Position numbers and translations under genes: made by a program
Notes under the pieces: model-generated
The model's input: only the letters and a program-made list of their open reading frames with translations
Database searches by the model: none
What the model was told of the DNA's origin: nothing
NCBI RefSeq assembly: GCF_002252985.1
Contig: NZ_NHPJ01000092.1
Coordinates: 21,629 to 85,628, forward strand
From: Halorubrum halodurans
GTDB lineage: Archaea; Halobacteriota; Halobacteria; Halobacteriales; Haloferacaceae
Length of the DNA stretch: 64,000 nt
Direction of reading: 5' to 3'
Shown: positions 1-64,000 of the stretch, one piece after another
Numbering within the stretch: position 1 is the first letter of the stretch
Layout of the letters: every line of letters starts with the position of its first letter

Positions 1-589
1 CGGCGCGGCCGACCTCGCGACAGCAGCCGAGCGTCGTGATCCGGACCCACTCGTCGTCGGACATCTCCTCGCGGTGGATCTGCCTGCCGACGCGTTCGAG
101 GATGTCGCGGCGCTCCTCGCGCTCGTTCTTCAGGAAGTTGCGGACGTTCGAGACGGTCGAGGACTCGATCGGCGGGGTCCGGACGACCTCCGGGGTCCAG
201 CCGATCTCCTGGGTGATCTCCCGGAGCGTGGAGCCCCGGCGGCCGATCACCATGCCGGGCTTTTCGGCCTCGATCACCACCTCGCCGGTGTCCTCGTGGA
301 AGTCGAGGTCAGTCACGCCCGCGTCGTCGGGGATGACCTCCCTGACCTCCTCTTCCGCCCGTTTCGGCGGAGAGAGCACCGACGGATCCGGACGGACCGT
401 GATCCGCTTGCGGAGCTTCGAGGCGAGTCGCCGGATCAGGTCGCCGTCCCCCGCGAACCGCTTGGGGTCGCGGGTGTACACGACCAGTTCCGGCCCCTCG
501 TATTTGACGTCCGTGACGCTCACGTCGTTCGGGACCTCCTGTTCTATCGTCGACTTCAGGTTCTCGAGTTGCTTATCGACTTGGCTCAT
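1..589 (-). CDS. beta-CASP ribonuclease aCPSF1 (N-terminal part)
   Basis: This is the N-terminal ~196 residues of the archaeal CPSF1-type ribonuclease, a beta-CASP metallo-beta-lactamase nuclease that processes mRNA 3' ends and acts in transcription termination. The visible part starts MSQVDKQLENLKSTIEQEVP and holds the archaeal N-terminal KH region with the GMVIGRRGSTLREI nucleic-acid-binding loop near residues 115-130. It then enters the beta-lactamase fold at WVRITTLGCCREVGRA. The catalytic HxHxDH motif and the beta-CASP domain lie beyond the left edge. The ATG at 587-589 begins the conserved family N-terminus. The gene is divergent from the protein at 813. Confidence 0.88.
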   Translation of the reverse strand, partial: MSQVDKQLENLKSTIEQEVPNDVSVTDVKYEGPELVVYTRDPKRFAGDGDLIRRLASKLRKRITVRPDPSVLSPPKRAEEEVREVIPDDAGVTDLDFHEDTGEVVIEAEKPGMVIGRRGSTLREITQEIGWTPEVVRTPPIESSTVSNVRNFLKNEREERRDILERVGRQIHREEMSDDEWVRITTLGCCREVGRA

Positions 590-763
590 AGCTCACCGCG
601 GGCCGTAGATCGCCGTCGCCGTCGGGTCGGACCGGTATCGATGCGCGGCACGTCGCCTTGACGCTCGACCGTGACGGGGTAGGCATAGTGGAAGTACTGT
701 CCGTATGTACCGTTGCGGGAACAGCCAGCGAAAACCCGCTTGCCTCGGAGTAGTTCCCCTTCG

Positions 764-772
764 TTATAAAAG
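764..772 (+). promoter_or_regulatory. TATA box of the 813 gene
   Basis: TTATAAAAG is an isolated A+T-rich stretch in a G+C-rich intergenic region, 41-49 bases before the ATG at 813. This suits an archaeal promoter giving a short leader of roughly 15-20 nt. Confidence 0.5.
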
Positions 773-812
773 ACTTCGCAAAACGGATACCGCTCGCCGG
801 CGTGGTCCGCCC

Positions 813-1328
813 ATGCGCGTCACCCCCGAGACCGTTCGCGAGGAGCACGCCCGCGTCCGCGACCGCGCCCCGGTCGTCGTCCCGATCCTCAACGACACCC
901 GCGAGCGGCTCGGGGACCTGTTCGACGCCGAGGTCGACCGCGTCGCGGAGGAGACGTACCGCCGCGAGGTCGACGCCGTCTTCGCGGACGGCGAGGTCGG
1001 GGTCAACGTGGCGGGGTACGTCGCGGTCCTCCGTGATCTCGACGTCGCCGGCGACTATCCGGGGTTCGTCGTCGACGAGGTCCTCGGCCGGGAGCTGGCG
1101 GCGGCGATCGCCGGCGGCCAGCCGCTCTCGCTGCTCGCGCAGGCGACGTTCCACGTCGCGGACGTCCACGTCGACCGCGACGCCACGGCGGACGCGGCGG
1201 GGCCCGGCGCCGGAACCGCGGGCGCGGACGACCTCGACGCCGCGCTCGCCGCCGGCTTCCAGACGCGGCTCCCCGGCTGGGAGTGGCGCGAGGGAGAGAG
1301 CCCGTTCGCGGTCGACCCCGATCGGTGA
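813..1328 (+). CDS. conserved haloarchaeal hypothetical protein
   Basis: A 171-residue acidic soluble protein of unrecognised family. It begins MRVTPETVREEHARVRDRAP and is probably mostly alpha-helical, with no signal peptide, membrane helix or metal-binding motif. A flexible Gly/Ala/Asp linker near residues 125-145 separates the helical body from a short C-terminal segment containing GWEWREGESPFAV. The frame stays open upstream, but the ATG at 813 follows a clear TATA box. Codon use is typical of the host. No function is assigned. Confidence 0.7.
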   Translation: MRVTPETVREEHARVRDRAPVVVPILNDTRERLGDLFDAEVDRVAEETYRREVDAVFADGEVGVNVAGYVAVLRDLDVAGDYPGFVVDEVLGRELAAAIAGGQPLSLLAQATFHVADVHVDRDATADAAGPGAGTAGADDLDAALAAGFQTRLPGWEWREGESPFAVDPDR

Positions 1329-1365
1329 CCGGACGGAGCCTCGCGACGGGGACGAACCGACCCGG

Positions 1366-2205
1366 TTAGGAGGTGAAGTTCCGGAGCAGCGCGAACCCCT
1401 TATCGCGCAGCGCGTCGGGGAGAAACCGGGCGAGCACGCCGACGCGCGCGGGCGTCCCCGGCTGGACGCGGGCGGGGGGTTTCGTCGCGCTCGCGGCGTT
1501 GAGGATCTCCGCCGCGACGAGCTCCGGCTCGACCGCGCCGGGGCCGTCGCCGCCGATGGCCTTCGTGTCCTCGAAGAGCGCGTAGAACGCCTCGTACGCG
1601 CCCGACCGCTCGATCCCCTCCGTCTCCTCCGGATCCGCCTCGCGCGCGACCCGGTCGGAGAAGCCCGTCCGGACCGGACCGGGCTCGACGACGACGACGT
1701 CGACGCCGAACTCGCGGACCTCGTTGCGGAGGGCGTCGGACATCGCCTCGAGCGCGAACTTCGATCCGGCGTAGACGCCGCCGCCGGGGAACGACACCCG
1801 CCCCGCGACGGAGGAGACGTTCACGACCGTCCCGTCCCGCTCGCGGCGCATCGCCGGCAACACGGCCCGCGTCAGCCGGTGGGGGCCGTACACGTTGACG
1901 TCGAACTGCTCGTGGACCTTCTCCGTCGTGACGTCCTCCATCGGCCCGAACTGGCCGTAGCCGGCGTTGTTGACGAGCGCGTCGATCGCCCCCTCCTCGT
2001 CGAGGATCCGGTCGACGACGCGGTCGACGTCCGCCTGGTCCGTGACGTCGAGCGTCGCCAGCGTACAGCCCGCCTCGCCGAGCGTCTCGACGTCCGCGGG
2101 GTTCCGCGCGGTGGCGTACACGGTCCACCCCTCGTCGTTGAACGCGTGCGCGGTCGCGCGACCGATGCCCGAGGAACACCCGGTGATGAGTACCGTCTTC
2201 TGCAC
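1366..2205 (-). CDS. short-chain dehydrogenase/reductase (SDR)
   Basis: A classical SDR oxidoreductase of 279 residues that should use NAD(P)H on an unidentified alcohol or ketone. The dinucleotide-binding motif TGCSSGIG lies at residues 8-15, NNAG at 79-82, the catalytic Ser at 131-132 and YAGSK (Tyr145, Lys149) completes the active site. I prefer the GTG at 2203-2205 because it puts the usual QKTVLITG strand at the N-terminus and has a TATA-like ATAACT about 26 bases upstream. An alternative start at 2232 adds nine residues. The gene stands alone. Substrate cannot be read from sequence. Confidence 0.85.
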   Translation of the reverse strand: MQKTVLITGCSSGIGRATAHAFNDEGWTVYATARNPADVETLGEAGCTLATLDVTDQADVDRVVDRILDEEGAIDALVNNAGYGQFGPMEDVTTEKVHEQFDVNVYGPHRLTRAVLPAMRRERDGTVVNVSSVAGRVSFPGGGVYAGSKFALEAMSDALRNEVREFGVDVVVVEPGPVRTGFSDRVAREADPEETEGIERSGAYEAFYALFEDTKAIGGDGPGAVEPELVAAEILNAASATKPPARVQPGTPARVGVLARFLPDALRDKGFALLRNFTS

Positions 2206-2284
2206 GCCTCGTCGGTCGGCCCCCGCCGGCATAACTCTCCCGACCCGGATCGGGGACGCTCTCGGCGAGTTCCGGTTCGGAGCG

Positions 2285-2767
2285 TCACAGCTCCTCGGTC
2301 CGGACCCCCATCGCCCGCGAGGCGGGCGCGGTCCGCTCGAACCCCCACCGCTCGTAGAAGCCGTCGACGTCGGCGAGGAGGTCGACGTACGCCCCGTCCG
2401 GCGCGTTCGCGCGGAGCCAGGCGACGAGCGCGTCCATCATCGCCGTCCCGATCCCCCGTCCCTGGTGGGGCTCCGCGACGGCCATGTCGGAGAGGTGGAA
2501 GATCGAGCCGCCGTCGCCGACGATCCGCGCCATCCCGACCGCCGCGCCGCTCCCGGTCTCGACCACGTGGACGCCGTACGTCGTGTTCGGGAGCCCCCGC
2601 TCGACCGCCTCCCGCGACCGGTCGCTCATGTCGGCCTCCCGGCGGAGCCGGAGGAACGCGTCGACCGAGGGGGTCGTCTCGCGCAGTTCGTAGCCCGTCG
2701 GGAGCGTCGGTTCCGTTCCTCGCTGCCGGTCCGGGAGCCCGGTCCCGCCGGCGTCGACGTCGCTCAT
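2285..2767 (-). CDS. GNAT family N-acetyltransferase
   Basis: A 160-residue GCN5-related acetyltransferase. The acetyl-CoA pyrophosphate-binding motif A is visible as EPHQGRGIGTAMM (QGRGIG at residues 102-107) after the strand HLSDMAVA. The C-terminal YERWGFERT segment is the usual beta-6/alpha-4 region. The first ~25 residues are hydrophilic and probably disordered. The acceptor substrate (small molecule or protein) is unknown. It lies just downstream of psmA on the same strand but is separated by about 70 bases, so co-transcription is possible but unproven. Confidence 0.85.
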   Translation of the reverse strand: MSDVDAGGTGLPDRQRGTEPTLPTGYELRETTPSVDAFLRLRREADMSDRSREAVERGLPNTTYGVHVVETGSGAAVGMARIVGDGGSIFHLSDMAVAEPHQGRGIGTAMMDALVAWLRANAPDGAYVDLLADVDGFYERWGFERTAPASRAMGVRTEEL

Positions 2768-2835
2768 GGAGCGTCCTTTCGTGTACCGAAGGATGGTCGT
2801 TTCGACCGGGGCCGGACGGATCGGCGCGGGACGTC

Positions 2836-3603
2836 CTACTCCTCGTCGGCGTCCGCCGACTCGTCGTCGTCTGTCGCGAGCAGGTCGCGCTCGGCGAGGA
2901 CCGACTCGAGCTCGTCGGCGGGCACCTCGGCGTACTGCTCGTCGTCGACGGTGATCGTCGCGACGCCGACGCCCTCGGGGGTGAGCCCCTCGTCGTTGGT
3001 CTCAGCGAGGGTGTCGAGCGCGAGCCCGACCGCCTCGTCCGTGGAGATGCCCTCCTCGTACTCCGACTCGAGGTAGTCGCGGAGGTCGCTCCGGTCCGAG
3101 CCGATGGAGAGCGCCTGCCACTCGTAGGGCGTCCCGGAGGGATCCGTCTCGAAGAGCCGGGGCTCGCCGTTCTCGATCCCGCCGACGATGAGCGCGACGC
3201 CGAAGGGGCGCGCGCCGCCGATCTGGGTGTACTGCTGGATGTGGTCGGTGATCGTCTTCGTCAGCGTCTCGATCCCCATCGCCTCGCCGTAGCGCAGGCG
3301 GTTCACCTGCGCCTGCCGGCGCGCGAAGTCGATGAGCTGGCGGGCGTCCGCGACGTGACCCGCGCTGGCGACGCCGACGTGGTCGTCGGCCTTGTGGAGC
3401 TTCTCGATGCTCGCGGGCTCCATGAGCGGGGAGCGGGCGCGCTTGTCGGCGGCGAGGACGACCCCGTCCTCGGCGCGGATGCCGACGCTCGCCGTCCCGC
3501 GTTTGACCGCCTCCCGCGCGTACTCGACCTGGTAGAGCCTGCCGTCGGGAGAGAAGATGGTGATGCCTCGGTCGTACGCCTGCTGTTGGGATTGGCCCTG
3601 CAT
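2836..3603 (-). CDS. psmA: 20S proteasome subunit alpha
   Basis: Alpha subunit of the archaeal 20S proteasome, 255 residues. It forms the outer heptameric rings that gate the chamber and dock AAA unfoldases. Family signatures are the N-terminal gate segment YDRGITIFSPDGRLYQVEYA, the alpha-type motif VKRGTASVGIRAEDGVVLAADKR split across residues ~33-55, and an acidic C-terminal tail. The ATG at 3603 gives the family N-terminus MQGQSQQQAYDRG. The gene follows rnp2 by 4 bases, so it is the last member of the rnp3 - methyltransferase - rnp2 - psmA operon, an arrangement known in haloarchaea. Confidence 0.96.
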   Translation of the reverse strand: MQGQSQQQAYDRGITIFSPDGRLYQVEYAREAVKRGTASVGIRAEDGVVLAADKRARSPLMEPASIEKLHKADDHVGVASAGHVADARQLIDFARRQAQVNRLRYGEAMGIETLTKTITDHIQQYTQIGGARPFGVALIVGGIENGEPRLFETDPSGTPYEWQALSIGSDRSDLRDYLESEYEEGISTDEAVGLALDTLAETNDEGLTPEGVGVATITVDDEQYAEVPADELESVLAERDLLATDDDESADADEE

Positions 3604-3607
3604 GATA

Positions 3608-4087
3608 TCACTCGATGTCGAACGCCGCCGCGCCGACGTACCCCGACTCGGTCCGCACGTCACACGCGTCACCGCGCACGACGGCGGGCCGCTCGGCGCC
3701 TGCGAACGCGACGTCTCGCTGTGTCGAACTGCCGGCCGCGCGACCCATATATCTTTCTTCACAGGCACGGACCGTCCCGGAGATCCCCCGAACGCGGATC
3801 CCGACGGGGTCGCCGTCGACCTCGCTCACGCAGCCGATCGCGGCCCGCGCCTCGGCGACGTGGCCGCGGCGGACCCGGACGACCGCCTCGCCAGCGCCCC
3901 CCGAAAACGAGAAGGAGAGCAGTTTCACCCCCGCGTCGGCGCTGCCGGCGTCGCCGAGGAGGTTGCCGGCGGCGTACCAGAGCGCGCGCTGGAACGCGCG
4001 ACGGCCGATCTCGGCGTCGGGCCACGCCTCGATCCCGACGGCGAGGTACCGCCAGCGCGGGCGGAGGTGTTTCGGGAGGTGTTTCAC
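3608..4087 (-). CDS. rnp2: RNase P protein component 2 (Pop5/Rpp14)
   Basis: Archaeal homologue of Pop5, a protein subunit of RNase P, which removes tRNA 5' leaders. The family N-terminus KHLPKHLRPRWRYLAVGIE is clear, followed by the ferredoxin-like core with RRAFQRALWYAAGNLLGDAG and SFSGGAGEAVVRVRRGH. I choose the GTG at 4085-4087, which gives the usual V/MKHLPKHLRPRW start; another GTG three codons earlier (4096) is also open. The last ~50 residues are a family-variable extension. Four bases separate it from psmA downstream. Confidence 0.88.
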   Translation of the reverse strand: MKHLPKHLRPRWRYLAVGIEAWPDAEIGRRAFQRALWYAAGNLLGDAGSADAGVKLLSFSFSGGAGEAVVRVRRGHVAEARAAIGCVSEVDGDPVGIRVRGISGTVRACEERYMGRAAGSSTQRDVAFAGAERPAVVRGDACDVRTESGYVGAAAFDIE

Positions 4088-4150
4088 GGCTCGCACCCCC
4101 GGCTGCTCCCGACGGCACGGCCGGTCCCGCCGGGGCGGGCCGGCGGACGG

Positions 4151-4795
4151 TCACTCCGCACCGGGCACCTCGTCGCCCGAGCCGATCCGCTCGGCGACGA
4201 TCACGCCGACCTGGTCGTGGACGCGCTCGGCCGCGACGACCGCGAAGCCGACCGACGTGAACGCCTCCACGAGCGTCCCCACGGTCGCGGGGTCGTCGAC
4301 CTCGGGGCTGTAGTACGGCTCGTCGGGGTCCGGCTCCTCGAAGAACATCACGTCGCCGAGGACGATCCGGCGTGCGCCCGTCTCGGCCATGACCCGGATC
4401 GCCTCGCGCTTCTCGTCGTCCGCGAGGTGGTGCAGCGCGAAGTTCGAGGTGACGACGTCGACGGCCTCGCGGTCCGGCCCGTCGAGGTTCGGCTCGCGGA
4501 ACTCGCCGTAGGCGAACTCGACGTTGGTGATCCGCTCCTCGGAGGCCTTCCGGCGGCCCTCCTCCATCATCCCCTCGCTGACGTCGCGGGCGAGCACGAG
4601 CTTCGCGTCGGGCGCGAGGGCCAGCGCGATCGCGCCGGTCCCCGCGCCGAGGTCCGCAACCACGTCGTCCGGGCCGGGGTCGGCGTAGTCGACGACGAGG
4701 CCCGCACAGGCGTGGTACTCGTCGCTCTTCGCGTCGTCGTACTCGGCCGCCTTCTCGGTGAAGCGGGCGGCGTGCTCCTCAACGCTCCGTTTCAT
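4151..4795 (-). CDS. class I SAM-dependent methyltransferase
   Basis: A 214-residue Rossmann-fold methyltransferase. The SAM-binding motif I is VADLGAGTGAIA at residues ~46-57, the acidic residue after the next strand is in LVLARDVS, and the post-motif segment reads VVTSNFALHHLADD. The ATG at 4795 overlaps the end of rnp3 by 17 bases, which argues for translational coupling. Rnp2 and psmA follow. The position inside an RNase P/proteasome operon suggests an RNA or protein substrate, but this is an inference; the sequence resembles generic methyltransferase-11/25 family members. Confidence 0.85.
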   Translation of the reverse strand: MKRSVEEHAARFTEKAAEYDDAKSDEYHACAGLVVDYADPGPDDVVADLGAGTGAIALALAPDAKLVLARDVSEGMMEEGRRKASEERITNVEFAYGEFREPNLDGPDREAVDVVTSNFALHHLADDEKREAIRVMAETGARRIVLGDVMFFEEPDPDEPYYSPEVDDPATVGTLVEAFTSVGFAVVAAERVHDQVGVIVAERIGSGDEVPGAE

Positions 4796-5507
4796 ACCGT
4801 CCACGTCGAACCCCCGGCTCCATGAAATCCCCGGAGCGCCGCTCGCGGTTCCGATCCGCGATGCGGCCCCACGCCCGGAGCCCTTCGCGAACCCACTCGG
4901 GGTCGAACCCGGCCTCCGCCGCGACGGCGACGACCTCGCGGGGCGCGCGGAGTTCGAGGTGGGAGGCGGCGTTCGCGCTGACGACGTACGGGGCGTCGTA
5001 GTAGGTCACGATCTCCCGCAGCTTCCGGAGGTCGGCGAGCGCCCGAACCCGTCCGCCGCCCGTCCGTCGGAGGACCGGACCGAGGTCGAACTCCACGTGG
5101 ACGCCGTTGTCGCGGGCGGCCCTCGCGAGGACGTGGTTGAACCCGCCAGACCCCGCGTTCGGACGGGCGAGCACGTCGACGCGGGGCTCCTCGACCGCGT
5201 ACCGGTTCAGCCGGTCGTCGCCCCCGACGACGCAGACGACCGTGTGTTCGGACCGACCGTTCCCGACCGCCCCCGAGGCGGCGGTCGGCCCGTCGACGTC
5301 GATCTCGACCGCGTCGACGACGTCGATCCCGTACTCGTCGGCGACCGCCTCGGCGTCGGCCGCGGGCGTCGCGGCGTCGCCGCCCGACCCAGCCAGCGCG
5401 TCCCGCGTCCGGACGACGATCCCGTCGTAGCCGTATCGCGCCGCCGTCGTGGCCTGTCTCGCGACGGTGGCGTCGCCGTCGGGAGACGCGTGGACCGCCT
5501 CGTACAT
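4779..5507 (-). CDS. rnp3: RNase P protein component 3 (Rpp30)
   Basis: Archaeal Rpp30, the TIM-barrel-like protein subunit of RNase P that pairs with Pop5 (Rnp2, two genes downstream). The 242-residue product shows the family features: the start MYEAVHASPDGDATVARQAT, GFNHVLARAARDNGVHVEFDL near residues 125-145, a RALADLRKLREIVTYYDAPYVVSANA helix-strand, and the C-terminal LRAPREVVAVAAEAGFDPEWVREGL. Two low-complexity Ala/Gly inserts are typical of halophile versions. It heads the operon that continues through a methyltransferase and rnp2 to psmA. Confidence 0.9.
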   Translation of the reverse strand: MYEAVHASPDGDATVARQATTAARYGYDGIVVRTRDALAGSGGDAATPAADAEAVADEYGIDVVDAVEIDVDGPTAASGAVGNGRSEHTVVCVVGGDDRLNRYAVEEPRVDVLARPNAGSGGFNHVLARAARDNGVHVEFDLGPVLRRTGGGRVRALADLRKLREIVTYYDAPYVVSANAASHLELRAPREVVAVAAEAGFDPEWVREGLRAWGRIADRNRERRSGDFMEPGVRRGRYETER

Positions 5508-5592
5508 GCCCGGCGGTTCGGGGGCCCGCGGTATCGGCGTTGCGTTTCCGATCGGTCGAGCCGGTCGCGTCGGTGCGGCCCGGCCCGCGGCC

Positions 5593-6489
5593 TCACCGCT
5601 CCCGCTCCTGCTCCCGCAGCCACTCGGGCCGCGGGTCCTCGGGCGCGAACCAGCCGGCGAGCCCGCCGGGATCGACCTCGTCGAACGCGATCCGCCGGGA
5701 CCGGTCGGCGGCGGCCTTCGCGAGCGCGAACGGGATCACGTACGCCAGCGCGACCGGGTCGAGGTCGGGAGCCGGCGCGAGCGGGCCGAGCGCGGCCGGA
5801 CCGACGGCGATCGCGTCGGTCGCGTCCGCGACGAGGAGGAGCCCGAGGAACGACGCCGGCACCGCCAGCATGCCGATACAGAGGTAGAAGGTGACGACCC
5901 GCTGGGCGGCCTCCTGAATCATGTACGCCGACCACTCCTCGTAGCGGGGCGTCACGAAGAACTCCCGGCGTATCTCGGCCGCCTGCGAGACGCAGACCGC
6001 GAGGGACGCGGCGAGGACCGTCGGCGACGCCGCCGTGGCGATCGGTTCGGCGACGACCGCGTCGGCGAGGACGAGCGCGCCGAACGCGAGGAAGCCGACG
6101 ATCCCGAGCGACCGGGCGACGACGGGAACGTTCCGCCGGTAGATCGGCGGCACCCGCTCGGCGATCGACGGCGGCAGGACGCGGGCGACGAGCCCCACGG
6201 GCTCGGGATCGCCGCTCCAGCGGTCCTCGTCGAGGGTGGAGTTCTCGGAGAAGCCGACGATGTAGAACTCGCGGTCCGCGAGGTCGATCGGCCGCTCGGC
6301 GAACAGCGCGGCGACCCCGTAGGCGGCGACCATGACCACGAGTTCGATCCAGTAGACGACGAGGATCTCGGCCGCGCTCCAGCCGAGGGTGACGACCCCG
6401 GCCACCGGGAGGAGGTTGGCGGCGAGCACGACGGCGAGGCCGCCGCGACCGCCGCGGTCGCTCGGGGAAGGAGAACGGAGGGCGGACAT
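5593..6489 (-). CDS. DUF6498-type polytopic membrane protein
   Basis: An integral membrane protein of 298 residues with about six predicted helices (for example LAVVLAANLLPVAGVVTLGW near residue 20 and ILVVYWIELVVMVAAYGVAAL near 43). It ends in a charged cytoplasmic tail rich in Arg and Glu. It resembles the uncharacterised DUF6498 family common in haloarchaea, whose hallmark is the WxIELVVM-like helix. The ATG at 6489 is preferred over the GTG one codon earlier. No transport or catalytic signature is seen. It is monocistronic; function unknown. Confidence 0.75.
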   Translation of the reverse strand: MSALRSPSPSDRGGRGGLAVVLAANLLPVAGVVTLGWSAAEILVVYWIELVVMVAAYGVAALFAERPIDLADREFYIVGFSENSTLDEDRWSGDPEPVGLVARVLPPSIAERVPPIYRRNVPVVARSLGIVGFLAFGALVLADAVVAEPIATAASPTVLAASLAVCVSQAAEIRREFFVTPRYEEWSAYMIQEAAQRVVTFYLCIGMLAVPASFLGLLLVADATDAIAVGPAALGPLAPAPDLDPVALAYVIPFALAKAAADRSRRIAFDEVDPGGLAGWFAPEDPRPEWLREQERER

Positions 6490-6622
6490 CACACGTCGTG
6501 AGAACCGGCGGGCGCATAAAGTCCGACCGCTCCGGGTCGACCGTGCGGGCGGGCGGACGAGCGCGGCCGCGACGACTGGGACGACCCGACCGACGAGGCT
6601 CGGACGACCCGATCGACGACGA

Positions 6623-6820
6623 CTACAGTACGTCGCCGACCCGGACCGGCTCGCCGTCGAGGTCCGGCTCCTCGGCCACGATCTGAACGATCTCGTGGTC
6701 GGTCACGTCCCGGTACTCCTTGCCCGTGGCCTCCTCTATCAGGTCCTTCTCCAGTTCGAACTCGATCCCCTCGTAGACGACGTCGACGCCGTCCTCGGTG
6801 AACGTCAGCTCCGTGCTCAT
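6623..6820 (-). CDS. DUF5800 family small protein
   Basis: A 65-residue, strongly acidic soluble protein (MSTELTFTEDGVDVVYEGIE...) matching the small haloarchaeal DUF5800 family, which has no known function. The conserved core runs from DGVDVVYEG through ATGKEYRDVTDHEIVQIV to the C-terminal RVGDVL. It is a single gene with its own promoter: GATAAAAG on the forward strand at 6842-6849 reads as a TATA box 22-29 bases before its ATG, so the mRNA is probably leaderless. Confidence 0.78.
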   Translation of the reverse strand: MSTELTFTEDGVDVVYEGIEFELEKDLIEEATGKEYRDVTDHEIVQIVAEEPDLDGEPVRVGDVL

Positions 6821-6841
6821 GGCCGGAGTAGCCCGTCGACC

Positions 6842-6849
6842 GATAAAAG
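6842..6849 (-). promoter_or_regulatory. TATA box of the DUF5800 gene
   Basis: CTTTTATC on the minus strand, 22-29 bases upstream of the ATG at 6820, implying transcription starts at or next to the start codon. Confidence 0.5.
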
Positions 6850-7105
6850 CGGCGCGACCGAGGGACGCCGTCGAGATCCGCGGACTCGAGATCCCCGGAC
6901 TCAGCCTTCCGCGTGCGATCCGTTACGGTACGGGTGGCTCGCGCAGCGGCCTACTCACGGGGGCTTCCGCCGACTGCCGAGATCACCGTTCGGGATGCGG
7001 AGGACACGCTCAGCACGAAACCGGATGGCTTCCAGGGGAGGCCGACGTTCGATCGCCTCCGCGATCATCACGAGACACATATAGCCCCGCCGGCCTCACT
7101 GTTGT

Positions 7106-8131
7106 ATGGAGGAGATCGAGGGAACCGTCCTCGCCGGGGAGTCGTTCGAGCCGATCCACGGTCGGGTCGTCGTGGAGGAGGGTCGTATCGTGGCCGTCGA
7201 CGAGACGCCCGAACGCGACGGCGAACCGAGCCGCATCGTCCTGCCGGCGTTCGTGAACGCGCACACCCACGTCGGGGACTCGGTCGCCAAAGAGGCGGCC
7301 GTCGGGCTCGGCCTCGAAGAGGCGGTGGCCCCGCCCGACAGCCTGAAACACCGGCGGCTGGCGGCGGCCGACCGCGAGACGCTGGTCGAGGCGATACGTC
7401 GCACGCTCCGGTTCATGGAACGAACCGGAACGGCCGCGTTCCTCGACTTCCGCGAGTTCGGCGTCGAAGGCGCCCGGACGCTACGCGAGGCCGCCGAGGG
7501 CCTCGACGTCGAGGACTTCGTTTTCGGGAGCGACGACCCTGCGGTCCTGGACGTGGCCGACGGGTTCGGTGCCAGCGGCGCCAACGACGGCGAGTTCACC
7601 GACCAGCGAACGGCGGCGAGGGAGCGCGGCGTCCCGTTCGCCATTCACGCCGGCGAGCCCGACGCCACCGACATCCACCCGGCGCTGGATCTGAACCCGG
7701 ATCTGCTGGTCCACATGGTCCACGCCGAAGCCGACCACCTGGAACGGGTCGCAGACCAGGAGGTCCCGATCGCGGTCTGTCCCCGCGCGAACCGCGTCCT
7801 CGGGGTCGGTCAGCCGCCGGTCGAGACGCTGCTCGAGTACACCGACGTGGCGCTCGGGACGGACAACGTGATGTTGAACGGGCCTTCGATGTTCCGCGAG
7901 ATGGAGTACACCGCGAAGACGTTCGACCTCCCCTCGCGGACGGTGCTTCGGATGGCGACGGCCGCCGGAGCCGACGCGGTCGGCCTCGACTGTGGCGTCA
8001 TCGAGCCGGACCGCCGCGCCGCGCTGCTGGTGCTCGACGGCGATTCGGACAACCTCTCCGGCGTCGCGGATCCGGTCGATGCGGTGGTCCGACGGGCGAC
8101 GGCGCTCGACGTCCGGAACGTCATCTGCTGA
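7106..8131 (+). CDS. amidohydrolase family metal-dependent hydrolase
   Basis: A 341-residue amidohydrolase-superfamily enzyme (TIM barrel with a small beta-sandwich at both ends). Metal-binding residues are visible: NAHTHVGD (His53, His55), IHAGE (His181), HMVHAE (His203/His206) and the catalytic Asp253 in LGTDN. The pattern suits a mononuclear deaminase or chlorohydrolase-like enzyme, but the substrate cannot be told. An A+T stretch (CATATAG at ~7078) lies about 25 bases before the ATG, so the transcript is probably leaderless. It is a single gene. Confidence 0.88.
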   Translation: MEEIEGTVLAGESFEPIHGRVVVEEGRIVAVDETPERDGEPSRIVLPAFVNAHTHVGDSVAKEAAVGLGLEEAVAPPDSLKHRRLAAADRETLVEAIRRTLRFMERTGTAAFLDFREFGVEGARTLREAAEGLDVEDFVFGSDDPAVLDVADGFGASGANDGEFTDQRTAARERGVPFAIHAGEPDATDIHPALDLNPDLLVHMVHAEADHLERVADQEVPIAVCPRANRVLGVGQPPVETLLEYTDVALGTDNVMLNGPSMFREMEYTAKTFDLPSRTVLRMATAAGADAVGLDCGVIEPDRRAALLVLDGDSDNLSGVADPVDAVVRRATALDVRNVIC

Positions 8132-8398
8132 ACGGCAAACCGGACCCGTCCTCGGCCCACCTTCCGGCGCGAGTGCGGCGTACGCGCCCTGTATCTCGCG
8201 GAGCCAGCAGGACGCCCGCCGGAGCATCAGGACACGTCGCGGACGACGGCGTTCGGAACGCAACGGCCGGGTCGCCGCGACCGGGGCCGGCTTCGGACGA
8301 TCTCTCCGGGGGGACTCGTCCAGGGAGACCGTCCGAGACGGACCGGTCTTCCACGGGGGACCGATGGACGACCCGCTCCGCAGCCGACTCCGGCCGCG

Positions 8399-8812
8399 TC
8401 AGGGCTCGACCGGTCGGAAGGCGACGATCCGTCCGCCGTCGGTCTCGCGCTCGCCGACGTCGGCTTCGACCGTGGCGCCGACCTCGACCCCGTCCTCGTC
8501 GCCCGCCGGATCGATCCCCCGGACGATCCCCGTCAGCCGAACCGGACCGAACCGCACGACCGCGGTAACGTACGGCGCGTCGTCGGCGAATCGCGGCGAG
8601 GGGACGTGGACGACCGTGTACGTCTCGACGGTCCCGGTCTCGGGCAGCGGCTCCCCGGCGAGGTCGGCGGCGCCACACTCCGGGCACACCCGCCGCGGCG
8701 GCAGCGATCCGTGGCCCTCGGGACAGACGAGCGCGTGGCCGTCGCCCGCCGCCAGCGCGTCGATCCACTCGTCGTAGCCGGCGTTCGCGGTCGGCGCGCC
8801 CTCGTCCGTCAT
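8399..8812 (-). CDS. DUF35 OB-fold protein with zinc ribbon
   Basis: A 137-residue acyl-CoA-associated DUF35 protein. A rubredoxin-like zinc ribbon (Cys30 ... Cys43-x2-Cys46 in RVCPECG) is followed by an OB-fold with YTVVHVPSPRFADDAPYVTAVV. In archaea such proteins bridge thiolase and HMG-CoA synthase and help channel acetoacetyl-CoA (established for other archaea). Its ATG overlaps the thiolase stop by four bases (ATGA at 8809-8812), so the two are translationally coupled and very probably form a complex. No HMG-CoA synthase gene is next to them here. Confidence 0.88.
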   Translation of the reverse strand: MTDEGAPTANAGYDEWIDALAAGDGHALVCPEGHGSLPPRRVCPECGAADLAGEPLPETGTVETYTVVHVPSPRFADDAPYVTAVVRFGPVRLTGIVRGIDPAGDEDGVEVGATVEADVGERETDGGRIVAFRPVEP

Positions 8813-9975
8813 TCCGCCACCTCCAGCACGTGGACGACGGCGCTCGCGACCGTTCCGCCCGCGTTGTGGGCGACGGCCACCTCGGCGTCGGGGACGTGTT
8901 CGCTGTTCGGATGATCGCCGCGAAGCAGCCGGGTCAGCTCCGCGATCTGTGACCCGCCGGTCGCCCCGACCGGGTGCCCCTTGGCCTTCAGCCCGCCCGA
9001 GAGGTTCACCGGGACGTCGCCGTCGGCGGTCGTTCGGCCGTCGCGGGCGGCCGAGATCCCCTCGCCCGGCTCGGCGAGCCCGAGCGACTCGATCGCGAGC
9101 ACCTCGGCGATCGTGAAACAGTCGTGGACCTCGGCCAGGTCGACGTCGCCCGAGCCGACGCCGGCGTCGTCGTAGGCGGCGGTCGCGGCGGCGGCGGCCG
9201 CGGGCGTCGCGGCGAGGTCGGCCCGATCGGCGAGCGCCATCCGGTCCGTCCCCTGCCCCGTTCCGGTCACGGAGACCGGCGCGTCGAGGCCGTTCTCGGC
9301 CGCGTACTCCGCGGAGACGAACACGAGCGCGCTCGCGCCGTCGGTGATCGGGCAGGCGTCGTAGAGGTGGAGCGGCTCCGCGACCGGCGGGGAGTCGAGC
9401 GCCTCCTCGACCGACACCTCGCTGCGGAACTGCGCGTACTCGTTCGGGAGGGCGTTCGCGTGGTTCTTCGCGGCGACGTGCGCGAGGTCCTCGCGGCTCC
9501 CGCCGTGCGCCTCGAAGTAGGCGCGAGCCATCAGCGCGTACGCGCCGGGGAACGTGACGCCCGCGCGCACCTCGAAGAGGTCGTCCGCCGCTATCGCGAG
9601 CCCCTCAGTGGCCCCCTCCGTGTCGAGGTTCGTCATCCGCTCCATCCCGCCGGCGAGGACCACGTCGGCCTCCCCGGACCGGACGGTTCGAACCGCCTCG
9701 CGAACCGCGACGCCCGCCGACGCGCACGCCGACTCGTAGCGGGTGGCGGGACAGCGGACGCCCGCCGCCTCGGCCATCAGCGGGGCCTGATGGCCCTGGT
9801 GTTCCGCGAGCGCGCCCATGAAGTTTCCATAGTTCAGCTCCTCGACGTCCGTCCGGTCGACGCCGGCGTCCGCGAACGCGCTGTCGGCCGCCTCCGCGAA
9901 CAGGTCCCGACCGGTTCGCTCGGGGTGGCTCCCGAACCGCGTGAGTCCGACGCCGGCGACGCGTACCTCGGTCAT
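8809..9975 (-). CDS. thiolase family protein (archaeal SCP-x-like)
   Basis: A 388-residue thiolase, expected to condense or cleave acyl-CoA/acetoacetyl-CoA. The nucleophilic cysteine is Cys84 in ESACASAGVA. The HDCFT motif and KGHPVGATG (about residue 333, with its catalytic His) and the terminal HNAGG are all present, so it should be active. It belongs to the archaeal SCP-x-like group that works with DUF35 proteins, and the DUF35 gene follows with a 4-base overlap. The role may be mevalonate-pathway acetoacetyl-CoA formation or beta-oxidation; the missing HMG-CoA synthase neighbour leaves this open. Confidence 0.9.
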   Translation of the reverse strand: MTEVRVAGVGLTRFGSHPERTGRDLFAEAADSAFADAGVDRTDVEELNYGNFMGALAEHQGHQAPLMAEAAGVRCPATRYESACASAGVAVREAVRTVRSGEADVVLAGGMERMTNLDTEGATEGLAIAADDLFEVRAGVTFPGAYALMARAYFEAHGGSREDLAHVAAKNHANALPNEYAQFRSEVSVEEALDSPPVAEPLHLYDACPITDGASALVFVSAEYAAENGLDAPVSVTGTGQGTDRMALADRADLAATPAAAAAATAAYDDAGVGSGDVDLAEVHDCFTIAEVLAIESLGLAEPGEGISAARDGRTTADGDVPVNLSGGLKAKGHPVGATGGSQIAELTRLLRGDHPNSEHVPDAEVAVAHNAGGTVASAVVHVLEVAE

Positions 9976-10049
9976 ACACGATCGATGACCGGTGACCGCG
10001 TTTAGCTCTGCCGGAAGCGGGGACTGGGGGGAGAAACCGACGGGACGAG

Positions 10050-10805
10050 CTACCCGATGTACCGCAGGTCGTCGTCGGGGACGGCCGGCCCGTCCTGCAT
10101 CTCGCGGATCTTGCCGACGACCTCCTCCATCTCCTCGGCGCGGTCCTCGAGGGAATCGTAGCCGAGCTCGAATCCGAGCAGCGCCTCGAGGACCTCGAGC
10201 ACCGCCCGCGCGCTCTTCGGGTCGACCAGGTAGCCGCTCGTCTCGCCCATCAGGCAGGCCGCCTCGAGCCCGCGACGCCCGCCGAGCCCGAGCACGAGCC
10301 CGGAGACGCCGACGATCCCGCCCGCCGGCTCGTCCGGCCGGAACTCGACGTCCGCCTCGCGGAGGTCGTCGGCGAGCGCCGCCTCGGAGACCGCGCCGAG
10401 CACCGTGTACTCCTCGACGAGCTCGCCCGTTGGCACCCCGCCGAGCGCGAACGCCCGCGTCGCGCCGAACGACTCCGCGACGTCGAGGAACGTCGAGGTC
10501 AGCCGGTAGTGGCCCGCGTTCGACCCCGCCTGGTGGTCGCCCGTCAACACGAGCAGGTCGGCGCCGTCGGTCTCGACGGCGTGAAACTCCGCACAGGTGA
10601 GCTCGGCGATCCCGTCCTCGCCGTCGACGCTCACCTGCGGCGGGAACTCCGTGGCGTACACGCGGCGAACGAGTTCGCCGTCGAACTCCTCGAGGAGGTG
10701 TTCGGCCGCGAGCTTTCCGACGTGGCCGACGCCCGGCAGCCCCTCGATCAGCACCGGGTCGTCGAGCTCCGGCGTCGCCACCTCGTCGATCTCGATGTCG
10801 TCCAT
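10050..10805 (-). CDS. proteasome assembly chaperone (PAC2) family protein
   Basis: A 251-residue PAC2-domain protein related to eukaryotic proteasome assembly chaperone 2 and archaeal PbaB/DUF75. The N-terminal DPVLIEGLPGVGHVGKLAAEHL is the family signature. LVLTGDHQAGSNAGHYRLT and the Gly-rich VGVSGLVLGLGGRRGLEAACLMGE follow, and the C-terminus has a coiled helix EDRAEEMEEVVGKIREMQ. It is the last gene of the rpl44e - rps27e - aIF2-alpha - nop10 cluster, a conserved archaeal grouping. Its true client is not established. Confidence 0.88.
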   Translation of the reverse strand: MDDIEIDEVATPELDDPVLIEGLPGVGHVGKLAAEHLLEEFDGELVRRVYATEFPPQVSVDGEDGIAELTCAEFHAVETDGADLLVLTGDHQAGSNAGHYRLTSTFLDVAESFGATRAFALGGVPTGELVEEYTVLGAVSEAALADDLREADVEFRPDEPAGGIVGVSGLVLGLGGRRGLEAACLMGETSGYLVDPKSARAVLEVLEALLGFELGYDSLEDRAEEMEEVVGKIREMQDGPAVPDDDLRYIG

Positions 10806-10886
10806 ACGGTGTCCGTGCGGGCGGCGGTCACAAGAGGGTGGCTATTCGGCGAGCGCGGCTCGAGGCACGCGGTTCGCCGGACGCGG

Positions 10887-11069
10887 TCAGTCGGGACGGT
10901 CCGAGCGCGCCCGGCGGCGGTACTCGCCGTACCGGTCCGTCGGGTCGAACGGGGCGGGCGCGCCGTTCTCGGCGGGAGCGCCGCACTCCGGGCAGCGGTC
11001 GCCGAGGGTGTACACCGGTCGGTCGTGGGCGGCTTCCGGGTCGGAACAGACGTGGATGTCGGAGCGCAC
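10887..11069 (-). CDS. nop10: H/ACA RNP protein Nop10
   Basis: A 60-residue Nop10, a subunit of the H/ACA guide RNP that pseudouridylates rRNA with Cbf5. The conserved core reads HDRPVYTLGDRCPECG, with the small zinc-binding part carried by Cys8, Cys26 and Cys29, and the linker APFDPTDRYGEYRRRA that lies along Cbf5. It sits between aIF2-alpha and the PAC2 gene, the usual archaeal order. Confidence 0.93.
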   Translation of the reverse strand: MRSDIHVCSDPEAAHDRPVYTLGDRCPECGAPAENGAPAPFDPTDRYGEYRRRARSDRPD

Positions 11070-11105
11070 GGGTCTGAGAGGAGGTACGGGAGACTGCGGC
11101 GCGGG

Positions 11106-11906
11106 TTACTCGTCGTCCTCGCGCCGCTCGCGGTGGAACGACCCGACGCCGCCGGCGGACTCGATCGCCTCGCGGGCGCGCTCCGCGGCGGCCTCGAGCT
11201 CGTCCTCGGCGGTCTTGTAGTCGGGCGCGCGGACCTTGATCCGGTACTCGGGCGAGCCGACGTAGCCGACGTCGAGGTCGACGCCGTCGGGGATCTCGCC
11301 GTTCCCCTCGGCCGCCTCCAGGGCGGCCTTGACGTCGTCGACGCCGTCGGCGGCCGTCGATTCGAGGTCGACGTAGCCCGTGACGTCGACGTACGGGACC
11401 GAGACGTTGTCGCGGGCCGCGTCGACGATCGAGTCCGCCGCGTCGTCGTCGAGATCGACGTCCTCGAGCGCCTCGAGGCCGCGGATGGCCGACGCCTCGA
11501 AGGCGTCGTACAGCGAGTCGTACTCGCGGAGGAGGGCGTTGGCGACCGAGGTGTAGCGGTCGTCGTCGACGTCCTCGCCGAGCGCGATCAGCATCCAGTT
11601 GTCGGCCTTGCGCTCGTTCTTCCAGTCCTGTATCGTCTCCTTGCGCTGGTGTTCGTTGACGTCCTTGATCGACAGGTCGATCTGGTTCGAGGACTGGTCG
11701 ACCTCCAGCACCTTCGCGACGACCGTCTGTCCCTCGCGGACGTGGTCGCGGACGTTCTTGATCCAGCCGGAGGCGACCTCGCTGATGTGACAGAGGCCGC
11801 GTTTGTCCTCGTACTGGTCGAGGTCGACGAAGACGCCGAAGTCGGCGATCTCGTCGATCTCGCCGACGACGAGCTCACCGGGTTCGGGCCAGCCGCTGTA
11901 CTTCAT
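11106..11906 (-). CDS. eif2a: translation initiation factor aIF2 subunit alpha
   Basis: Alpha subunit of archaeal IF2, 266 residues, which stabilises initiator Met-tRNA on the gamma subunit. The N-terminal S1/OB domain (residues ~1-85) begins [20 protein letters not shown] and has the loop [12 protein letters not shown] helical domain and the C-terminal alpha/beta domain that contacts gamma ([19 protein letters not shown]...) follow. Length and domain order are normal. It lies 17 bases downstream of rps27e in the translation cluster. Confidence 0.95.
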
Positions 11907-11923
11907 GATAGGGGGCGAGGCGG

Positions 11924-12097
11924 TTACCGCGCCTCAACGGTTTCCACGACGTCGCCGGCAAGCTCGGCCTCCCCGCCGGTCGGGGTCGCGAGCGTGGTGC
12001 CGCAGACGGCACACGAGACGACCGAGGACGCCTTGCCGAAGACGACTTGTTCGTTCTCACAGTCCCCACAGCGCACGCGGTGGAAGCTTCCCGCCAT
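11924..12097 (-). CDS. rps27e: 30S ribosomal protein S27e
   Basis: A 57-residue S27e with the C4 zinc ribbon Cys10-x2-Cys13 ... Cys29-x2-Cys32. The sequence [20 protein letters not shown] is the family start, so the ATG at 12097 is chosen over earlier in-frame codons. It starts two bases after the rpl44e stop, so the pair is tightly coupled. Confidence 0.95.
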
Positions 12098-12099
12098 GC

Positions 12100-12381
12100 T
12101 CACTCCTGGAAGGTGAGTCGGCCCGCGCGCCATCCCTCGCGCATGTGGGCCTTCCCGCAGTCGCTACAGCGGTACTTCAGGTGGGTCTTCTTGGTGGGTT
12201 TGTCCCCACCGGGCACCTTCGAGTACCCGCCGGCGTTGCCGATCGTCGCGAGCGCGCGGCGTCGCTGTCGCGCGTCGCGTTTCATGCCGGTCGCACGACC
12301 CGATCGGACCTTCTCGACCTCGTGCTCCTGGTGGGAGTCACAGTGAGGGCAGTACGTATTGAAGCGGCGTGGCATTTCCAT
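12100..12381 (-). CDS. rpl44e: 50S ribosomal protein L44e
   Basis: A 93-residue L44e with two zinc-binding pairs (Cys11/Cys14 and Cys72/Cys75) and the conserved [13 protein letters not shown]-terminus and [17 protein letters not shown] block. The start two codons before MPRRF matches the known haloarchaeal MxMPRRF form. It heads the cluster rpl44e - rps27e - aIF2-alpha - nop10 - PAC2. Confidence 0.95.
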
Positions 12382-12416
12382 GGATATCTACCTTGGGAGC
12401 CGGTTCGACGCCGACG

Positions 12417-12424
12417 CTTAAAAC
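12417..12424 (-). promoter_or_regulatory. TATA box of the rpl44e cluster
   Basis: GTTTTAAG on the minus strand, 36-43 bases before the ATG at 12381. It is the only A+T-rich stretch in this intergenic region and implies a leader of about 10-15 nt. Confidence 0.5.
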
Positions 12425-12541
12425 GGGTTTGGTCTGGGGTGGACGGCGGACGACGCGGGCCGCGGCGCCGCCGCGATACCCACGTCGTCGACCGCGTCGC
12501 CGGCGCGACGCCCGTCGTGTCGTCGCCGCGACGCTCCGACC

Positions 12542-13633
12542 TCACAGCGTGTAGTCGTGCTCGCCCGTCTCCGACTCCAGGAACGCCGTCAACAGGTCGA
12601 CCGTCGCCGCGACGTCCCGCACGTTCGCGGTCTCCGTCACCGTGTGGAGGTAGCGGGTGGGGATCGAGATCGCGCCGACCGGCTTCGCGCCGCCCGGCGT
12701 CTGGAACCCGGCCGTGTCGGTGCCGCCCGCCGGCAACACCTCGTGTTGGTGCTCGACGCCGTTCGACTCGGCGGTCTCGGTCAGCCGCCGGTGGACCTTC
12801 GGGCTCGTGATCACGGAGGAGTCCTTGAGCTTGATCGCCGTCCCCTCGCCGAGGCTCGTCACCGCGTCGGCCGCCTCGCCGATCTGCGGGACGTCGTTGG
12901 CGACGGTGACGTCGAGGGCGATCGCCAAGTCGGGGTCGACGTCGACGCCGAGGGCGTGCGCGCCGCGGAGCCCGACCTCCTCCTGGACCGTCGCGGCGAC
13001 GTGGATCGTGACGTCCGGCTCCGCGATCCGCCTCGCGGCCTCGAGGGCCGCGAACAGGCAGACGCGGTCGTCGAGCGCCTTCCCGGTGACGCAGTCGCCC
13101 ATCCGCGTCGTCGTCTGGTCGAGCGTGACGAGGTCGCCGACGCTCACCAGATCGGCGACCGCCTCCGCGTCGCGGCCGAGGTCGATGAAGACGTCCGACA
13201 CCTCGTCGTCCGCCTCGCGCTGCTCGTCGGTGAGGGTGTGGGGCGGCACGGAGCCGATGACGCCCGTGAGGTCCGCCTCGCCGTGGACGGTCACGCGCTG
13301 GGCCCGGAGCACGCGCGGGTCGAACCCGCCGAGCGCGTCGACCCGGACGAACCCGTCGTCGTCGACGTGCCGGACCATGAACCCGATCTCGTCCATGTGG
13401 GCCGCCACCGCGACCGAGTAGTCCGGGTTCGCCGTGCCCTCGATCGTGCCGACGACGTTCCCCATCGCGTCCGTGCGGACGTGGTCGACCGACTCCGCGA
13501 ACTCCCGGCGGACGATCTCGCGGACGCGGTCCTCGTATCCCGGAACCCCGCGGGCCTCGGTGAGTTCGAACAGCAGGTCCTCGTCGAGCGATCCGTCGCC
13601 GGCGAACGGGTCGTCGTCTGGCGTGGCGGACAT
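12542..13633 (-). CDS. M42 family metallopeptidase (TET-type aminopeptidase)
   Basis: A 363-residue M42 aminopeptidase, a family that forms large tetrahedral dodecamers digesting peptides released by the proteasome. Dinuclear metal ligands and catalytic residues are visible: AAHMDEIGF (His79, Asp81), KALDDR (Asp188), the general-base pair in QEEVGLRGA (Glu218/Glu219), ALDVT (Asp241), and TRYLHTVTE near the C-terminus. The apical PDZ-like insert occupies residues ~85-180. The ATG at 13633 (MSATPDD...) is preferred over an open codon seven residues earlier. Single gene. Confidence 0.9.
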   Translation of the reverse strand: MSATPDDDPFAGDGSLDEDLLFELTEARGVPGYEDRVREIVRREFAESVDHVRTDAMGNVVGTIEGTANPDYSVAVAAHMDEIGFMVRHVDDDGFVRVDALGGFDPRVLRAQRVTVHGEADLTGVIGSVPPHTLTDEQREADDEVSDVFIDLGRDAEAVADLVSVGDLVTLDQTTTRMGDCVTGKALDDRVCLFAALEAARRIAEPDVTIHVAATVQEEVGLRGAHALGVDVDPDLAIALDVTVANDVPQIGEAADAVTSLGEGTAIKLKDSSVITSPKVHRRLTETAESNGVEHQHEVLPAGGTDTAGFQTPGGAKPVGAISIPTRYLHTVTETANVRDVAATVDLLTAFLESETGEHDYTL

Positions 13634-13756
13634 GCGTGAACCAAGCGCCGCCACGGTGAAAGTACCGTAGGATCCGGTGCTCCTCCGACGGTGGGATCCG
13701 GCGGCCCCCGCGGGCGGGGCCCGCCGGTCGTCCGTCGGCGTCGAGAACGGTGAACC

Positions 13757-13764
13757 GATTTATC
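13757..13764 (+). promoter_or_regulatory. TATA box of the MTH865-family gene
   Basis: GATTTATC lies 45-52 bases before the ATG at 13809, in otherwise G+C-rich sequence. Confidence 0.4.
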
Positions 13765-13808
13765 GTGGTTCCACAACGCTTTTGCGGTCCCTCCGGAGAG
13801 ATGCGGGC

Positions 13809-14066
13809 ATGACCGACGTCAAAGCGGAACTCCGCGAACAGTTCATGGACGCGTTCGGCGGCGCGGACTTCCCGGTTCAAAACCAGATGGACCTCGTCCC
13901 CGCGCTGCCGAACGGTCCGGCGACGAAGTTCGAGGCGGGCGACGTGAGCTTCACCGCGATGGAGCTCGCCGCCAAGCTCGGCAGCGACCAGGACTTCCCG
14001 TACGACACGCCCGAGGAGCTCGTCGACGACGTCCTCGAGGCGCTCGAGTCGAAGGACCTGATCTGA
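13809..14066 (+). CDS. MTH865 family protein
   Basis: An 85-residue soluble protein of the MTH865-like family, a small helical fold with EF-hand-like topology known by structure but not by function. The recognisable core runs ELREQFMDAFGGADFPVQN, then LVPALPNGPATKFEAGD and the C-terminal TPEELVDDVLEALESKDLI. The in-frame ATG at 13809 follows a TATA-like element. Single gene. Confidence 0.82.
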   Translation: MTDVKAELREQFMDAFGGADFPVQNQMDLVPALPNGPATKFEAGDVSFTAMELAAKLGSDQDFPYDTPEELVDDVLEALESKDLI

Positions 14067-14358
14067 GTCGGTCGCGGGGTCGGGACGCGCCGGGCGGGTC
14101 GGTCCCTCACGTCCGTTGAGATCCGCTTTTTCGCCCGGAGAGTCGGGAACCGATCGATCGTCCCGAGCGAACGATCGCCGTTGGGGGGAGATCGTTGCCG
14201 GCGCAGTGAACACGACCGCAGAGAACGTCTCCAAAGCCCCAGCCCCGCACCTCACGCCTCCCCAGCCTCGTCGCCGGCGAGACCCCGAAGCCGATCGGAG
14301 GCGGATCCACGCTCCCCGCCGGCGAGAGGTTGATACGCACGCGGCCGTTACCTCGGCC
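14067..14358. other. noncoding stretch with possible dispersed repeat
   Basis: About 290 bases without a convincing gene. Positions ~14231-14275 have a strongly C-biased run (AAAGCCCCAGCCCCGCACCT, then CACGCCTCCCCAGCCTCGTC) that looks like a short interspersed repeat rather than coding sequence. Similar C-rich blocks are, as I remember, common between genes in Halorubrum. No start signal for the downstream gene is clear. Confidence 0.35.
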
Positions 14359-15060
14359 GTGACCGTGGCCGCCACCGGTGCCGTCCCGCAGTGGGTGTTC
14401 GTAGGGGTCGCCCTCGGCGTCGTCGCGAGCGTCGTCGTCGCCGCCGTCTTCTACGTCGGACACCGGCTGTTCCCGGAGCGGGCGTCGTCCGTCGAGGGGA
14501 CGCCGAGCGGCGACGCGCGCCGCCGCGACGAGATCCGCGCGTACCTGACCGCGATCGGCGAACGCTTCCTCGAGGACCACGCGGTGGGCGGGGTCGTCGT
14601 TCCCTTCTACCTCCCGGCCCGCGGCGTCGCCGTGACCTTCGACGCGCACGACTACTTCCGGCTCGAGGGCGAGAACGTCCACGCCGTGTTGTGCGAACAC
14701 GAGATGCCCGGCCGCGGGCTCGGCCGGCGGCTCCCGTTCGACGTGACCGAGCCCGACTGGGGCACCGACCCCGATCGGTCCCGACGGGACGGCCACGTCG
14801 CGGACGCGTACGCCGAGCTCGGGCTCCCGACCGACGCCGACGTCGACGCGGTGAAACGCGCCTACCGCGAGCGCGTCAAGGAGACGCACCCGGACCGCGG
14901 CGGCGACGAGGAGGCGTTCCGCCGGGTCCAGGAGGCGTACGCGACCGCCAGCGACCACGCGGACGGGAACGCGGCCGCGGCCGGTCGCGCCGGACCGGGC
15001 GATCGGTCCGGCCGTTCCCGTCGCGAGGACCGCCGGAGCGGATACGGGTTCGGGCGCTGA
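14359..15060 (+). CDS. membrane-anchored J-domain protein
   Basis: A 233-residue protein with one N-terminal membrane helix (WVFVGVALGVVASVVVAAVF, residues ~12-31), a soluble middle domain of unknown type (ERFLEDHAVGGVVVPFYLP ... FDAHDYFRLEGENVHAVLCEHE) and a C-terminal J-domain. The J-domain keeps the diagnostic HPD tripeptide (residues 177-179) in KETHPDRGGDEEAF, so it should stimulate a DnaK/Hsp70. Unlike classic DnaJ, the J-domain is last and there is no zinc or peptide-binding domain. The GTG at 14359 is chosen because it begins just before the helix. Confidence 0.75.
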   Translation: MTVAATGAVPQWVFVGVALGVVASVVVAAVFYVGHRLFPERASSVEGTPSGDARRRDEIRAYLTAIGERFLEDHAVGGVVVPFYLPARGVAVTFDAHDYFRLEGENVHAVLCEHEMPGRGLGRRLPFDVTEPDWGTDPDRSRRDGHVADAYAELGLPTDADVDAVKRAYRERVKETHPDRGGDEEAFRRVQEAYATASDHADGNAAAAGRAGPGDRSGRSRREDRRSGYGFGR

Positions 15061-15121
15061 AACGGTCGCATGGCCGCCCGCACGCCGCTCCGCCGCGTTC
15101 GACGCCCCGTGGCGAACGAAC

Positions 15122-15129
15122 GTTTATGC
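15122..15129 (+). promoter_or_regulatory. TATA box of the alcohol dehydrogenase gene
   Basis: GTTTATGC, 28-35 bases before the ATG at 15157, fits a leaderless or nearly leaderless transcript. Confidence 0.5.
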
Positions 15130-15156
15130 CGATCGGTACGCCAACTCGTACCACAC

Positions 15157-16197
15157 ATGCGCGCAGCCAGACTCCACGAGTACACCGACGACATGACGGC
15201 GGGGCTCTCGATCGACGAGGTCGACCGTCCGGCGGCGACCGGCGCGAGCGACGTGATAGTCGAGGTCGAGGGCGCGGGGTGGTGTCAGACCGACAACCAC
15301 ATCATCGAGGGGATGTGGACGGAGTACGTCCCGCAAGAACTCCCGATGACCTTGGGCCACGAGAACGCCGGCACCGTCGTCGAGACGGGCGAGGACGTCG
15401 AGCTCGTCGATCCGGGCGACCCCGTGATCTGCCACCCGGTCCAGACGTGCGGCACCTGCCGGCCCTGCCGGCTCGGCGAGACGATGTACTGCGAGAACGA
15501 CGCGTTCAACGGGCTGACCACGGACGGCGGCTTCGCCGACTACCTCCACACGAGCGAGCGCTCGGTCATCCCGCTGCCCGACGGCGTCAGTCCGATCGAC
15601 ATCGCGCCGCACGCCGACGCCGGGATCACGGCGTACCACGCCGCGAAGAAGGCGGTCGCCGAGTTGAACCCCGGCGACCACGCGGTCGTGATCGGCATCG
15701 GCGGGCTGGGCCACATCGGCCTCCAGTGTCTCGACGCGATGAGCGCGGCGCGGATCACCGCGGTCGACCTCAAGGAGTCGGCGCTCGACCTGGCCGAGGG
15801 GTACGGCGCCGACCACCTCGTGAACCCGAGCGAGGCGGACGTGCCCGCCGAGATCGAGGCGATCACGGACGGGACGGGCGCGGCGCAGGTGCTCGACTTC
15901 GTCGGCGAGGACGTCACCACGGCGTACGCGCCCGACGTCACCGCCGCCGGCGGCGACCACCACGTCATCGGCTACGGCGGGCACGTCCACGAGCCGGCAC
16001 AGGCGCTGGTGAACGGCGAGTTCTCCTTCGTCGGCAACATCGTCGGTCGGTACGCGGAGCTCCAGGAGCTGGTCGCGCTCGTCGAGCAGGGCGACGTCGA
16101 CCTCCACACGAGCCGGTACGACCTCGGCGAGGTCAACACCGTCGCGGAGAAGCTCGAACACGGCGAGATCGACGGCCGCGCCGTGATCACGCCCTGA
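15157..16197 (+). CDS. zinc-dependent alcohol dehydrogenase (MDR)
   Basis: A 346-residue medium-chain dehydrogenase. Catalytic zinc ligands are Cys43 in GWCQTDNH and His68-Glu69 in LGHENAG. A complete structural zinc site is present as Cys98, Cys101, Cys104 and Cys112 (TCGTCRPCRLGETMYC). The coenzyme loop is GIGGLG (residues 180-185), and the acidic Asp in TAVDLKE suggests NAD rather than NADP. The substrate is likely an alcohol or polyol but unproven. Single gene with its own promoter. Confidence 0.9.
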   Translation: MRAARLHEYTDDMTAGLSIDEVDRPAATGASDVIVEVEGAGWCQTDNHIIEGMWTEYVPQELPMTLGHENAGTVVETGEDVELVDPGDPVICHPVQTCGTCRPCRLGETMYCENDAFNGLTTDGGFADYLHTSERSVIPLPDGVSPIDIAPHADAGITAYHAAKKAVAELNPGDHAVVIGIGGLGHIGLQCLDAMSAARITAVDLKESALDLAEGYGADHLVNPSEADVPAEIEAITDGTGAAQVLDFVGEDVTTAYAPDVTAAGGDHHVIGYGGHVHEPAQALVNGEFSFVGNIVGRYAELQELVALVEQGDVDLHTSRYDLGEVNTVAEKLEHGEIDGRAVITP

Positions 16198-16262
16198 TCG
16201 GAGATTCAAGCCGGCGTTTCACCCTCGAGAAGAACTATCCGACGCGTTCGTGACGTTCGCGT

Positions 16263-16739
16263 ATGGATCTTCCGTCCGTCTCTCGGCTCTCGTCGTCGCA
16301 GCGGTGGTCGTTCCTCGCCGGCGTCTACGCGTTCGGCTGTGCCACCCTGACGGCGAGGCTCCTCTCCGGCATGCTCGGGCTCTTCGCCGAGGTGATCGGG
16401 CTGCCACCGGGGGTCTCGGTGGCGATCCTCGCGAGCCCGGCGCTCGTCGCCGGCGCGGGGATCTGGTGGGCGCTCGTCGAACGGCGCGGCGCCTACACGT
16501 ATCCGGCGGGAGCCGCGTTCGGGCTGCTCACCGCGCTCGCGACCGGGATGGCGTGGACCGTCCGATTCGTCTCCGTCTGGAGCCTCGAGATGCTCACGGC
16601 CGGCCCCGTGCCGCTCCTCGTCGGCCTCGTGCTGGGGATGACGGCGCTCGCGGGGACCCTCGTCGGCCTCCCGATCGCGTACGCCCGCCGCCGGAGCGCG
16701 AGCCGGACGAGCCCCGCGACGACCGCTAACTCCTTGTGA
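16263..16739 (+). CDS. four-helix membrane protein, unknown
   Basis: A 158-residue integral membrane protein with four predicted helices: about residues 15-40, 50-72, 80-102 and 112-140. It begins MDLPSVSRLSSSQRWSFLAG and ends in a short positively charged tail. No family is recognised with confidence. The gene is followed by the E1-alpha gene after 22 bases on the same strand. Confidence 0.7.
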   Translation: MDLPSVSRLSSSQRWSFLAGVYAFGCATLTARLLSGMLGLFAEVIGLPPGVSVAILASPALVAGAGIWWALVERRGAYTYPAGAAFGLLTALATGMAWTVRFVSVWSLEMLTAGPVPLLVGLVLGMTALAGTLVGLPIAYARRRSASRTSPATTANSL

Positions 16740-16761
16740 TCACGGAACACACCTGTCGGGC

Positions 16762-17967
16762 ATGGACGAGAGCGACGACGCCAGCGACGACGGCTCCGTC
16801 AATGCCGCCCCCGCGGATCCCCTCGCCGACGAGGACGTCCACCGCGTGCTCGGGCCCGAGGGGCGGCCGCTGCCCGACGCGACCGTGCCGGCCCTCTCCG
16901 ACGACCGGTTCCGGGCGATCTACCGCGACATGGTCACCACCCGCCGGTTCGACGAGCGCGCCGTCAGCCTCCAGCGACAGGGTCGGATGGGAACGTACGC
17001 GCCGTGTGCCGGCCAGGAGGGGTCCGCCGTGGGGTCGACCCACGCGCTCGAGGACCGCGACCTGATCAGCTACCAGTACCGCGAGCACGGCGCGGCCGTC
17101 GTCCGCGACCTGCTCGCCGAGTACCTCCCGTACTGGATGGGCCACGAGTCCGGAACGGCGGCGATCGCCGAGGGGAACGTCCTCCCGCTCAACATCGGGA
17201 TCGCGGCGCACCTCCCGCACGCGGTGGGGGCGGGCTGGGCGTTCGACCTCCGCGACGAGGACCGCGTGGTGGCGTGTCACTTCGGCGACGGCGCGACGAG
17301 CGAGGGCGACTTCCACGAGGCGCTCAACTTCGCGGGCGTCCTCGACACGCCCACCCTGTTCTGTTGTCACAACAACGGCTGGGCGATCTCGGTTCCACGG
17401 GAGCGCCAGACCGCGAGCGCGACGCTCGCGGCGAAGGCGACCGCCTACGGCTTCGAGGGCGTCCGCGTCGACGGGATGGACCCGCTCGCGAGCTACGCCG
17501 TCACGCGCGAGGCCGTCGAGCGCGCCCGCGGCGGCGGACCTGCGGGGGACGCGAGCGTGATCGACGGCGGGAGTGCCGACGCGGCGGGGGCCGGACCCCC
17601 GAGCCGTCCGGTCCTGATCGAGTTCGTCGAGTACCGCTACGGCGCGCACACCACCGCCGACGACCCCACCGCCTACCGCGACGACGACGCGGTCGACCCC
17701 TGGCGGGCGATCGACCCGATCGACCGCATGGAGACGTTCCTCCGGGAGACGGGCCGGATCGACGACGAGGGCGTCGCGGCGGCCCGCGACCGCGCCGACG
17801 ACCTCGTCGCGGAGGCGATCGACGCGGCGGAGGCGATCGAGCCCGACCCGGCCGCGATGTTCGATCACGCCTACGCCGACCTCCCGCTCGAACTCCGCCG
17901 GCAGCGCGACGAGCTGCTCACGGCGATCGAGGACCACGGCGAGGAGGCGTTCGACGCGGGCGAGTGA
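16762..17967 (+). CDS. thiamine-diphosphate 2-oxoacid dehydrogenase E1-alpha
   Basis: A 401-residue E1 alpha subunit of the pyruvate/branched-chain 2-oxoacid dehydrogenase family. The thiamine-diphosphate motif is complete: GDG at residues 175-177 (FGDGATSEGDFHEALNFA) and the NN pair at 204-205 (CCHNNGWAISVP). YRYGAHTTADDP carries the phosphorylation-loop-type signature. Residues ~255-285 are a Gly/Ala insert typical of halophiles. No E1-beta, E2 or lipoamide dehydrogenase gene is adjacent, so it is an orphan alpha subunit here; the beta partner must be elsewhere or the protein has a separate role. Confidence 0.88.
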   Translation: MDESDDASDDGSVNAAPADPLADEDVHRVLGPEGRPLPDATVPALSDDRFRAIYRDMVTTRRFDERAVSLQRQGRMGTYAPCAGQEGSAVGSTHALEDRDLISYQYREHGAAVVRDLLAEYLPYWMGHESGTAAIAEGNVLPLNIGIAAHLPHAVGAGWAFDLRDEDRVVACHFGDGATSEGDFHEALNFAGVLDTPTLFCCHNNGWAISVPRERQTASATLAAKATAYGFEGVRVDGMDPLASYAVTREAVERARGGGPAGDASVIDGGSADAAGAGPPSRPVLIEFVEYRYGAHTTADDPTAYRDDDAVDPWRAIDPIDRMETFLRETGRIDDEGVAAARDRADDLVAEAIDAAEAIEPDPAAMFDHAYADLPLELRRQRDELLTAIEDHGEEAFDAGE

Positions 17968-18083
17968 GCGCTGACGCTGTTACCAGTGAGGATAGGAGCA
18001 GGAGACGGGAGCGCGATCGGTCGTGTGACACGAACCGATACGGACGGGAGAAGAGTTAATCCGCATACCGTTGAGTGCTCCGT

Positions 18084-18266
18084 ATGGACGACCGGCGGAA
18101 CCTGTATGTGGCCGCGTTCGTCGGGGCGTCGCTATCGTATGTGTTCAACGTCCTCGCATTCACAGGCACGTTCGATACCTTTCGTTGGTTCGTGTTCGCC
18201 GCGATCTTCCTCGGGTTCACGTACGGGTTCGAGAGGTTCATCGGCTGGCAAACCACGTCAGATTGA
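18084..18266 (+). CDS. small two-helix membrane protein
   Basis: A 60-residue protein, MDDRRNLYVAAFVGASLSYV..., with two predicted membrane helices (residues ~8-28 and ~35-52) and a short charged C-terminus. No family is recognised. The ATG at 18084 follows an A+T-rich element, AGAGTTAATC, about 30 bases upstream. A perfect 26-bp palindrome begins 92 bases after the stop. Confidence 0.6.
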   Translation: MDDRRNLYVAAFVGASLSYVFNVLAFTGTFDTFRWFVFAAIFLGFTYGFERFIGWQTTSD

Positions 18267-18358
18267 TTCTCCTTACCGTATCCGTCCGTCATATATCACA
18301 CGGTGCTCTCAGCAGTCACCGAGAGACCCCGTGAGCGGGCCGATGGGTGAACTCCCCG

Positions 18359-18384
18359 AGATCCGGAACCGCGGTTCCGGATCT
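18359..18384. repeat. perfect 26-bp palindrome
   Basis: The left arm AGATCCGGAACCG is exactly mirrored by its reverse complement with no loop. The pairing extends outward to CCCC (18354-18357) and GGGG (18385-18388) across one bulged base. It lies between the small membrane protein and the nuclease gene. It could be a dimeric regulator site, a transcript hairpin ending the upstream message, or an element remnant. Confidence 0.6.
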
Positions 18385-18500
18385 GGGGTCGTTGGTGTGA
18401 AAGAACGTCCACCGGACGATACGCCGCAGATCGAAGGGGCCGGCCGGATCCCGCCGGAGCCAACGCGGGGTTTTTGGCCGCCCGTCTCCCGGTAGCGGAC

Positions 18501-19262
18501 ATGCGCATCGAGAACAGCTTCATTCCGGTCGAGGGAGTCGGCGAGACCACGGAGCGCCGGCTCTGGGAGCGGGGCGTCCGGACCTGGGACGAGTTCGACC
18601 CCGCCGTCGACGTCGCCGGCGTCGGCTCCACCACGACAGACCGGATCGAGTCGTTCATCGCCGAGGCGCGCACACACCTCGACGACGGCGACGCGACGTA
18701 CTTCGACCGGCAGTTCCCGAGCGGCGAGCGCTGGCGGCTCTACGAGGACTTCCGGGCGGGAACCTGCTTCTTCGACATCGAGACCACCGGCCTCGACGAG
18801 CACCGCGACCGGGTCACCACCGTGAGCTTCCACCGGGACGGCGAGACGACGACCCTGGTGGCGGGCGACGACCTCACCGCCGACCGGCTCCGCGAGGAGT
18901 TCCGCGAGGCCGACCTCCTGGCGACGTTCAACGGGGCGCGGTTCGACGTGCCGTTCCTCGAGACGTCCTTCGGGATCGACGTCGACACCCCGCACCTCGA
19001 CCTCATGTACCCGGCGAAGCGGATCGGGCTCTCCGGCGGGTTGAAGCCGATCGAACGGGAGATCGGCATCGAGCGCGACCGTCCGGACCTGTCCGGGCGG
19101 GACGCGGTCCGGCTCTGGCGCGAGTACGAGCGCGGCGACGACGACGCCCTCGAGACGCTGGTGTCGTACAACCGGGAGGACACGGAGAACCTCCGGATCC
19201 TCGCCGACGCGGTCTGTGAGTCGCTCCACCGCGACGTGTTCGCGCCGGCGGTCGGGGAGTGA
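18501..19262 (+). CDS. RNase H-like DEDD exonuclease (YprB-like)
   Basis: A 253-residue protein with an N-terminal helix-hairpin-helix-like region (FIPVEGVGETTERRLWERGV ... VAGVGSTTTDRIESF, residues ~8-55) followed by a ribonuclease H-like exonuclease fold. The acidic residues are visible: Asp92 and Glu94 in FFDIETTGLD, a second Asp in FNGARFDVPFLE, and the last in YNREDTENL. They suit a two-metal DEDD 3'-5' exonuclease of the YprB/DUF8 type. The HhH part suggests structured or branched DNA or RNA as substrate (inference). The ATG at 18501 begins the HhH segment. Confidence 0.82.
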   Translation: MRIENSFIPVEGVGETTERRLWERGVRTWDEFDPAVDVAGVGSTTTDRIESFIAEARTHLDDGDATYFDRQFPSGERWRLYEDFRAGTCFFDIETTGLDEHRDRVTTVSFHRDGETTTLVAGDDLTADRLREEFREADLLATFNGARFDVPFLETSFGIDVDTPHLDLMYPAKRIGLSGGLKPIEREIGIERDRPDLSGRDAVRLWREYERGDDDALETLVSYNREDTENLRILADAVCESLHRDVFAPAVGE

Positions 19263-19344
19263 TCGCCGGGGGGAGTGCCGAGCGTCGGAACGCGGGAATC
19301 CCCGACGTGTTTTTCAGCTGTCATCGAGAAGTGCGTGTGGGACC

Positions 19345-19839
19345 ATGTACCGTGACATACTCTACCCGACGGACGGGAGCACCGGGTCGGAAGCGGCGGC
19401 GGAACACGTTCGAAACCTGGCGTCGGCGTTCGACGCGACCGTTCACGTGATACACGTGGTCGACACGCGTCACGCCGGGCTCGGGGCGAGCGGGGGGTTC
19501 CTCTCCGACGAGCCCTCGGCGATGAGCGCCCGGAGCGCCGAGACCGGCTACGAGGGGATGGAGGGATCGGACCTCGACGACGAACTCGCGGAGCGGGCGG
19601 AGACGGTCGTCGAGGAGACGGCCGCGGCGCTCGACGGCGTGGAGACGGTAACCGCCGTCGAGACCGGGACGCCGCACTCGGCGATCCTGCGCTACGCCGA
19701 CGAACACGACGTCGACGCCGTCGTGATGGGAACCCACGGCCGGACTGGCGTCGAACGCTACCTCCTGGGAAGCGTCGCGGAGAAGGTGGTTCGGATGGCG
19801 GACCAACCGGTGTTGACGATACGTGGCGACGACACGTAG
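19345..19839 (+). CDS. universal stress protein (UspA family)
   Basis: A 164-residue single-domain universal stress protein. It starts MYRDILYPTDGSTGSEAA, where the Asp binds the nucleotide, and ends with the ATP-binding motif GTHGRTGVERYLLGSVAEKV (G-x2-G-x9-G-S), so it should bind ATP. A hydrophilic acidic loop, residues ~48-80, is longer than in short Usp proteins. Single gene. Confidence 0.92.
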   Translation: MYRDILYPTDGSTGSEAAAEHVRNLASAFDATVHVIHVVDTRHAGLGASGGFLSDEPSAMSARSAETGYEGMEGSDLDDELAERAETVVEETAAALDGVETVTAVETGTPHSAILRYADEHDVDAVVMGTHGRTGVERYLLGSVAEKVVRMADQPVLTIRGDDT

Positions 19840-19879
19840 CGACGAGGGCGGACGACGTCCGGCCCGTCGGCCGGCGCCG

Positions 19880-21097
19880 TCACTCCCGAGACGGGTCCTC
19901 CTCGCCCTTCGATCCCGGCGGCCGGTCCGTCCCGGAGGACCCGCGATCGTCCGCGTCCGCCTCCTCGAGCGTCGCGTGTAGCGCCCCCGACGCCGCGGGG
20001 GAGGCGTCGTCGGGAGCGTCCCCCACGTCCCTCTCGGAACCGTCCTCCACGTCCCCCTCGGAACCGGACCCGTCGGCCGTCGCCACGGGGCGTTCCGGAG
20101 TGGCGGAGCCGGTCTCGTCGTCGCCAGACTCCGATTCCGGCTCTTCGACCGACTCCGATTTCCCGTCCGGTTCCGGGTCGGCGTCCGCGTCCGACGCCGA
20201 GTCGGTATCGCCTTCCGCTCCGTCGCCGTCGTCGGCCGGCCGGACCAGTTTCATCTCGCCGTGGGCCCGCAGCGAGCCGTCGATCTCCGCGCCGTCATGG
20301 ATCACGAGGTCGCCGGCGGAGACGTCGCCGCGGACGTGCGCGTCCGCCTCGATCGTGACCGTCCCGCCGCGGGTGGTCACGTCGCCGTGGATCGTGGAGC
20401 CGCCCCCGACGACGACGTCCTCGCGGGCACGTAACGAGCCGAACACCTCGTTGCGCTCGCCGACCGCGATCGACTCGGCCCGGAGGTTGCCGTGGAGCCG
20501 GCAGTCGTCGCCGACGGTCGCGGGCGTCGACACGCGCCAGGCGTCGTCCGAGACCTCGGCGCCGCGCGGAACGAGGAGCGGGTCGCGGACGTCGTCGCCG
20601 TCGGCGAGGGCCTCGGCCAGCTCGTCGGCGGCGTCGGTCTCGCCGACCCGCAACAGCTGGGAGAGCACGATGAAGTAGAAGACGAGCGTGGGGACCGGGT
20701 TCCGGATGACGATCCAGCCGTTGGCCTCGAACCCCTCCTCGATCTCCACGTCGTCGCCGATGTCGAGGTCGCCGGAGACCATGAGCCGGCCGGTGACGGT
20801 CACCCGCTCGCCGAGGTAGGCGTCCTCGCCGACGAGGACGTTGCCGTCGACGGAACACCAGGTGTCGAGCCGGCAGTCGCCGTCCGCCTCGATGTCGTCG
20901 CCGACGGCGACGCGCTCGCCGATCGCGACGTTGCGGCCGCGGATCCCGAACTCGACGGTCGACTGCCCGCCCACGAGCACGTCGCCGTCGACGACCACGT
21001 CGTGCTCCTCGACGGTGGTCCCCGACGGAACCGAGAGCTCGTCTATCGGACCGCTCCGCCTCAGTGACACACCCGTGGGAACTGCCTCGGGAGACAT
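19880..21097 (-). CDS. bactofilin-like / hexapeptide beta-helix protein
   Basis: A 405-residue protein built of short repeated beta-turns typical of polymer-forming (bactofilin) or left-handed beta-helix proteins. The first block is residues ~15-125 (VVVDGDVLVGGQSTVEFGIRG...). A hydrophobic segment, PVPTLVFYFIVLSQLLRVGE (~135-155), and an acidic helix interrupt it. A second block occupies ~190-275 (VGDDCRLHGNLRAESIAVGE...). The last ~120 residues are a disordered Asp/Glu/Ser tail. The middle segment could sit on the membrane. No acyltransferase catalytic His is evident, so a structural role is favoured. Confidence 0.72.
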   Translation of the reverse strand: MSPEAVPTGVSLRRSGPIDELSVPSGTTVEEHDVVVDGDVLVGGQSTVEFGIRGRNVAIGERVAVGDDIEADGDCRLDTWCSVDGNVLVGEDAYLGERVTVTGRLMVSGDLDIGDDVEIEEGFEANGWIVIRNPVPTLVFYFIVLSQLLRVGETDAADELAEALADGDDVRDPLLVPRGAEVSDDAWRVSTPATVGDDCRLHGNLRAESIAVGERNEVFGSLRAREDVVVGGGSTIHGDVTTRGGTVTIEADAHVRGDVSAGDLVIHDGAEIDGSLRAHGEMKLVRPADDGDGAEGDTDSASDADADPEPDGKSESVEEPESESGDDETGSATPERPVATADGSGSEGDVEDGSERDVGDAPDDASPAASGALHATLEEADADDRGSSGTDRPPGSKGEEDPSRE

Positions 21098-21278
21098 AAA
21101 CGATAGGGGCCGTCCGACGGGCGTCGGACGACCCGCGGTTCCGCGGGCTCGGCACCGGCACAGTGCGTGTCGTCGACAGCCCCGTGCGTGCGTCGACGCC
21201 GGCTCCGTGCGTGTGCGGATCGATCCCGAACCGCGCCGCGGTCATCGCCCTTTTCACTCCGCTCCGCGACCCGGAGGT

Positions 21279-21455
21279 ATGGGATTCGGATCGTACGACG
21301 AGAGCGAACAGGGTAGCAAGGACGTCGAGACCGACGAGGACGGGGCCGTGAACGTCCACGAACACGACCACGACGGGGACGTCTCGGTCGAGGGCGACGC
21401 CGACACCGACGAGCTCGTCGACCGTCTCGGCGCGATGAAGGGCGACGACGAGTGA
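21279..21455 (+). CDS. DUF5786 family small acidic protein
   Basis: A 58-residue, extremely acidic protein (MGFGSYDESEQGSKDVETDE...) matching the small haloarchaeal DUF5786 family. His-rich NVHEHDHDGDVSVEG sits in the centre. Probably soluble; function unknown. Single gene. Confidence 0.8.
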   Translation: MGFGSYDESEQGSKDVETDEDGAVNVHEHDHDGDVSVEGDADTDELVDRLGAMKGDDE

Positions 21456-21489
21456 AGGCGCGAGCCGGCCGCGGCGAGCGCGTCCGGCC

Positions 21490-22257
21490 TCAGTCGTCGG
21501 TGACCAGCTCGACCTCGTGGCCGTCCTGGTCCGTGGTGAACGCGTAGCGGTTGTCACACGATGCGGGATCGCGGTAGTCGGCGGACTCGCGGACCATCAA
21601 CTCCTCCCACGCGTCGTCGAGGTCGTCGACCGCGACCGCGAGGTGGCCCCACGCGTCGCCCAGCTCGTAGCTGCGGCCGTCGTAGTTGTAGGTGAGTTCG
21701 AGCGTCATCGCCTCCTTCGGGGCGTCCTCGGGCGCGACGAAGTAGTTCGCGAAGGTGTCGGCCTCCCAACGGTCGCGGGCCTCGCCGTACTCGAACTTGC
21801 GCGTCCAGTAGCCGAGCGCCTCGTCGGCGTCCTCGACGCGGATCATCGTGTGGTCGAGGCTCCACTTCGCGCCGTAGTCGCGCTTGACGATCTCGACCTC
21901 GTGGCCGTCGGGATCCTTCACGAACGCGTAGCGGTTCCCGCAGGACTCGGGGTCGCGGTAGTCCTCGACGCCCTCGTCCATCAGCTGGTCGTACGACTCC
22001 TGGAGCGCGTCCTCGGGAACGCGGACCGCGATGTGACCCCAGGCGTCGCCCATCTCGTAGGAGCGGCCGTCGTGGTTGTACGTGAGTTCGAGCAGCGCGC
22101 CCGCGTCGTGGACGTCCTCGGGGCCGAGGAACACGTTCGTGAACGTGTCCGCCTCCCAGCGTCCCTTCTCCTCGTAGTTCAGATGCGTTTGATACCAGTC
22201 GAGACTCTCCTCTAAGTCCTCGACGCGCATCATCACGTGGTCGAACGTGGACTCCAT
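21490..22257 (-). CDS. VOC family protein, tandem glyoxalase domains
   Basis: A 255-residue protein made of two copies of a vicinal-oxygen-chelate domain (residues ~1-125 and ~130-255). Each copy repeats the order FDHVMMRVEDLEESLDWY / DHTMIRVEDADEALGYW, ALLELTYNHDGRSYEMGDAWGH / ALTLELTYNYDGRSYELGDAWGH-like, and NRYAF...DPDGHEVEIV. His and Glu metal ligands (HTM, LELTYN, GHEVE) are kept in both halves, suggesting a glyoxalase I or dioxygenase-like metal site per domain. The ATG at 22257 gives MESTFDHVMM; longer open sequence upstream is rejected. Confidence 0.88.
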   Translation of the reverse strand: MESTFDHVMMRVEDLEESLDWYQTHLNYEEKGRWEADTFTNVFLGPEDVHDAGALLELTYNHDGRSYEMGDAWGHIAVRVPEDALQESYDQLMDEGVEDYRDPESCGNRYAFVKDPDGHEVEIVKRDYGAKWSLDHTMIRVEDADEALGYWTRKFEYGEARDRWEADTFANYFVAPEDAPKEAMTLELTYNYDGRSYELGDAWGHLAVAVDDLDDAWEELMVRESADYRDPASCDNRYAFTTDQDGHEVELVTDD

Positions 22258-22370
22258 GTCCGTCCGTTCGGCCGCTCGACGCAAAAGCGTACTGAAGCGT
22301 TCCACCGCGGGCCGACGATCCCTCCGTCCTGGGTCGGCAGACACTTGTCGCCGCCGCCGCACCTCCCGGC

Positions 22371-22802
22371 ATGGACACAACCTATCTCCCGTACGCGCTG
22401 CTCGCGATGGGCGCGTACACGTTCGTGTCGCCGCTCATGCGGATCGCGACGACCGGCCCCGACGCGATCCCGAGCGACGTCGCCGTCATCGTCTCGAACA
22501 CGCTGCTCGTCTCGATGGCGGTCGGCATCGTCTGGTACACGGGACAGGGATTCACCTCGCATCTCGGCTCCCCGAAGCTCCTCCACGTCCTCGCGGCCGG
22601 CGTCTTCCTCGCGGTCGGGATCCTCGCGCTGTACCGCGCCCTCTCCCTGGGTCCCGTCAGCGTCGTGACGCCGATCTTCGCCACCTTCCTCGTCTTCTCC
22701 TCGCTGATCGGGGTCGTCCTCCTCGGCGAGTCGTTCTCGGCGCGGAAGGCCCTCGGGATCGTCTTCGCCGTCGCGTCGGTGTATCTCGTCTCCGGCACCT
22801 GA
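22371..22802 (+). CDS. half-size EamA/DMT transporter
   Basis: A 143-residue membrane protein with about five helices corresponding to a single EamA domain, half of the usual ten-helix drug/metabolite transporter. The C-terminal VTPIFATFLVFSSLIGVVLLGE and LGIVFAVASVYLV are the EamA signature. Such half-size proteins work as dimers (family knowledge). The substrate is unknown. A MATE transporter follows on the same strand after 99 bases with its own TATA box. Confidence 0.83.
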   Translation: MDTTYLPYALLAMGAYTFVSPLMRIATTGPDAIPSDVAVIVSNTLLVSMAVGIVWYTGQGFTSHLGSPKLLHVLAAGVFLAVGILALYRALSLGPVSVVTPIFATFLVFSSLIGVVLLGESFSARKALGIVFAVASVYLVSGT

Positions 22803-22867
22803 CGGCGCGGACGACCGGAACGCCCCCGTCGGCGCGATCCGGAAACGCCCGCCGCGTGAGGAAACGC

Positions 22868-22875
22868 CTTTATCA
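22868..22875 (+). promoter_or_regulatory. TATA box of the MATE gene
   Basis: CTTTATCA, 27-34 bases before the GTG at 22902; it supports that GTG as the start of a leaderless message. Confidence 0.45.
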
Positions 22876-22901
22876 CTGCCGGAGAAGGGCCCGTACTCCC
22901 A

Positions 22902-24347
22902 GTGTCCTCCCTCCCGAACCCGTTCCGGCTCGTCGTCCTCTACATCGGCTTCGGGCTCGCTCGCCTGGGGCTCATCGACCGCCACCGGGTGGTCCGGACG
23001 ACGGACCTCGCGTGGCCCCGGATCGTCACCGGCGTCGCGCGGATGTCGAAGAACGCCGTCGACGTGGCGATGGTCGGCGTCGCCATCGGGACCAGCGCGG
23101 TCGCCGGCGTCGGCTTCGCCGGGCCGTTCTGGGGCGTGGCGTTCGCCATCGGCGGAGGAGTCGCCGGCGGGACCATCGCGTTGGTCTCACAGCGCTACGG
23201 GGCCGAGTCGTTCCGGGAGCTCGGCGACGCGGTCCGGGCCAGCACCCTCCTCGTGGTCGCGATAAGCGCGCCCGTCACGGTCGTCTTCTGGACGTACTCG
23301 ACCGAGCTCATCTCGCTCATCAGCAGCAACGAGGCGGCGATCCGGCTGGGTGCCGACTACCTGCGGATCGTCGGACTCGGAGTCCCCTTCGCGGGCTTGA
23401 ACCTCGTCGGGAGCCGGGTGCTCGTGGGGTGTGACGACGCCTACACCGCGATGCAGCTTCGGGCGGGCGGCGCGGCGGTGAACGTCGTCTTGAACGTGGG
23501 GTTCATCTTCGGGCTCGGCTGGGGCGTCGAGGGGGCCGCGCTCGGGACCGTCCTCTCGAACGTCGTCGTCACCGCGGCGTTCGCGGCCGGGCTCGCGTGG
23601 GGTCGGCTCCCGTTGCTCGGCGCGTTCCCGGTCGCGATCGACCCGTTCGGGTCGTACCTCAACCCGAAGATGCTCCACGACCTCGTCGAGATCGGGCTCC
23701 CCGTCGGGGCCCGCAACCTCGTGTGGACCGCCGCCGAGTTCCCGATGCTCGCCGTCCTCGACATCTTCGGCGAGAACACGGTGGCGGCGTTCGTCATCGC
23801 CCGACGGATCTGGGGGATCATGAACACGCCGGGGTGGGGGTTCGGCCTCGCTTCCTCGAGTCTCGTCGGCCAGGAGCTCGGCGGCGACGACCCCGGCGAG
23901 GCGGAGGCGTACGCCCGCGACATCATCCGCTTCTCCGTCGGGACGTACCTCGTGAGCGCGGCGCTCATCGCGGCGTTCGCGACCGACGTCGTGGTGCTGT
24001 TCGCCGACAGCGCGGCGAGCCCGGAGGTCCCCATCGCCGTGAACCTGGTGTACGCCGCCTGCGTCGCGGTGATCTTCCAGGGGATCTCCGGCGGGGCCGC
24101 GGGGCCGCTCGACGCCGCCGGCGACACGAAGATCCCCTTCGCCAGCCAGTTCGTCGGGATGTTCCTCGTGTCTATCCCGTTGGCGTACGTCGGCGCGACC
24201 ACCGGGCTCGGGCTGTGGGGGCTCTACCTCGCGTTCCTCGCCGAGACGACGATCCCCGCGGCGATCAACTACTGGCGGTTCCGGTCGGGCAAGTGGAAGG
24301 CGATAAGCCGGGCGTATCGCCCCGACGCGGCGGTCGCCGACGACTAG
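22902..24347 (+). CDS. MATE family efflux transporter
   Basis: A 481-residue multidrug and toxin extrusion protein with about twelve membrane helices in two six-helix halves. Family features include the pore-lining VGVAIGTSAVAGVGFAGPFW, GGVAGGTIALVSQRYGAE and, in the second half, FVIARRIWGIMNTPGWGFGLA...LVGQELG. It should export cationic organic compounds using an ion gradient; the substrate is unknown. The start is GTG. Confidence 0.9.
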   Translation: MSSLPNPFRLVVLYIGFGLARLGLIDRHRVVRTTDLAWPRIVTGVARMSKNAVDVAMVGVAIGTSAVAGVGFAGPFWGVAFAIGGGVAGGTIALVSQRYGAESFRELGDAVRASTLLVVAISAPVTVVFWTYSTELISLISSNEAAIRLGADYLRIVGLGVPFAGLNLVGSRVLVGCDDAYTAMQLRAGGAAVNVVLNVGFIFGLGWGVEGAALGTVLSNVVVTAAFAAGLAWGRLPLLGAFPVAIDPFGSYLNPKMLHDLVEIGLPVGARNLVWTAAEFPMLAVLDIFGENTVAAFVIARRIWGIMNTPGWGFGLASSSLVGQELGGDDPGEAEAYARDIIRFSVGTYLVSAALIAAFATDVVVLFADSAASPEVPIAVNLVYAACVAVIFQGISGGAAGPLDAAGDTKIPFASQFVGMFLVSIPLAYVGATTGLGLWGLYLAFLAETTIPAAINYWRFRSGKWKAISRAYRPDAAVADD

Positions 24348-24368
24348 CGGGACCCCCACAGTCCGCGT

Positions 24369-25568
24369 TCACCACGCCCCGCGGAGCACGCCCTCGATAC
24401 GCTCCGGGGTGGCGTCGATCCCGGCCGGCGCCCGATCCATCGGCGGGTCCTCGGCGACGAACGCCGCGATCGCGGGGAGGTCGTCCTCGCGGACGGCGTC
24501 GACGTCGCGGAGGCGGGTCGGGACGGGGAGCGCGTCGCGGACGGCCGCGGCCGCCTCGACGACCGCCTCCGCGACCGCGTCGTCGTCGCGGCCCTCGGCG
24601 TCGATCCCGAACCCCGCGGCGAGCGCCCGGCGGCCCGCGTCGGCCTCCTCGAGGAGGTACGCGAGGACGTGCGGGGCGACGACCGCGTGGATCGCCCCCT
24701 GTTGGACGTCGTACCGGCGGGCGAAGCCGTGGCCGAACGCGTGGATGACGCTGATCTTCCGGTCGATCTGGACGAGGAGCGCGCCCGCGACCGCCCGGTC
24801 CATCGCGGCCGCCTCGTCGCCGGCGCGGTCGCCCGCGACGACCGGGAGCGCCCCGGAGAGGAGCCGGATCCCGTGGATCGCGGTGGCGTCGCTGACGGGC
24901 GAGGCGTCGCGGGCGTACGTCGTCTCGATCCCCTTGTCGAGGCCGTTCATCGCGGAGCCGGCGAGGGCGGACCGGGGCGTCGTCTCGAAGAGGTCGGGGT
25001 CGAGCAGGTCGACGGCCGGCATCGCGGAGCCGCGCACCGGGACGGGCTGGCCCGTCGTCGACGCGGCGGCGGAGAGCACCTCGAGCGACCCGCCGGCCGA
25101 GAGGTCCGCGCCCGCGAACGTGGTCGGGACCGCGACCACGGGGAGGGCCGGATCCGCGGTCGGCGGCTCGATCGACCCCTCGCGCGCCTCGGCCTCGAGG
25201 GCCGCGAGATCGCGGCCGTCCGCGGCGAGGACGGCGGCCTGCCTGGCGACGTCGAGGCTGCTCCCCCCGCCGACCGCGACGAGGGCGTCCGCCTCCGCCT
25301 CGGCGGCCGCCTCGAGGAGTTCGAAGGCGGTCTCGGCCCGCTTCGCCGGCGTCGTCCCGTCGAAGGTCCCGGCGTGTCGGTCGCCGAGGCCCGCCCGGAT
25401 CGGCCCCATGAGGTCGTCGTTCGCGCCGACGTTCGAACCGCAGACGACGAGCGCGTCGCCGATCCCCCGGTCGGCGAGCGACGCCTCGAGGTCGGCGACC
25501 CGTCCGCGTCCGTACAGTACGTCACAGCCGTCGTACGTCGACTCGAACCGGTCCGCGATCGGTAACAT
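24369..25568 (-). CDS. iron-containing alcohol dehydrogenase family protein
   Basis: A 399-residue type III (iron-dependent) dehydrogenase. The nucleotide-binding VAVGGGSSLDVARQAA lies near residue 100. The metal-site region reads IHAFGHGFARRYDVQQGAIHAVVAPHVL, with the HxxxH pair and second His, plus an upstream Asp in MNGLDKGIET. It resembles the maleylacetate-reductase/alcohol dehydrogenase branch; the substrate is unknown. The ATG at 25568 (MLPIADRF) is chosen over a GTG five codons earlier. It is divergent from the tubulin-like operon. Confidence 0.85.
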   Translation of the reverse strand: MLPIADRFESTYDGCDVLYGRGRVADLEASLADRGIGDALVVCGSNVGANDDLMGPIRAGLGDRHAGTFDGTTPAKRAETAFELLEAAAEAEADALVAVGGGSSLDVARQAAVLAADGRDLAALEAEAREGSIEPPTADPALPVVAVPTTFAGADLSAGGSLEVLSAAASTTGQPVPVRGSAMPAVDLLDPDLFETTPRSALAGSAMNGLDKGIETTYARDASPVSDATAIHGIRLLSGALPVVAGDRAGDEAAAMDRAVAGALLVQIDRKISVIHAFGHGFARRYDVQQGAIHAVVAPHVLAYLLEEADAGRRALAAGFGIDAEGRDDDAVAEAVVEAAAAVRDALPVPTRLRDVDAVREDDLPAIAAFVAEDPPMDRAPAGIDATPERIEGVLRGAW

Positions 25569-25610
25569 GCCAGTTCGTACCACGGCGACCGGTTTGTAGC
25601 TGTGGGAGAA

Positions 25611-25710
25611 CGGAGCCGCGGGGAACGGATCGGTGCCGTGGAAAGCGGATCGGAGCCGCGGGGAGCGGATCGGAGCCGCGGGGAGCGGATCGGAGCCGTG
25701 GGGAGCGGAC
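25611..25710. repeat. five tandem 20-bp repeats
   Basis: Five consecutive 20-bp units begin at 25611, 25631, 25651, 25671 and 25691. The consensus is CGGAGCCGCGGGGAGCGGAT; units 3 and 4 are identical, and units 1, 2 and 5 differ at one, four and two positions. They sit between the dehydrogenase and the tubulin-like operon, about 120 bases before the latter's start. The exact 20-bp period, close to two helical turns, suits a multi-site operator but also slippage. Confidence 0.85.
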
Positions 25711-25793
25711 GGATCCGATACGTAGCCCGAGCGCGCCGATCGGCGCCGATTCGTTTTCGGGAGCTGTCAAAAACATATCCAGCCATCGAATAA

Positions 25794-25800
25794 TTTATAG
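25794..25800 (+). promoter_or_regulatory. TATA box of the tubulin-like operon
   Basis: TTTATAG inside an A+T-rich stretch (25783-25808), 29-35 bases before the ATG at 25829, consistent with a leaderless operon transcript. Confidence 0.5.
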
Positions 25801-25828
25801 ATTGTTGTAAGGATCGTTGAGTGTCAGC

Positions 25829-28800
25829 ATGAATCTCCCAAGCCGGATATTTGCGATCGGGGGCGCTGGGAAGGCCATTACCTACGAGCTGCTGAAGGCC
25901 GATTGGGTCCAGGAGGCGATCCTGCGGCCCCGCCCGAATCCCGAGTCGTTGACCGTGACCGTGATCGACACGGCGGAGGAGGAGGAGAACCGAGACCTCG
26001 AACGGATCAAGGAGATCGAACAGCAGATCCAGGAGACCAAGGACCGCCTCCGTTCGGAACACACCGGTCGACCGGGGGAGATAACGATCGAGTACCTTCC
26101 GCTCACGCGGAACATCCAGCTCCACGACCAGAACGACCTCATCGGGGAGGAGGCGGTGCCGCGCATCGCCTCCGGGGTCGGCATGGAGGAGGAGAACTGG
26201 TGGCTCCAGCCGGAGTTCATCAACGAGAACCTCGACTTCGCCACCGGCGTCGTCCGGAAGCGCGGGCTCGGGAAGGGGCTCTACTACAAGGCGTACGCCG
26301 AGGACGACGACGTGCGGACGGCCATCGACCTTCCGGGTCGCGGGAAGGTCGCAGTCATCGCCGGCCTGGGGGGCGGCTCCGGCTCCGGGATCTTCATCGA
26401 CCTGGTCAAACACCTCAAACGCACCCAGCGGACGGCCGAGATCACGCTGTTCGGCGTCCTTCCGAACGACGACGAGGGCGACGCGGAGAACGCCAACGCG
26501 CACGCCGCGCTCTCGGAGCTCGAGTACCTCAGCCTCCAGGACGAGGACCTGTTCAAGGACCGCATCCTCATCCCGATCGATCCCACCGGCTTCGGCGGAA
26601 AGAAGGCCAACATCCTCCAGAGTTCGGACGCCCTGCTCGAGTTCGACCGGGCCGCGATCTACCTGATCGCGACCTACTACAACATGATGGACATGGAGGA
26701 CCCGTTCGCGGACACGCCCTCCTACGCCCCCTTCATCATCGGGATCCCGCAGGTCCTCCGGTACAACGTCGACGCGATACAGGACGCCAAGACCGTTACG
26801 AAGGACATCCTGAACGCCAAACAGGACGCCCTCGAGGCGGAGGCGGACATCTACGCGGGCGTCGACCGGTTCCTCTCGCGCGAGTGGAGCCCGGACGGGA
26901 TGAACGGCGAGCTCCACGACTCCGACCGGACGGACCTCGAGGCGCGGCTCAACAACGTGAAGTCGCTGCTCGATCTCGACCTGTTCACCGAGCTCGACTA
27001 CGAGTCGGTCTCGATCTACCGCGAGATCGTCTCGGAGGCGGAGATGGAGGCCGACGACATCGTCGAGCTCATCGAGGTGATCGGCGGCTCGATCCGCGCC
27101 GGCACCGCCGAGGTGAGCAGCGACGGCGAGCAGTTCGTCGACAGCATCGACAAACAGCTCGGCGACGTGATCCGCGACGAGCTGAATCGCCTCGCCCACC
27201 GGAAGGACCTCCTCGTGCGGCTCCGCGCGGTCGACGACAACCGCGTCGAGAGCACGATCAGCTACCTCCTCGCGTTGGAGGACGAGGGGATCAACGCGGG
27301 CGTCCGGCTCAACCAGCTCGAGGCCAAACTGGAGGAGGCCACGGAGCGACGTGACCGGCTCCAGTCCGACCTGGAGGACGCCGACGAGGAGCTGGAGGAG
27401 CGACGCCGCTCCCAGCAGGACGAGGTCGACCGCCGCGTCGACGAGTGGGAGCGGTCGGTTCGGCCGGTCTACGAGGAGTACGAGGACTGTCGGTCGATCG
27501 ACGCCGAGCGCCTGGGCGACGACCTCGAGATGGCCCTCGAGACGTACGGTCGCGAGGTGAAGAACGCCGAGACCGAAGACCAGCTCGAGGCGGTGAGCGA
27601 CGGACAGGTCCGAAGCACGCTCAACGAGCTCTCAGAGGAGTTCGACCGCGTCGGGATCAACGTCTCCGACACCGAACGGCGCATCAACGCCTCGCTGGCC
27701 GATCTGGCGGACGCCAAACAGGCGTTCATCCAGATGAACCAGGACGAGGGGACGCTCGAGTCGATCCTGCCGTGGGACACCTCCGGCGAGGAGGAGCGCA
27801 AGCAGGCACAGAAGAACTACCGGATGAAGCGCAACCAGCTCGACGACAACGAGGTGTTCACGATCTCCCGCGCCGGGGACTCGTTGTCGATCGAGCTCGA
27901 GTTCTCCGTCGGCAGCCTCCAGCGGACGATAGAGGAGGAGCTCGAGGACCGTCGCCGCGAGATCGTCGCGGAGACGCGCGCCGAGCTCGAGACCGACAGC
28001 CCGCGCGCGCTGGAGGAGGTCGAACGCCAGCTCGACTCGGGCGCGAACTTCTCCGAGATCGCTCGCGAGTTCGAGGCGGTGATCAAAGACGAGGTCATCG
28101 AGACCGACGACGTCGAGCGGCGGCGCGACGAGCTCCGGTCGGAGCTCGAGGACGCGGAGCACAGGGCCGACCTCTACGAGGGGACGGTCAGCCTCTTCGA
28201 GGAGCTGAACGGGCCGCGGGACGCGTTCATCAACGCGCAGAACCGCTACCGGAACCTGCGCGAGAACTACAACGAGAGCCGGGAGACCTCGGTCTCGACG
28301 GAGGACGAACAGTACCGCTACGTCAAGACCGTCAAGCCGCACGACATCCTCCAGCTCAGGGACGACGCGGACATCGCGGAGAGCAAGCTGTTCGACGACG
28401 AGACGGAGCGCCAGCGGCTCCGCGGCTCCCTAGAGGAGCTCGCGAAGAACGCGCACAACCCCAAGTACACCGGGATCCGGAAACGCCGGATCAGCGGCGA
28501 CCGCTCGCGGTACAACGACATGAACATCGTCGTCGGGGTGATGAGCCGGGCGATAAACCAGATCGGCGACGTGGCCGACCTCAAGCCCGTCTTCCAGGGC
28601 GCGTACAACCTGGGTGCCGGCAGCGAGAACTTCGCGTCGTTCCCGGTCGAGGCCGGCGGCAGCTGGGACATCGGGCTCGGGATCTTCATCGACGGGATCT
28701 TCCTGGACAACCTCCGTGCGGAGGTCGAAGCCGACGGCTACCAGACCGGCTACCGGGCCAAGGAGGCGTCCGACGACACCGACATCCTGGTCCATCACAC

Positions 28801-28999
28801 CTACGGCCTCGACGACGGATACTACGTCCGGCGGAACGAGGTGTTGAACCTCGAGAACCCCAACGACACGCAGTTCTTCCTCAGAGACGAGGGGGAGATC
28901 AAACGCGACCTCCTGGAGGAGCACATCGAGAACGTTCCGTTCACCGACGAGGAGGCGGAGGCCGACGCACCCTCCGAGACGCTCGACGGGGGGGAGTGA
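25829..28999 (+). CDS. large tubulin/FtsZ-like GTPase with coiled coils
   Basis: A 1056-residue protein of the tubulin superfamily, closest by eye to the Tubulin_2-type proteins rather than FtsZ or CetZ. The nucleotide-binding start is FAIGGAGKAITYEL (GGAG at 11-14). The tubulin signature GGGSGSG is at residues 181-187 (Ser replacing the usual Thr). GVLPNDDEGDAENANAHAAL and FIIGIPQVLRYNVDAI follow. Charged coiled coils occupy ~490-600 and ~675-820 (LNQLEAKLEEATERRDRLQS...). A conserved-looking globular C-terminal domain (~880-1035) comes last. It has no membrane helix, so it is cytoplasmic. The ATG at 25829 begins the nucleotide-binding strand. The stop is 7 bases before a membrane GTPase gene. 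A filament-forming or scaffold role is inferred. Confidence 0.78.
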   Translation: MNLPSRIFAIGGAGKAITYELLKADWVQEAILRPRPNPESLTVTVIDTAEEEENRDLERIKEIEQQIQETKDRLRSEHTGRPGEITIEYLPLTRNIQLHDQNDLIGEEAVPRIASGVGMEEENWWLQPEFINENLDFATGVVRKRGLGKGLYYKAYAEDDDVRTAIDLPGRGKVAVIAGLGGGSGSGIFIDLVKHLKRTQRTAEITLFGVLPNDDEGDAENANAHAALSELEYLSLQDEDLFKDRILIPIDPTGFGGKKANILQSSDALLEFDRAAIYLIATYYNMMDMEDPFADTPSYAPFIIGIPQVLRYNVDAIQDAKTVTKDILNAKQDALEAEADIYAGVDRFLSREWSPDGMNGELHDSDRTDLEARLNNVKSLLDLDLFTELDYESVSIYREIVSEAEMEADDIVELIEVIGGSIRAGTAEVSSDGEQFVDSIDKQLGDVIRDELNRLAHRKDLLVRLRAVDDNRVESTISYLLALEDEGINAGVRLNQLEAKLEEATERRDRLQSDLEDADEELEERRRSQQDEVDRRVDEWERSVRPVYEEYEDCRSIDAERLGDDLEMALETYGREVKNAETEDQLEAVSDGQVRSTLNELSEEFDRVGINVSDTERRINASLADLADAKQAFIQMNQDEGTLESILPWDTSGEEERKQAQKNYRMKRNQLDDNEVFTISRAGDSLSIELEFSVGSLQRTIEEELEDRRREIVAETRAELETDSPRALEEVERQLDSGANFSEIAREFEAVIKDEVIETDDVERRRDELRSELEDAEHRADLYEGTVSLFEELNGPRDAFINAQNRYRNLRENYNESRETSVSTEDEQYRYVKTVKPHDILQLRDDADIAESKLFDDETERQRLRGSLEELAKNAHNPKYTGIRKRRISGDRSRYNDMNIVVGVMSRAINQIGDVADLKPVFQGAYNLGAGSENFASFPVEAGGSWDIGLGIFIDGIFLDNLRAEVEADGYQTGYRAKEASDDTDILVHHTYGLDDGYYVRRNEVLNLENPNDTQFFLRDEGEIKRDLLEEHIENVPFTDEEAEADAPSETLDGGE

Positions 29000-29006
29000 T
29001 CGGTAG

Positions 29007-30449
29007 ATGACGGCGATCGGTGAGTTCCTCGAGGAGAACGGCGAGAAGGTGTTTCTCGTCGTCTACTTCGCCGTGATGGTGATCGTCGCCGGGCCGCTGT
29101 TCCTCTCGCTCGGCGAGGCGTGGCAGGCGTCGGACATCGTCAGGCCGGCGATCCTCGCGTTGAACCCGCTCGTGGGCGTCACCCTCGAGCAGTTCTCCGC
29201 GCTGATGTTCGGGCTCTACCTCGGGCTGTTGGTCCTCGTGACCCTCGACCCGAAGAAACGGGTCCAGGGCATCCTGCTGTGGCTGGGAACCGTCTCCGCG
29301 CTCGTCGCCCTGCTGTCGATCGGGCTGTTCATCCCGAATATCGACTTCGCGGCCAACATCGTGTGGGTCCTCGCCGGCTTCGTCGGCGGCGGGCTCGTCG
29401 GCGGCGGTCCCAAACTGCTCGAGGTCCGGACGGCGAGCGCCCTCGAGTTCCGCCGGTCCGCGACGATCCTGTTCTACCTGATCAGCGCCATCGTCGTCGG
29501 CGGGCTGATCGAGTACCACGTCAACTTCCCGCAGTTCCTCCAGGTCTCGGCCGAGACCGTGCGGATCGTGCCGCCGAGCCCGACCGTGAGCGTCGAGTGG
29601 GCCAGCATCGGCGTGAACACGCTCATGGCGGCGGTGTTCGTGGTCACGCTGCGCCGCTTCGTGACGTACGACGCAGAGGAGAACTTCTTCGTGTTGGGTC
29701 CGCAGGGGTCGGGGAAGTCGCTGTTCCTCGTCGGGAAGTACCTGGCCGCGCTCGACGACGCGGTCGGCCGCGAGGCCGACACGCCGCTGAACCCGAGCAG
29801 CGACCTCATGGAGCTGGTCGGGTCGCTCGACGCGGCGTCGAAGGACACCGGCTGGAAGCTCGACGCGACCGGGCAGACCGACGTCGAGGACCTGAACTTC
29901 AACTTCGTCGACGGCCGCGTGTTCCCGAAGAACATCCAGCTGTCGAGCCTCGACTACGCGGGCGAGTACCTCGAGCGCCTCCCGAACGCGCTGATGAGTC
30001 CGGACGACGAGATCGACAACTCGACGCTCCGGCTGCTCGCCCAGCGGGTTCGAGACGCCAACACGCTGATCCTGATCATCGACGTCGAGCGGTACCACAA
30101 CAACGAGCCGCTGGAGATAGAGCCGTACTTCGACATTCTGGACGTCGCCTCGAACAAGGACGTGCTGTTGGTCGCCACGAAGTGTGACATCCTCGCGGAG
30201 GAGTTCCGGGACAAACAGGCGCTCGAGGCACACCAGTACTTCGACGAGTTCCAGGAGTTCGTCAGCGAGACGCTGATCGAGAACAACCAGACGGTTCGGA
30301 CGCTCGTACAGGACACCTCCGGGTCGAAGATCCACCCGGTGTACTACCAGACGACGACCGACGAGAACGGCGAACGCGTTCCGATGCGCGACCGCAACGG
30401 GAACGTGATGACCGTCGGATTCGACGAACTCCTCGAGAAAATGGGGTGA
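29007..30449 (+). CDS. six-helix membrane protein with GTPase domain
   Basis: A 480-residue protein. Residues ~10-215 contain about six membrane helices (VFLVVYFAVMVIVAGPLFLS, GILLWLGTVSALVALLSIGL and others). The cytoplasmic half is a P-loop GTPase: G1 is GPQGSGKS at 231-238, G3 is DYAG at 316-319, G4 is TKCD at 391-394, and a G5-like SGSK follows. The strand LILIIDVERYHNN before G4 supports a Ras/Rag-like fold. It lies 7 bases after the tubulin-like gene and 6 bases before the Ig-like gene, so it is operonic. It could anchor or regulate the tubulin-like polymer at the membrane (inference). An ABC or AAA ATPase is less likely because G4 is present. Confidence 0.72.
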   Translation: MTAIGEFLEENGEKVFLVVYFAVMVIVAGPLFLSLGEAWQASDIVRPAILALNPLVGVTLEQFSALMFGLYLGLLVLVTLDPKKRVQGILLWLGTVSALVALLSIGLFIPNIDFAANIVWVLAGFVGGGLVGGGPKLLEVRTASALEFRRSATILFYLISAIVVGGLIEYHVNFPQFLQVSAETVRIVPPSPTVSVEWASIGVNTLMAAVFVVTLRRFVTYDAEENFFVLGPQGSGKSLFLVGKYLAALDDAVGREADTPLNPSSDLMELVGSLDAASKDTGWKLDATGQTDVEDLNFNFVDGRVFPKNIQLSSLDYAGEYLERLPNALMSPDDEIDNSTLRLLAQRVRDANTLILIIDVERYHNNEPLEIEPYFDILDVASNKDVLLVATKCDILAEEFRDKQALEAHQYFDEFQEFVSETLIENNQTVRTLVQDTSGSKIHPVYYQTTTDENGERVPMRDRNGNVMTVGFDELLEKMG

Positions 30450-30455
30450 CAACGG

Positions 30456-32195
30456 ATGCCATCACTACGCGTATACGACACGAAAGGAAACGAACACTCG
30501 CCGACGGGCGGCGGCGGCCGGTCGAACGAACGGGTGAAGGACCTGTTTTACGACGGAGTGAGGCTGGCGATCGAGGCCGGCCGCGAGCGCAAGTTCACGA
30601 TGTTCTTCCGGGCGCGAGAGACCCGGAACGCCCGCACCGAGCAGTTCTACGCCGTGTACACCACCCGCGACGGTTCGATGCGGGAGTTCATCGACGCGTT
30701 GAGAGACCGGATCGAGACCGAGTGGGGGTACACGATAGACGACTCCGCCGACGACATGAGCGTCTTCCGGGCGATCGACGCCGGCAACACCTCGCTTCCG
30801 GGCTCCGGTCAGGACAGGGCGATACTCGAGGAGCTCGTCGGGTCCCGCCGGGGCGGGACGGTCGGCGTGCGCGACGCCGAGAGCGCGCTCGGGCTCGTCA
30901 ACGAGCTCATGGGCACGTACGACCGCGCCGCGGTCGCCGACTCGCCGGAGTCGAACGCGCTGTCCGACTTCGACCTGGTCGTCGCCCCGAACGGGTCGAG
31001 CGGCATCGCCCCGATCGGCGACACGGAGGGACAGTGGGAGTCGACGAAGGAGTCGATCCGCAGCCGGCTCATCGACGAGGAGATCGCCTCGATCAACGAG
31101 TCGGTCCAGACGCTCTCGCGGGAGCACGGCCTCTCGAGCTCGGAGATCCGGCGGCGAGTGGGCCAGCGCGTCCCGGCGTTGAGCGCGCCGAGTTCGGGCG
31201 GCTCCACGACCGACCGGCTCTCGACGTCCGGCTCCTCGAGCCGGTTCGACATGGCGGAGATCGGCAAGTACGTCGCCATCGCCGCAGTGGTGTTGCTCGT
31301 GTTGATCGGTGGGTTCGTCGGCGCGAGCGAGCTCGGATATATTGGTGGTGGGGGCGGTGACGTCGCTGCCACGGTCAACGGGACCGTCTACGGTGCCGAC
31401 GACGAGCCGCTGACGACGGCCACCGATGTCACTCTCGAACCAACTGCCGCCTCCACCGGGAACGAGACCGCGCCGGAACCGGAGACGGTCACGGCCGAGA
31501 ACGGGGAGTTCGCCTTCCAGAACGTGTCGGCCGGCAACTACACCCTGTCGGTCGCGTCGACGGAGCGGTTCGCGTACGACAACGAGTCGGTCGAGGTCCC
31601 CGGGAACACGACCGAGCTTGAGGTCTCGCCGGCGGACGGGATCGTGAGCGGTCAGGTCGTGGACGCGGAGACGGGCGACCCGCTCTCGACCGACGGCGAC
31701 GGCGAGGTCGACGCGTCGATCGAACTCGTCGACGGGGCGGGCGAGACCGTTGCCTCCGCGACCGGCGGGAGCTACGAGTTCACCGTCGGTCTCGACGGGA
31801 GCTACACGCTACGCGCCAGTGCCGACGGGTACGAGTCGGCCGAACGGTCCGTGGGATCGTTCGGCGAGCAGGAATCGATCGAACTCGAATCGACGGGCGG
31901 GACCCAGGAAGAGGCGGAATCGACGGGCGTAACCCTACAAGGAGAGGTCACCAACGCCACGAACGGGAACGCGATCGAAGGTGCGACCGTCGATGTAGTA
32001 GTCGGTCTGGGGGAGGTTTATGAAGGGACGAGCGAGTTAACAGGGGATTACGAGGTCACCGGGATCCCTCCGGGTGACACGTACCGGGTCGAGGTGAGTG
32101 CCGATGGGTACGAGGAGGCCTCACGGCAGGTCGACTTCAGCGGTGAGAATCAGGTCTTTAAGTCGGACTTCGAACTCGAACCGACCCAGTCGTAA
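30456..32195 (+). CDS. single-pass protein with external Ig-like repeats
   Basis: A 579-residue type II-like membrane protein. Residues 1-265 are a cytoplasmic region of unknown fold (MPSLRVYDTKGNEHSPTGGG... EFIDALRDRIETEWGYTIDD). One helix, residues ~270-291 (YVAIAAVVLLVLIGGFVGAS), crosses the membrane. The outside holds three beta-sandwich domains of the carboxypeptidase-regulatory-like/Ig type (~305-390, ~395-480, ~490-575), each with a G-x-V-x-(D/N)A ... YxLxVxADGYE pattern. Several Asn-x-Ser/Thr sites (NGT, NET, NVS, NYT, NTT) could be N-glycosylated. Third gene of the tubulin-like operon; it may link the cytoplasmic machine to the cell surface (inference). Confidence 0.75.
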   Translation: MPSLRVYDTKGNEHSPTGGGGRSNERVKDLFYDGVRLAIEAGRERKFTMFFRARETRNARTEQFYAVYTTRDGSMREFIDALRDRIETEWGYTIDDSADDMSVFRAIDAGNTSLPGSGQDRAILEELVGSRRGGTVGVRDAESALGLVNELMGTYDRAAVADSPESNALSDFDLVVAPNGSSGIAPIGDTEGQWESTKESIRSRLIDEEIASINESVQTLSREHGLSSSEIRRRVGQRVPALSAPSSGGSTTDRLSTSGSSSRFDMAEIGKYVAIAAVVLLVLIGGFVGASELGYIGGGGGDVAATVNGTVYGADDEPLTTATDVTLEPTAASTGNETAPEPETVTAENGEFAFQNVSAGNYTLSVASTERFAYDNESVEVPGNTTELEVSPADGIVSGQVVDAETGDPLSTDGDGEVDASIELVDGAGETVASATGGSYEFTVGLDGSYTLRASADGYESAERSVGSFGEQESIELESTGGTQEEAESTGVTLQGEVTNATNGNAIEGATVDVVVGLGEVYEGTSELTGDYEVTGIPPGDTYRVEVSADGYEEASRQVDFSGENQVFKSDFELEPTQS

Positions 32196-32234
32196 CCATG
32201 CGTCCCGACCGAACCCTCTCCGGGAGCGACCTAA

Positions 32235-32516
32235 CGATCACCGCCGGAGAGCGGATCGGGACGAGCACACACTGGGGAGACGTTCGACGGACGAACCGCC
32301 GACGGCAGCGATCCCGTCGCGATAAGAGTGCCTCGTGGCCGAATTCCGGAGGCCGAGTACGACCGGTTCGACTCGATCGCGGCACAGTAGCGGAACGTCT
32401 CCGGTCCCGAGACCATCAGAACGCTCGTCGACTGGAAGATCGGTCCCAAGCCGTGGGTCGCCGTCGAATGCGTTCCCGGCGAATTCGAGCAGTCGAGTTC
32501 AGAGGCCACCACTTGA
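32235..32516 (+). pseudogene. remnant reading frame with in-frame TAG
   Basis: The 350 bases between the Ig-like gene and the convergent lipoprotein carry one frame that reads like protein on both sides of a TAG at 32388-32390: upstream DPVAIRVPRGRIPEAEYDRF, downstream ETIRTLVDWKIGPKPWVAVE, ending at a TGA at 32514-32516. There is no start codon or promoter. Codon choice matches host genes, so this looks like a decayed gene fragment. The family is not recognised. Confidence 0.4.
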
Positions 32517-32545
32517 AGCGGCATTCCTTTGATCGTTGAACAGCT

Positions 32546-33214
32546 CTATTCGTTTCCCTCCAACGATTCGAACAGCCGCTCGATCCGCTCGCGTTCGCCC
32601 TCGACGCCTGCGGGGTACGCGCCAGCGACGAGGACCACGTCCTCGCCACGCTCGACGATGGTGAGGTGGATGTACCCCCGCTCCTCGGTGCCGTCGGGGA
32701 GGACGACGGTCGCCTCGTAGACGCTCACCTCGGTGGTCTCGCCGAACACCTCCTGTTCGATCGTCTCGTCGAGCTCCGGGTCGCGGATCTCGCCCGCGTA
32801 CTCGGCGCTGATCTCGCCGCGCGCCTCGTCGATCAGCTCGTCCTCGTCCATGTTGGCGAGCGGGCTGAGCTGCTGTCCCGCGGCGGAGACGCCGGGCGTG
32901 CTCACGACCGCGAACACCGACTGCTCCTGGCCGGTCAGCTCCGACTCGATCTCCCGGAGGTACGCGCGGACCTCGGTGCGCGCGGTGAACTCGCGGCGCT
33001 GGCCGAACTCCTCGAACTCCTCCTCAACGACGACCGTCTCGTTTCGGACCTGCTCGAAGCCGGTCTCCTCGACGCTCGACTCCGCCGGCTCGGCCGGCTC
33101 CGCGGACCGCTCGATCTCCTCCTGTGTCGCGATCTCGACGGCGTCGGTGCACCCGCTCACGGCGATCGCCCCCGCCGTTGCCCCCGCAACCAGAAATCGA
33201 CGACGTGATGGCAT
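32546..33214 (-). CDS. DUF6517-type Tat lipoprotein
   Basis: A 222-residue exported lipoprotein. The N-terminus MPSRRRFLVAGATAGAIAVSGC combines a twin-arginine signal with a lipobox whose Cys (residue 22) should be lipid-modified, leaving the protein on the outer face of the membrane. The mature part is acidic (EEFEEFGQRREFTARTEVRAY...) and resembles the haloarchaeal DUF6517 family of unknown function. It is convergent with the tubulin-like operon and upstream of the PQQ-pseudokinase on the same strand. Confidence 0.8.
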   Translation of the reverse strand: MPSRRRFLVAGATAGAIAVSGCTDAVEIATQEEIERSAEPAEPAESSVEETGFEQVRNETVVVEEEFEEFGQRREFTARTEVRAYLREIESELTGQEQSVFAVVSTPGVSAAGQQLSPLANMDEDELIDEARGEISAEYAGEIRDPELDETIEQEVFGETTEVSVYEATVVLPDGTEERGYIHLTIVERGEDVVLVAGAYPAGVEGERERIERLFESLEGNE

Positions 33215-33317
33215 TCGGTGACACGTTCTCCGTCGACAGATATATCACTTGTCCATCCATTCTCAGCGTCGATATCGAACGGAGCCGGTTCGGGACCACC
33301 CTGTCGGCGGCGGTCGC

Positions 33318-35903
33318 TCAGTCGAAGGCCGCCAGCCTGAGCACCCGCGCGAACTCGCCGATCGAGTCGTACCGCTCGTCCGGGTTCGGGTCGATGGCGC
33401 GGGTTATCGGTCGGTCGAGCGCCGACGGCACGCCGGCGTGCTCGCTCGGCTTCGCGGGCCGGTGGTCGGCTGGCGGGCTCCCGGTCGCGGCGTGATACGC
33501 GAGCGCGCCGAGCGCGTACGTGTCGGGTTTGCCCCGCCAGAGCGGCTCCTCGGAGTCGGAGAGCTGCTCGGGCGGGGTGTACGGCGAGGGCGCCCGCGTC
33601 CCGTGATCCGGCGTGTCCCGCACCGCCGAGAGGCCCCAATCGTCGACGAGGCCGGTCGGTTCCCCCGCCGACCCGAGGACGCGGATCGTCTCGGGCGAGA
33701 GGTAGTAGTGTCTGACCGTGTAGCGGCTGGCCTGCGACATCGCCTCGGCGGCGTCGACGACCGGCGACAGCCGGGCCGCGGGATCCGCGGGCGGGTCGTC
33801 GAGGAACTCGCCGAGCGTGGCGACGTCCCCGATCGGGTCGGTGAGCACCCACGGGTACGGCTCGGTTCCGGACCCGTACACCGTGACGATCCCGTCGTAG
33901 TGGCTGACGCTGCCCCAGTCGGTGGCGACGGAGCGGAACCGGTCGGCGAGCTCCCCGCCGTCCGCGGCGTCGGGAAGCGCCAGGACCCGCCCGTCGACGC
34001 CGTCGATCCGTTCGTCGGTGACGGCGTACGCCGCCAGCGGCCCGACGGACTCCAGCGGTTCGACCGACGAGAGCTCGTCCACCGCCGCGAGCAGCGCGTC
34101 GCCGTCCGCCGATCCGGCGTCGCTGTCGACTCGAGAGTCGTCGCCGTCGTCGCCCGCCGCGGCCGCCGCCGCAGTCGGCGACGTCGGCTCGCCGTCGACG
34201 CCGTCGTCCGCCGACGTCTCCCTCCCGGCGCTTCGCTCTCTCCCGGTGTCGCTCGTCGCCGGCTCGCCGGCTTTCGGTTCGCTCGCCGCGTTCGTCGTCG
34301 ACGGTCCCTCCGACGGGGAGGCGGCGTCCGGTCCCGCTCCCGACGACGCGTCGGTCGACCCCCCGCCGAGGAATCGGTACGCCGCGAGCGCGCCGACCGT
34401 GAGCCCGCCGGCCGCGCCGAGGAGCCCGATCGTCGGGATCCGACCGATCGGTCCGGTCGACCCCGCCCCGTCCGCCGTCGAGAGTTCCCCGGACTCGGCT
34501 CCGTCGGTCGACTCGGTCGACGGGTCGACATCGCCGTCGTCCCCGCCGCCCCCGTCCGTGGATCCGTCCGCGCCGGAGGAGCCTCCGGATCCCGTCGATC
34601 CGGACGGGGCGCTCCCGTCGCTGCCGGAACCGCCACCCTCCGCGAACTCGACGCCCGCCGCCACGTGGTGGTGTCCGAGCGTCCCGAGCGCCGTCCGTGA
34701 CCCGACGCCGTGGCCGTCATCCGCCAGGTCGACGACGGTCGGCGAGGAGAAGACCGCGTCCGTCGGGTCGTCGAAGAGCCACCGCCGTCCGCCGTCGTCG
34801 GTTTCGAACCCGTACACCTCCCCGGCAGCGTTGCCGACGAAGACGGTCCCCGCTCGGACCGTCGGCGAGGAGTTGACCTGGTCGCCGGTGTTCTTCGACC
34901 ACACCGGATCGCCGCCCTTGGCGTCGAGCGCGTACAGCGACCCGTCGACGGAGCCGACGTAGACCGTTCCGTCGACGACCGTCGGCGAGGAGACGACGCC
35001 GGCCACCCCGTCGGTCGTCCACCGCGCGTCGCCCGTCTCGGCGTCGAGCGCGTGGAGCCCGACGTCGACGCCGACGGATCCGACGTACACGGTTCCGTCG
35101 ACGACCGCCGGCGAGGAGAAGACGACGTCCTCGAGATCGGTACGCCAGGCCGTCGAACCCGCTTCGACGTCGACCGCGTACAGCCGCTCGTCGAACGAGC
35201 CGACGTACAGCGTCCCGTCGACGACCGCCGGCGACGAGGAGATCCCGCCCTCCGGGGACGTGACCCGCCACCGCTCCGTTCCGTCCGCCGTCGCGAGCGC
35301 GAGGACGTCGCCGGTTTCCGTCCCGACGTACAGCGTCTCGCCGTCGACGGCCGGCGAGGAGACGACGGCCGGCGACGGCGAGACGCGCCACGCCTCCGTA
35401 CCCTCCCCCCGGTCGAGCGCGACGATCGCGCCGGAGCTGGCGCCGACGAACACGCGATCGGTGATCACGGTCGGCGAGGAGACGATCCCGCCGTCCTCGC
35501 CGTCGCCGATCTCGAAGGACCACACGGACGACCCGTCCGTCGCGTCGACCGCGTACAGCGACCCGTCCGTGGATCCGACGTAGGCCACGCCGTCGACGAC
35601 CGTCGGCGACGAGGAGACCGCGTCTCCGGGCTCCGTGAACCGCCAGACTGAGTCGCCGGTCGCGGCATCGATCCCGTACAGCGACCCGTCGTCGGAGCCG
35701 ACACAGACGATCCGGTCCGGCACGTGGTTCGTCGCCGACGCGGTCGAGAGCCCTCCGGCGACCCCCCACGTCGAGACGCCGGCCGCCGACGACACGCCGG
35801 CCGTCCAGCGGAGCACGGACCGCCTGGTGAACCGATCCCGACGCACCGCCTCTCCGGCACCGTCCCGATCGCGACTCGCCGCCGATCCGTCGGGTCCCGT
35901 CAT
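33318..35903 (-). CDS. transmembrane PQQ-propeller / pseudokinase fusion
   Basis: An 861-residue protein. A twin-arginine motif at 26-32 (TRRSVLR) is followed by a hydrophobic stretch. Residues ~60-420 are about eight PQQ/quinoprotein-like propeller repeats (VVDGTVYVGSVDGSLYALDA and variants). A Gly/Ser/Asp linker leads to a helix, IGLLGAAGGLTVGALAAYRF (~489-508). After an Ala/Asp linker, residues ~640-861 resemble a protein-kinase C-lobe (YYLSPETIRVL, VDDWGLSAV, KPDTYALGALAYHAATG). The HRD and DFG motifs are altered (RHYYLSPE; DDWG) and no ATP-binding lysine lobe is obvious, so a pseudokinase is favoured. Topology would put the propeller outside and the kinase-like part inside. Confidence 0.78.
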   Translation of the reverse strand: MTGPDGSAASRDRDGAGEAVRRDRFTRRSVLRWTAGVSSAAGVSTWGVAGGLSTASATNHVPDRIVCVGSDDGSLYGIDAATGDSVWRFTEPGDAVSSSPTVVDGVAYVGSTDGSLYAVDATDGSSVWSFEIGDGEDGGIVSSPTVITDRVFVGASSGAIVALDRGEGTEAWRVSPSPAVVSSPAVDGETLYVGTETGDVLALATADGTERWRVTSPEGGISSSPAVVDGTLYVGSFDERLYAVDVEAGSTAWRTDLEDVVFSSPAVVDGTVYVGSVGVDVGLHALDAETGDARWTTDGVAGVVSSPTVVDGTVYVGSVDGSLYALDAKGGDPVWSKNTGDQVNSSPTVRAGTVFVGNAAGEVYGFETDDGGRRWLFDDPTDAVFSSPTVVDLADDGHGVGSRTALGTLGHHHVAAGVEFAEGGGSGSDGSAPSGSTGSGGSSGADGSTDGGGGDDGDVDPSTESTDGAESGELSTADGAGSTGPIGRIPTIGLLGAAGGLTVGALAAYRFLGGGSTDASSGAGPDAASPSEGPSTTNAASEPKAGEPATSDTGRERSAGRETSADDGVDGEPTSPTAAAAAAGDDGDDSRVDSDAGSADGDALLAAVDELSSVEPLESVGPLAAYAVTDERIDGVDGRVLALPDAADGGELADRFRSVATDWGSVSHYDGIVTVYGSGTEPYPWVLTDPIGDVATLGEFLDDPPADPAARLSPVVDAAEAMSQASRYTVRHYYLSPETIRVLGSAGEPTGLVDDWGLSAVRDTPDHGTRAPSPYTPPEQLSDSEEPLWRGKPDTYALGALAYHAATGSPPADHRPAKPSEHAGVPSALDRPITRAIDPNPDERYDSIGEFARVLRLAAFD

Positions 35904-36026
35904 GCCGAACAGTAGTCAGACCGATAGCATGAGTGTTTCCTCATCGGCCGGGACCGCCGTGACGCCACAAGAGCCATTCGGGTCCGCCACTGAGACGGTA
36001 CCGACGATCGATCGCGTCCACACGAC

Positions 36027-36866
36027 ATGAAACGCTACCCGCCGATCCCGGCCGTAGCCGACGCGTCCGAGGATCTCCTCACCGGCCACCTCTGGCTCCT
36101 CGAACTGATCGACGGCTGGCACCTCCGGTTCCGGATGGCCGACTCCGGGCTCATCCGGTTCGGCGACCGCGAGGCCGTCTACGACGACCCCGACGACCTC
36201 CCGGACGCGTACGGCCACGCGGTCCGACACGTCCGGGAGCGGTTCGACCGGGAGGCGCTCCGGAGCGCGGTCGACGACGTGACCGACGTCGTCTTCTTCG
36301 GCGTGGCTACCGGTCGGCGTCGGGTCGAGTACGACTGGGAGCGGCTCCCCTCGTTTCTCGGCCACGACGTGTGGTCCGAAACCGCGGGATCGTTCCGGCC
36401 GCCGGACGCCGCGGAGGCGATCTTCGAGCGACTCGGTCTCGATCCGGTGAACGCCGTCGAACGCGAGCGCCGCGCCCGCGACTTCGATCCCGAGTCGTAC
36501 GCGGTTCCGTCGTCGGCGTGGTACGACGGGCCCGCCGCGGGCGTCGTCGTCCGGAACAAGGCGGGCGGCCGGGGCGTGATCCGGAGACCGGAGCGGTCGA
36601 CGTCAGTGGACCGGGGGACGGTGGGTGCCGACCTCGTGGAGGCGGCCGCAACTCACGCGGATCGGGAGCGGCTGGTGCGGATCGTCGCCCGGATCAAGGA
36701 TCGCGGTGAACCGGTCACGGTCGACGCGCTCACGGAGCGGGCGTTCGAGGCGTTCCTCCGGGAGCGGCACCGGTTGGTCGCCGAGAACGGCGAGAACTGG
36801 GAGGCCTTCCGACCGGAATTCCGTACCCGGGCTCAGGCGTTCCTCGACGACGCTGAGGCCGGTTGA
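36027..36866 (+). CDS. RNA-ligase-like protein lacking catalytic residues
   Basis: A 279-residue protein whose overall pattern matches haloarchaeal RNA ligase-family proteins (covalent nucleotidyltransferase fold): MKRYPPIP, GHLWLLELIDGWHLRF, VVFFGVATG, PSFLGHDVW, WYDGPAAGVVVRNKAGG. The key residues are replaced: motif I KxDG reads LIDG (Leu27 for Lys), the motif III Glu is Val93, and the motif IV Glu is Ala171. Adenylate transfer should therefore be impossible. The C-terminal ~95 residues are helical. The reading frame is intact, so it may be a repurposed binding protein. It is divergent from the PQQ-pseudokinase, 123 bases away. Confidence 0.65.
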   Translation: MKRYPPIPAVADASEDLLTGHLWLLELIDGWHLRFRMADSGLIRFGDREAVYDDPDDLPDAYGHAVRHVRERFDREALRSAVDDVTDVVFFGVATGRRRVEYDWERLPSFLGHDVWSETAGSFRPPDAAEAIFERLGLDPVNAVERERRARDFDPESYAVPSSAWYDGPAAGVVVRNKAGGRGVIRRPERSTSVDRGTVGADLVEAAATHADRERLVRIVARIKDRGEPVTVDALTERAFEAFLRERHRLVAENGENWEAFRPEFRTRAQAFLDDAEAG

Positions 36867-36969
36867 GATCGACGGAGTAGTGAGCATTAGGAAGCCACCC
36901 GGCCAGACTCTTGAGTCTGCGTGGTGTGAAGAAATTGATGTAGGAACGATCTCGCGAGATCGTACACTC

Positions 36970-36976
36970 AGGATCT
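36970..36976. repeat. left target-site duplication of the first IS
   Basis: AGGATCT directly precedes the left inverted repeat and recurs at 37957-37963 directly after the right one, as expected of a 7-bp duplication made on insertion. Confidence 0.75.
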
Positions 36977-37956
36977 GGGCCTTGTTTAGACGGATAGACT
37001 CGGTCAGTCTGAGGAGTGTGTCACTAGTATCGTCATGCTAGTAGCTCTAACGAAGTGACAAATCTATAGGAAGTGAAGCGGGACGGATTGGGTGTGCAAA
37101 CCAAGACCTCCCGCTTCGCAGAGGCGGTTGTATCGCTCTCCAAAAAAGCCGTCGCTGGCGAGCCAGCTCCGGCATACCGGCCCGGAAAAGACGGGTATGC
37201 CGATTGGGTAATTCTCGCCATTCAAGGCTTCAAAGAGTATCTCCAACACGATTACAGGAAATTGATGGACGTTTTGCGAGAAATGCCGAGAGTTGCGAAA
37301 TCTCTCTGTTTGACGGTTAAGACACTCCCTCACTTCTCGACCGTGTGTGCACGAAAGCAAGCGATTCCGATGAAGCGGTGGCGAGCGATCCTCGACGCGT
37401 CGCTCGAAATGTACGAACTCGGAGATATACAAGCAATCGACGCAACCGGCGTGGATCGTATCCAAGCGAGCCAGCATTACGCGAAACGGACGGATTACAC
37501 GTTCAAGGCGGTCAAAACCACGTTGCTCATCGATTGTGAAACGAGTGCGATTCTAGACATACACTGTTCGATGAAACAACCGCACGATACACAGATCGGT
37601 TTACAGGTTTTGGTGCGGAATCTCGACGATCTGACGGCTGTAGCGGCTGATAAAGGATACGACTGGGAAGCACTTCGGACGAGGTTACGTGCTGAAAGTA
37701 TCACACCGCTGATTCCGCAACGCGGCCCCGGTTTCCGAGGCTGGGCGAGAAACTTACTTATCCACGACCGGGCGTATAATCAGCGTTCGAACGCTGAATC
37801 GGTGTTTTTCGGCTTACGGCAGCGATACGGTGAGACGCTGTGGGCGAGAACGTGGTTCGGTCAATTCCGCGAACTTGTCATGAAATCGGCGATGCGAAAC
37901 ATTGAACGCGCGATCGAGGGGGAAGACCGTTGAACGCTGGCGTCTAAACAAGGCCC
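36977..37956 (+). mobile_element. IS5-family insertion sequence (intact copy)
   Basis: A 980-bp element bounded by perfect 16-bp inverted repeats, GGGCCTTGTTTAGACG at 36977-36992 and its complement at 37941-37956, with AGGATCT target duplications outside. It carries one transposase gene. A decayed second copy lies at 43644-45563 in the opposite orientation. Perfect ends and matching duplications suggest recent insertion. Confidence 0.9.
37073..37933 (+). CDS. IS5-family transposase
   Basis: A DDE transposase of 286 residues from the GTG at 37073 (another in-frame GTG at 37094 would give a start at VQTKTSRFAEAV). Catalytic residues are visible as the Asp in AIDATG, the Asp in AADKGYDW and the Glu in SNAESVFFGLRQRYG, the IS5-type spacing with a YREF-like helix after it (WFGQFRELV). 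The reading frame is complete, so the element may be active. Confidence 0.88.
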   Translation: MKRDGLGVQTKTSRFAEAVVSLSKKAVAGEPAPAYRPGKDGYADWVILAIQGFKEYLQHDYRKLMDVLREMPRVAKSLCLTVKTLPHFSTVCARKQAIPMKRWRAILDASLEMYELGDIQAIDATGVDRIQASQHYAKRTDYTFKAVKTTLLIDCETSAILDIHCSMKQPHDTQIGLQVLVRNLDDLTAVAADKGYDWEALRTRLRAESITPLIPQRGPGFRGWARNLLIHDRAYNQRSNAESVFFGLRQRYGETLWARTWFGQFRELVMKSAMRNIERAIEGEDR

Positions 37957-37963
37957 AGGATCT
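37957..37963. repeat. right target-site duplication of the first IS
   Basis: AGGATCT, identical to 36970-36976. Confidence 0.75.
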
Positions 37964-38172
37964 GTGTTCGTGGAAGGTGACCAATCAGTACGGGAAGACC
38001 GACGATATTATTCGGGTCGCCGACAGACTCCAGACAACTTAATCCTATGTCATCGTCAGAATCCGAATCAGCCTCCAGATGGACGGAAATTGACGCCCTC
38101 GGCGATGTAGGAGAATGACCTCCTCCGATCTATGGACAACTGCTGATAAGATAGACGATATATAATCCAATC

Positions 38173-39633
38173 ATGTCGACCCTTCTTCGATCGGTTTTTT
38201 CAATCTTTTCAGGAAGATTGGCCAATATTCTGATAAGTCTGGGATTCACTCCGATACTGGTTCGGATCGTTTCTCAAGAACAGTACGGATTATACGTCAG
38301 CGTACTCGCCGGGTTCTCGATCTTCGCTCTTCTCGCCAAAGGAGGACTGTTCGATGCGAGTCGAAAGATCATCGCCGAGAACATCAAAGATCAAACAAAA
38401 ACGTCAGAGATCGTCTCAATATCTATGCTAATAAGTGTCGGATATGGGATCACTGCGGTGTCGATCGCTGCGATCGGGCTACGAGCCGAAGTAGTTCCGT
38501 CTCGTTACGTCCCATTCGTGTGGATTCTGCTGTTAGCGGTGGTTTTTGAAAATATCTTTAGTATCGTGAGAGGCACCTTCTATGGACAACAGCGGGAACA
38601 CGTGGCTGAAATTCTCAACGTCGGAAGACGGATTTTCTACGTGGTTATTGGGTTGAATCTGGCGTATATTGGGTATGACCTGATCGGGCTATTCGCTGCT
38701 TATAGCGTATCCTTCATCGTTGTTGGAGTGGTTGGGATCTTATATATTCTCAGACATTTCGAGTTCTCAGTCCCTTCCATCGAGAGCATCAAGAGACACG
38801 GACGAGAAGTAGCAACGTTCGGAGGGTTTCAGTTGATCGGAGGACTGAGTGCGGCCTTCTTGTATAAGGCGGATATTCTCCTCGTTGAGTACTTTCGAAC
38901 GTCCACGGCGACTGCGCTATACAACAGCGCGATCGTACCCGCTGAGATGATCTGGTTCATCCCGTCCGTCATCCAGCTTGCGTTCTTACAGCAGACTGCG
39001 AACCTCTGGGCGGAGGATGACATCGAAGGAATAAACGACCAGATCCGAACCGGGATCAAATACAGTATACTGGCCCTAACGCTGTTCGGTGTCGGTCTGT
39101 TCGCTCTCGCTGAACCGTTTCTCCAAGTCTACTTCGGCGAGAACTACGTTGCTGCCACTTCGACGTTGCGATTGCTCATCTTAGGAACGTTCTTTTTTGG
39201 AATCACTCGAGTGGTTGTTCCTGTCTTCCAGGCAACCGGGTGGGTGAGACATACGGAACTGATGACTGTCGGAGCTCTCCTACTCAACGTTCTGTTGAAC
39301 GTCGCTTTGGTCCCTCGTTATGGGATCATCGGTGCGGGGATCGGAACGTCGATATCGTACGTCATGCTGTTCGTCGGAAACGTCTGTATCTGGCTTTCTT
39401 CCCCATTCGAAGTGGTTTCACTCCGATGGATCACTCCACTCGTGCTTGCCCAGGGAGTATTCGCCATCGTGTTCTTCGCGACTGTGTTCAGCGTTGAGGT
39501 CTCACCATTGATCTCTCTGCTTGTGTTTCCGCCTTTGGGATTTGTGCTATTCATCGGGATCAACGTCGTCTTCGGACACATCCCGATACAGGAATTCCGA
39601 TCTCATGTCAGTACAGTCGTGAAGCGATTCTGA
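38173..39633 (+). CDS. oligosaccharide flippase family protein
   Basis: A 486-residue polysaccharide-biosynthesis (MOP superfamily, Wzx/RfbX-like) membrane protein with about fourteen helices, expected to move lipid-linked glycans across the membrane. Typical parts are the N-terminal NILISLGFTPILVRIVSQEQ, GGFQLIGGLSAAFLYKADIL and the mid-protein EPFLQVYFGENYVAA. G+C is clearly below the core genes. It opens a run of same-strand glycan genes ahead of two glycosyltransferases, fitting a variable N-glycan or surface-polysaccharide island. It could be the AglR-type step, but this is not certain. Confidence 0.88.
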   Translation: MSTLLRSVFSIFSGRLANILISLGFTPILVRIVSQEQYGLYVSVLAGFSIFALLAKGGLFDASRKIIAENIKDQTKTSEIVSISMLISVGYGITAVSIAAIGLRAEVVPSRYVPFVWILLLAVVFENIFSIVRGTFYGQQREHVAEILNVGRRIFYVVIGLNLAYIGYDLIGLFAAYSVSFIVVGVVGILYILRHFEFSVPSIESIKRHGREVATFGGFQLIGGLSAAFLYKADILLVEYFRTSTATALYNSAIVPAEMIWFIPSVIQLAFLQQTANLWAEDDIEGINDQIRTGIKYSILALTLFGVGLFALAEPFLQVYFGENYVAATSTLRLLILGTFFFGITRVVVPVFQATGWVRHTELMTVGALLLNVLLNVALVPRYGIIGAGIGTSISYVMLFVGNVCIWLSSPFEVVSLRWITPLVLAQGVFAIVFFATVFSVEVSPLISLLVFPPLGFVLFIGINVVFGHIPIQEFRSHVSTVVKRF

Positions 39634-39726
39634 GACGGAAAGTCGAGATTGAGGTATCACTCCGATCGCCATTCACAATCTATAACAACAGCTGCTTACG
39701 GATTAGTACATAGGCGAATTTGGGAT

Positions 39727-40932
39727 ATGGAACAGTTAGGAATCTTGTACTACGTTGACTCATTTCCAAAATTATCAGAGAGTTTCGTTCTAAACGAAAT
39801 AAGTGAACTCACACGCAGAGGACATGAGGTCGCTGTGTTCGCTCTGAAGGATCCGGGAGAGCGCACTACCCATGAGGAGTACGAAGATCTCGACGTTCCA
39901 GTCTACTATGGGAACGTCTCGTACACCGATTTCTCGGATCTATTTTCACGGAAAACCCTCAGGATGGCGACAGAGCACGTAACCGGCGGTCTCTTCACTC
40001 GACTTTCCTCTAAACAGGTCGGACATAACTTGTTATTAGGACGCCGATGTTCGGAGTTCATCGAGTTACTCGAGTTTAATATCGACATCATTCACGGCCA
40101 TTTCGCGAATCCCAGCAGGATTGGTGAAATGCTTGCTGCGAGACATCACGACATCCCATGTACGGTTACGGCTCATGCCGTTGAAATATTCAAGAAACCA
40201 AACGTCAGCCGAATACGCTACATCTGTGACGGGATGGATCACGTGATCGTTCCATCGGAATACAATCGTCGATACCTGCGCGAGGAGATTGGAGTACAGA
40301 ACGGTATCACGGTCGTTCCCGCGACATCACGGGTCGAAAAGTTCGAACCATCCGAACCCACAATCGAGAATAGACTCCTGACTGTCGCTCGATTAGTAGA
40401 AAAGAAAGGATATCCGTTCGCGATCGAGGCGGTAAACCATCTGGTCGAACAGGGATACGATATCGAATATCATATCATTGGAAGTGGAGACCAAGAGGAG
40501 CAACTACAACAGAAGGTGAAGAAACACGGTGTCGAAGATCACGTTGAATTTCTCGGGCATGTTTCGGACGAAACGTTGCGACGGGAATTAAGTGAAGCCT
40601 GCGTCTTTTTGCTCCCCTGTATCGTTGCCGAAGACGGTGATCGGGACGCGATGCCCGTCGCACTGAAAGAGGCGATGGCGTCTGAAACAGCATGTGTCTC
40701 AACGACAGTATCCGCCATACCAGAACTCATCACAAGTGGACATGATGGTCTACTCGTATCCCCAAGGAGATCCGGAGAATTAGCAACGGCTGTCCAAGAT
40801 CTTCTTGAAGACGCTGAAACGAGACGGAAAATAGCACAAAACGGACGAGATACGGTTCATACGAAGTTCGATATAAGCGACTCGGTGGATACGCTGTTAG
40901 AAGTGCTTGAGTCGTGTGTATGTTCTTCATAG
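39727..40932 (+). CDS. glycosyltransferase family 4
   Basis: A 401-residue GT-B retaining glycosyltransferase. The N-terminal half starts MEQLGILYYVDSFPKLSESF, a motif of GT4 enzymes of colanic-acid/exopolysaccharide type. The C-terminal half carries LLTVARLVEKKGYPFAIEAV, the nucleotide-sugar region and the E-x7-E-like DRDAMPVALKEAMASETA. It should add a sugar to a lipid-linked or free glycan; donor and acceptor are unknown. The ATG at 39727 is favoured over an upstream ATG at 39649. It lies 93 bases after the flippase. Confidence 0.88.
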   Translation: MEQLGILYYVDSFPKLSESFVLNEISELTRRGHEVAVFALKDPGERTTHEEYEDLDVPVYYGNVSYTDFSDLFSRKTLRMATEHVTGGLFTRLSSKQVGHNLLLGRRCSEFIELLEFNIDIIHGHFANPSRIGEMLAARHHDIPCTVTAHAVEIFKKPNVSRIRYICDGMDHVIVPSEYNRRYLREEIGVQNGITVVPATSRVEKFEPSEPTIENRLLTVARLVEKKGYPFAIEAVNHLVEQGYDIEYHIIGSGDQEEQLQQKVKKHGVEDHVEFLGHVSDETLRRELSEACVFLLPCIVAEDGDRDAMPVALKEAMASETACVSTTVSAIPELITSGHDGLLVSPRRSGELATAVQDLLEDAETRRKIAQNGRDTVHTKFDISDSVDTLLEVLESCVCSS

Positions 40933-40934
40933 AC

Positions 40935-41145
40935 TGCTCTGTTGAATCCACTGAAAGTGTAGGGATCAGCTCTAGTTTGATTAAACGAATAGCTGTTCTG
41001 ATTGATTTCTCGAACCGTGTTTTTCGGAACCGTCCTACTAACCGTCTACTGGCCGGCAGACCCGAGCGAAAGAACGATAGATTTGAAAAGAGACTTGGTT
41101 CGATCTAACGACGATCTCTTTGTCGTCATCGGATTCAACAGAGCG
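40935..41145. mobile_element. MITE-like element related to the nested IS
   Basis: A ~211-bp segment with terminal inverted repeats TGCTCTGTTGAATCC (40935-40949) and GGATTCAACAGAGC (41131-41144). These are the ends of the IS at 44507-45441. The right end extends the match inward (TTGAATCCGATGACG on the complement, as at 44513-44527). No coding sequence lies between. This is the structure of a nonautonomous derivative mobilised by that transposase. Target duplications are not recognisable. Confidence 0.65.
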
Positions 41146-41468
41146 ATACGGTCCTATAATATAACATGAATGAACACTCTTACGTAGCATATTGTTGATG
41201 GTACGCCATTCTGTGATTTGGATCTGTGTAGCAGAAACTCTAGTCAAGCCAAGAAGGCATTTAGATCGGTGTTTGTATACAGCCGTCAGAAAACTATAAC
41301 TATATCAACAATCTCTTACAGGAGAGTTCTTGTGGAATAGATTCACCAATGGGGAGAAATACATGTGGAGATGAGACAAGAACGTACTAAAAGAATAACA
41401 CTAGATATCCAAGCATCTCAGATAATGTATTAGGACACCGAGATCGAATCACATATACGATATAATTC
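41146..41468. other. A+T-rich noncoding stretch
   Basis: About 320 A+T-rich bases with no plausible coding frame. The last 30 bases (ACATATACGATATAATTC) probably hold the promoter for the glycosyltransferase at 41469. Nothing else is recognised. Confidence 0.4.
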
Positions 41469-42404
41469 ATGAATGGACGAACCTATGAAAATCCGATTGT
41501 AAGTATTGTTATTCCAGTTTACGAGCAACCTGACCTTCTAGTTGATGCTCTCAACAGCATCTCCAGGCAGACCTTTGATAATTACGAAGTGTTAGTTGTA
41601 GATGATTCGTCAAAGGAGAAATTCAAACCGATCATCGACAAGTATGATGACCGAGTTCGCCTTCTCACCCACGATGAGAATAAAGGTGCTGCTGAAGCTC
41701 GAAACACAGGTATCAATGTTGCTCGTGGTGAGTTTATCGCGTTCCTCGACGCTGACGATACGTGGGATCCAACGAAGTTAAAGAAACAGCTCAGGGAGTT
41801 TGAGAAGTCCGACAACTATCTCGGCTTAGTATACACTGGATTTGTACAGTACGAACTTGATGGAACCGAGTGGAAACGATACCCGGAGGCAAGTGGTGAC
41901 ATCTACATTGAAGAATTGGAACGCGATCGCATCCATCCAACGTCGACAGTGATGGTTCGTCAAGAATGTCTCGATCATGTCGGTGGATTCGATTCATCTT
42001 TACCGAGCCGCCAAGACTACGACCTCTGGATCCGCATCACGGAACACTATGAAGTCGGCCAGGTCGACGAAATTCTTGTCGATAAACGCGAGCAACCGGA
42101 CAGCATTTCGAAGGACTTCGAGAGTAGAATCAAAGGAGATCTCGCAGTGTTCGAAAAAGTCCAGAAACGGGCTGGTGATCTGGATCTCTGGACGCGCAAT
42201 CGAATCCTTTCGTACCACCATCACGTCATCGGGCGCGACTACGAATCAAACGACGATCGATTGCTAGCTCTGAAACATCTCGGACTCGCAATTCTGCGGT
42301 ATCCTGCGAGGCCATTTTCCTGGGTGATGTTTGTCATCGCATTACTGGGGATCAATAGAGATGGATGGTTGCTCACTTTCGTGAAAAGATACATTCGAGA
42401 ATGA
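41469..42404 (+). CDS. glycosyltransferase family 2
   Basis: A 311-residue GT-A enzyme. The nucleotide-sugar-binding start is NPIVSIVIPVYEQPDLLVDA, the DxD-type motif is AFLDADDTW near residue 98, and the acceptor-side acidic motif is PSRQDYDLWIRI. No strong membrane anchor exists except a weak hydrophobic C-terminal segment (FSWVMFVIALLGI). Low G+C, within the glycan island. It is convergent with the GT4 at 42424. Confidence 0.88.
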   Translation: MNGRTYENPIVSIVIPVYEQPDLLVDALNSISRQTFDNYEVLVVDDSSKEKFKPIIDKYDDRVRLLTHDENKGAAEARNTGINVARGEFIAFLDADDTWDPTKLKKQLREFEKSDNYLGLVYTGFVQYELDGTEWKRYPEASGDIYIEELERDRIHPTSTVMVRQECLDHVGGFDSSLPSRQDYDLWIRITEHYEVGQVDEILVDKREQPDSISKDFESRIKGDLAVFEKVQKRAGDLDLWTRNRILSYHHHVIGRDYESNDDRLLALKHLGLAILRYPARPFSWVMFVIALLGINRDGWLLTFVKRYIRE

Positions 42405-42423
42405 GCTAATCGCCGCGTTATTT

Positions 42424-43593
42424 TCATGAATTCGTCTCATATTCGGAAAACCATTCAGGAGTAATATCGGCTTCATCCATCACACGCGAAACTACATTTC
42501 TCATTTTACTGTGAAATGTATCTACTGAAAACCGATCGGCGAAGGTCTCAATCATTTCAGCGTCCCAGTCAATTCCTTCCATTTCGAACTGTTGAGTGGC
42601 CTTACGAATCGTCGCACCAGTTCCATCACGTTTGAAGGTGTATCCGTTTTTCCCGTTGATGACTTGGTACTGCGTCATTCCCTCTTCGACACCGAGCAAC
42701 GGAGTTCCCGCGGCGAGTGCTTCGACGGGAGAGATTCCAAAGTCTTCGTCTTGACCGTTGAACACGAACGCCTTCGCTCCGGCAAGTAGTTCTCGCTTAT
42801 CAGCCTCACTGACGTACCCAACGAACTCGACGTTATCGTCCGCGATCGATTCCAGTTTATCCCGTTCCGGCCCGTCTCCAGCGACGATCAATCTAGCATC
42901 AAGGTCGTCGAACGCACGGACGATGTCCTCCACGCTTTTGTGCCAGTCCAGTCGAGAGAGCGTGAGGTAGTAGTCTCTCGTCTCTGCGTCGTCGAGTGAG
43001 TACTTGTGCGTGTCCACGGGAGGATAGACGACATCAATTTTCTCTTCGGGGATTCCCCAGTATCGAACCATCCGGCGTTTCACCTGCTCGGAGTTGGCCA
43101 CGAACTGATCGGGTTTGTGAGTGTTGTGATCGAAGGTGACTCGAACCGCGTAGTAGAAGAGGAGCTTCAACAATGGGATTTTACCGCGTCCGACCTGGTC
43201 GATCTGGTCGGATTGTCGGCGGTTCGTATGATGAATGTAGGCGATCCAAACTTGCTCGGTCGGTGGAACGTAGAACAGTGGCTCGTTCCCGCTGGTCACG
43301 AGCACGTCGTGGTCACGGAGGGGCTCAGCAATTTGCCACCCGAGCAAATGGGACAACATTCGTGTGACGCCACCTCGCTGGAGCGCCCACTCGTTCAGAC
43401 AACCGTTGATCAACTGCTCGGCGTCGATATCGTCAGGTTCGATTGCTTCGTCTCGCCACCCAACGTACAGCGGTGCGTCCTCGAACGCCCGTACGAGCTC
43501 CCAGGCAACGCGGTCCCCTCCACCGTTGACGTGTTCTCCCCAATGCGCGATGGCAATATCATCGCTACCCGACGGAAGAGGATCATCACTCAT
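42424..43593 (-). CDS. glycosyltransferase family 4
   Basis: A 389-residue GT-B glycosyltransferase. The N-terminal half has HWGEHVNGGGDRVAWELVRAF, an acceptor-side Gly-rich loop. The C-terminal half has YYLTLSRLDWHKSVEDIVRAF and LIVAGDGPERDKLESI, and the E-x7-E region is DFGISPVEALAAGTPLLG. It differs from its GT4 neighbour at 39727, so the two probably add different sugars. It lies on the opposite strand, with the decayed IS directly upstream. Confidence 0.88.
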   Translation of the reverse strand: MSDDPLPSGSDDIAIAHWGEHVNGGGDRVAWELVRAFEDAPLYVGWRDEAIEPDDIDAEQLINGCLNEWALQRGGVTRMLSHLLGWQIAEPLRDHDVLVTSGNEPLFYVPPTEQVWIAYIHHTNRRQSDQIDQVGRGKIPLLKLLFYYAVRVTFDHNTHKPDQFVANSEQVKRRMVRYWGIPEEKIDVVYPPVDTHKYSLDDAETRDYYLTLSRLDWHKSVEDIVRAFDDLDARLIVAGDGPERDKLESIADDNVEFVGYVSEADKRELLAGAKAFVFNGQDEDFGISPVEALAAGTPLLGVEEGMTQYQVINGKNGYTFKRDGTGATIRKATQQFEMEGIDWDAEMIETFADRFSVDTFHSKMRNVVSRVMDEADITPEWFSEYETNS

Positions 43594-43666
43594 GAGGATT
43601 TAGTGGGACGTAAGCCATAATAGGTTTCACGAAAACGCGAACAGGGCCTTGTTTAGACGCCAGCGT

Positions 43667-44505
43667 TCAATGGTCTTCCCCCTCGATCGCGCGTTCAATG
43701 TTTCGCATCGCCGATTTCATGACAAGTTCGCGAGATTGACCGAACTACGTTCTCGACTATATCGTCTCATCGTATCGCTGCCGTAAGCCAAAAAGCACCG
43801 ATTCAGCGTTCGAACGCGGATTATACGCCCAGTCGTGGATGAGTAGGTTTCTCGCCCAGCCTCGGAAACCTGGGCCGCGTTGCGGAATCAACGGTGTGAT
43901 ACGTTCAGCACGCAACCTTGTCCGAAGTACTTCCCAGTCGTATCCTTTATTTGCCGTCACAGCCGCTAAATCACCGAGATTCCGTACCAATACCTGCCAG
44001 CCGACTGGGTATCGTGCGATTGTTTCACTGATTAGTGTATATCTAGAATCGCACTCGTTTCACAATCGACGAGCAGCGTAGTCTTCACTGCCTCGAGCGT
44101 GTAATCCGTCCGTTTCGCGTAGTGCTGGCTCGCCTGGACACGATCCACGCCGGTTGCGTCGATTACTTAGACCTCTCCAAGTTCGTACAACTCCGACGCG
44201 TCGAGGATCGCTCGCCACCGCTTCATCGGAATCGCTTGCTTCCGCGCACAGATCGTGGAGAAGTGAGGAAGCGTCTCAACCGTTAGACCGAGCGATTCCG
44301 CGACTCCGGGCATCTCTCGCAGAACATCCATCAGCTTCCTGTAGCCGTGTTCAAGATACTCTTTGAAGTCCTGAACGGCGAGAACCACCCAGTCGGCATA
44401 CCCCTCTTTTCCGGGTCGGTATGCTGGAGCTAGCTCGCCAACGGCGGCTTTTTTGCAGAGCGAGACAACCACCTCTGCGAAGTGGGAGGTCTTGGTTTGT
44501 ACACC
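43667..44505 (-). pseudogene. broken transposase of the decayed IS
   Basis: Homologue of the 37073 transposase in pieces. The N-terminal part (VQTKTSHFAEVVVSLCKKAA) reads to ELGEV and then meets TAA where the intact copy has the CAA codon just before AIDATG. Further frameshifts separate the C-terminal part (NLGDLAAVTANKGYDWEVLR). The catalytic Asp of ADKGYDW has become Asn. The GTG start (37094 in the intact copy) has changed to GTA and lies at the inner insertion site. It cannot make active transposase. Confidence 0.85.
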
Positions 44506-45368
44506 CTGCTTTGTTGAATCCGATGACGGCGCGGGGATCGCTGTTTGAGAGCTTGTTCTAGGTTGTAGACTGCGGCGGTCAGCACGAGTTCGCGGAACTC
44601 GCGGTACCAAGCGCGAGGGTGGACAGCGGGGCCGAACCGACGCTTGATGGCCGAAAAGGCGGTCTCGGCCATCCACCGCTGGCCGTATAGCTCGCTGTCC
44701 AACCGTGCGTTGTGCGCGTGATCGTACGCAGCGAACAGCCGGTGACGCAGCAACGGCCGGACGCCCTCTGAACGGAGGGCGTCCCGGAGAGATTGGTCGT
44801 CATAGCCTTTGTCGCCGGCGAGACTCTCGATTTTCTCGGTGTTGCGAAGGGCAACTCGACGGCCAGTTTGCGTGTCGTGAGGCCAGTGTGCCGAGCAGTG
44901 AATATCGAGAATGGCACACGAATCTGTATCGACGAGCGCCGTCGTTTTGAGCGTGCGTATGTGGCGATCCGAGCGGTGTTGGTAGTGTCTCGATGCCGTT
45001 TCGCGGTCGAAGAATGTGGCATCGATGGTACCGTGCGAGCCCGGAGCGCAGACGTTCGCGGACTCACGAAGGAAGGCGCGCCACACGGACATGGGCACCC
45101 TCTCAAACGACCGGTACAGCGTTGAGGGTGCGGGAAATGCCGTTCGAGCGAGCTGTAACAGCCCACGAACGCGATCCATCTCACTCGCCCAATCCACGAT
45201 CTCGCGGTACGTCGCGTCCATGTGAACCCGCAAAAAGTGGAGCGTCACATGCTTCCAGCCGGGAAATCCGTGGCCAGTCGGATCACTCACCGCCGTTGGA
45301 CTGGCGGCACAGCGCTTTTGAGCCAGCGACGCGGCTTGCTTAACGAAGCGGAAGAGTAGGTTAGTCAC
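44430..45368 (-). CDS. IS5-family transposase of the nested IS
   Basis: A DDE transposase of 312 residues, unlike the outer IS enzyme. Catalytic residues are the Asp in GTIDATFFD, the Asp in LAGDKGYDDQ and the Glu in MAETAFSAIKRRFG, followed by AWYREFRELVLTAAVYNLEQ. The frame has no stop before the element's inverted repeat at 44507-44522, so it runs on about 25 codons into the surrounding dead IS (YKPRPPTSQRW...). Those last residues are foreign to the enzyme. The core is intact and may be functional. Confidence 0.82.
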   Translation of the reverse strand: MTNLLFRFVKQAASLAQKRCAASPTAVSDPTGHGFPGWKHVTLHFLRVHMDATYREIVDWASEMDRVRGLLQLARTAFPAPSTLYRSFERVPMSVWRAFLRESANVCAPGSHGTIDATFFDRETASRHYQHRSDRHIRTLKTTALVDTDSCAILDIHCSAHWPHDTQTGRRVALRNTEKIESLAGDKGYDDQSLRDALRSEGVRPLLRHRLFAAYDHAHNARLDSELYGQRWMAETAFSAIKRRFGPAVHPRAWYREFRELVLTAAVYNLEQALKQRSPRRHRIQQSRVYKPRPPTSQRWLSRSAKKPPLAS

Positions 45369-45441
45369 ATTCGGCTCTTCCGCTTCGCTTCCACCTTCAG
45401 AGCGACGCTATCTCGCCGCCTTCTGCGGATTCAACAGAGCA
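44507..45441 (-). mobile_element. nested IS5-family insertion sequence
   Basis: A 935-bp element with 16-bp inverted repeats, TGCTTTGTTGAATCCG (44507-44522) against the complement of CGGATTCAACAGAGCA (45426-45441), with one mismatch. An 8-bp target duplication, GTACACCC, stands at 44499-44506 and 45442-45449. It is inserted in the decayed IS. The same ends bound the MITE-like segment at 40935. Confidence 0.88.
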
Positions 45442-45563
45442 GTACACCCAATCCGTCGCGTTTCACTTCCTACTAGATTTGGTACTTCGCTAGAGTTGCT
45501 AGTATGACGATACTAGTGGAACAGCTTTCAGACTGATCGAGTCTAACCGTCTAAACAAGACCC

Positions 45564-45727
45564 AAGAACAGAATACACAATAAAATAAGTGTCGAACGTC
45601 AAAGAACGATCATCAGAAATTCAACTAATGTCGGTTAAATGAATAATAAATATTATATTATGAAGCAAGATCCTTCGATATCGATCATTGTCGATCAAGT
45701 TTGCTATTTAACTATATGTGAGCTCGG
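45564..45727. other. A+T-rich intergenic stretch
   Basis: About 160 very A+T-rich bases between the decayed IS and the end of aglG (for example AATAATAAATATTATATTAT). No gene is seen. It marks the right edge of the low-G+C island. Confidence 0.4.
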
Positions 45728-46666
45728 TTATCTATTCGCCTTCTCAACGAGATCTGGAGTCACCACCGCGTACAAGTATCCCAGCCCGACTGCCCCGGTG
45801 AACGCGCCGATCGCCGCCAGCTGCGTCACTGCGGCCACGGAAGGGGACCGGATCAATCCCTCCACCCGGCGTGGTACCCTGTCCGTCAGCAACCACTTCA
45901 GATAATCTCCCTTGTCGTCGGGCGCATCCGGATACAGCAGGTCCATCACGCGCTTCGAATACCCCTGCCAGAACGACCGGAACAATAGCCAACGGAATTC
46001 CCCTCGATACTCGAACAAGGTGTGGTGGACGACCGCGGCCTCGGTGAACATCATCCCCTTCCCGAACTCCTCTAACAGACGAATCCCCACCGGCGCTTCG
46101 TGCGCTTGGAGGTGTTTGTCCCCCTTCCGTCCGGTGTTCGGATCGTAGCCGCCGACCGCCAGGAACTTCCCGCGACGGTACGAGATGTTCGACCCGTACG
46201 TGTTCCGGACCTCCTCGCCGTCCTCGGCGAAATCGGGCTCGACACAGCCGACGAGCCAGTAGAACTCCTCGGGGAAGAAGTTCGGACGGTCACCCTGCCA
46301 GTTCGGTCGCACGTCCCCGCCGACCGCGATCGCGTCGGTCGTCTCGTACACCTCGACGAGCGACTCGATCCAGTCGCTCTCCGCCACGCCATCATCGTCG
46401 ATGAACGCGACGATCTCTCCGGACGCCAACTCCGCGCCCTTCGTCCGGCTGTAGGAGATCCCGCGGTTCTCCTCATTGTCGTGGATCACGACGCTCTCGC
46501 GGTCGCCGAAGTCCGCGACCGTCCGTTCGTACACCTCGGGGTTCCCGTCGATCACCAACACGACCTCGATCGGGTCGTACGTCTGAGAAAGCGCGCTCTC
46601 GACGGCCTCCGTGAACACGTCGTAGCGGTCCATCGTATACGTACAGACGACGACGGAGACCTTCAT
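45728..46666 (-). CDS. aglG: GT2 glucosyl-dolichyl-phosphate glucuronosyltransferase AglG-like
   Basis: A 312-residue family 2 glycosyltransferase close to haloarchaeal AglG, which in Haloferax volcanii adds a hexuronic acid to dolichol-phosphate-linked sugar in N-glycan assembly. Visible features are VSVVVCTYTMDRYDVFTEAV at the N-terminus, the metal-binding IVAFIDDDG near residue 92, GSNISYRRGKFLAVGGYDP and a C-terminal hydrophobic segment, AAIGAFTGAVGLGYLYAVV, that could anchor it in the membrane. It is divergent from aglB, 102 bases away, and its base composition already resembles core genes. Confidence 0.8.
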   Translation of the reverse strand: MKVSVVVCTYTMDRYDVFTEAVESALSQTYDPIEVVLVIDGNPEVYERTVADFGDRESVVIHDNEENRGISYSRTKGAELASGEIVAFIDDDGVAESDWIESLVEVYETTDAIAVGGDVRPNWQGDRPNFFPEEFYWLVGCVEPDFAEDGEEVRNTYGSNISYRRGKFLAVGGYDPNTGRKGDKHLQAHEAPVGIRLLEEFGKGMMFTEAAVVHHTLFEYRGEFRWLLFRSFWQGYSKRVMDLLYPDAPDDKGDYLKWLLTDRVPRRVEGLIRSPSVAAVTQLAAIGAFTGAVGLGYLYAVVTPDLVEKANR

Positions 46667-46691
46667 CGGTCGATGGTTCCGGAGGTGGACG

Positions 46692-46698
46692 AATAAAC
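46692..46698 (-). promoter_or_regulatory. TATA box of aglG
   Basis: GTTTATT on the minus strand, 26-32 bases before the ATG at 46666; a leaderless transcript is likely. Confidence 0.45.
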
Positions 46699-46724
46699 AT
46701 TCTGACCTCCCGCCGTCGCCGACC

Positions 46725-46733
46725 AGTTATAAC
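46725..46733 (+). promoter_or_regulatory. TATA box of aglB
   Basis: AGTTATAAC, 36-44 bases before the ATG at 46769, in the shared 102-base region with aglG. Confidence 0.45.
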
Positions 46734-46768
46734 AAGGCTTATGGACGTTTTCGGAGTGTTCCCGTGTA

Positions 46769-49700
46769 ATGAGCGAACGAACGGATACCGCCGAGGAGGA
46801 CGAGAGGTCCCCGCTCGTCCTCCTCGAACGCTGGTACCACGTCCCAGCGATCGCGGGCGTCTTCGCGTTTATGTTGTGGACTCGACTCCGATCGTACGGC
46901 AACTTCGTCCGTGACGGCGAGGTGTACTTCCGGGGGAACGACCCGTGGTACCACCTCCGGGAGACGAGCTATCTGCTCGAGAACTGGCCGAACACGCTCC
47001 CGTTCGACCCGTGGACTGGGTTCCCCTTCGGTAACCAAGCTGGACAGTTCGGGACCCTCTGGGACCACATCATGGCCGTCGGCATCTGGGTCGCCAGCCC
47101 GGTCATGGGTGGCCCGGAGGAAGTCATGCTCGTCATGGCTCCGATCGCCGGGGCACTCGTCGCGGTTCCCACGTTCTTCATCGCGCGCCGGTTCGTCGAC
47201 CGTCCGGCCGCCCTCGTGTCGTCCGGCGTGCTCGCGCTCCTCCCGGGCACGTTCTTCAGCTACTCGCTGGTCGGGTTCCCCGACCACAGCGCCGCCGAGG
47301 TGTTCTTCCAGTCGGTCGCCGTCCTCGGGTTCCTCGTCGCCTTCGCGGTCGCGGAGCGTGACGCACCCGTCTGGGAGCTCGTCGTCGACCGCGACTGGGA
47401 CGCCCTCCGCCGACCCGCCGCGTACGCCGCGGCCGCGGGCGTCGCGCTCGGCCTCTACATCTGGACGTGGCAGCCGGGGATCCTGATGGTCGGGTTCACC
47501 GGCGTCTACCTCGCGGTCAAGATCACGAGTGACACGTACCACGGCAGGAGCCCGGAACCGATCGCCTTTGCCGGCTCCGTCGCGATGGCCGTTTCGGGTC
47601 TGATGCAGGTGATCCCTCTCGACACGTTCTCGTTTCAGGTGACGGACTACTCGCTACTCCAGATCGTCCTCCCGCTCGGCGTCGCCGCGGGAGCGGTCTT
47701 CCTCGCGTGGCTCGCCCGCCAGTGGGAGGCGCGCGACGACCTGACTCCCGGCACCTATCCGGCGGCCGTCGGCGGCCTGATCGTCGCCGCCGCCGGCTTC
47801 CTCTGGCTGGCGCTTCCGTCGCTGTGGTCGACGCTGTCGAGCAACCTCCTGAACTTCGTCGGCTTCAGCGCCCGCGCCACGTTCCGCACCATCGGCGAGG
47901 GGCAGCCGCCGCTTCAGAACGCCTCCTTCGCCGACTTCGTCCTCGGCCAGTACGGGCTCGCCTTCTTCCTCGCGCTCGCGGCGGTCCTCTACGTCGTCGC
48001 GCGTCCGCTCTACCGCTCCGACGACCCGAACCACACGCTGTACATCCCCGCGGCGCTCGCCGTCGTCGGCTCCGTCTACGCGGTCCCCCAACTGTACGAC
48101 GCGATCGGCGGGCTCGTCGGCGTGAGCTGGCAGGTGGTCGGACTCGTCATCGCGGCGGGGTTCCTCGTCGGCGCGACGTTCCTCGTGGAGTACGACGCCG
48201 AGGAGCTGTACTTCGTCGTGTGGGCGGCGTTCATCGGGAGCGCCGCGTTCACGCAGAGCCGCTTCAACTACTACCTCGCGGTGGTCGTCGCGGTCGGCGC
48301 GGCGTACTTCCTCCAGGTCACCTTCGACGCGATCGACCTGGGATCGCTCGACGCCCTCCGCGAGATCGAGGGGTGGCAGGTGTTGACCGCGCTCGCGGTG
48401 CTCGCCGTCCTCCTCGTACCGCTCGTGGGCGTCGCCACGCCGGTGTGGACCGCGGGCAACTCGACCGGGCCGGGCAGCGTCGTCGAGTGGGACGAGAGCC
48501 TCCAGTGGATGAACGAGGAGACGCCGCATCCGGGCGAGCTCGAGGGCGCCGACAATCCGATGGAGTACTACGGCACCTACGAACGACCCGACGACGGCGA
48601 CTTCGAGTACCCGGAGGGCGCCTACGGCGTCCAGTCGTGGTGGGACTACGGCCACTGGATCACCACCCGCGCGGAGCGGATCCCGAACGCCAACCCGTTC
48701 CAGCAGAACGCCGCCGAGGCGGCGAACTACCTGCTCGCGCCGAGCGAGGAGGCCGCACGGGAGGTGCTCGCGGGCCAGAGCACGGAGGGCGAACACACCC
48801 GGTACGTGATGGTCGACCGCCAGATGGCCTCGCCGAACTCCAAGTTCGGCGCGCCGGTCACGTTCTACGACGCGGGCAACGTGACGCGGGAGGACTTCAA
48901 CCGCGTCCTCTATCAGCAGACCCAGCAGGGCGGGTTCGGCACGGTGATGCAGGTGAACACCCAGCGCTACCACGAGAGCCAGATGATCCGGCTGTACGAA
49001 CACCACGGGAGCGCGGTCGAGCCCGAGCCGGTCGTCGTCGACTGGGACACGCAGGCGGCCGAGACGGCGGGCGGCGAGCAGGTCGAACTCGCCGTGCTGC
49101 CGGAGGATCCGAGGACGATGATCCGGCAGTTCGAGAACGTCTCCGCGGCCCGTGAGTTCGTCGAGGAGGACGGGAGCGCGCAGGTCGGCGGCGTCGGGGG
49201 GCTCCCCTCCGAGCGCGTCGAGGCGCTCGAACACCACCGGCTCGTCCACGCCACCGAGTCGCAGGGACGCTCCGCCTCCGCGGGACAGGTGGGCGTGCTC
49301 CAGCAGCTCGGCGTGAACTTCCAGGACGTCCTCGGCGAGTCGGCGCTGGCCGCGTTCCGTGACGACTGGGTGAAGACGTTCGAGCGCGTCCCCGGCGCGA
49401 CGATCGAGGGGAGCGGCGCGGAGCCCGGCGAGGAGGTCCGAGCGACGGTGGAGATGGAGAAACCCTCCGGCGCGACCTTCGAGTACACGCAGTACGCGAC
49501 CGCCGACTCCGACGGGCACTTCGAGTTCACGGTGCCGTACTCGACGACGGGCTACGACGAGTTCGGTCCCGAGGAGGGGTACACGAACACGAGCGTGCGG
49601 GCGACCGGGCCCTACGAGGTCACGACGGGAACGACGACCGACGAGGACCTCTACACGACCCGGAGCGTCGGGCAGGTCGAGGTCACGGAGGCACAGGTGA

Positions 49701-49873
49701 TCGGCGAGGACGACGCCGCCGCGACCGTCGAACTCGAGGAGGAGATCGTCGACTGTCCCTCGGGCGATCCCGAGTGTCCGGTCGGTGACGGCTCGAGCGG
49801 CTCCGGGGACGGCGGGACGAACGAGTCGAGCGGCTCGCTCGCCGCGTCCGACCGCGTCGCCGTGGCCGCCTGA
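46769..49873 (+). CDS. aglB: archaeal oligosaccharyltransferase AglB
   Basis: The 1034-residue STT3-family enzyme that transfers the glycan from dolichol phosphate to Asn in N-x-S/T sites of S-layer and other surface proteins. The N-terminal ~590 residues hold about thirteen membrane helices with the first external acidic motif, FRGNDPWYHLRET (~55-67). The catalytic WWDYG motif is at residues 624-628, followed by HWITTRAERIPNANPFQQNA. The C-terminal domain is outside and ends with a Ser/Gly-rich segment. It is the key enzyme of the adjacent glycosylation island. The stop lies 6 bases before a DUF368 gene. Confidence 0.95.
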   Translation: MSERTDTAEEDERSPLVLLERWYHVPAIAGVFAFMLWTRLRSYGNFVRDGEVYFRGNDPWYHLRETSYLLENWPNTLPFDPWTGFPFGNQAGQFGTLWDHIMAVGIWVASPVMGGPEEVMLVMAPIAGALVAVPTFFIARRFVDRPAALVSSGVLALLPGTFFSYSLVGFPDHSAAEVFFQSVAVLGFLVAFAVAERDAPVWELVVDRDWDALRRPAAYAAAAGVALGLYIWTWQPGILMVGFTGVYLAVKITSDTYHGRSPEPIAFAGSVAMAVSGLMQVIPLDTFSFQVTDYSLLQIVLPLGVAAGAVFLAWLARQWEARDDLTPGTYPAAVGGLIVAAAGFLWLALPSLWSTLSSNLLNFVGFSARATFRTIGEGQPPLQNASFADFVLGQYGLAFFLALAAVLYVVARPLYRSDDPNHTLYIPAALAVVGSVYAVPQLYDAIGGLVGVSWQVVGLVIAAGFLVGATFLVEYDAEELYFVVWAAFIGSAAFTQSRFNYYLAVVVAVGAAYFLQVTFDAIDLGSLDALREIEGWQVLTALAVLAVLLVPLVGVATPVWTAGNSTGPGSVVEWDESLQWMNEETPHPGELEGADNPMEYYGTYERPDDGDFEYPEGAYGVQSWWDYGHWITTRAERIPNANPFQQNAAEAANYLLAPSEEAAREVLAGQSTEGEHTRYVMVDRQMASPNSKFGAPVTFYDAGNVTREDFNRVLYQQTQQGGFGTVMQVNTQRYHESQMIRLYEHHGSAVEPEPVVVDWDTQAAETAGGEQVELAVLPEDPRTMIRQFENVSAAREFVEEDGSAQVGGVGGLPSERVEALEHHRLVHATESQGRSASAGQVGVLQQLGVNFQDVLGESALAAFRDDWVKTFERVPGATIEGSGAEPGEEVRATVEMEKPSGATFEYTQYATADSDGHFEFTVPYSTTGYDEFGPEEGYTNTSVRATGPYEVTTGTTTDEDLYTTRSVGQVEVTEAQVIGEDDAAATVELEEEIVDCPSGDPECPVGDGSSGSGDGGTNESSGSLAASDRVAVAA

Positions 49874-49879
49874 TCCGGG

Positions 49880-50824
49880 ATGACGGACGTCCGGGAGTGG
49901 ATCGCGATATATCTGAAGGGCCTGGCGATGGGGACCGCGGATGCGGTTCCCGGCGTCTCCGGCGGCACCATCGCGCTGGTCGTCGGGATCTACGAGCGGC
50001 TGATCGCGGCGGTGACCGCGATCGATCCCGACCGGATCGCGCGGGTGCTCGCCGGGGTTCGAGCGAGCGAGCGTCCGGACGCGCGGGCCGCGTTCCGCGA
50101 GGTCGACGGCGGGTTCCTCGCCGTCCTGGGCGCGGGGATCGGCACCGCGGTCGTGCTCGTGTTGAGCCTCGTCGACGGGCTCCTCGCGGCGTTCCCCGTG
50201 GCGACCTACGGGTTCTTCTTCGGGCTGATCGCCGCCTCCGCGGTCGTGCTCTACGGGGCGGTCGACCTGGCGACGACGGGCAGGAAGGCGGCCGCGGTCT
50301 GCGGCTTCCTCGCGGCGTTTCTCGCGTCGGGGTACGCCGCGACCGCGCTCGGCCACGCGCTCCCCGTCGTCTTCGTCTCGGGGGCGATCGCGGTCAGCGC
50401 GATGGTCCTTCCGGGCCTCTCCGGATCGCTTCTCCTCGTCGTCCTCGGCCAGTACGAGTTCATGTCGGGGACGCTCGCCGCGTTCCTCGACGGGATCGCC
50501 GCGGCGGCCGCGGGCGAGGGCGCCGCCGGGATCACGGGGGCCGTTCCGACGATCGTCGCGTTCCTCGCCGGCGGGGTCGTCGGGCTGTTCACGATCGCCC
50601 ACGCGGTGCGCCGCGCGCTCGAGGCCGCCCGCGCCGCGACGCTCGCGTTCCTCGTGAGCCTGATCGTCGGCGCGCTGCGCGCGCCGGTGATCGAGGTCTC
50701 GATGCGGCTCGCCGACTCCGGCGAGACCTGGGCGAGCGCGTTCCCGCGGTTCGCGGCCGCCGCCCTCGTCGGCGCGGTCGCCGTGATCGCCGTCGACCGG
50801 CACGCGGGCGTGCTGGAGTACTGA
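49880..50824 (+). CDS. DUF368 membrane protein (polyprenyl-phosphate translocase family)
   Basis: A 314-residue integral membrane protein with about eight to ten helices. The DUF368 signature is the N-terminal YLKGLAMGTADAVPGVSGGT, echoed in the second half by SAMVLPGLSGSLLLVVLGQY, an inverted-repeat pattern. Bacterial DUF368 proteins (PopT) are implicated in returning undecaprenyl phosphate to the inner leaflet. Here the gene begins 6 bases after aglB, so a role in recycling the dolichol phosphate that AglB releases is attractive (inference). The C-terminal codons overlap a 23-bp tandem repeat. Confidence 0.88.
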   Translation: MTDVREWIAIYLKGLAMGTADAVPGVSGGTIALVVGIYERLIAAVTAIDPDRIARVLAGVRASERPDARAAFREVDGGFLAVLGAGIGTAVVLVLSLVDGLLAAFPVATYGFFFGLIAASAVVLYGAVDLATTGRKAAAVCGFLAAFLASGYAATALGHALPVVFVSGAIAVSAMVLPGLSGSLLLVVLGQYEFMSGTLAAFLDGIAAAAAGEGAAGITGAVPTIVAFLAGGVVGLFTIAHAVRRALEAARAATLAFLVSLIVGALRAPVIEVSMRLADSGETWASAFPRFAAAALVGAVAVIAVDRHAGVLEY

Positions 50825-50870
50825 ACGCGGGCGTACTGGAGTACTGAACGCGGGCGTGCTGGAGTACTGG
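50802..50870. repeat. three tandem 23-bp repeats over the DUF368 stop
   Basis: Units start at 50802, 50825 and 50848 (each beginning ACGCGGGCGT and ending GGAGTACTGA or GGAGTACTGG). They differ at single positions. The first unit encodes the DUF368 C-terminus and stop. Copies two and three are downstream and noncoding. The 23-bp length is not a multiple of three. Confidence 0.9.
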
Positions 50871-50963
50871 CGGCGCGGTCGGCCGGGCTCGCGCCGTGGA
50901 TGCCGAGCACTTCGCCGCACGTCGGGTCAACCGTTAAGTCGCGGTCGGTCGACCGTGTAGGTA

Positions 50964-52640
50964 ATGTACGACCCCGAGGAGCTTGCCGAGATCCGGGCGG
51001 CGAAGGAGTCCTGGGAGGAGGGAACCTACGGCGACACCGTCGACCGGTTCGGGGAGCGCGAGGCGGAGTTCACGACCGACACCGGCGGTCAGTCGGTCGA
51101 CCCGCTGTACACCCCCGCCGACCTCGCCGATCACGACTACCGCGAGGACGTCGGGTTCCCCGGCGAGGAGCCGTACACGCGCGGCGTCTACTCGACGATG
51201 CACCGCGGGCGACTCTGGACGATGCGGCAGTACGCCGGGATGGGCACCGCGGCCGAGACCAACGAACGGTTCCGCTACCTGATCGACGAGGGCTCCTCGG
51301 GGCTCTCGATGGCGTTCGACCTCCCGACGCAGATGGGGTACGACTCCGACGCCGCGATGGCCGAGGGCGAGGTCGGTCGCTCGGGAGTCGCCATCGACAC
51401 GCTCGACGACTTCGAGACCGTCTTCTCCGGCATCCCGCTCGACGAGGTCTCCACGTCGATGACGATCAACGCGCCCGCCGCCGTGTTGCTCGCGATGTAC
51501 GTCGCGATGGGCGACCAGCAGGGGGTCCCCCGCGAGGAGCTCCGCGGGACGATCCAGAACGACATCATGAAGGAGTACGTCGCGCGGAACCTCTACATCT
51601 ACCCGCCGGAGCCGTCGATGCGGCTCATCACCGATATCTTCGCGTTCTGTGCCGAGGAGGTCCCCGGATTCAACACCATCTCGATCTCGGGATACCACAT
51701 CCGCGAGGCGGGCTCGACGGCCGCCCAGGAGGTGGCGTTCACGCTCGCGAACGGGATCGAGTACGTGGAGGCCGCCCTCGACGCCGGCCTCGACGTCGAC
51801 GAGTTCGCCCCGCAACTCAGCTTCTTCTTCAACGCTCACAACAACGTCTTCGAGGAGGCGGCGAAGTTCCGGGCGGCACGCCGGATGTGGGCACGGATCA
51901 TGGACGAGCGGTTCGACGCCGAGAACCCCGCGTCGAAACAGCTGAAGTTCCACACCCAGACCGGCGGCTCCACGCTGACCGCCCAACAGATCGAGAACAA
52001 CGTCGTTCGAGTGGCGTACCAGGCGCTCGCTGCGGTGTTGGGGGGGACCCAGAGCCTCCACACGAACGGGAAGGACGAGGCGCTCGCGCTCCCCACGGAG
52101 AAGTCGGTGCGGACCGCCCTGCGGACCCAGCAGATCCTCGCACACGAGTCGGGCGCGGCCGACACGATCGACCCCCTCGCCGGGAGCTACTACGTCGAGA
52201 GCCTCACCGACGGGATCGAGGAGGAGGCGTTCGGGATCCTCGAGGAGATCGACCGCCGCGGCGGGGCGCTGGAGGCGGTCGAGAGCCAGTGGGTCCAGCG
52301 GCAGATCCAGGACGTCGCCTTCGAGCGCCAGCGCGAGATCGAGGCGGGCGAGCGGGTGATCGTCGGCGTCAACGAGTTCCAGGTGGACGAGGAACCCGAG
52401 ATGGACTTAGAGGAGGTCGACCCCGACCAGGAGGCCGAACAGCGCGAGCGGCTCGCGGCGGTGAAGGCCGACCGCGACGAGGAGGCGGTCGAGGCCGCGC
52501 TCGCCGCGGTTCGGGAGGCCGCACGCGGCGAGGCGAACGTCATGCCCCCGATCGTCGACGCGGTGAAGGCGTACGCGACCGTCCAGGAGATCTCGGACGT
52601 GTTCCGCGAGGAGTTCGGCGAGTACAGCCCGTCCCGGTGA
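50964..52640 (+). CDS. mcmA: methylmalonyl-CoA mutase large subunit
   Basis: A 558-residue catalytic subunit of cobalamin-dependent methylmalonyl-CoA mutase, which converts (R)-methylmalonyl-CoA to succinyl-CoA in propionate and 3-hydroxypropionate metabolism. The TIM-barrel substrate region shows [21 protein letters not shown] split near residues 74-96, then [29 protein letters not shown] and [16 protein letters not shown]. The B12-binding domain is absent, as usual where it is a separate small subunit; that gene is not adjacent. CCGTTAAG ~30 bases upstream could be the TATA element. The epimerase lies about 1 kb further on. Confidence 0.93.
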
Positions 52641-52697
52641 GACGGGCTTCGTCGTGGCGCGGCTCGAACGGCGGATCGGCGAGGGACCGAGCCCCCG

Positions 52698-53465
52698 TCA
52701 GTTCGCGCCGCGGACGACGTGGCCGTACTTCAACAGCGCGACGAACACCGAGCCACCGACGGCGTTGCCGACCGTCGCCAGCGCGAGGAAGCCGACGTAG
52801 TCGAGCAGCGTGATCGACGGCGACATGAACAGCCCGAACAGCACCTCCACGTTGCCCGCGATCGAGTGCGGGAGGTGGAGGAGGCCGATGGTCCCGGTGA
52901 CGACCAACACGAGGATCAGCCGGCTCGTCGTCTCCTGGGCCGCCGTGATCAGCCACGCCAGAAGTCCCATCAGCCAGCCGGCGAAGACGCCGCCGACGAA
53001 GAGCCACGGGAGGTCGTGAGTGACGAGTTTCGACGCGATCGTCTCGAACGCCGCCGGCGTCACGACGCCGAGCTCCGGCATCAACAGGATCACGAGCAGG
53101 GTGAAGAGGAGCCCGCCGACGAGGTTGCCGACGTACACCAACCCCCAGAGCCGGCCGAGGTCGCGGAGCGACGCCTGGCCGTCGAGGACGGGGATCACCG
53201 CCAGCGTGGTGTGTTCGGTGAACAGCTCCGATCGCCCCAGGATCACGAACATGAACCCGATGGAGTAGACGCTCGCCAACAGCAGCTCGGTGGTGAGGTC
53301 TCCGAACCCGCCCGGCGAGAGCGTCAACACCACCGCCATCATCAGCGGACCGAAGCCGATGTCGAGACCCGCCGAGAGCCCCGAAAGGAGGAGCCCGGAG
53401 CGTTCCCGGTTCATCTCGTGGAGCGCGGTGTCGAGGATGGTATCGAGGACGCTCCGCGAGGTCAT
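52698..53465 (-). CDS. formate/nitrite transporter (FNT) family protein
   Basis: A 255-residue FNT channel with six helices in an aquaporin-like fold. Family parts include the first helix SGLSAGLDIGFGPLMMAVVL, the LGRSELFTEHTT loop that follows helix 2 and corresponds to the FNT omega-loop region, and LPHSIAGNVEVLFG near helix 5. It may carry formate, nitrite or short-chain acids. The ATG at 53465 is chosen; upstream in-frame ATG/GTG codons at 53561 and 53501 would add a polar N-terminus. It lies between mcmA and mce, on the opposite strand. Confidence 0.85.
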   Translation of the reverse strand: MTSRSVLDTILDTALHEMNRERSGLLLSGLSAGLDIGFGPLMMAVVLTLSPGGFGDLTTELLLASVYSIGFMFVILGRSELFTEHTTLAVIPVLDGQASLRDLGRLWGLVYVGNLVGGLLFTLLVILLMPELGVVTPAAFETIASKLVTHDLPWLFVGGVFAGWLMGLLAWLITAAQETTSRLILVLVVTGTIGLLHLPHSIAGNVEVLFGLFMSPSITLLDYVGFLALATVGNAVGGSVFVALLKYGHVVRGAN

Positions 53466-53649
53466 CTGCTCCGTCGCTCCGTCGGCGTTCGAGTCGGGCA
53501 CCGTCGACGCGTTCGACGCGCTGGCACCCAAACCTTTCCATCGGAGCGGATCCCGCCGCATCGGCCGGTGGAGTCGGGACGACACGGTCGGGCGGACGTA
53601 ACTCGATGGCGACTGGCGGGTATAAGTCGGGGCCGACCCACTCCCCGGC

Positions 53650-54042
53650 ATGCGCTTCGATCACGTCGGCGTCGCCGCCCGCGACGCCGCCGACCTCGCC
53701 GCCCTGTTCGCCGACCTCCTCGAGGCACGGATCGCCCACGAGGAGACGTTCGACGGGATGCGCGTCGTCTTCCTCGAACTTGACGACGGCGGGTTCTTCG
53801 AACTGCTGGAGCCGGCCGCGGAGGGGACGATACGCGAGTACCTCGACCGCGAGGGACCGGGGATCCACCACGTCGCGCTCGCGACCGACGACCTCCCCGC
53901 GGCGCTCGAGCGCGCTCGCGATCTCGGCGTCGATCTCGTCGACGATACACCCCGGCCCGGCGCGTGGGGTCACGAGGTGGCGTTCCTCCACCCGCGGTCG
54001 ACCGGCGGGGTGCTCGTGGAGTTCGTCGGGTCGGGCGAGTGA
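53650..54042 (+). CDS. mce: methylmalonyl-CoA epimerase
   Basis: A 130-residue VOC-fold epimerase that interconverts (S)- and (R)-methylmalonyl-CoA. The metal ligands and fold marks are FDHVGVAARD (His5), FFELLEP with the Glu ligand, HHVALATDD (His) and GVLVEFV with the final Glu. Its nearness to the mutase large subunit supports this call over a generic glyoxalase. Confidence 0.88.
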   Translation: MRFDHVGVAARDAADLAALFADLLEARIAHEETFDGMRVVFLELDDGGFFELLEPAAEGTIREYLDREGPGIHHVALATDDLPAALERARDLGVDLVDDTPRPGAWGHEVAFLHPRSTGGVLVEFVGSGE

Positions 54043-54055
54043 GCCGGGGGCGCCG

Positions 54056-54703
54056 TCAGCCCCCGTCGGGGCCGCGGCCGAGCAGCGCCACCGCCGTCCG
54101 CCGGGCGGCGTACGCGACCGCGTTGGACGCGTGGAGGACGACGACGAGCCCGCAGAGCGCGACCGGCACCGCGAGCGCGGCCTCGGGGAGGGTGTCGATC
54201 GTCCACGTGACTGGCTCGCCGTTGACGGTCCCGAACTCGGCCGTGTACGGGTACCGGGCCGGGGCGGCGACGAGCGAGAGCGCGGTCCCGGTCCCGAACA
54301 GGAGGAACGTCGTGGGGACGACGATCCAGACCTTCGACGAGAGGAACCCGAGACTCCGCCACGTCGACGGCGCGTCGACGTACCCCTTCGCGAGCGGGAG
54401 CAACCCGTCGGCGTCGTCGGGGACGTCGTCCGGCGGCCGGAGGTCGAGCGACCACGCGGCGTTCGCCAGCCGGCGCTCGAGCCCGGCGAGGAGCCGGGAG
54501 CCGACCAGGGTCGCGAGCAGGACCACGACCCCGACGCCGACGACCGAGAGGAGGGTCCCGAACACGATCCCGAAGGTGAGAAGCATCGAGTAGGCGATGC
54601 CGAGCGGCGCGCCCACGAGCAGGTACGCCAGGTTCGCGTACGTCCGGCGGGCGGCGACGACGCCGACGACCGGAACGGCGGAGGGCTCACGGAGGGAGAC
54701 CAT
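54056..54703 (-). CDS. putative sensor-domain membrane protein
   Basis: A 215-residue protein with about four helices in the pattern of the putative-sensor (PF13796-like) membrane domain: RTYANLAYLLVGAPLGIAY near residue 20, GVGVVVLLATLVGSRLLAGLERRLAN, then a soluble stretch (SLDLRPPDDVPDDADG...), followed by two more helices. No kinase or DNA-binding domain is attached. Function unknown. It is on the same strand as purB, 57 bases downstream of the purB stop. Confidence 0.72.
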   Translation of the reverse strand: MVSLREPSAVPVVGVVAARRTYANLAYLLVGAPLGIAYSMLLTFGIVFGTLLSVVGVGVVVLLATLVGSRLLAGLERRLANAAWSLDLRPPDDVPDDADGLLPLAKGYVDAPSTWRSLGFLSSKVWIVVPTTFLLFGTGTALSLVAAPARYPYTAEFGTVNGEPVTWTIDTLPEAALAVPVALCGLVVVLHASNAVAYAARRTAVALLGRGPDGG

Positions 54704-54760
54704 GGCGATCCGGCCGGCGGCTCGCGAGAAAACGGTTACGCTCCCGGGTCGAGGAACGGG

Positions 54761-56233
54761 CTACGCCCGACGGTCGTCGCGGGCGTCGCCCGCCACGTCG
54801 GAGCCGCCGTCCGCGAGGTCGGCCGCGATCCCGGTGTAGCCCGCGGGTGTCAGCGCCCGCAGCTCCTCGCGGACCGCGGGGTCGACGTCGAGGTCGTCGA
54901 ACAGCGCCCGGAAGTCCTCCAGGGTGACCCGCGAGCCGCGGGTGAGCTCCTTGACGCGCTCGTAGGCGTCGACGTCGCCCTCGCGTCGGAGGATCGTCTG
55001 AACCGCCTCCCCGATCACCTCGGGAGTCGCCTCCAGCTCCTCGCGCATGACGACCTCGTTCGGCACCACCTTCGCGAGCCCGTCGGCGGTCTTCGAGTAG
55101 CCGATCAGGCAGTGCGCGAACGCGGCCCCCACGTTGCGTTTCACGGTCGAGTCCGAGAGGTCGCGCTGGAGCCGCGAGGTCGTGACGTAGTCGGCGAGGA
55201 AGACCAGATCGGCGTTCGCCTTCGAGAGGTTCCCCTCGGCGTTCTCGAAGTCGATCGGGTTCACCTTGTGCGGCATCGTCGACGAGCCGGTCTCCCCCTC
55301 GACGGCGCGCTGCCCGAGGTAGCGGTCGGAGACGTACAGCCACGCGTCGAGATCCAGATCGAGGAGGACGTTGTTCACGCCCCGCAGCGCGTCGAAGAGC
55401 GCGGCCAGGTCGTCACACGGGTTCACCTGCGTCGCGAGCGGGGCGTGCTCGAGCCCGAGACCCGTCACGACGGATCGGGAGACGCCCGGCCAGTCGACGT
55501 CGGGGTAGGCGGCGACGTGGGCGGCGTAGGTGCCGGACGCGCCGGCGAGCTTGCCGGAGAGGTCGTCGACCGCGGCGTCGACGCGGCCGAGCGCGCGGCC
55601 GAGCCGCGCGGCGTAGACGGCCATCTCCTTGCCGAACGTCGTCGGCGTGGCCGGCTGGCCGTGCGTCCGCGCGAGCATCGGGGTGTCGCGGTGCTCGCGG
55701 GCGAGCCTCGCGAGCGCGTCGCGCACCTCGCGAACCGCCGGCACGAGGACCTCGCGAACCGCCGGGGCGACGAGCAGCCGGTGGGCGAGGTTGTTGACGT
55801 CCTCGCTCGTCAGCCCGAAGTGGATCCACGGGAACAGCGCCTCGGGCTCCGCGATCGAGCCGGCCTCGCCGAGCTCCTCGAGGCGCACCCGCAGGAAGTA
55901 CTCCACCGCCTTCACGTCGTGGTTGGTCGCGGCGTAGCCGGCCGCCCCCTCGACCTCCAGGTCCTTGATCAGCCGGGCGTCCTCCGCGGAGAAGGCGTCG
56001 TGGAGGTCGCGCAGGGCCGAGACCGTCCCGTCGTCGAGCGAGATCGGCGTCGCCTCGAGGGCGGCAAGCTCGATCAGGTACTCGACCTCCACGCGGGTCC
56101 GCGCCCGCATGAGCGCCGCCTCGCTCGCGTACGGCGAGAGGGGCGCGGTTCGCCCGGCGTATCGCCCGTCGAGCGGGGAGACGGCCGCGAGGGGGTCCGA
56201 ACGCGAGAGTCCGGGAATCGGGTCGTCGGTCAT
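54761..56233 (-). CDS. purB: adenylosuccinate lyase
   Basis: A 490-residue fumarase/aspartase-superfamily enzyme that acts twice in purine synthesis, on SAICAR and on adenylosuccinate. The signature loop GSSTMPHKVNPIDFENAEG is complete. ARTHGQPATPTTFGKEMAVY carries the catalytic His, and the N-terminal VSPLDGRYAGRTAPLSPY binds substrate. The ATG at 56233 (MTDDPIPGLSRSDP) is preferred over longer open sequence. It is divergent from the purN-AICAR transformylase gene, so the two purine genes share a 168-base promoter region. Confidence 0.95.
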   Translation of the reverse strand: MTDDPIPGLSRSDPLAAVSPLDGRYAGRTAPLSPYASEAALMRARTRVEVEYLIELAALEATPISLDDGTVSALRDLHDAFSAEDARLIKDLEVEGAAGYAATNHDVKAVEYFLRVRLEELGEAGSIAEPEALFPWIHFGLTSEDVNNLAHRLLVAPAVREVLVPAVREVRDALARLAREHRDTPMLARTHGQPATPTTFGKEMAVYAARLGRALGRVDAAVDDLSGKLAGASGTYAAHVAAYPDVDWPGVSRSVVTGLGLEHAPLATQVNPCDDLAALFDALRGVNNVLLDLDLDAWLYVSDRYLGQRAVEGETGSSTMPHKVNPIDFENAEGNLSKANADLVFLADYVTTSRLQRDLSDSTVKRNVGAAFAHCLIGYSKTADGLAKVVPNEVVMREELEATPEVIGEAVQTILRREGDVDAYERVKELTRGSRVTLEDFRALFDDLDVDPAVREELRALTPAGYTGIAADLADGGSDVAGDARDDRRA

Positions 56234-56256
56234 GTCCGCGAGTGCCCCCGGAGCGC

Positions 56257-56264
56257 GCAAAAGC
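56257..56264 (-). promoter_or_regulatory. TATA box of purB
   Basis: GCTTTTGC on the minus strand, 24-31 bases before the purB ATG at 56233. Confidence 0.4.
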
Positions 56265-56371
56265 GTGTCGATGACGATACCCACGGAGATGTATACTCGT
56301 GCGGCCCTGGCGGCGGCGTATCCACGGACATATCCTCGATCGTGTACATCGATCCGGCGACGACCGTAACC

Positions 56372-56378
56372 GATAAAG
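56372..56378 (+). promoter_or_regulatory. TATA box of the purN-purH fusion gene
   Basis: GATAAAG, 24-30 bases before the ATG at 56402; a leaderless transcript is likely. Confidence 0.45.
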
Positions 56379-56401
56379 CCGGTCGGTCGGAGGGGTGAGA
56401 C

Positions 56402-58006
56402 ATGAAGATCGCCGGACTCGCCAGCAATCGGGGACGGAACCTACGCCACATCGCCGACGTCGCGCCGGGCGGCGCGAAGCTGTCGGTCGCCCTGACGAAC
56501 CGCGAGGGCGCGCCGATCATCGAGGCGGCCGCCGAACGGCGGATCCCGACCGAGGTCGTCGTCCGCGAGGAGGGCGAGTCGCGCGCGAGCCACGAGCGCC
56601 GGATCCTCGACCGGCTGTCGGGGTACGACGTCGACGTCGTCTGCCTGGACGGCTACATGCGGGTGCTCACGGAGGAGTTCCTCGCGGCCGCCCCGACGAC
56701 GCTGAACGTCCACCCCTCGCTGCTGCCGGCGTTCCCCGGCACCGACGCCCACGAGCAGGTGCTCGAGGCGGGCGTGAGGACGACCGGCTGTACCGTCCAC
56801 CTCGTCACCGAGGCGGTCGACGACGGCCCGATCCTCACCCAGGAGCCGGTCCCGGTCTACGCCGACGACGACGCCGCGTCGCTGAAACGGCGGGTGCTCC
56901 AGGAGGCGGAGTTCACCGCGTACCCGCGGGCCGTCAGATGGCTCGCGGAGGGGAGCGTCGGGATCGAGACCGACGAGGACGGGATCCCCCGATCGGTCCG
57001 GGTCGACGGCGACACCGGCGGCTCCTTCCCGGCCCGGCGGTTCGCCTCGGAGGACCGTGCCGACCGCCTCCGCTACGGCGAGAACCCCCACCAGGAGGCG
57101 GCGCTGTACGCCGATCCGGCCTGCGAGGAGGCGAGCGTCGTCGGGGCCGAGGCGTTGAATCCCGGCTCGAAGGGGATGGGGTACAACAACTACAACGACG
57201 CCGACGCCGCGCTCGGGCTGATCAAGGAGTTCGACGACCCCGCCGCCGCCGTGATCAAACACACCAATCCCGCCGGCTGCGCGACGAGCGACACCCTCGC
57301 GGACGCGTACGACCGGGCGCTCCGGACCGACGCCAAGTCGGCGTTCGGGGGGATCGTCGCACTCAACCGGCGGTGTGACGCCGACACCGCCGAGGCGATC
57401 GCGGACTCGTTCAAGGAGGTCGTCGTCGCGCCCGGCTACACCGACAGCGCGCTCGACGTGCTCACGGAGAAGCAGAACCTCCGCCTGCTCGACGTGGGGC
57501 CGCTCGGCGAGGGCGACGACCGCTTCTCCGAGCGGTTCGTCGAGAAGCCGATCGTCGGCGGGCGGCTCGTCCAGGAGCGCGACCGCCAGTCGCCGACCGC
57601 CGACGACCTCGAGGTCGTCACCGAGCGCGAGCCCTCCGCGGACGAGATCGAGACGATGCTGTTCGCCTGGCGGACGCTCAAACACGTCAAGTCCAACGGG
57701 ATCCTGTTCGCGACCGGCACCGAGACGGTCGGCGTCGGCATGGGACAGGTCTCCCGCGTCGACGCCGTCACGCTCGCGGCGATGAAAGCCGAAAAGGATG
57801 CGGAGGGGAAGTCGGCCGCGGGCGCGGTGATGGCCTCCGACGCGTTCTTCCCGTTCCCGGACGCCATCGAGGAGGCGGCCGACGCCGGCATCGAGGCCGT
57901 GATCCAGCCCGGCGGCTCCGTCAACGACGAGGACGTGATCGCCGCCGCCGACGACCACGACATGGCGATGGCCTTTACCGGGTCGCGCTGTTTCCGGCAC
58001 GACTGA
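56402..58006 (+). CDS. purNH: fused GAR transformylase / AICAR transformylase
   Basis: A 534-residue fusion of two folate-dependent formyltransferases of purine synthesis. Residues 1-~190 are PurN (GAR transformylase): KIAGLASNRGRNLRHIAD, the catalytic region LNVHPSLLPAFPGTDAHEQ and the following Asp in VTEAVDDGPIL. Residues ~215-534 are the AICAR transformylase half of PurH: RYGENPHQEAALY, KHTNPAGCATSD with the catalytic Lys-His, and DAFFPFPDAIEEA. The IMP cyclohydrolase half of bacterial PurH is absent, as expected in archaea where PurO does that step. Confidence 0.93.
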   Translation: MKIAGLASNRGRNLRHIADVAPGGAKLSVALTNREGAPIIEAAAERRIPTEVVVREEGESRASHERRILDRLSGYDVDVVCLDGYMRVLTEEFLAAAPTTLNVHPSLLPAFPGTDAHEQVLEAGVRTTGCTVHLVTEAVDDGPILTQEPVPVYADDDAASLKRRVLQEAEFTAYPRAVRWLAEGSVGIETDEDGIPRSVRVDGDTGGSFPARRFASEDRADRLRYGENPHQEAALYADPACEEASVVGAEALNPGSKGMGYNNYNDADAALGLIKEFDDPAAAVIKHTNPAGCATSDTLADAYDRALRTDAKSAFGGIVALNRRCDADTAEAIADSFKEVVVAPGYTDSALDVLTEKQNLRLLDVGPLGEGDDRFSERFVEKPIVGGRLVQERDRQSPTADDLEVVTEREPSADEIETMLFAWRTLKHVKSNGILFATGTETVGVGMGQVSRVDAVTLAAMKAEKDAEGKSAAGAVMASDAFFPFPDAIEEAADAGIEAVIQPGGSVNDEDVIAAADDHDMAMAFTGSRCFRHD

Positions 58007-58045
58007 ACCGACTACCGTCCCGTCGGTCTACCGTTTCGACTCCGG

Positions 58046-58762
58046 CTACCGCCCCGTCCCCGATTCGTCTCCCTCCCCCCGTAACCCGTCGACCAGGTCC
58101 CGAAGCGTCGCGAGCGGATACTGGCCGGGCGCGGTCGCGTCCGCCGCGTCGACCGGGGCGTACCCGATCCGCGAGCCGTACAGCGGGGCCACGGCGCGGG
58201 TGTGGCGACCCGGTTCGCCCATACACATCGTCGCGACGCGGTGGCCCGCCGCGGTCGCCTCGTGGGTCGCCCGCAGCATCGCGAGCGCGTCCCCGCGACC
58301 GTTGGCGGTCGTGGCCAGCTTCCCCACGTCGCCCTCGCTCGCCGCGTCCGCGAGCAGGTCGACGAGCGTGCCGAACTCCGGCGTCGACTCGAAGTCGTGG
58401 ACCGAGGCGATCACCGACACGCCCGCCTCGCGGGCGTTCGAGCGGAGCGCCGTCGCGTGCGATCGCTCGCCGGCCGGCGCGTTTCCACGAAGCGCGGCGA
58501 GCTCGACGTCGACCGCGGCGACCGACTCGTGGCCGATCGCCTCCGCGAGCGCGTCGTACCGGCCGAGGTCGTCGGCCTCGCCGCCCTCCCACGCCGCGCG
58601 GTTCGTGACGACGAGCGGGAGCGTCCCGTCGTAGGCCGCGAGCTGGTCCAGCGGGTCGGCGGCCAGATCCATGCGGAACTCCACGGCGTCGGCCGCCTCG
58701 CGGGCGCGCGACGCCGCGGACAGGTCGGCGGTGCTCGCCGCGAGAACGAACTCCTCGAACAT
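58046..58762 (-). CDS. aroD: type I 3-dehydroquinate dehydratase
   Basis: A 238-residue class I dehydroquinase of the shikimate pathway. The Schiff-base lysine is Lys148 in EGDVGKLATTA and the catalytic histidine is His122 in ASVHDFESTP. The substrate-binding EFRMDLAADP lies at residues 28-37. Length is normal. It is a single gene; no other shikimate gene is near. Confidence 0.94.
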   Translation of the reverse strand: MFEEFVLAASTADLSAASRAREAADAVEFRMDLAADPLDQLAAYDGTLPLVVTNRAAWEGGEADDLGRYDALAEAIGHESVAAVDVELAALRGNAPAGERSHATALRSNAREAGVSVIASVHDFESTPEFGTLVDLLADAASEGDVGKLATTANGRGDALAMLRATHEATAAGHRVATMCMGEPGRHTRAVAPLYGSRIGYAPVDAADATAPGQYPLATLRDLVDGLRGEGDESGTGR

Positions 58763-58787
58763 GTCCGCTGCTTCGACCGTGGGGGAG

Positions 58788-59180
58788 TTAACTCTCCCCG
58801 TCGGCGACCCGGTCCGGCCGCGGTCGATCGCCGCGGACGGCCCGGAGCCAGCCGGCGGCGACCGCGAGGAGGCCGCCGAGGATCAGGACGACGGAGAGCG
58901 CGTCGAGGCCGTCGCCGACGCCGTCGAGCCCGAGCGCGAGGATCGACGCGCCGAGCGCGACGATCGCGAGCGCGCGGAAGCGATCGGGCGTGAGGTCGCG
59001 GCCGGCGACCGCGGCGTCGACGTCCGCCCCGGCGAGCAGGTACGCGACGCCGGCGACGCCGCAGCCGACGCTGGCGACGAGGAGGGGAACGCGGCCGCCG
59101 CCCCCGCCCGTGGTGACGAGAAACCAGCCGGCGACGGCGACGAGCGAGCCGCCGGAGAGCAGGTCGCGGGAGCGGGACAT
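58788..59180 (-). CDS. four-helix membrane protein, unknown
   Basis: A 130-residue integral membrane protein with four predicted helices (residues ~8-25, ~32-50, ~68-84 and ~92-112) and a charged C-terminal tail, RAVRGDRPRPDRVADGES. No known family is recognised. It sits between tfb and aroD on the same strand, with gaps of 30 and 25 bases, so all three may be co-transcribed. Confidence 0.7.
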   Translation of the reverse strand: MSRSRDLLSGGSLVAVAGWFLVTTGGGGGRVPLLVASVGCGVAGVAYLLAGADVDAAVAGRDLTPDRFRALAIVALGASILALGLDGVGDGLDALSVVLILGGLLAVAAGWLRAVRGDRPRPDRVADGES

Positions 59181-59210
59181 GTCGTGTCGGCGTGTCGTGT
59201 GGACGGTTGC

Positions 59211-60182
59211 TTACGCGACGAGGCCGTCCTCGGCCTCGAGCAGCTCGTGGTAGCGGTTGCGGATGGTGACCTCGGAGATGTCCGCGACCTCCGAGACCGC
59301 GGCCTGCGTCGTCTTCTCGTTGGTGAGGAGGGCGGCGGCGTAGACGGCGGCGGCCGCGAGGCCGACCGGCGACTTCCCGCTGTGGACGCCCTTCTCCTTG
59401 GCGTTCTTCAACAGGCCCTTCGCGCGCATCTCCGACTCCTCGGAGAGTTCGAGGTCGGAGGCGAACCGCGGCACGTACTGCTCGGGGTCGGCGGGCTTGA
59501 CCTCGAGTTTGAGCTCGCGGACGACGTAGCGGTACGTCCGGGCGATCTCCGCCTTCTCGACGCGGGAGACGTCCGCGATCTCGTCGAGGCTGCGCGGGAC
59601 GCCGGCCATCCGGGCGGCGGCGTACACGCAGGACGTCGAGACGCCCTCGATGGAGCGGCCGGGGAGCAGGTCCTCGTCGAGCGCGCGACGGTAGATGACC
59701 GAGGCGGTCTCGCGGACGTTGTCCGGCAGCCCTAACGCCGAGGCCATCCGGTCGATCTCGCCGAGCGCCTGCTTCAGGTTCCGCTCCTTCGAGTCGCGCG
59801 TCCGGAACCGCTCGTTCCACTTGCGGAGCCGCTGCATCTTCTGGCGCTGGCGCGCGCCGAGCGACCGGCCGTACGCGTCCTTGTCGCGCCAGTCGATGTT
59901 GGTCGACAGCCCCTTGTCGTGCATCGTGTTGGTCGTGGGCGCGCCGACGCGGGACTTCTCGTCCTTCTCGCGGGAGTCGAACGCGCGCCACTCCGGCCCG
60001 CGGTCGACCGAGTCCGCCTCGACGACGAGCCCGCAGTCCGCACACACCGTCTCGCCGTGCTCCTCGTCGTTGATGACCTGGCCGTCACACTCCGGACAGC
60101 GCAGCGTCTCGTCGGTGCTTTCCGATTCCTCCTCCGTCTCCCCGCGGGTGCGACTCCCTCGGGTATGTAGTCGTTCGGTCAT
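59211..60182 (-). CDS. tfb: transcription initiation factor IIB (TFB)
   Basis: A 323-residue TFB that bridges TBP-DNA and RNA polymerase. The N-terminal zinc ribbon has Cys29, Cys32, Cys47 and Cys50. The B-reader region reads EWRAFDSREKDEKSRVGAP. Two cyclin repeats follow (~110-205 and ~215-310), with GRSIEGVSTSCVYAAARMAG and GKSPVGLAAAAVYAAALLTN in equivalent positions. A Glu/Ser-rich stretch precedes the ribbon. Haloarchaea usually have several TFBs; this is one ordinary, full-length copy. The ATG at 60182 gives MTERLHTRGS. Confidence 0.95.
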   Translation of the reverse strand: MTERLHTRGSRTRGETEEESESTDETLRCPECDGQVINDEEHGETVCADCGLVVEADSVDRGPEWRAFDSREKDEKSRVGAPTTNTMHDKGLSTNIDWRDKDAYGRSLGARQRQKMQRLRKWNERFRTRDSKERNLKQALGEIDRMASALGLPDNVRETASVIYRRALDEDLLPGRSIEGVSTSCVYAAARMAGVPRSLDEIADVSRVEKAEIARTYRYVVRELKLEVKPADPEQYVPRFASDLELSEESEMRAKGLLKNAKEKGVHSGKSPVGLAAAAVYAAALLTNEKTTQAAVSEVADISEVTIRNRYHELLEAEDGLVA

Positions 60183-60251
60183 AGCTCTCTGTCCCCCGGT
60201 GTAATCGAGAACGCACGGGAGCAGTCTTGTCCGGTAGACGGGCGAACGTAA

Positions 60252-60259
60252 CTTAAAAG
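60252..60259 (-). promoter_or_regulatory. TATA box of tfb
   Basis: CTTTTAAG on the minus strand, 70-77 bases before the ATG at 60182, giving a leader of about 45 nt, longer than for most genes here. Confidence 0.4.
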
Positions 60260-60403
60260 ACCCGGAACGTGTCGCCGCGCCGGCGACGAATGAACACGAT
60301 CGATCACGAGGAACGTCGCCGGACCGGCCGGGATCGGTCGACCCGATCGGTCCGGTCCCCGCGATCCGAACCCTTTCGACCGACGGGAGCGAACCCGCCA
60401 CCC

Positions 60404-61195
60404 ATGACCGACCCTCGCGTCGTCTCCCTCGCGCCGAGCGCGACCGCGACCCTCTCGGCGCTCGGCGCGGCCGAGCGCCTGGTTGGCGTCACTCACCACT
60501 GCGACCCGCCGGCGGACGCCGGGTCGGCGCACGGGACGGACCCCGTCGCCGTCGGCGGGTGGACGACCCCGTCCCTCGACCGCGTCGCCGAACTCGACCC
60601 GGACGTGGTGTTCACGAGCGACGGCCTCCAGGCCGGGATCGCGGAGGAGTGTCGCGAACGGGGCCTCGCCGTCGACCACCGGGAGCCGGCCACGCTCGAG
60701 GACGTCCTCGAGGGGTTCCGGGGGATCGGGGACGCGGTCGGCCGCCCGGACGCGGGCGCGGAACTGGCCGCCGAGGCCCGCGGGCGGATCGAGGCGGTCG
60801 GCGACGCGGCCGCCGGGACGGGCGGCGACACGACCGACACGACCGCGGACCGCCCCGTCGTCTACTGTGAGGAGTGGTCCGACCCGCCGATGGCCGCGGG
60901 CAACTGGGTCCCCGACGCGGTCCGGGCGGCCGGCGGCCGCTACCCCTTCGTGGACGCCGGCGAGCGCTCCCGCGAGGTCGACCCCGAGGCCGTCGCCGCC
61001 GCCGACCCCGACCGCGTCGTCGTTCACGTCTGCGGGCGCGGCGACCGGGTCGACCCCGCGACCGTCGCCGACCGGGAGTGGATCGACGCGCCGGTCCACG
61101 TGATCGACGACTCGCTGTTGAACCAGCCGAGCCCCGTCCTGATCGAGGGGATCGAACGGCTCGCGGCGCTGTTCGCCGGCGGGGTGGAGCCGTGA
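60404..61195 (+). CDS. cobalamin/metal-chelate binding protein (BtuF-like, cytoplasmic)
   Basis: A 263-residue helical-backbone metal receptor (two Rossmann-like lobes joined by a long helix) like BtuF and FecB-type binding proteins. Recognisable parts are VVSLAPSATATLSALGAAERLVG at the N-terminus, the cobalamin-type CDPPADA loop, DRVAELDPDVVFTSDG and VVYCEEWSDPPMAAGNW. Unlike ABC-transporter binding proteins, it has no signal peptide or lipobox at the ATG at 60404, so it is probably cytoplasmic. Its stop overlaps the GTG of the DUF84 gene. Confidence 0.82.
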   Translation: MTDPRVVSLAPSATATLSALGAAERLVGVTHHCDPPADAGSAHGTDPVAVGGWTTPSLDRVAELDPDVVFTSDGLQAGIAEECRERGLAVDHREPATLEDVLEGFRGIGDAVGRPDAGAELAAEARGRIEAVGDAAAGTGGDTTDTTADRPVVYCEEWSDPPMAAGNWVPDAVRAAGGRYPFVDAGERSREVDPEAVAAADPDRVVVHVCGRGDRVDPATVADREWIDAPVHVIDDSLLNQPSPVLIEGIERLAALFAGGVEP

Positions 61196-61761
61196 CGCGG
61201 GACCGAGGGCCGCGGGTGGGCGTCGGCAGCGGCAACCCCGTGAAGCGGCGGGCGGTCGAGCGGGCACTCGAGACCGCGGGACTCGAGAACGACGGCGGCG
61301 AGGCCCCGGCGGGCGAACCGCCGACCGTCGAGTCCGTCCCGGTCGCCTCCGGCGTGAGCGAGCAGCCGGCCGGCCACGCCGAGACCGTCGCCGGCGCGGA
61401 GAACCGCGCGGCGGCGGTCCTCGAGGCGGGCGGGTACGACCTCGGCGTCGGCCTCGAGGGCGGCGTCGCCCGGTTCGAGGGCGCCGCCGGGCTCTTCCTC
61501 GTGATGTGGGCGGCGGTCGACGACGGCGACCGCGTCGGCCGCGGCGCGGGGCCGAGCCTCGAGCTCCCCGACGACGTCGCCGCCCGGATCGAGGGGGGCG
61601 CCGAACTGGGGCCGGTGATGGACGACGTGCTCGACACGACGGGCGTCGCTCGACGCGGCGGGGCCGCCGGCGCGCTGACGAACGGCGGCCTCGATCGCGC
61701 CGACGCGCTCGCCGCCGCGGTCTCCGGGGCGCTCGGCCCGTTCGTCTCCGAGCTGTACTGA
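61192..61761 (+). CDS. inosine/xanthosine triphosphatase (DUF84, YjjX-like)
   Basis: A 189-residue house-cleaning NTPase of the DUF84 family, which hydrolyses ITP and XTP to keep them out of nucleic acids. Family marks are VGSGNPVKRRAVERAL, the SGVSEQPAGHAETVAGAENRA region and GVGLEGGVARF. The GTG at 61192 overlaps the upstream stop (GTGA), a clear sign of coupled translation. The N-terminal extension before VGSGN is short, which supports this start. Confidence 0.87.
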   Translation: MTRDRGPRVGVGSGNPVKRRAVERALETAGLENDGGEAPAGEPPTVESVPVASGVSEQPAGHAETVAGAENRAAAVLEAGGYDLGVGLEGGVARFEGAAGLFLVMWAAVDDGDRVGRGAGPSLELPDDVAARIEGGAELGPVMDDVLDTTGVARRGGAAGALTNGGLDRADALAAAVSGALGPFVSELY

Positions 61762-61937
61762 CGCGGACCCGATCCGGGGCCCGCGTCCGAGCGGTCGGTT
61801 CGAGGTTCGGGGTTCGTACCGAAACGAGCCGTCGGCGGGGCGCGGACGCCCCCGCTACCGCGTCGAAACCGCACGACGTGACGGTGTTAACCCGGTCTAC
61901 CAACCGCCTTTTGAGGGATCCCTCCCTGTGTAGTGAC

Positions 61938-62192
61938 ATGAGCACGGCACGCGCGGAGCCCGTCGCGGTCGAACCGGCCGGCCTCTCCGAGAAACAGACC
62001 CGGATCCTCGAGTACCTCCGGGCCAACGCGGACGACCGGACGTACTTCAAATCGCGGCTGATCGCCGACGAGCTCGGTCTCTCCGCGAAGGAGGTCGGCG
62101 CGAACATGGGCGCGGTCGCCGACGCGGCCGCCGACGTCGACGTCGAGAAGTGGGGCTACTCGTCGGGAACGACGTGGATGGTGACGACCTGA
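61938..62192 (+). CDS. DUF7123-type small winged-helix protein
   Basis: An 84-residue protein with a single winged-helix-like fold: LSEKQTRILEYLRANADD, TYFKSRLIADELGLSAKEVG (recognition-helix region) and VEKWGYSSGTTWMVTT as the wing. It matches the small haloarchaeal family DUF7123. A DNA-binding role is likely but unproven. The ATG at 61938 is the first good start in the conserved part. Confidence 0.75.
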   Translation: MSTARAEPVAVEPAGLSEKQTRILEYLRANADDRTYFKSRLIADELGLSAKEVGANMGAVADAAADVDVEKWGYSSGTTWMVTT

Positions 62193-62221
62193 GTCGGACG
62201 TCGGGGTCGCCGTCGACGCGA

Positions 62222-62824
62222 CTACGGGTCGTACCTGACGAGCGTGGCCGCCTCGTCGGCGAGCGCGACCGCGTCGGCGTCGAAGGAGTCCGCGTACCGC
62301 ACGACGAGCGTCAGGAGCCGCTCCGGCTCGGTCAGTTCGTAGCCGTCGGTGCGGTCGAGGAGGCCGGCGGCGGCCAGATCGCCCGCCGCGGCGCTTATCG
62401 TCGGCCGAGAGACGCCGAGCGCGTCGGCGAGGTCCGCGCCGGTCGCCGCGGGGTCTGACAACAGCGTGAGGATCATTCCCCGCGGCGTCTTCCGGCGGAG
62501 GTAGCCGAGCGCGCACTTGTCGAGGTCGTCGAACCGCCCGGCCGGGAAGTACCGCCGGTAGTCGGCGTCCTTCGCCGACTCGATCTCGCCGTCCGCCTCG
62601 AGCTTCCGGAGGTGATGCTGGGCCTCGCCCGTCCCGAGCCGGAGGTCGTCGCGGAGCTTCGAGAAGTGCGCGCCCGGCGTGGCGGGAACGTAGCCGCGGA
62701 TCGCCTCCCGCGTCTCGTTGGTGTCGTCCGCGGCGCTCGCGGTTCCGACGAACGGGGCCGCCGCTCCGACGGCGGCGAACCGCCGCAGCGTCCGACGTTT
62801 CCGCTCGTCGACCTCTTCCGTCAC
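62222..62824 (-). CDS. winged-helix regulator with Tat-like N-terminus
   Basis: A 200-residue protein. The first ~35 residues look like a twin-arginine signal or anchor (RKRRTLRRFAAVGAAAPFVG, TASA). Two winged-helix modules follow: ~50-100 (HFSKLRDDLRLGTGEAQHHL, RKLEADGEI) and ~120-185 (GMILTLLSDPAATGADLADA, GVSRPTISAAAGDLAAAGLL). Export of a DNA-binding protein makes no sense, so the N-terminus may be a membrane anchor or a chance match. The GTG at 62824 is chosen; another start nine codons earlier is open. Confidence 0.75.
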   Translation of the reverse strand: MTEEVDERKRRTLRRFAAVGAAAPFVGTASAADDTNETREAIRGYVPATPGAHFSKLRDDLRLGTGEAQHHLRKLEADGEIESAKDADYRRYFPAGRFDDLDKCALGYLRRKTPRGMILTLLSDPAATGADLADALGVSRPTISAAAGDLAAAGLLDRTDGYELTEPERLLTLVVRYADSFDADAVALADEAATLVRYDP

Positions 62825-62890
62825 GCTCCGTGGTACGCGATCGCCCGGCAAAAGCGCTTCGCTCGGGTCCGAAACGGCCGAATCGCCGCC

Positions 62891-64000
62891 TCAGCTCTCC
62901 TCCGCCGGCTCGACCTCGCCCTCGGGGACCTCCTCGTCCATCTCCTGGATGACCTCGTCGGCCGACTTGATGTTCGAGCCCGCGTCGCCGGACTTGACCG
63001 CCTCCGCCTCCTTCTCGAGCTCCTCGACGTCCATCTGGGCCGCCTCGTCGATCTGCCCGAGGATCTCGTCGATGTCGTCGAGCCCGAGCATCTTCCGGGT
63101 GTCCTCGTCGAACTCCAGCCCCTCGAGGCCCTCCATCTCCTGGACGTCGGAGCCGGAGAGCGCCTTGCCGTAGCGGCCGACGAGGCTCGTGAGCTCCTGT
63201 GGAAGCACGAACGTCGTCGACTCGCCCTTCCCGATCTCCTCTAACGTCTCCATGCCGCGCTCGATGATCGCGCGCTCGCCCATCGACTCCGCCGAGCGGG
63301 CGCGAAGCACCGTCGAGATCGAGTCCCCCTGTGCCTCGAGGATCTGGCTCTGTTTCTCCCCCTGTGCGCGGATGATGTTCGACTGCTTGTCACCCTCGGC
63401 CTGCTCGACCGCCGACCGCCGTTCCCCCTGCGCCTCGAGGATCATCGCCCGGCGACGGCGCTCCGCGGAGGTCTGTTGCTCCATCGCCTGCTGGACGTCC
63501 TTCGAGGGGTTGACCTCGCGGACCTCGACGCTCTCGACGCGGATCCCCCACTCGTCGGTCGGCTCGTCCAGCTCGCGGCGGATCTTGGCGTTGATCTCCT
63601 GGCGTTTGTTCAGGGTGTCGTCGAGCTCCATGTCGCCGAGGACGGCCCGGAGCGTCGTCTGGGCCAGGTTCGAGACGGCGTTCTTGTAGTCGTCGACCTC
63701 GAGGAACGCCTTCTTCGCGTCCATCACCTTGATGTAGACGACCGCGTCCGCCGTCACCGGCGAGTTGTCACGCGTGATCGCCTCCTGGCGCGGCACGTCC
63801 AGCGTCTGCGTCCGCATGTCGAACGCGTACGTCCGCGAGACGAACGGCGGGATGAAGTTGATACCCGGCTCGAGCAGCTTCCGGAACTCGCCGAACACCG
63901 TCAACGCCTCCTTGTCGTAGGCGTCGACGATCTCGACGGACTGCCAGAGCGTGACGACCACCAACATGAGAAACAGGAGGCCGACGCTCACCAGTCCGAA
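62891..64000 (-). CDS. SPFH/band 7 (stomatin-prohibitin) protein, 5' end cut
   Basis: Most of a stomatin-like membrane scaffold protein. An N-terminal helix (VGLLFLMLVVVTLWQSVEIV) is followed by the SPFH domain: YDKEALTVFGEFRKLLEPGI, TLDVPRQEAITRDNSPVTAD, VVYIKVMDAKKAFLEVDDYK, and GIRVESVEVREVNPSKDVQQ. Next is an alanine/glutamate coiled coil with repeated EAQGERRSAVEQAEGDKQSN units (~175-225). The C-terminal ~100 residues are acidic. The frame is open to the right edge; a GTG at 63991 is possible, but relatives usually have a longer N-terminal helix, so the start is probably outside. Confidence 0.9.
   Translation of the reverse strand, partial: FGLVSVGLLFLMLVVVTLWQSVEIVDAYDKEALTVFGEFRKLLEPGINFIPPFVSRTYAFDMRTQTLDVPRQEAITRDNSPVTADAVVYIKVMDAKKAFLEVDDYKNAVSNLAQTTLRAVLGDMELDDTLNKRQEINAKIRRELDEPTDEWGIRVESVEVREVNPSKDVQQAMEQQTSAERRRRAMILEAQGERRSAVEQAEGDKQSNIIRAQGEKQSQILEAQGDSISTVLRARSAESMGERAIIERGMETLEEIGKGESTTFVLPQELTSLVGRYGKALSGSDVQEMEGLEGLEFDEDTRKMLGLDDIDEILGQIDEAAQMDVEELEKEAEAVKSGDAGSNIKSADEVIQEMDEEVPEGEVEPAEES

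Follow-up and report, generated by a model that had tools for sequence, protein, structure and literature searches.

A tubulin-like protein, a membrane GTPase and a surface protein with a hypervariable ectodomain in a portable haloarchaeal cassette

A tubulin-like protein (T), a membrane GTPase (G) and a surface protein (S) are encoded by adjacent genes in Halorubrum halodurans, and this unit is a portable cassette bigger than three genes, to which a DUF6517 lipoprotein and PQQk, an exported β-propeller protein with a kinase-like domain, also belong. The sequence-only reading of the window, that is, of the whole stretch of 64,000 nucleotides analysed here, to which all positions refer, had described a three-gene operon; the trio, with its positions and its gaps of 7 and 6 bases, agrees with the open reading frames, but the limit to three genes had to be given up, as the DUF6517 lipoprotein, PQQk and the remnant of a further gene are added. 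T-G-S belongs to a family which was already predicted in 2010, the FtsZ-like family 1 (FtsZl1), founded on the haloarchaeal protein Huta_2051 of 1051 residues, and the main text of that paper gives as its partners GTPases (membrane-associated in archaea), protein kinases and, frequently though not universally, a vWA-domain protein (Makarova & Koonin 2010, PMC2875224). Related bacterial tubulin/double-GTPase/HSP70 conflict systems have also been described (Kaur et al. 2020, PMC7159879). The sequence-only reading knew of no experimental description of the set, and our literature search likewise found no experimental work on FtsZ-like family 1 or on these conflict systems, but the family itself had been described in PMC2875224.

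The tubulin-like protein T

T (25829..28999, + strand, ATG start, 1056 aa) is an FtsZ-like family 1/Tubulin_2 protein, which matches the Tubulin_2 profile PF13809 with 38.6 bits (E=9.8e-10), above the curated cut-off of 27 bits. The best structural match in the PDB of its AlphaFold model (AF2, pLDDT 84.5) is CetZ2 (4b45, E=2.1e-5, probability 1.00 by Foldseek), and FtsZ is also matched with a probability of 1.00. By profile and model, the predicted N-terminus of T is tubulin-like, and we count the fold as established at this level; the sequence-only reading had staked itself on this fold and held. The tubulin-type GTPase domain through strand β7 is placed at residues 1-320 (25829..26788, + strand) by the DSSP order on the model and by hhalign, in which residues 171-280 align with haloarchaeal FtsZ/CetZ (P=2.1e-9). 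It contains the T1 loop GGAG (residues 11-14, 25859..25870, + strand) and the T4 loop GGGSGSG (residues 181-187, 26369..26389, + strand), both where they had been read before, and five of the seven T4 positions (G181, G182, G183, G185 and G187) are invariant across 31 homologues.

In addition, helix H7 and a candidate T7 loop appear locatable in T, which is new in comparison with 2010. DSSP on the model together with hhalign places H7 at about 262-284, and the candidate loop, N285-xx-D288-x-E290-D291 (26681..26701, + strand), would follow directly after it; its N and E/D are largely conserved in the close T clade, and the acids are gone in the distant clade. An acidic motif, DSDRTDL (364-370), was dropped as the T7 loop because the hhalign position of H7 puts T7 at about 285.

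The coiled coils noted earlier correspond to a helical/coiled-coil region at residues ~325-830 (26801..28318, + strand; DSSP on the model), which is missing from two short T paralogues (L108 and L109), both with a damaged T4 loop. The C-terminal domain at residues ~840-1040 (28346..28948, + strand) is α/β by DSSP and is conserved, keeping the motif WDIGLxxFIxGxFLDN; it matched no solved structure in the PDB by sequence and had no similarity to FtsZ/CetZ by hhalign.

The membrane GTPase G and the surface protein S

G (29007..30449, + strand, 480 aa) begins 7 bases after T and is, by motifs and hydropathy, a polytopic membrane protein with a C-terminal P-loop GTPase domain. The full set of GTPase motifs claimed earlier is present (GPQGSGKS at 231, DYAG at 316 and TKCD at 391), with the key residues invariant or nearly so among 22 relatives, but the six helices claimed with it are not confirmed, as hydropathy gives at least five membrane segments, of which five are clear (15-33, 60-78, 89-107, 112-130 and 151-169). 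The G protein of the window matches no DO-GTPase family; nine of the 22 relatives match DO-GTPase2 weakly and below the cut-off (best E=0.002), as does the GTPase adjoining a T homologue in a WOR-3 bacterium (E=5e-5, likewise below the cut-off). Against solved structures, G gave weak matches alone (best E=0.14).

S (30456..32195, + strand, 579 aa) follows after 6 bases and is composed, by profile and hydropathy, of a conserved cytoplasmic domain, a single membrane segment (272-291) and an ectodomain (residues 296-579, 31341..32192, + strand) of three CarboxypepD_reg β-sandwiches (E=3.4e-28), which is in accord with the single-pass protein with three external β-sandwich domains proposed from the sequence. 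The cytoplasmic α/β domain, S-N (residues 1-230, 30456..31145, + strand; AF2 pLDDT 90.6), is 92-94% identical to that of close relatives, and for the S encoded in the window it falls into no Pfam family. In contrast, the ectodomain is hypervariable: among six close relatives, identities reach 89-98% for T, G and S-N and 49-77% for the ectodomain, even between species whose T proteins are 94-97% identical, and the number of its domains varies, whereas the neighbouring exported DUF6517 protein keeps 85-96% identity. A GAP1 domain was rejected for S-N at the sequence level (hhalign probability 0.1). The best Foldseek matches of S-N include FLCN, FNIP2 and DENND10 (E at least 0.013, probability at most 0.4), by which a longin/DENN-type GTPase regulator is a mere lead, and nothing significant was found in a viral structure library.

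Linkage, the empty site and known systems

The order T-G-S is identical in all 27 T loci (L081-L107) found at 36% identity or more in named genomes, which come from more than a dozen haloarchaeal genera, while the flanks otherwise differ; the linkage therefore exceeds chance, and the expectation that the trio would be linked in other genomes was borne out. The close T clade is distributed patchily, in 13 of 53 genomes of the genus; the raw tally of 166 of 171 genomes is not taken as the distribution of T because most of these matches are ordinary FtsZ/CetZ. Since five ordinary FtsZ/CetZ proteins are encoded in the same genome, cell division is not the task of T. A second GTPase is present at distant archaeal T loci, one of which (L116) also has HSP70 and a J-domain protein.

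The cassette occupies 25584..36026, an interval defined by the empty site in relatives lacking T: in all six T-lacking genomes examined, the flanking genes (24369-25583 and 36027-36866) are adjacent or one gene apart. The DUF6517 lipoprotein (32546..33214, - strand; PF20127, E=1.6e-38) and PQQk (33318..35903, - strand; PF13570, E=2e-79), the latter consisting of an exported PQQ β-propeller, a transmembrane segment and a cytoplasmic kinase-like domain, are counted as members because of this empty site and their common phyletic pattern, namely that the orthologues of DUF6517 (at least 79% identity) and of PQQk are both confined to the same eight genomes carrying the closest T clade. PQQk has HYY in place of HRD and is probably a pseudokinase. 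Directly after S lies a broken copy of a gene for a pseudokinase-TM-CarboxypepD_reg protein (K) that is intact in some relatives; this remnant (32198..32489, + strand) corresponds to the start of K, about 97 residues, with a blastn match of 82% over 357 bases (E=2e-83) and tblastn matches that spread over two reading frames and contain an internal stop. The kinase-like domains of PQQk and the K remnant are both degenerate. No vWA domain was matched in the five cassette proteins, the cassette encodes no effector that is toxic or cuts nucleic acids, and PADLOC models matched none of T, G and S.

Compared with Huta_2051 (1051 aa) as given in the main text of PMC2875224, T has the same layout and length, with an FtsZ-like N-terminal domain that passes the PF13809 cut-off and holds the GGGxGxG loop, then an extended coiled coil and a C-terminal domain in the model; the last was called mostly α in 2010, whereas that of T is mixed α/β. 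The membrane-associated P-loop GTPase partner is G, which always adjoins T in the close clade, and the kinase partner is represented by PQQk and the K remnant, although both are degenerate; the cassette has neither a vWA nor an OmpA protein. The main text of PMC2875224 is silent on an S with a hypervariable ectodomain, an empty site, an identifiable H7 with candidate T7, and degenerate kinase domains. New here are the cassette with its empty site, which besides T-G-S holds the lipoprotein, PQQk as a probable pseudokinase and, in K, the broken gene of another, and an S protein whose cytoplasmic domain is conserved yet whose ectodomain is hypervariable. The earlier comparison to predicted signalling or conflict systems of bacteria, in which GTPases accompany large Tubulin_2 proteins, was apt: the systems of PMC7159879 (DO-GTPase and GAP1-N2, with tubulin or HSP70) share with the cassette a tubulin with a C-terminal coiled coil, a membrane GTPase (two in distant T relatives), β-sandwich ectodomains, kinases, and a constant core with variable parts, and L116 is the one distant relative alike in HSP70 and J-domain protein. 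The cassette differs in that GAP1-N2 was not found, the window's clade has one GTPase, DO-GTPase2 matches are limited to relatives of G and lie below the cut-off, and a known toxic effector is missing. With haloarchaeal CetZ/FtsZ (about 350-450 residues), T has the tubulin-superfamily GTPase fold in common, CetZ2 being its best structural match, but T has about 2.5 times their length, no sequence-detectable FtsZ C-terminal domain, and obligate neighbours.

Possible functions of the cassette

The cassette is tentatively regarded, with somewhat less than even confidence, as an accessory surface-to-cytoplasm signalling system, that is, a surface-sensing, GTP-switched membrane scaffold serving recognition or conflict rather than housekeeping. 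S would present a rapidly changing β-sandwich receptor outside and a conserved adaptor domain inside, G would be a membrane-embedded GTPase switch beside it, and T would bind GTP in the cytoplasm and build a membrane-located scaffold or short polymer from which its long coiled coil projects. The sequence-only reading had likewise proposed a GTP-switched, membrane-tethered polymer or scaffold that couples cytoplasm to surface; the architecture it described is supported, whereas polymerisation and a role in shape, adhesion or defence are still inferences. When an outside partner (a virus, a neighbour cell or a surface ligand) is bound, G would flip through physical contacts and T would assemble, and the PQQ-pseudokinase and the DUF6517 lipoprotein may tune or sense. 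This reading is based on the tubulin fold of T and the inseparable trio with changing flanks, on the variable S ectodomain against steady T, G, S-N and DUF6517, on the patchy cassette with its empty site, and on the resemblance of the distant T loci to the systems of PMC7159879. Counted against it are the PADLOC nulls, the absent effector and the fact that S-N is not detectably GAP1, the domain defining bacterial conflict systems; adhesins and S-layer partners, too, show fast-evolving ectodomains.

The main rival, quite possible though on the whole doubtful, is envelope remodelling, in which filaments of T, anchored by G and S, would shape the membrane or its contact with the S-layer and so account for vesicles, cell shape or adhesion, and the S ectodomain would bind the cell's own surface. 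Haloarchaeal shape is under the control of CetZ proteins and T is most like CetZ2; every partner is a membrane or exported protein, and the β-sandwich repeats of S fit S-layer or adhesive contacts. Remodelling is also what the main text of PMC2875224 originally proposed, but a patchy cassette with an empty site, which close relatives lack, and a hypervariable ectodomain are ill-suited to a basic shape function. That T never forms filaments and is a GTP-dependent scaffold or sensor, whose long helical region separates its ends and merely gathers G, S and kinases, was left possible in the same text; the missing acids of the distant clade and the damaged T4 loops of the short paralogues speak for it, yet it is unlikely, the T clade of the window retaining T1, T4, H7 and a T7-like acidic loop. 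Haloarchaeal genomes are gene-dense with common same-strand runs, but a merely fortuitous neighbourhood, or a cytoskeleton locus of the ordinary housekeeping kind, is scarcely credible given the order kept in 27 of 27 loci and the lack of the close clade in most genomes of the genus.

An extension of the recognition or conflict reading, itself rather improbable, takes T as a complete tubulin with a split second domain: on the model, the coiled coil would be inserted after β7 and the C-terminal domain would supply H9-β8-H10-β9-β10-H11. T would then form membrane-bound GTP filaments that bear long coiled-coil arms, with G and the species-diversifying outward receptor as their switches, and archaea would have a cytoskeletal device for telling self from non-self or for sensing viruses. 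This is suggested by the DSSP order, by two natural paralogues shortened by just the coiled coil and by the hypervariable ectodomain, and neither comparison of the C-terminal domain (hhalign against FtsZ/CetZ; sequence against the PDB) confirmed the split. If the signalling reading is true, a tubulin-superfamily protein with no part in division or shape, tied genetically to a membrane GTPase and to a surface receptor that diversifies, would give prokaryotes a path from extracellular contact to cytoskeletal assembly. Because many relatives naturally lack the cassette and Haloferax volcanii, whose genome served as the control, gave no Tubulin_2 match, introducing it into a laboratory archaeon that is easy to manipulate is feasible.

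Conservation of the three-gene operon

The T-G-S operon is a real, conserved and portable system of an already predicted kind, with new anatomy. As the sequence-only reading had placed them, its genes are found as open reading frames at 25829-28999 (T, a tubulin-like protein), 29007-30449 (G, a membrane GTPase) and 30456-32195 (S, a surface protein), with gaps of 7 bases after T and 6 bases after G. T matches Pfam Tubulin_2 with 38.6 bits (E = 9.8e-10, above the cut-off of 27) and carries the reported motifs GGAG at residues 11-14 and GGGSGSG at 181-187. G has the claimed GTPase motifs (GPQGSGKS, DYAG and TKCD), whose key residues are conserved across 22 relatives, and at least five hydrophobic segments, so that the claimed count of six helices was not confirmed. 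S proved to be single-pass as described, with one membrane segment (residues 272-291) and three β-sandwiches of the CarboxypepD_reg type, all outside it.

Relatives of T were sought in one genome per prokaryote species and 43 were found. Each of the 27 loci whose T reaches 36% identity (L081-L107) keeps the order T, G, S on the same strand, so that the proposed linkage in other haloarchaea holds; these loci belong to Halorubrum, Halobellus, Halonotius, Halohasta, Halorussus, Halorientalis, Natrarchaeobius, Salinadaptatus, Haloterrigena, Halovenus, Halarchaeum, Halobonum, Salinibaculum, Haloferax, Halogranum, Haloarcula and uncultured relatives. A separate draw of loci from same-family genomes, overlapping this set, agrees. 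Near distant archaeal T proteins (20-27% identity) there are often two GTPase genes together with one for an S-like protein, arranged in line or divergently transcribed. An S-like N-terminus is fused to a PQQ propeller in L111, and in Halorubrum sodomense (L116, 10430-15704) T and one GTPase occur with HSP70 and a J-domain protein bearing fused CarboxypepD_reg sandwiches. In a WOR-3 bacterium (L117, 876-6690) a T homologue is followed by a GTPase that matches DO-GTPase2 below the cut-off (E = 5e-5); this pair may bridge the archaeal and bacterial systems.

Architecture of the tubulin-like protein

The predicted tubulin fold of T is supported by an AlphaFold2 model built from 31 homologues (mean pLDDT 84.5), for which the best 50 Foldseek matches in the PDB are FtsZ, CetZ, TubZ and tubulin chains throughout, headed by Haloferax volcanii CetZ2 (4b45, E = 2.1e-5, probability 1.00). 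FtsZ was also recovered by profile search of PDB sequences (E = 1.5e-5). Beyond strand 302-312 the model continues in helices up to about residue 830 and then becomes α/β, with helix 858-876, strand 899-905, helix 909-916, strands 935-940 and 947-957, and helix 971-980. The second domain of tubulin has the order H9-β8-H10-β9-β10-H11, and the modelled elements come in this order; their equivalence is a candidate reading, confirmed by none of the sequence methods used. Two short paralogues of about 563 residues (L108, 5156-6844; L109, 6992-8686) retain T residues 1-320 and the C-terminal domain without the coiled coil between them; the T4 loop is damaged in both, and neither G nor S was found beside them.

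The features tested place T in FtsZ-like family 1, whose founding protein is described by Makarova & Koonin (2010, PMC2875224) as haloarchaeal, 1051 residues long and encoded in a locus with three kinase genes. These authors were unable to identify T6-H7 of this family. Residues 171-280 of T align by hhalign with FtsZ/CetZ from the same organism group (P = 2.1e-9), and helix H7 can therefore be placed at about 262-284. Directly after it, N285-xx-D288-x-E290-D291 is a candidate T7 loop, of which the Asn and acidic pair are largely retained in the window's clade in the homologue alignment, while the acids are variable in the distant T clade.

The surface protein, its partners and possible roles

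When the window is compared with five close relatives, identity is 94-97% for T, 95-98% for G and 89-94% for the cytoplasmic part of S, but 49-77% for the S ectodomain, whose repeat number also differs; the outward face of S therefore evolves much faster. The lipoprotein DUF6517, likewise exported, keeps 85-96% in the same genomes. The cytoplasmic domain of S (residues 1-230) gives a confident α/β model (pLDDT 90.6) and matched no Pfam family; among its closest structural matches are the longin-DENN proteins FLCN, FNIP2 and DENND10, at non-significant values (E of at least 0.013). It was also compared with GAP1, with no detectable match.

PQQk, encoded in the same cassette, consists of an exported propeller, a membrane segment and a kinase-like domain; because HRD reads HYY in this domain, PQQk is probably a pseudokinase. 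Several relatives have a second such gene after S, which encodes a degenerate kinase, a membrane segment and a CarboxypepD_reg ectodomain related to that of S (48%); intact there, it is reduced in the window to a broken start at 32198-32489, with a frame change and a stop. Instead of this gene, Halorientalis L095 has, directly upstream of T (234-2432), a gene for a kinase that matches Pkinase well and is fused to a periplasmic ligand-binding domain, which suggests sensing. In L086 a PQQ propeller protein (13358-15625) adjoins S; it matches the MIT domain below threshold (E = 6.6e-6; 26.6 bits, cut-off 30).

The broader gene context is similar to that in the tubulin/DO-GTPase/HSP70 systems described by Kaur et al. 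(2020, PMC7159879), for which a conflict role is proposed, not proven. No match to GAP1, by which that class is recognized, was found in the cassette, and DO-GTPase2 is matched below the cut-off and by GTPases of relatives only, so the likeness is limited to saying that T-G-S may work like such a conflict system. We tentatively favour a surface-sensing, GTP-switched scaffold for recognition or conflict, though at somewhat less than even chances; remodelling of the envelope, to which we give about one chance in three, ranks next.

The cassette and its site

Six genomes of the genus that lack T were examined at the site of the cassette. The genes matching the flanks at 24369-25583 and 36027-36866 are adjacent in five of them, and in the sixth (G148) a single gene lies between them; in the window T-G-S, DUF6517 and PQQk intervene. 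DUF6517 has orthologues at 79% identity or more, and the PQQk kinase domain at 71% or more, in only the same 8 of 53 genus genomes, those with the closest T clade, and in genomes of the 73% clade T-G-S is at another location. The G + C content of T-G-S (0.65-0.67) is lower than that of the flanking genes (0.71-0.76).

Adjoining the cassette, a stretch of low G + C content (0.45-0.56) at 37073-46666 encodes a flippase-like protein, several glycosyltransferase-like ORFs and two transposase-like ORFs, and an oligosaccharyltransferase-like ORF lies just downstream (46769-49873); judged from the translations, the stretch looks like a surface-glycan island.

Follow-up and report, generated by a model that had tools for sequence, protein, structure and literature searches.

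The window, a 64,000-nucleotide stretch of the Halorubrum halodurans genome, contains a gene for the archaeal oligosaccharyltransferase AglB which is followed by a gene of the DUF368 family, with a number of further glycosylation genes located upstream (Table 1). The identification of AglB was supported by profile searches, in which the gene product scored 913.7 bits against TIGR04154 (curated cut-off 450) and exceeded the individual cut-offs of PF02516, PF22627 and PF18079. Its residues 624–628, encoded from base 48638, are WWDYG, which we take to be the STT3/AglB motif of that name. The start of DUF368 6 bases past aglB, as reported in the first-pass annotation, was confirmed, and no promoter-like site was found at the junction by a sigma-70-type promoter and terminator scan, a model unsuited to archaea. 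Genome-wide, this was the one PF04018 gene identified.

Table 1. Glycosylation genes, the aglB–DUF368 junction and DUF368 motifs in the Halorubrum halodurans window.
Feature	Position	Strand	Support
Wzx/Polysacc_synt-type flippase, candidate outward transporter of loaded carrier	38173..39633	+	PF01943 62.6 bits, PF03023 39 bits
Glycosyltransferase (Glycos_transf_1)	39649..40932	+	PF00534 124.6 bits
Glycosyltransferase family 2	41469..42404	+	PF00535 120 bits
Glycosyltransferase (Glycos_transf_1)	42424..43593	-	PF00534 87.5 bits
Divergent AglG-type glycosyltransferase, glucosyl-dolichyl phosphate glucuronosyltransferase equivalog	45728..46666	-	NF041394 496 bits (cut-off 440)
aglB, archaeal oligosaccharyltransferase, archaeosortase-A-associated subfamily, 1034 aa	46769..49873	+	TIGR04154, PF02516, PF22627, PF18079
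Intergenic spacer from aglB stop to DUF368 start, 6 bases, TCCGGG	49874..49879	+	
DUF368/PF04018 gene, 314 aa, candidate PopT-type polyprenyl-phosphate translocase, copy A (aglB-linked lineage)	49880..50824	+	PF04018, tree, AlphaFold model
PGVSGGT, motif of first DUF368 half-repeat	49949..49969	+	P24, G25, S27, G28, T30 invariant in 86/86 aligned sequences
PGLSG, motif of second DUF368 half-repeat	50411..50425	+	P178, G179, S181, G182 invariant in 86/86

The DUF368 protein scored 193.3 bits against PF04018 (gathering cut-off 26, E 6.7e-57, residues 17–268), a family whose current Pfam name is "undecaprenyl phosphate translocase-like". Against the NCBIfam PopT equivalogs NF052563 and NF052564 it reached 78.7 and 161.4 bits, below the cut-off of 400, and it is therefore classed as a member of the family and not as the bacterial equivalog. 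The two homologous half-repeats with PG-x-SG motifs expected of PF04018 are present, as comparison of residues 1–130 with 150–314 by hhalign gave a probability of 98 and an E of 1.9e-13 over 114 columns. Homologous halves are a feature of many transporters. One sequence with an internal duplication was excluded from the DUF368 alignment (A2). The AlphaFold model has a mean pLDDT of 92.7; sequence searches for relatives of solved fold returned nothing relevant, Foldseek gave 0 matches at E ≤0.001, and the best VIA comparison (Z 8.6, rmsd 3.0, 114 residues) lies in a range that is common for helical models.

In the accessible parts of two studies, bacterial DUF368 proteins are implicated in the recycling of undecaprenyl phosphate, which bears out the link drawn in the first-pass annotation (PMC9876793, PMC12826051). 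The family, and the ability of the Haloferax volcanii homologue to complement, at least partly, a Vibrio cholerae vca0040 mutant in its defective growth under alkaline conditions, are already known from the first of these, in whose accessible text no residue-level data on DUF368 were found (PMC9876793). The PopT/DUF368 transporters, namely VCA0040 of V. cholerae and its S. aureus homologue, share PF04018 with the haloarchaeal protein, which differs in that dolichol phosphate serves as the haloarchaeal carrier, that its partner gene encodes an oligosaccharyltransferase and that its scores lie below both PopT equivalog cut-offs. The UptA/DedA flippases have likewise been proposed, according to the text available, to bring undecaprenyl phosphate back inward in bacteria (PMC12826051), but these form a separate family (PF09335). 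DedA proteins were found in all 10 haloarchaea checked.

Of 116 Halobacteria genomes sampled evenly, 76, representing 30 of 45 genera and 8 of 9 families, have DUF368 as the next gene downstream of aglB and on the same strand. In the 75 linked genomes with an automatically assigned start codon, the gap from aglB stop to DUF368 start ranged from -4 to 152 bases with a median of 6, being 30 bases or less in 46 and with overlapping genes in 17. The recurrence of the same order and strand in this number of genomes shows that the arrangement exceeds chance. The upstream neighbour of DUF368 was aglB in 77 and aglM in 2 of the 79 linked loci scored, and the commonest downstream gene was common to 12 of these, all within one family; this turnover of neighbours served as the control for linkage and comes from the same loci, themselves picked for the link. 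No AglB–DUF368 fusions were found in 80 linked loci. It could be argued that the linkage is no more than an inherited gene order with no functional bond, as it has been lost in about a third of haloarchaea (35 of the 116 genomes are unlinked) and as unrelated housekeeping genes are mixed into the STT3–DUF368 run of Thermoplasmatota. However, amid the turnover of flanking genes the pair has been kept in 8 families, its members overlapping start to stop or lying only a few bases apart, and a second arrangement exists in that other phylum, which makes inherited order highly improbable as the explanation.

DUF368 itself was detected in 386 of 391 Halobacteria genomes. One genome has AglB and lacks DUF368, and the latter is thus not an obligatory partner of AglB. 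Four of the five genomes without DUF368 also lack STT3; this co-absence was considered as evidence and given no weight, since these genomes are 88–95% complete and a missing contig accounts for it, most of the class having the two genes side by side. The gene caller used in the analysis was crude and failed where GC content was low.

The 116 genomes yielded 121 strong DUF368 hits after two weak fragments were dropped, and 120 DUF368 genes were placed in a tree, one of the 41 unlinked loci being absent from it. Both DUF368 trees were built with "quick" searches and carry SH-aLRT support only. Haloarchaeal DUF368 forms a single clade (SH-aLRT 100) separate from the 5 bacterial sequences used, and horizontal gain from bacteria, which was considered, is for this reason unsupported. 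Within haloarchaea the link to aglB is restricted to one DUF368 lineage, copy A, of which 80 of 85 sampled genes are within the aglB locus and 3 more adjoin aglM (an AglM equivalog at such a locus scored 747.9 bits against a cut-off of 670). The second lineage, clade B, is a derived paralogue which is unlinked in 35 of 35 cases, has unrelated genes as neighbours and is the sole DUF368 in many genomes. At the 35 aglB loci of genomes without copy A, the gene after aglB is in most cases convergent and unrelated, and no substitute transporter was recognised adjoining aglB. AglB and copy A may conceivably be a dedicated pair, perhaps a complex, in which freed dolichol phosphate is passed on directly, with clade B acting as an unlinked general recycler after the loss of copy A, although we regard this as doubtful.

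The first-pass annotation had proposed a census of DUF368–aglB adjacency in archaea; its outcome supports a functional link in Halobacteria and does not extend it to archaea in general. Beyond one haloarchaeal lineage, the aglB/STT3–DUF368 link marks a Thermoplasmatota group, in which 6 of 33 genomes with DUF368 have a tight one-strand run of prs-STT3-AMMECR1-pyrC-DUF368-IMPase, and elsewhere AglB is found without DUF368. The control genomes of M. jannaschii, S. acidocaldarius and M. acetivorans each gave a match to STT3 and none to PF04018. Direct adjacency of DUF368 to STT3 was absent from all DUF368-bearing genomes checked outside these groups, 34 from the remaining Halobacteriota and 44 from Methanobacteriota, the latter being chosen mainly for low contig numbers from the 126 (of 151) Methanobacteriota that possess the gene. 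One of the STT3 searches covered 100 loci with flanks of up to 8 kb and took haloarchaeal AglB sequences as queries, and a distant STT3 can escape it. In four genomes of one methanogen-type family of Halobacteriota the two genes occur on the same contig and strand 13–16 kb apart, which was judged too distant to count as linkage.

These distributions bear on whether DUF368 is a general recycler of polyprenyl phosphate, serving every process that depends on dolichol phosphate (N-glycans, single-sugar donors and exopolysaccharide), whose position beside aglB reflects co-regulation with its biggest user and not a dedicated partnership. The near-universal presence of DUF368 in Halobacteria, its retention when unlinked, the occurrence of clade B alone in many genomes and the wide presence of DUF368 in Methanobacteriota, with no STT3 link in the 44 genomes checked, all point this way. 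Set against this is the retention of copy A in the aglB locus despite the change of nearly all its other neighbours, and we give the general role even odds. It is a broader form of the reading in which DUF368 returns the carrier, and the confidence in the two overlaps.

The carrier freed by AglB was given in the first-pass annotation as dolichol phosphate or pyrophosphate. The monophosphate stands for haloarchaea, since Haloferax N-glycans are built on dolichol phosphate in the text available (PMC3871713) and the neighbouring glycosyltransferase passes the equivalog cut-off of an enzyme whose substrate is glucosyl-dolichyl phosphate, while the pyrophosphate is without support. The H. volcanii Agl pathway (AglB, AglM, AglG, AglR) has counterparts at this locus in AglB, the AglG-type glycosyltransferase and, in some relatives, AglM; a step returning dolichol phosphate was not found in the accessible part of its description, where "recycl" has 0 occurrences (PMC3871713). 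Similarly, no DUF368 gene was seen in the available description of the Halorubrum lacusprofundi cluster, published as Hlac_1062 to 1075; aglB has been deleted in frame in that species (PMC10384203).

We consider it probable, at about 70%, that DUF368 encodes an archaeal translocase of the PopT type, which carries dolichol phosphate back across the membrane, outer leaflet to inner, once the glycan has been transferred to protein by AglB. Gene identity, tight conserved linkage, the paralogue pattern and the internal repeat are direct observations here, and we infer the substrate, direction and coupling of DUF368 in H. halodurans. Dolichol phosphate would be loaded inside by the glycosyltransferases and the loaded lipid turned outward by the Wzx-like flippase; AglB would transfer the glycan to Asn, freeing dolichol phosphate outside, and DUF368 would bring it back so that a small pool of carrier could be reused. 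A single transcript for AglB and DUF368 would keep the return of the carrier in step with its release. Favouring carrier return are the linkage in 8 of 9 families, its small gaps and the turnover of its surroundings, the near-universal presence of DUF368 in Halobacteria, the copy A pattern, the Thermoplasmatota run, the Vibrio complementation, the Pfam name and the repeat halves; against it are the unlinked genomes, clade B, AglB/STT3 without DUF368, DedA, the PopT scores below cut-off, the housekeeping genes of the Thermoplasmatota run and the lack of STT3 adjacency in other Halobacteriota and Methanobacteriota. The operon-based hypothesis of carrier recycling is thus upheld in part, with the census supporting the gene link but not an archaea-wide scope, and with no support for pyrophosphate.

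A different cargo, either another anionic lipid or a dolichol-phosphate-linked sugar carried outward, could also tie DUF368 to AglB, given that the archaeal substrate is a candidate only and that the assignment of the bacterial members draws chiefly on genetic evidence and on the binding of antibiotics, as far as the accessible text goes (PMC12826051). However, the agl island of the window already encodes a Wzx/Polysacc_synt flippase as a candidate for outward transport, and the Vibrio protein partly replaced by a haloarchaeal homologue is, in the text available, assigned to inward carrier return (PMC9876793), and such a cargo therefore seems improbable.

No published mention of an aglB–DUF368 link was found in the literature searched. 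The abstract of Roney and Rudner on polyprenyl-phosphate transporters reportedly speaks of syntenic analyses, and the archaeal linkage may therefore already be in print there. In the same literature, the return of dolichol phosphate after archaeal N-glycosylation is a step without an assigned protein, and the linkage of aglB and DUF368 makes this missing step of archaeal protein glycosylation testable.

The first-pass annotation had placed the start of a DUF368 gene 6 bases past the end of the gene for the oligosaccharyltransferase AglB, and this spacing was confirmed, with both genes on the + strand. The profile of the downstream gene is currently described as undecaprenyl phosphate translocase-like, and the gene is the single DUF368 copy in this haloarchaeal genome. 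The GC content of the pair (69% for aglB, 74% for DUF368) is high, like that of the rest of the window. A 23-base unit in three tandem copies (95% matches) runs across the 3' end of DUF368; the stop lies inside the first unit and the same stop codon occurs in the second, so that slippage would hardly alter the end of the protein.

Features of the window and of the compared loci
Feature	Position	Strand	Basis or content
AglG-type glycosyltransferase	window 45728-46666	-	above equivalog cut-off; upstream of aglB, divergent
aglB	window 46769-49873	+	TIGR04154, 913.7 bits (cut-off 450); three Pfam domains
DUF368 gene	window 49880-50824	+	PF04018, 193.3 bits (cut-off 26)
23-base tandem repeat	window 50802-50869		three copies
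GC-poor stretch	window 36900-45400		putative glycan cassette
DUF368 with internal duplication	L141 (genome G473) 3117-4190		from outside Halobacteria
Regulator and toxin pair	L255 (genome G021) 10720-11490		AbrB-type and PIN/VapC-type, after aglB; read by eye
Clade B loci	L091-L129 except L094, L097, L098, L100		35 genes, none linked to aglB

DUF368 was detected in 386 of the 391 genomes of Halobacteria. To count adjacency, the positions of PF04018 (found in 115/116) and TIGR04154 (116/116) were taken in 116 genomes drawn evenly from the class. DUF368 directly followed aglB in 76 of the 116, on the same strand and with the profile ends less than 1 kb apart; a further four had a larger gap of less than 3 kb, 35 were unlinked and one was without DUF368. 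The adjacent genomes are spread over 30 of the 45 genera and eight of the nine families, and in 27 genera every sampled genome was adjacent. The stop-to-start gap, computed from the DNA for 75 of the 76, ranged from -4 to 152 bases with a median of 6, being 30 bases or less in 46 and an overlap in 17; in the 76th, inspected by eye, the start codon of DUF368 (ATG) shares bases with the stop of aglB.

Other genes at the same loci served as a control, conditional on linkage, in 79 scored linked loci. The gene preceding DUF368 was aglB in 77 and aglM in two, and an AglG-type cluster lay upstream of aglB in 33. The commonest gene after DUF368 was common to 12 loci, all of one family; the methylmalonyl-CoA mutase gene that comes next in the window belongs to a cluster found there in only 5 of the 79, and is thus not a shared neighbour. 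Where aglB had no linked DUF368 (35 loci), no replacement transporter was recognised next to it.

The tree built from 120 DUF368 proteins of haloarchaea grouped 35 unlinked members in one clade (clade B, SH-aLRT 98), and outside it stood all 80 linked genes together with five unlinked ones (copy A). Five genomes (G005, G025, G044, G091, G107) carry both types and G016 carries two B genes. With outgroups, haloarchaeal DUF368 was a single clade (support 100) in which B joined the copies of one family, f1 (100), and from this placement the linkage looks ancestral and clade B derived, through duplication or transfer among the haloarchaea themselves. Three of the five unlinked A genes directly adjoin aglM (G030, G048, G095, all of genus g2), so that 83 of 85 A genes lie at or beside an agl gene. 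In the fourth g2 genome (G014) aglM separates aglB from DUF368 and shares their strand, and in G078 and G113 of genus g6 it separates them from the opposite strand; AglM was identified by an NCBIfam equivalog for the G078 protein (747.9 bits vs 670) and elsewhere by tblastn with that protein. No glycosylation neighbour was common to the clade B genes; genes near them encode a MutS2-like ATPase, a deacylase or, in some cases, a glycosyltransferase.

Both halves of the protein carry PG-x-SG motifs that are invariant across an alignment of 86 archaeal DUF368 sequences, and hhalign matches one half to the other (probability 98, E 1.9e-13). The AlphaFold model is confidently predicted (mean pLDDT 92.7, pTM 0.86), is nearly all helix and had no useful match among solved structures. 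R267 is conserved in 96% of 50 copy A proteins and 84% of 19 from Halobacteriota outside Halobacteria; in clade B the position is mostly P (65% of 17 aligned members), a change that, judged from the alignment, is possibly a mark of altered function. Within the L141 protein, about 67 residues surrounding the second PG-x-SG motif are duplicated in tandem.

An even draw of 246 Halobacteriota held DUF368 in 76, namely 42 of 43 Halobacteria and 34 of 203 others; all of these 34 have STT3, directly adjoining DUF368 in none. At three loci of family f30 (L139, L142, L144) STT3 and DUF368 share a strand at a distance of 13-16 kb; nucleobase permease-like and uracil phosphoribosyltransferase-like genes, read by eye, precede DUF368 in L142, and similar-sized ORFs hold their position in the other two. 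Among 194 Thermoplasmatota, 33 have DUF368, 17 of them with an STT3 match, and six of the 33 show the run prs-STT3-AMMECR1-pyrC-DUF368-IMPase on one strand (first read in L157, from whose proteins the names besides STT3 and DUF368 were assigned by eye). Methanobacteriota, the phylum of Methanorudis, have DUF368 in 126 of 151 genomes, in none of 44 checked close to STT3. Their pseudomurein wall is made on a polyprenyl-phosphate carrier, which fits a carrier-recycling role. STT3 is present without PF04018 in M. jannaschii, S. acidocaldarius and M. acetivorans, used as controls, and the haloarchaeon G021 has AglB with no DUF368 found, even by a family-specific profile; these cases argue against an obligatory bond. 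DedA proteins, present in 10 of 10 haloarchaea checked, could share the work of carrier return.

Beyond the AglG-type gene, as seen from aglB, lies a stretch of 51% GC, compared with about 71% for the window before it and after DUF368 combined. It contains a Wzx/Polysacc_synt flippase and three glycosyltransferases, with a DDE transposase gene at each end, and is perhaps a swappable glycan cassette adjoining the stable high-GC pair. Candidates for carrier loading, outward flipping, transfer and return thus lie within about 13 kb.

Two papers (PMC9876793, PMC12826051) implicate bacterial proteins of the DedA and DUF368 families in the return of undecaprenyl phosphate to the inner leaflet, which supports the bacterial link that had been proposed. 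AglB had been expected to leave dolichol phosphate or pyrophosphate; Haloferax glycans are described, in the text available, as assembled on dolichol phosphate (PMC3871713), so the monophosphate should be freed, and the pyrophosphate finds no support here. The monophosphate would be the form that a DUF368-type translocase accepts, and no pyrophosphatase would be needed before carrier return. The proposal of an archaeal carrier recycler is supported by the adjacency count as to the link with aglB; as to function, we infer from the linkage that return of dolichol phosphate is most likely the role of the DUF368 gene, and support from the literature is that the Haloferax homologue is reported to rescue partly a V. 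cholerae vca0040 mutant (PMC9876793).

Already in print (PMC9876793) are the family with its role in bacteria, its occurrence in Halobacteria, and complementation across domains. The present analysis adds how often and how closely spaced the two genes occur, the division into linked and unlinked lineages, the aglM intermediates and the run in Thermoplasmatota. The literature searched yielded no paper naming DUF368 together with AglB. A concurrent paper by Roney and Rudner reportedly describes synteny, which makes priority for the linkage uncertain. The value of the aglB-DUF368 link is that the step of carrier return becomes directly testable.
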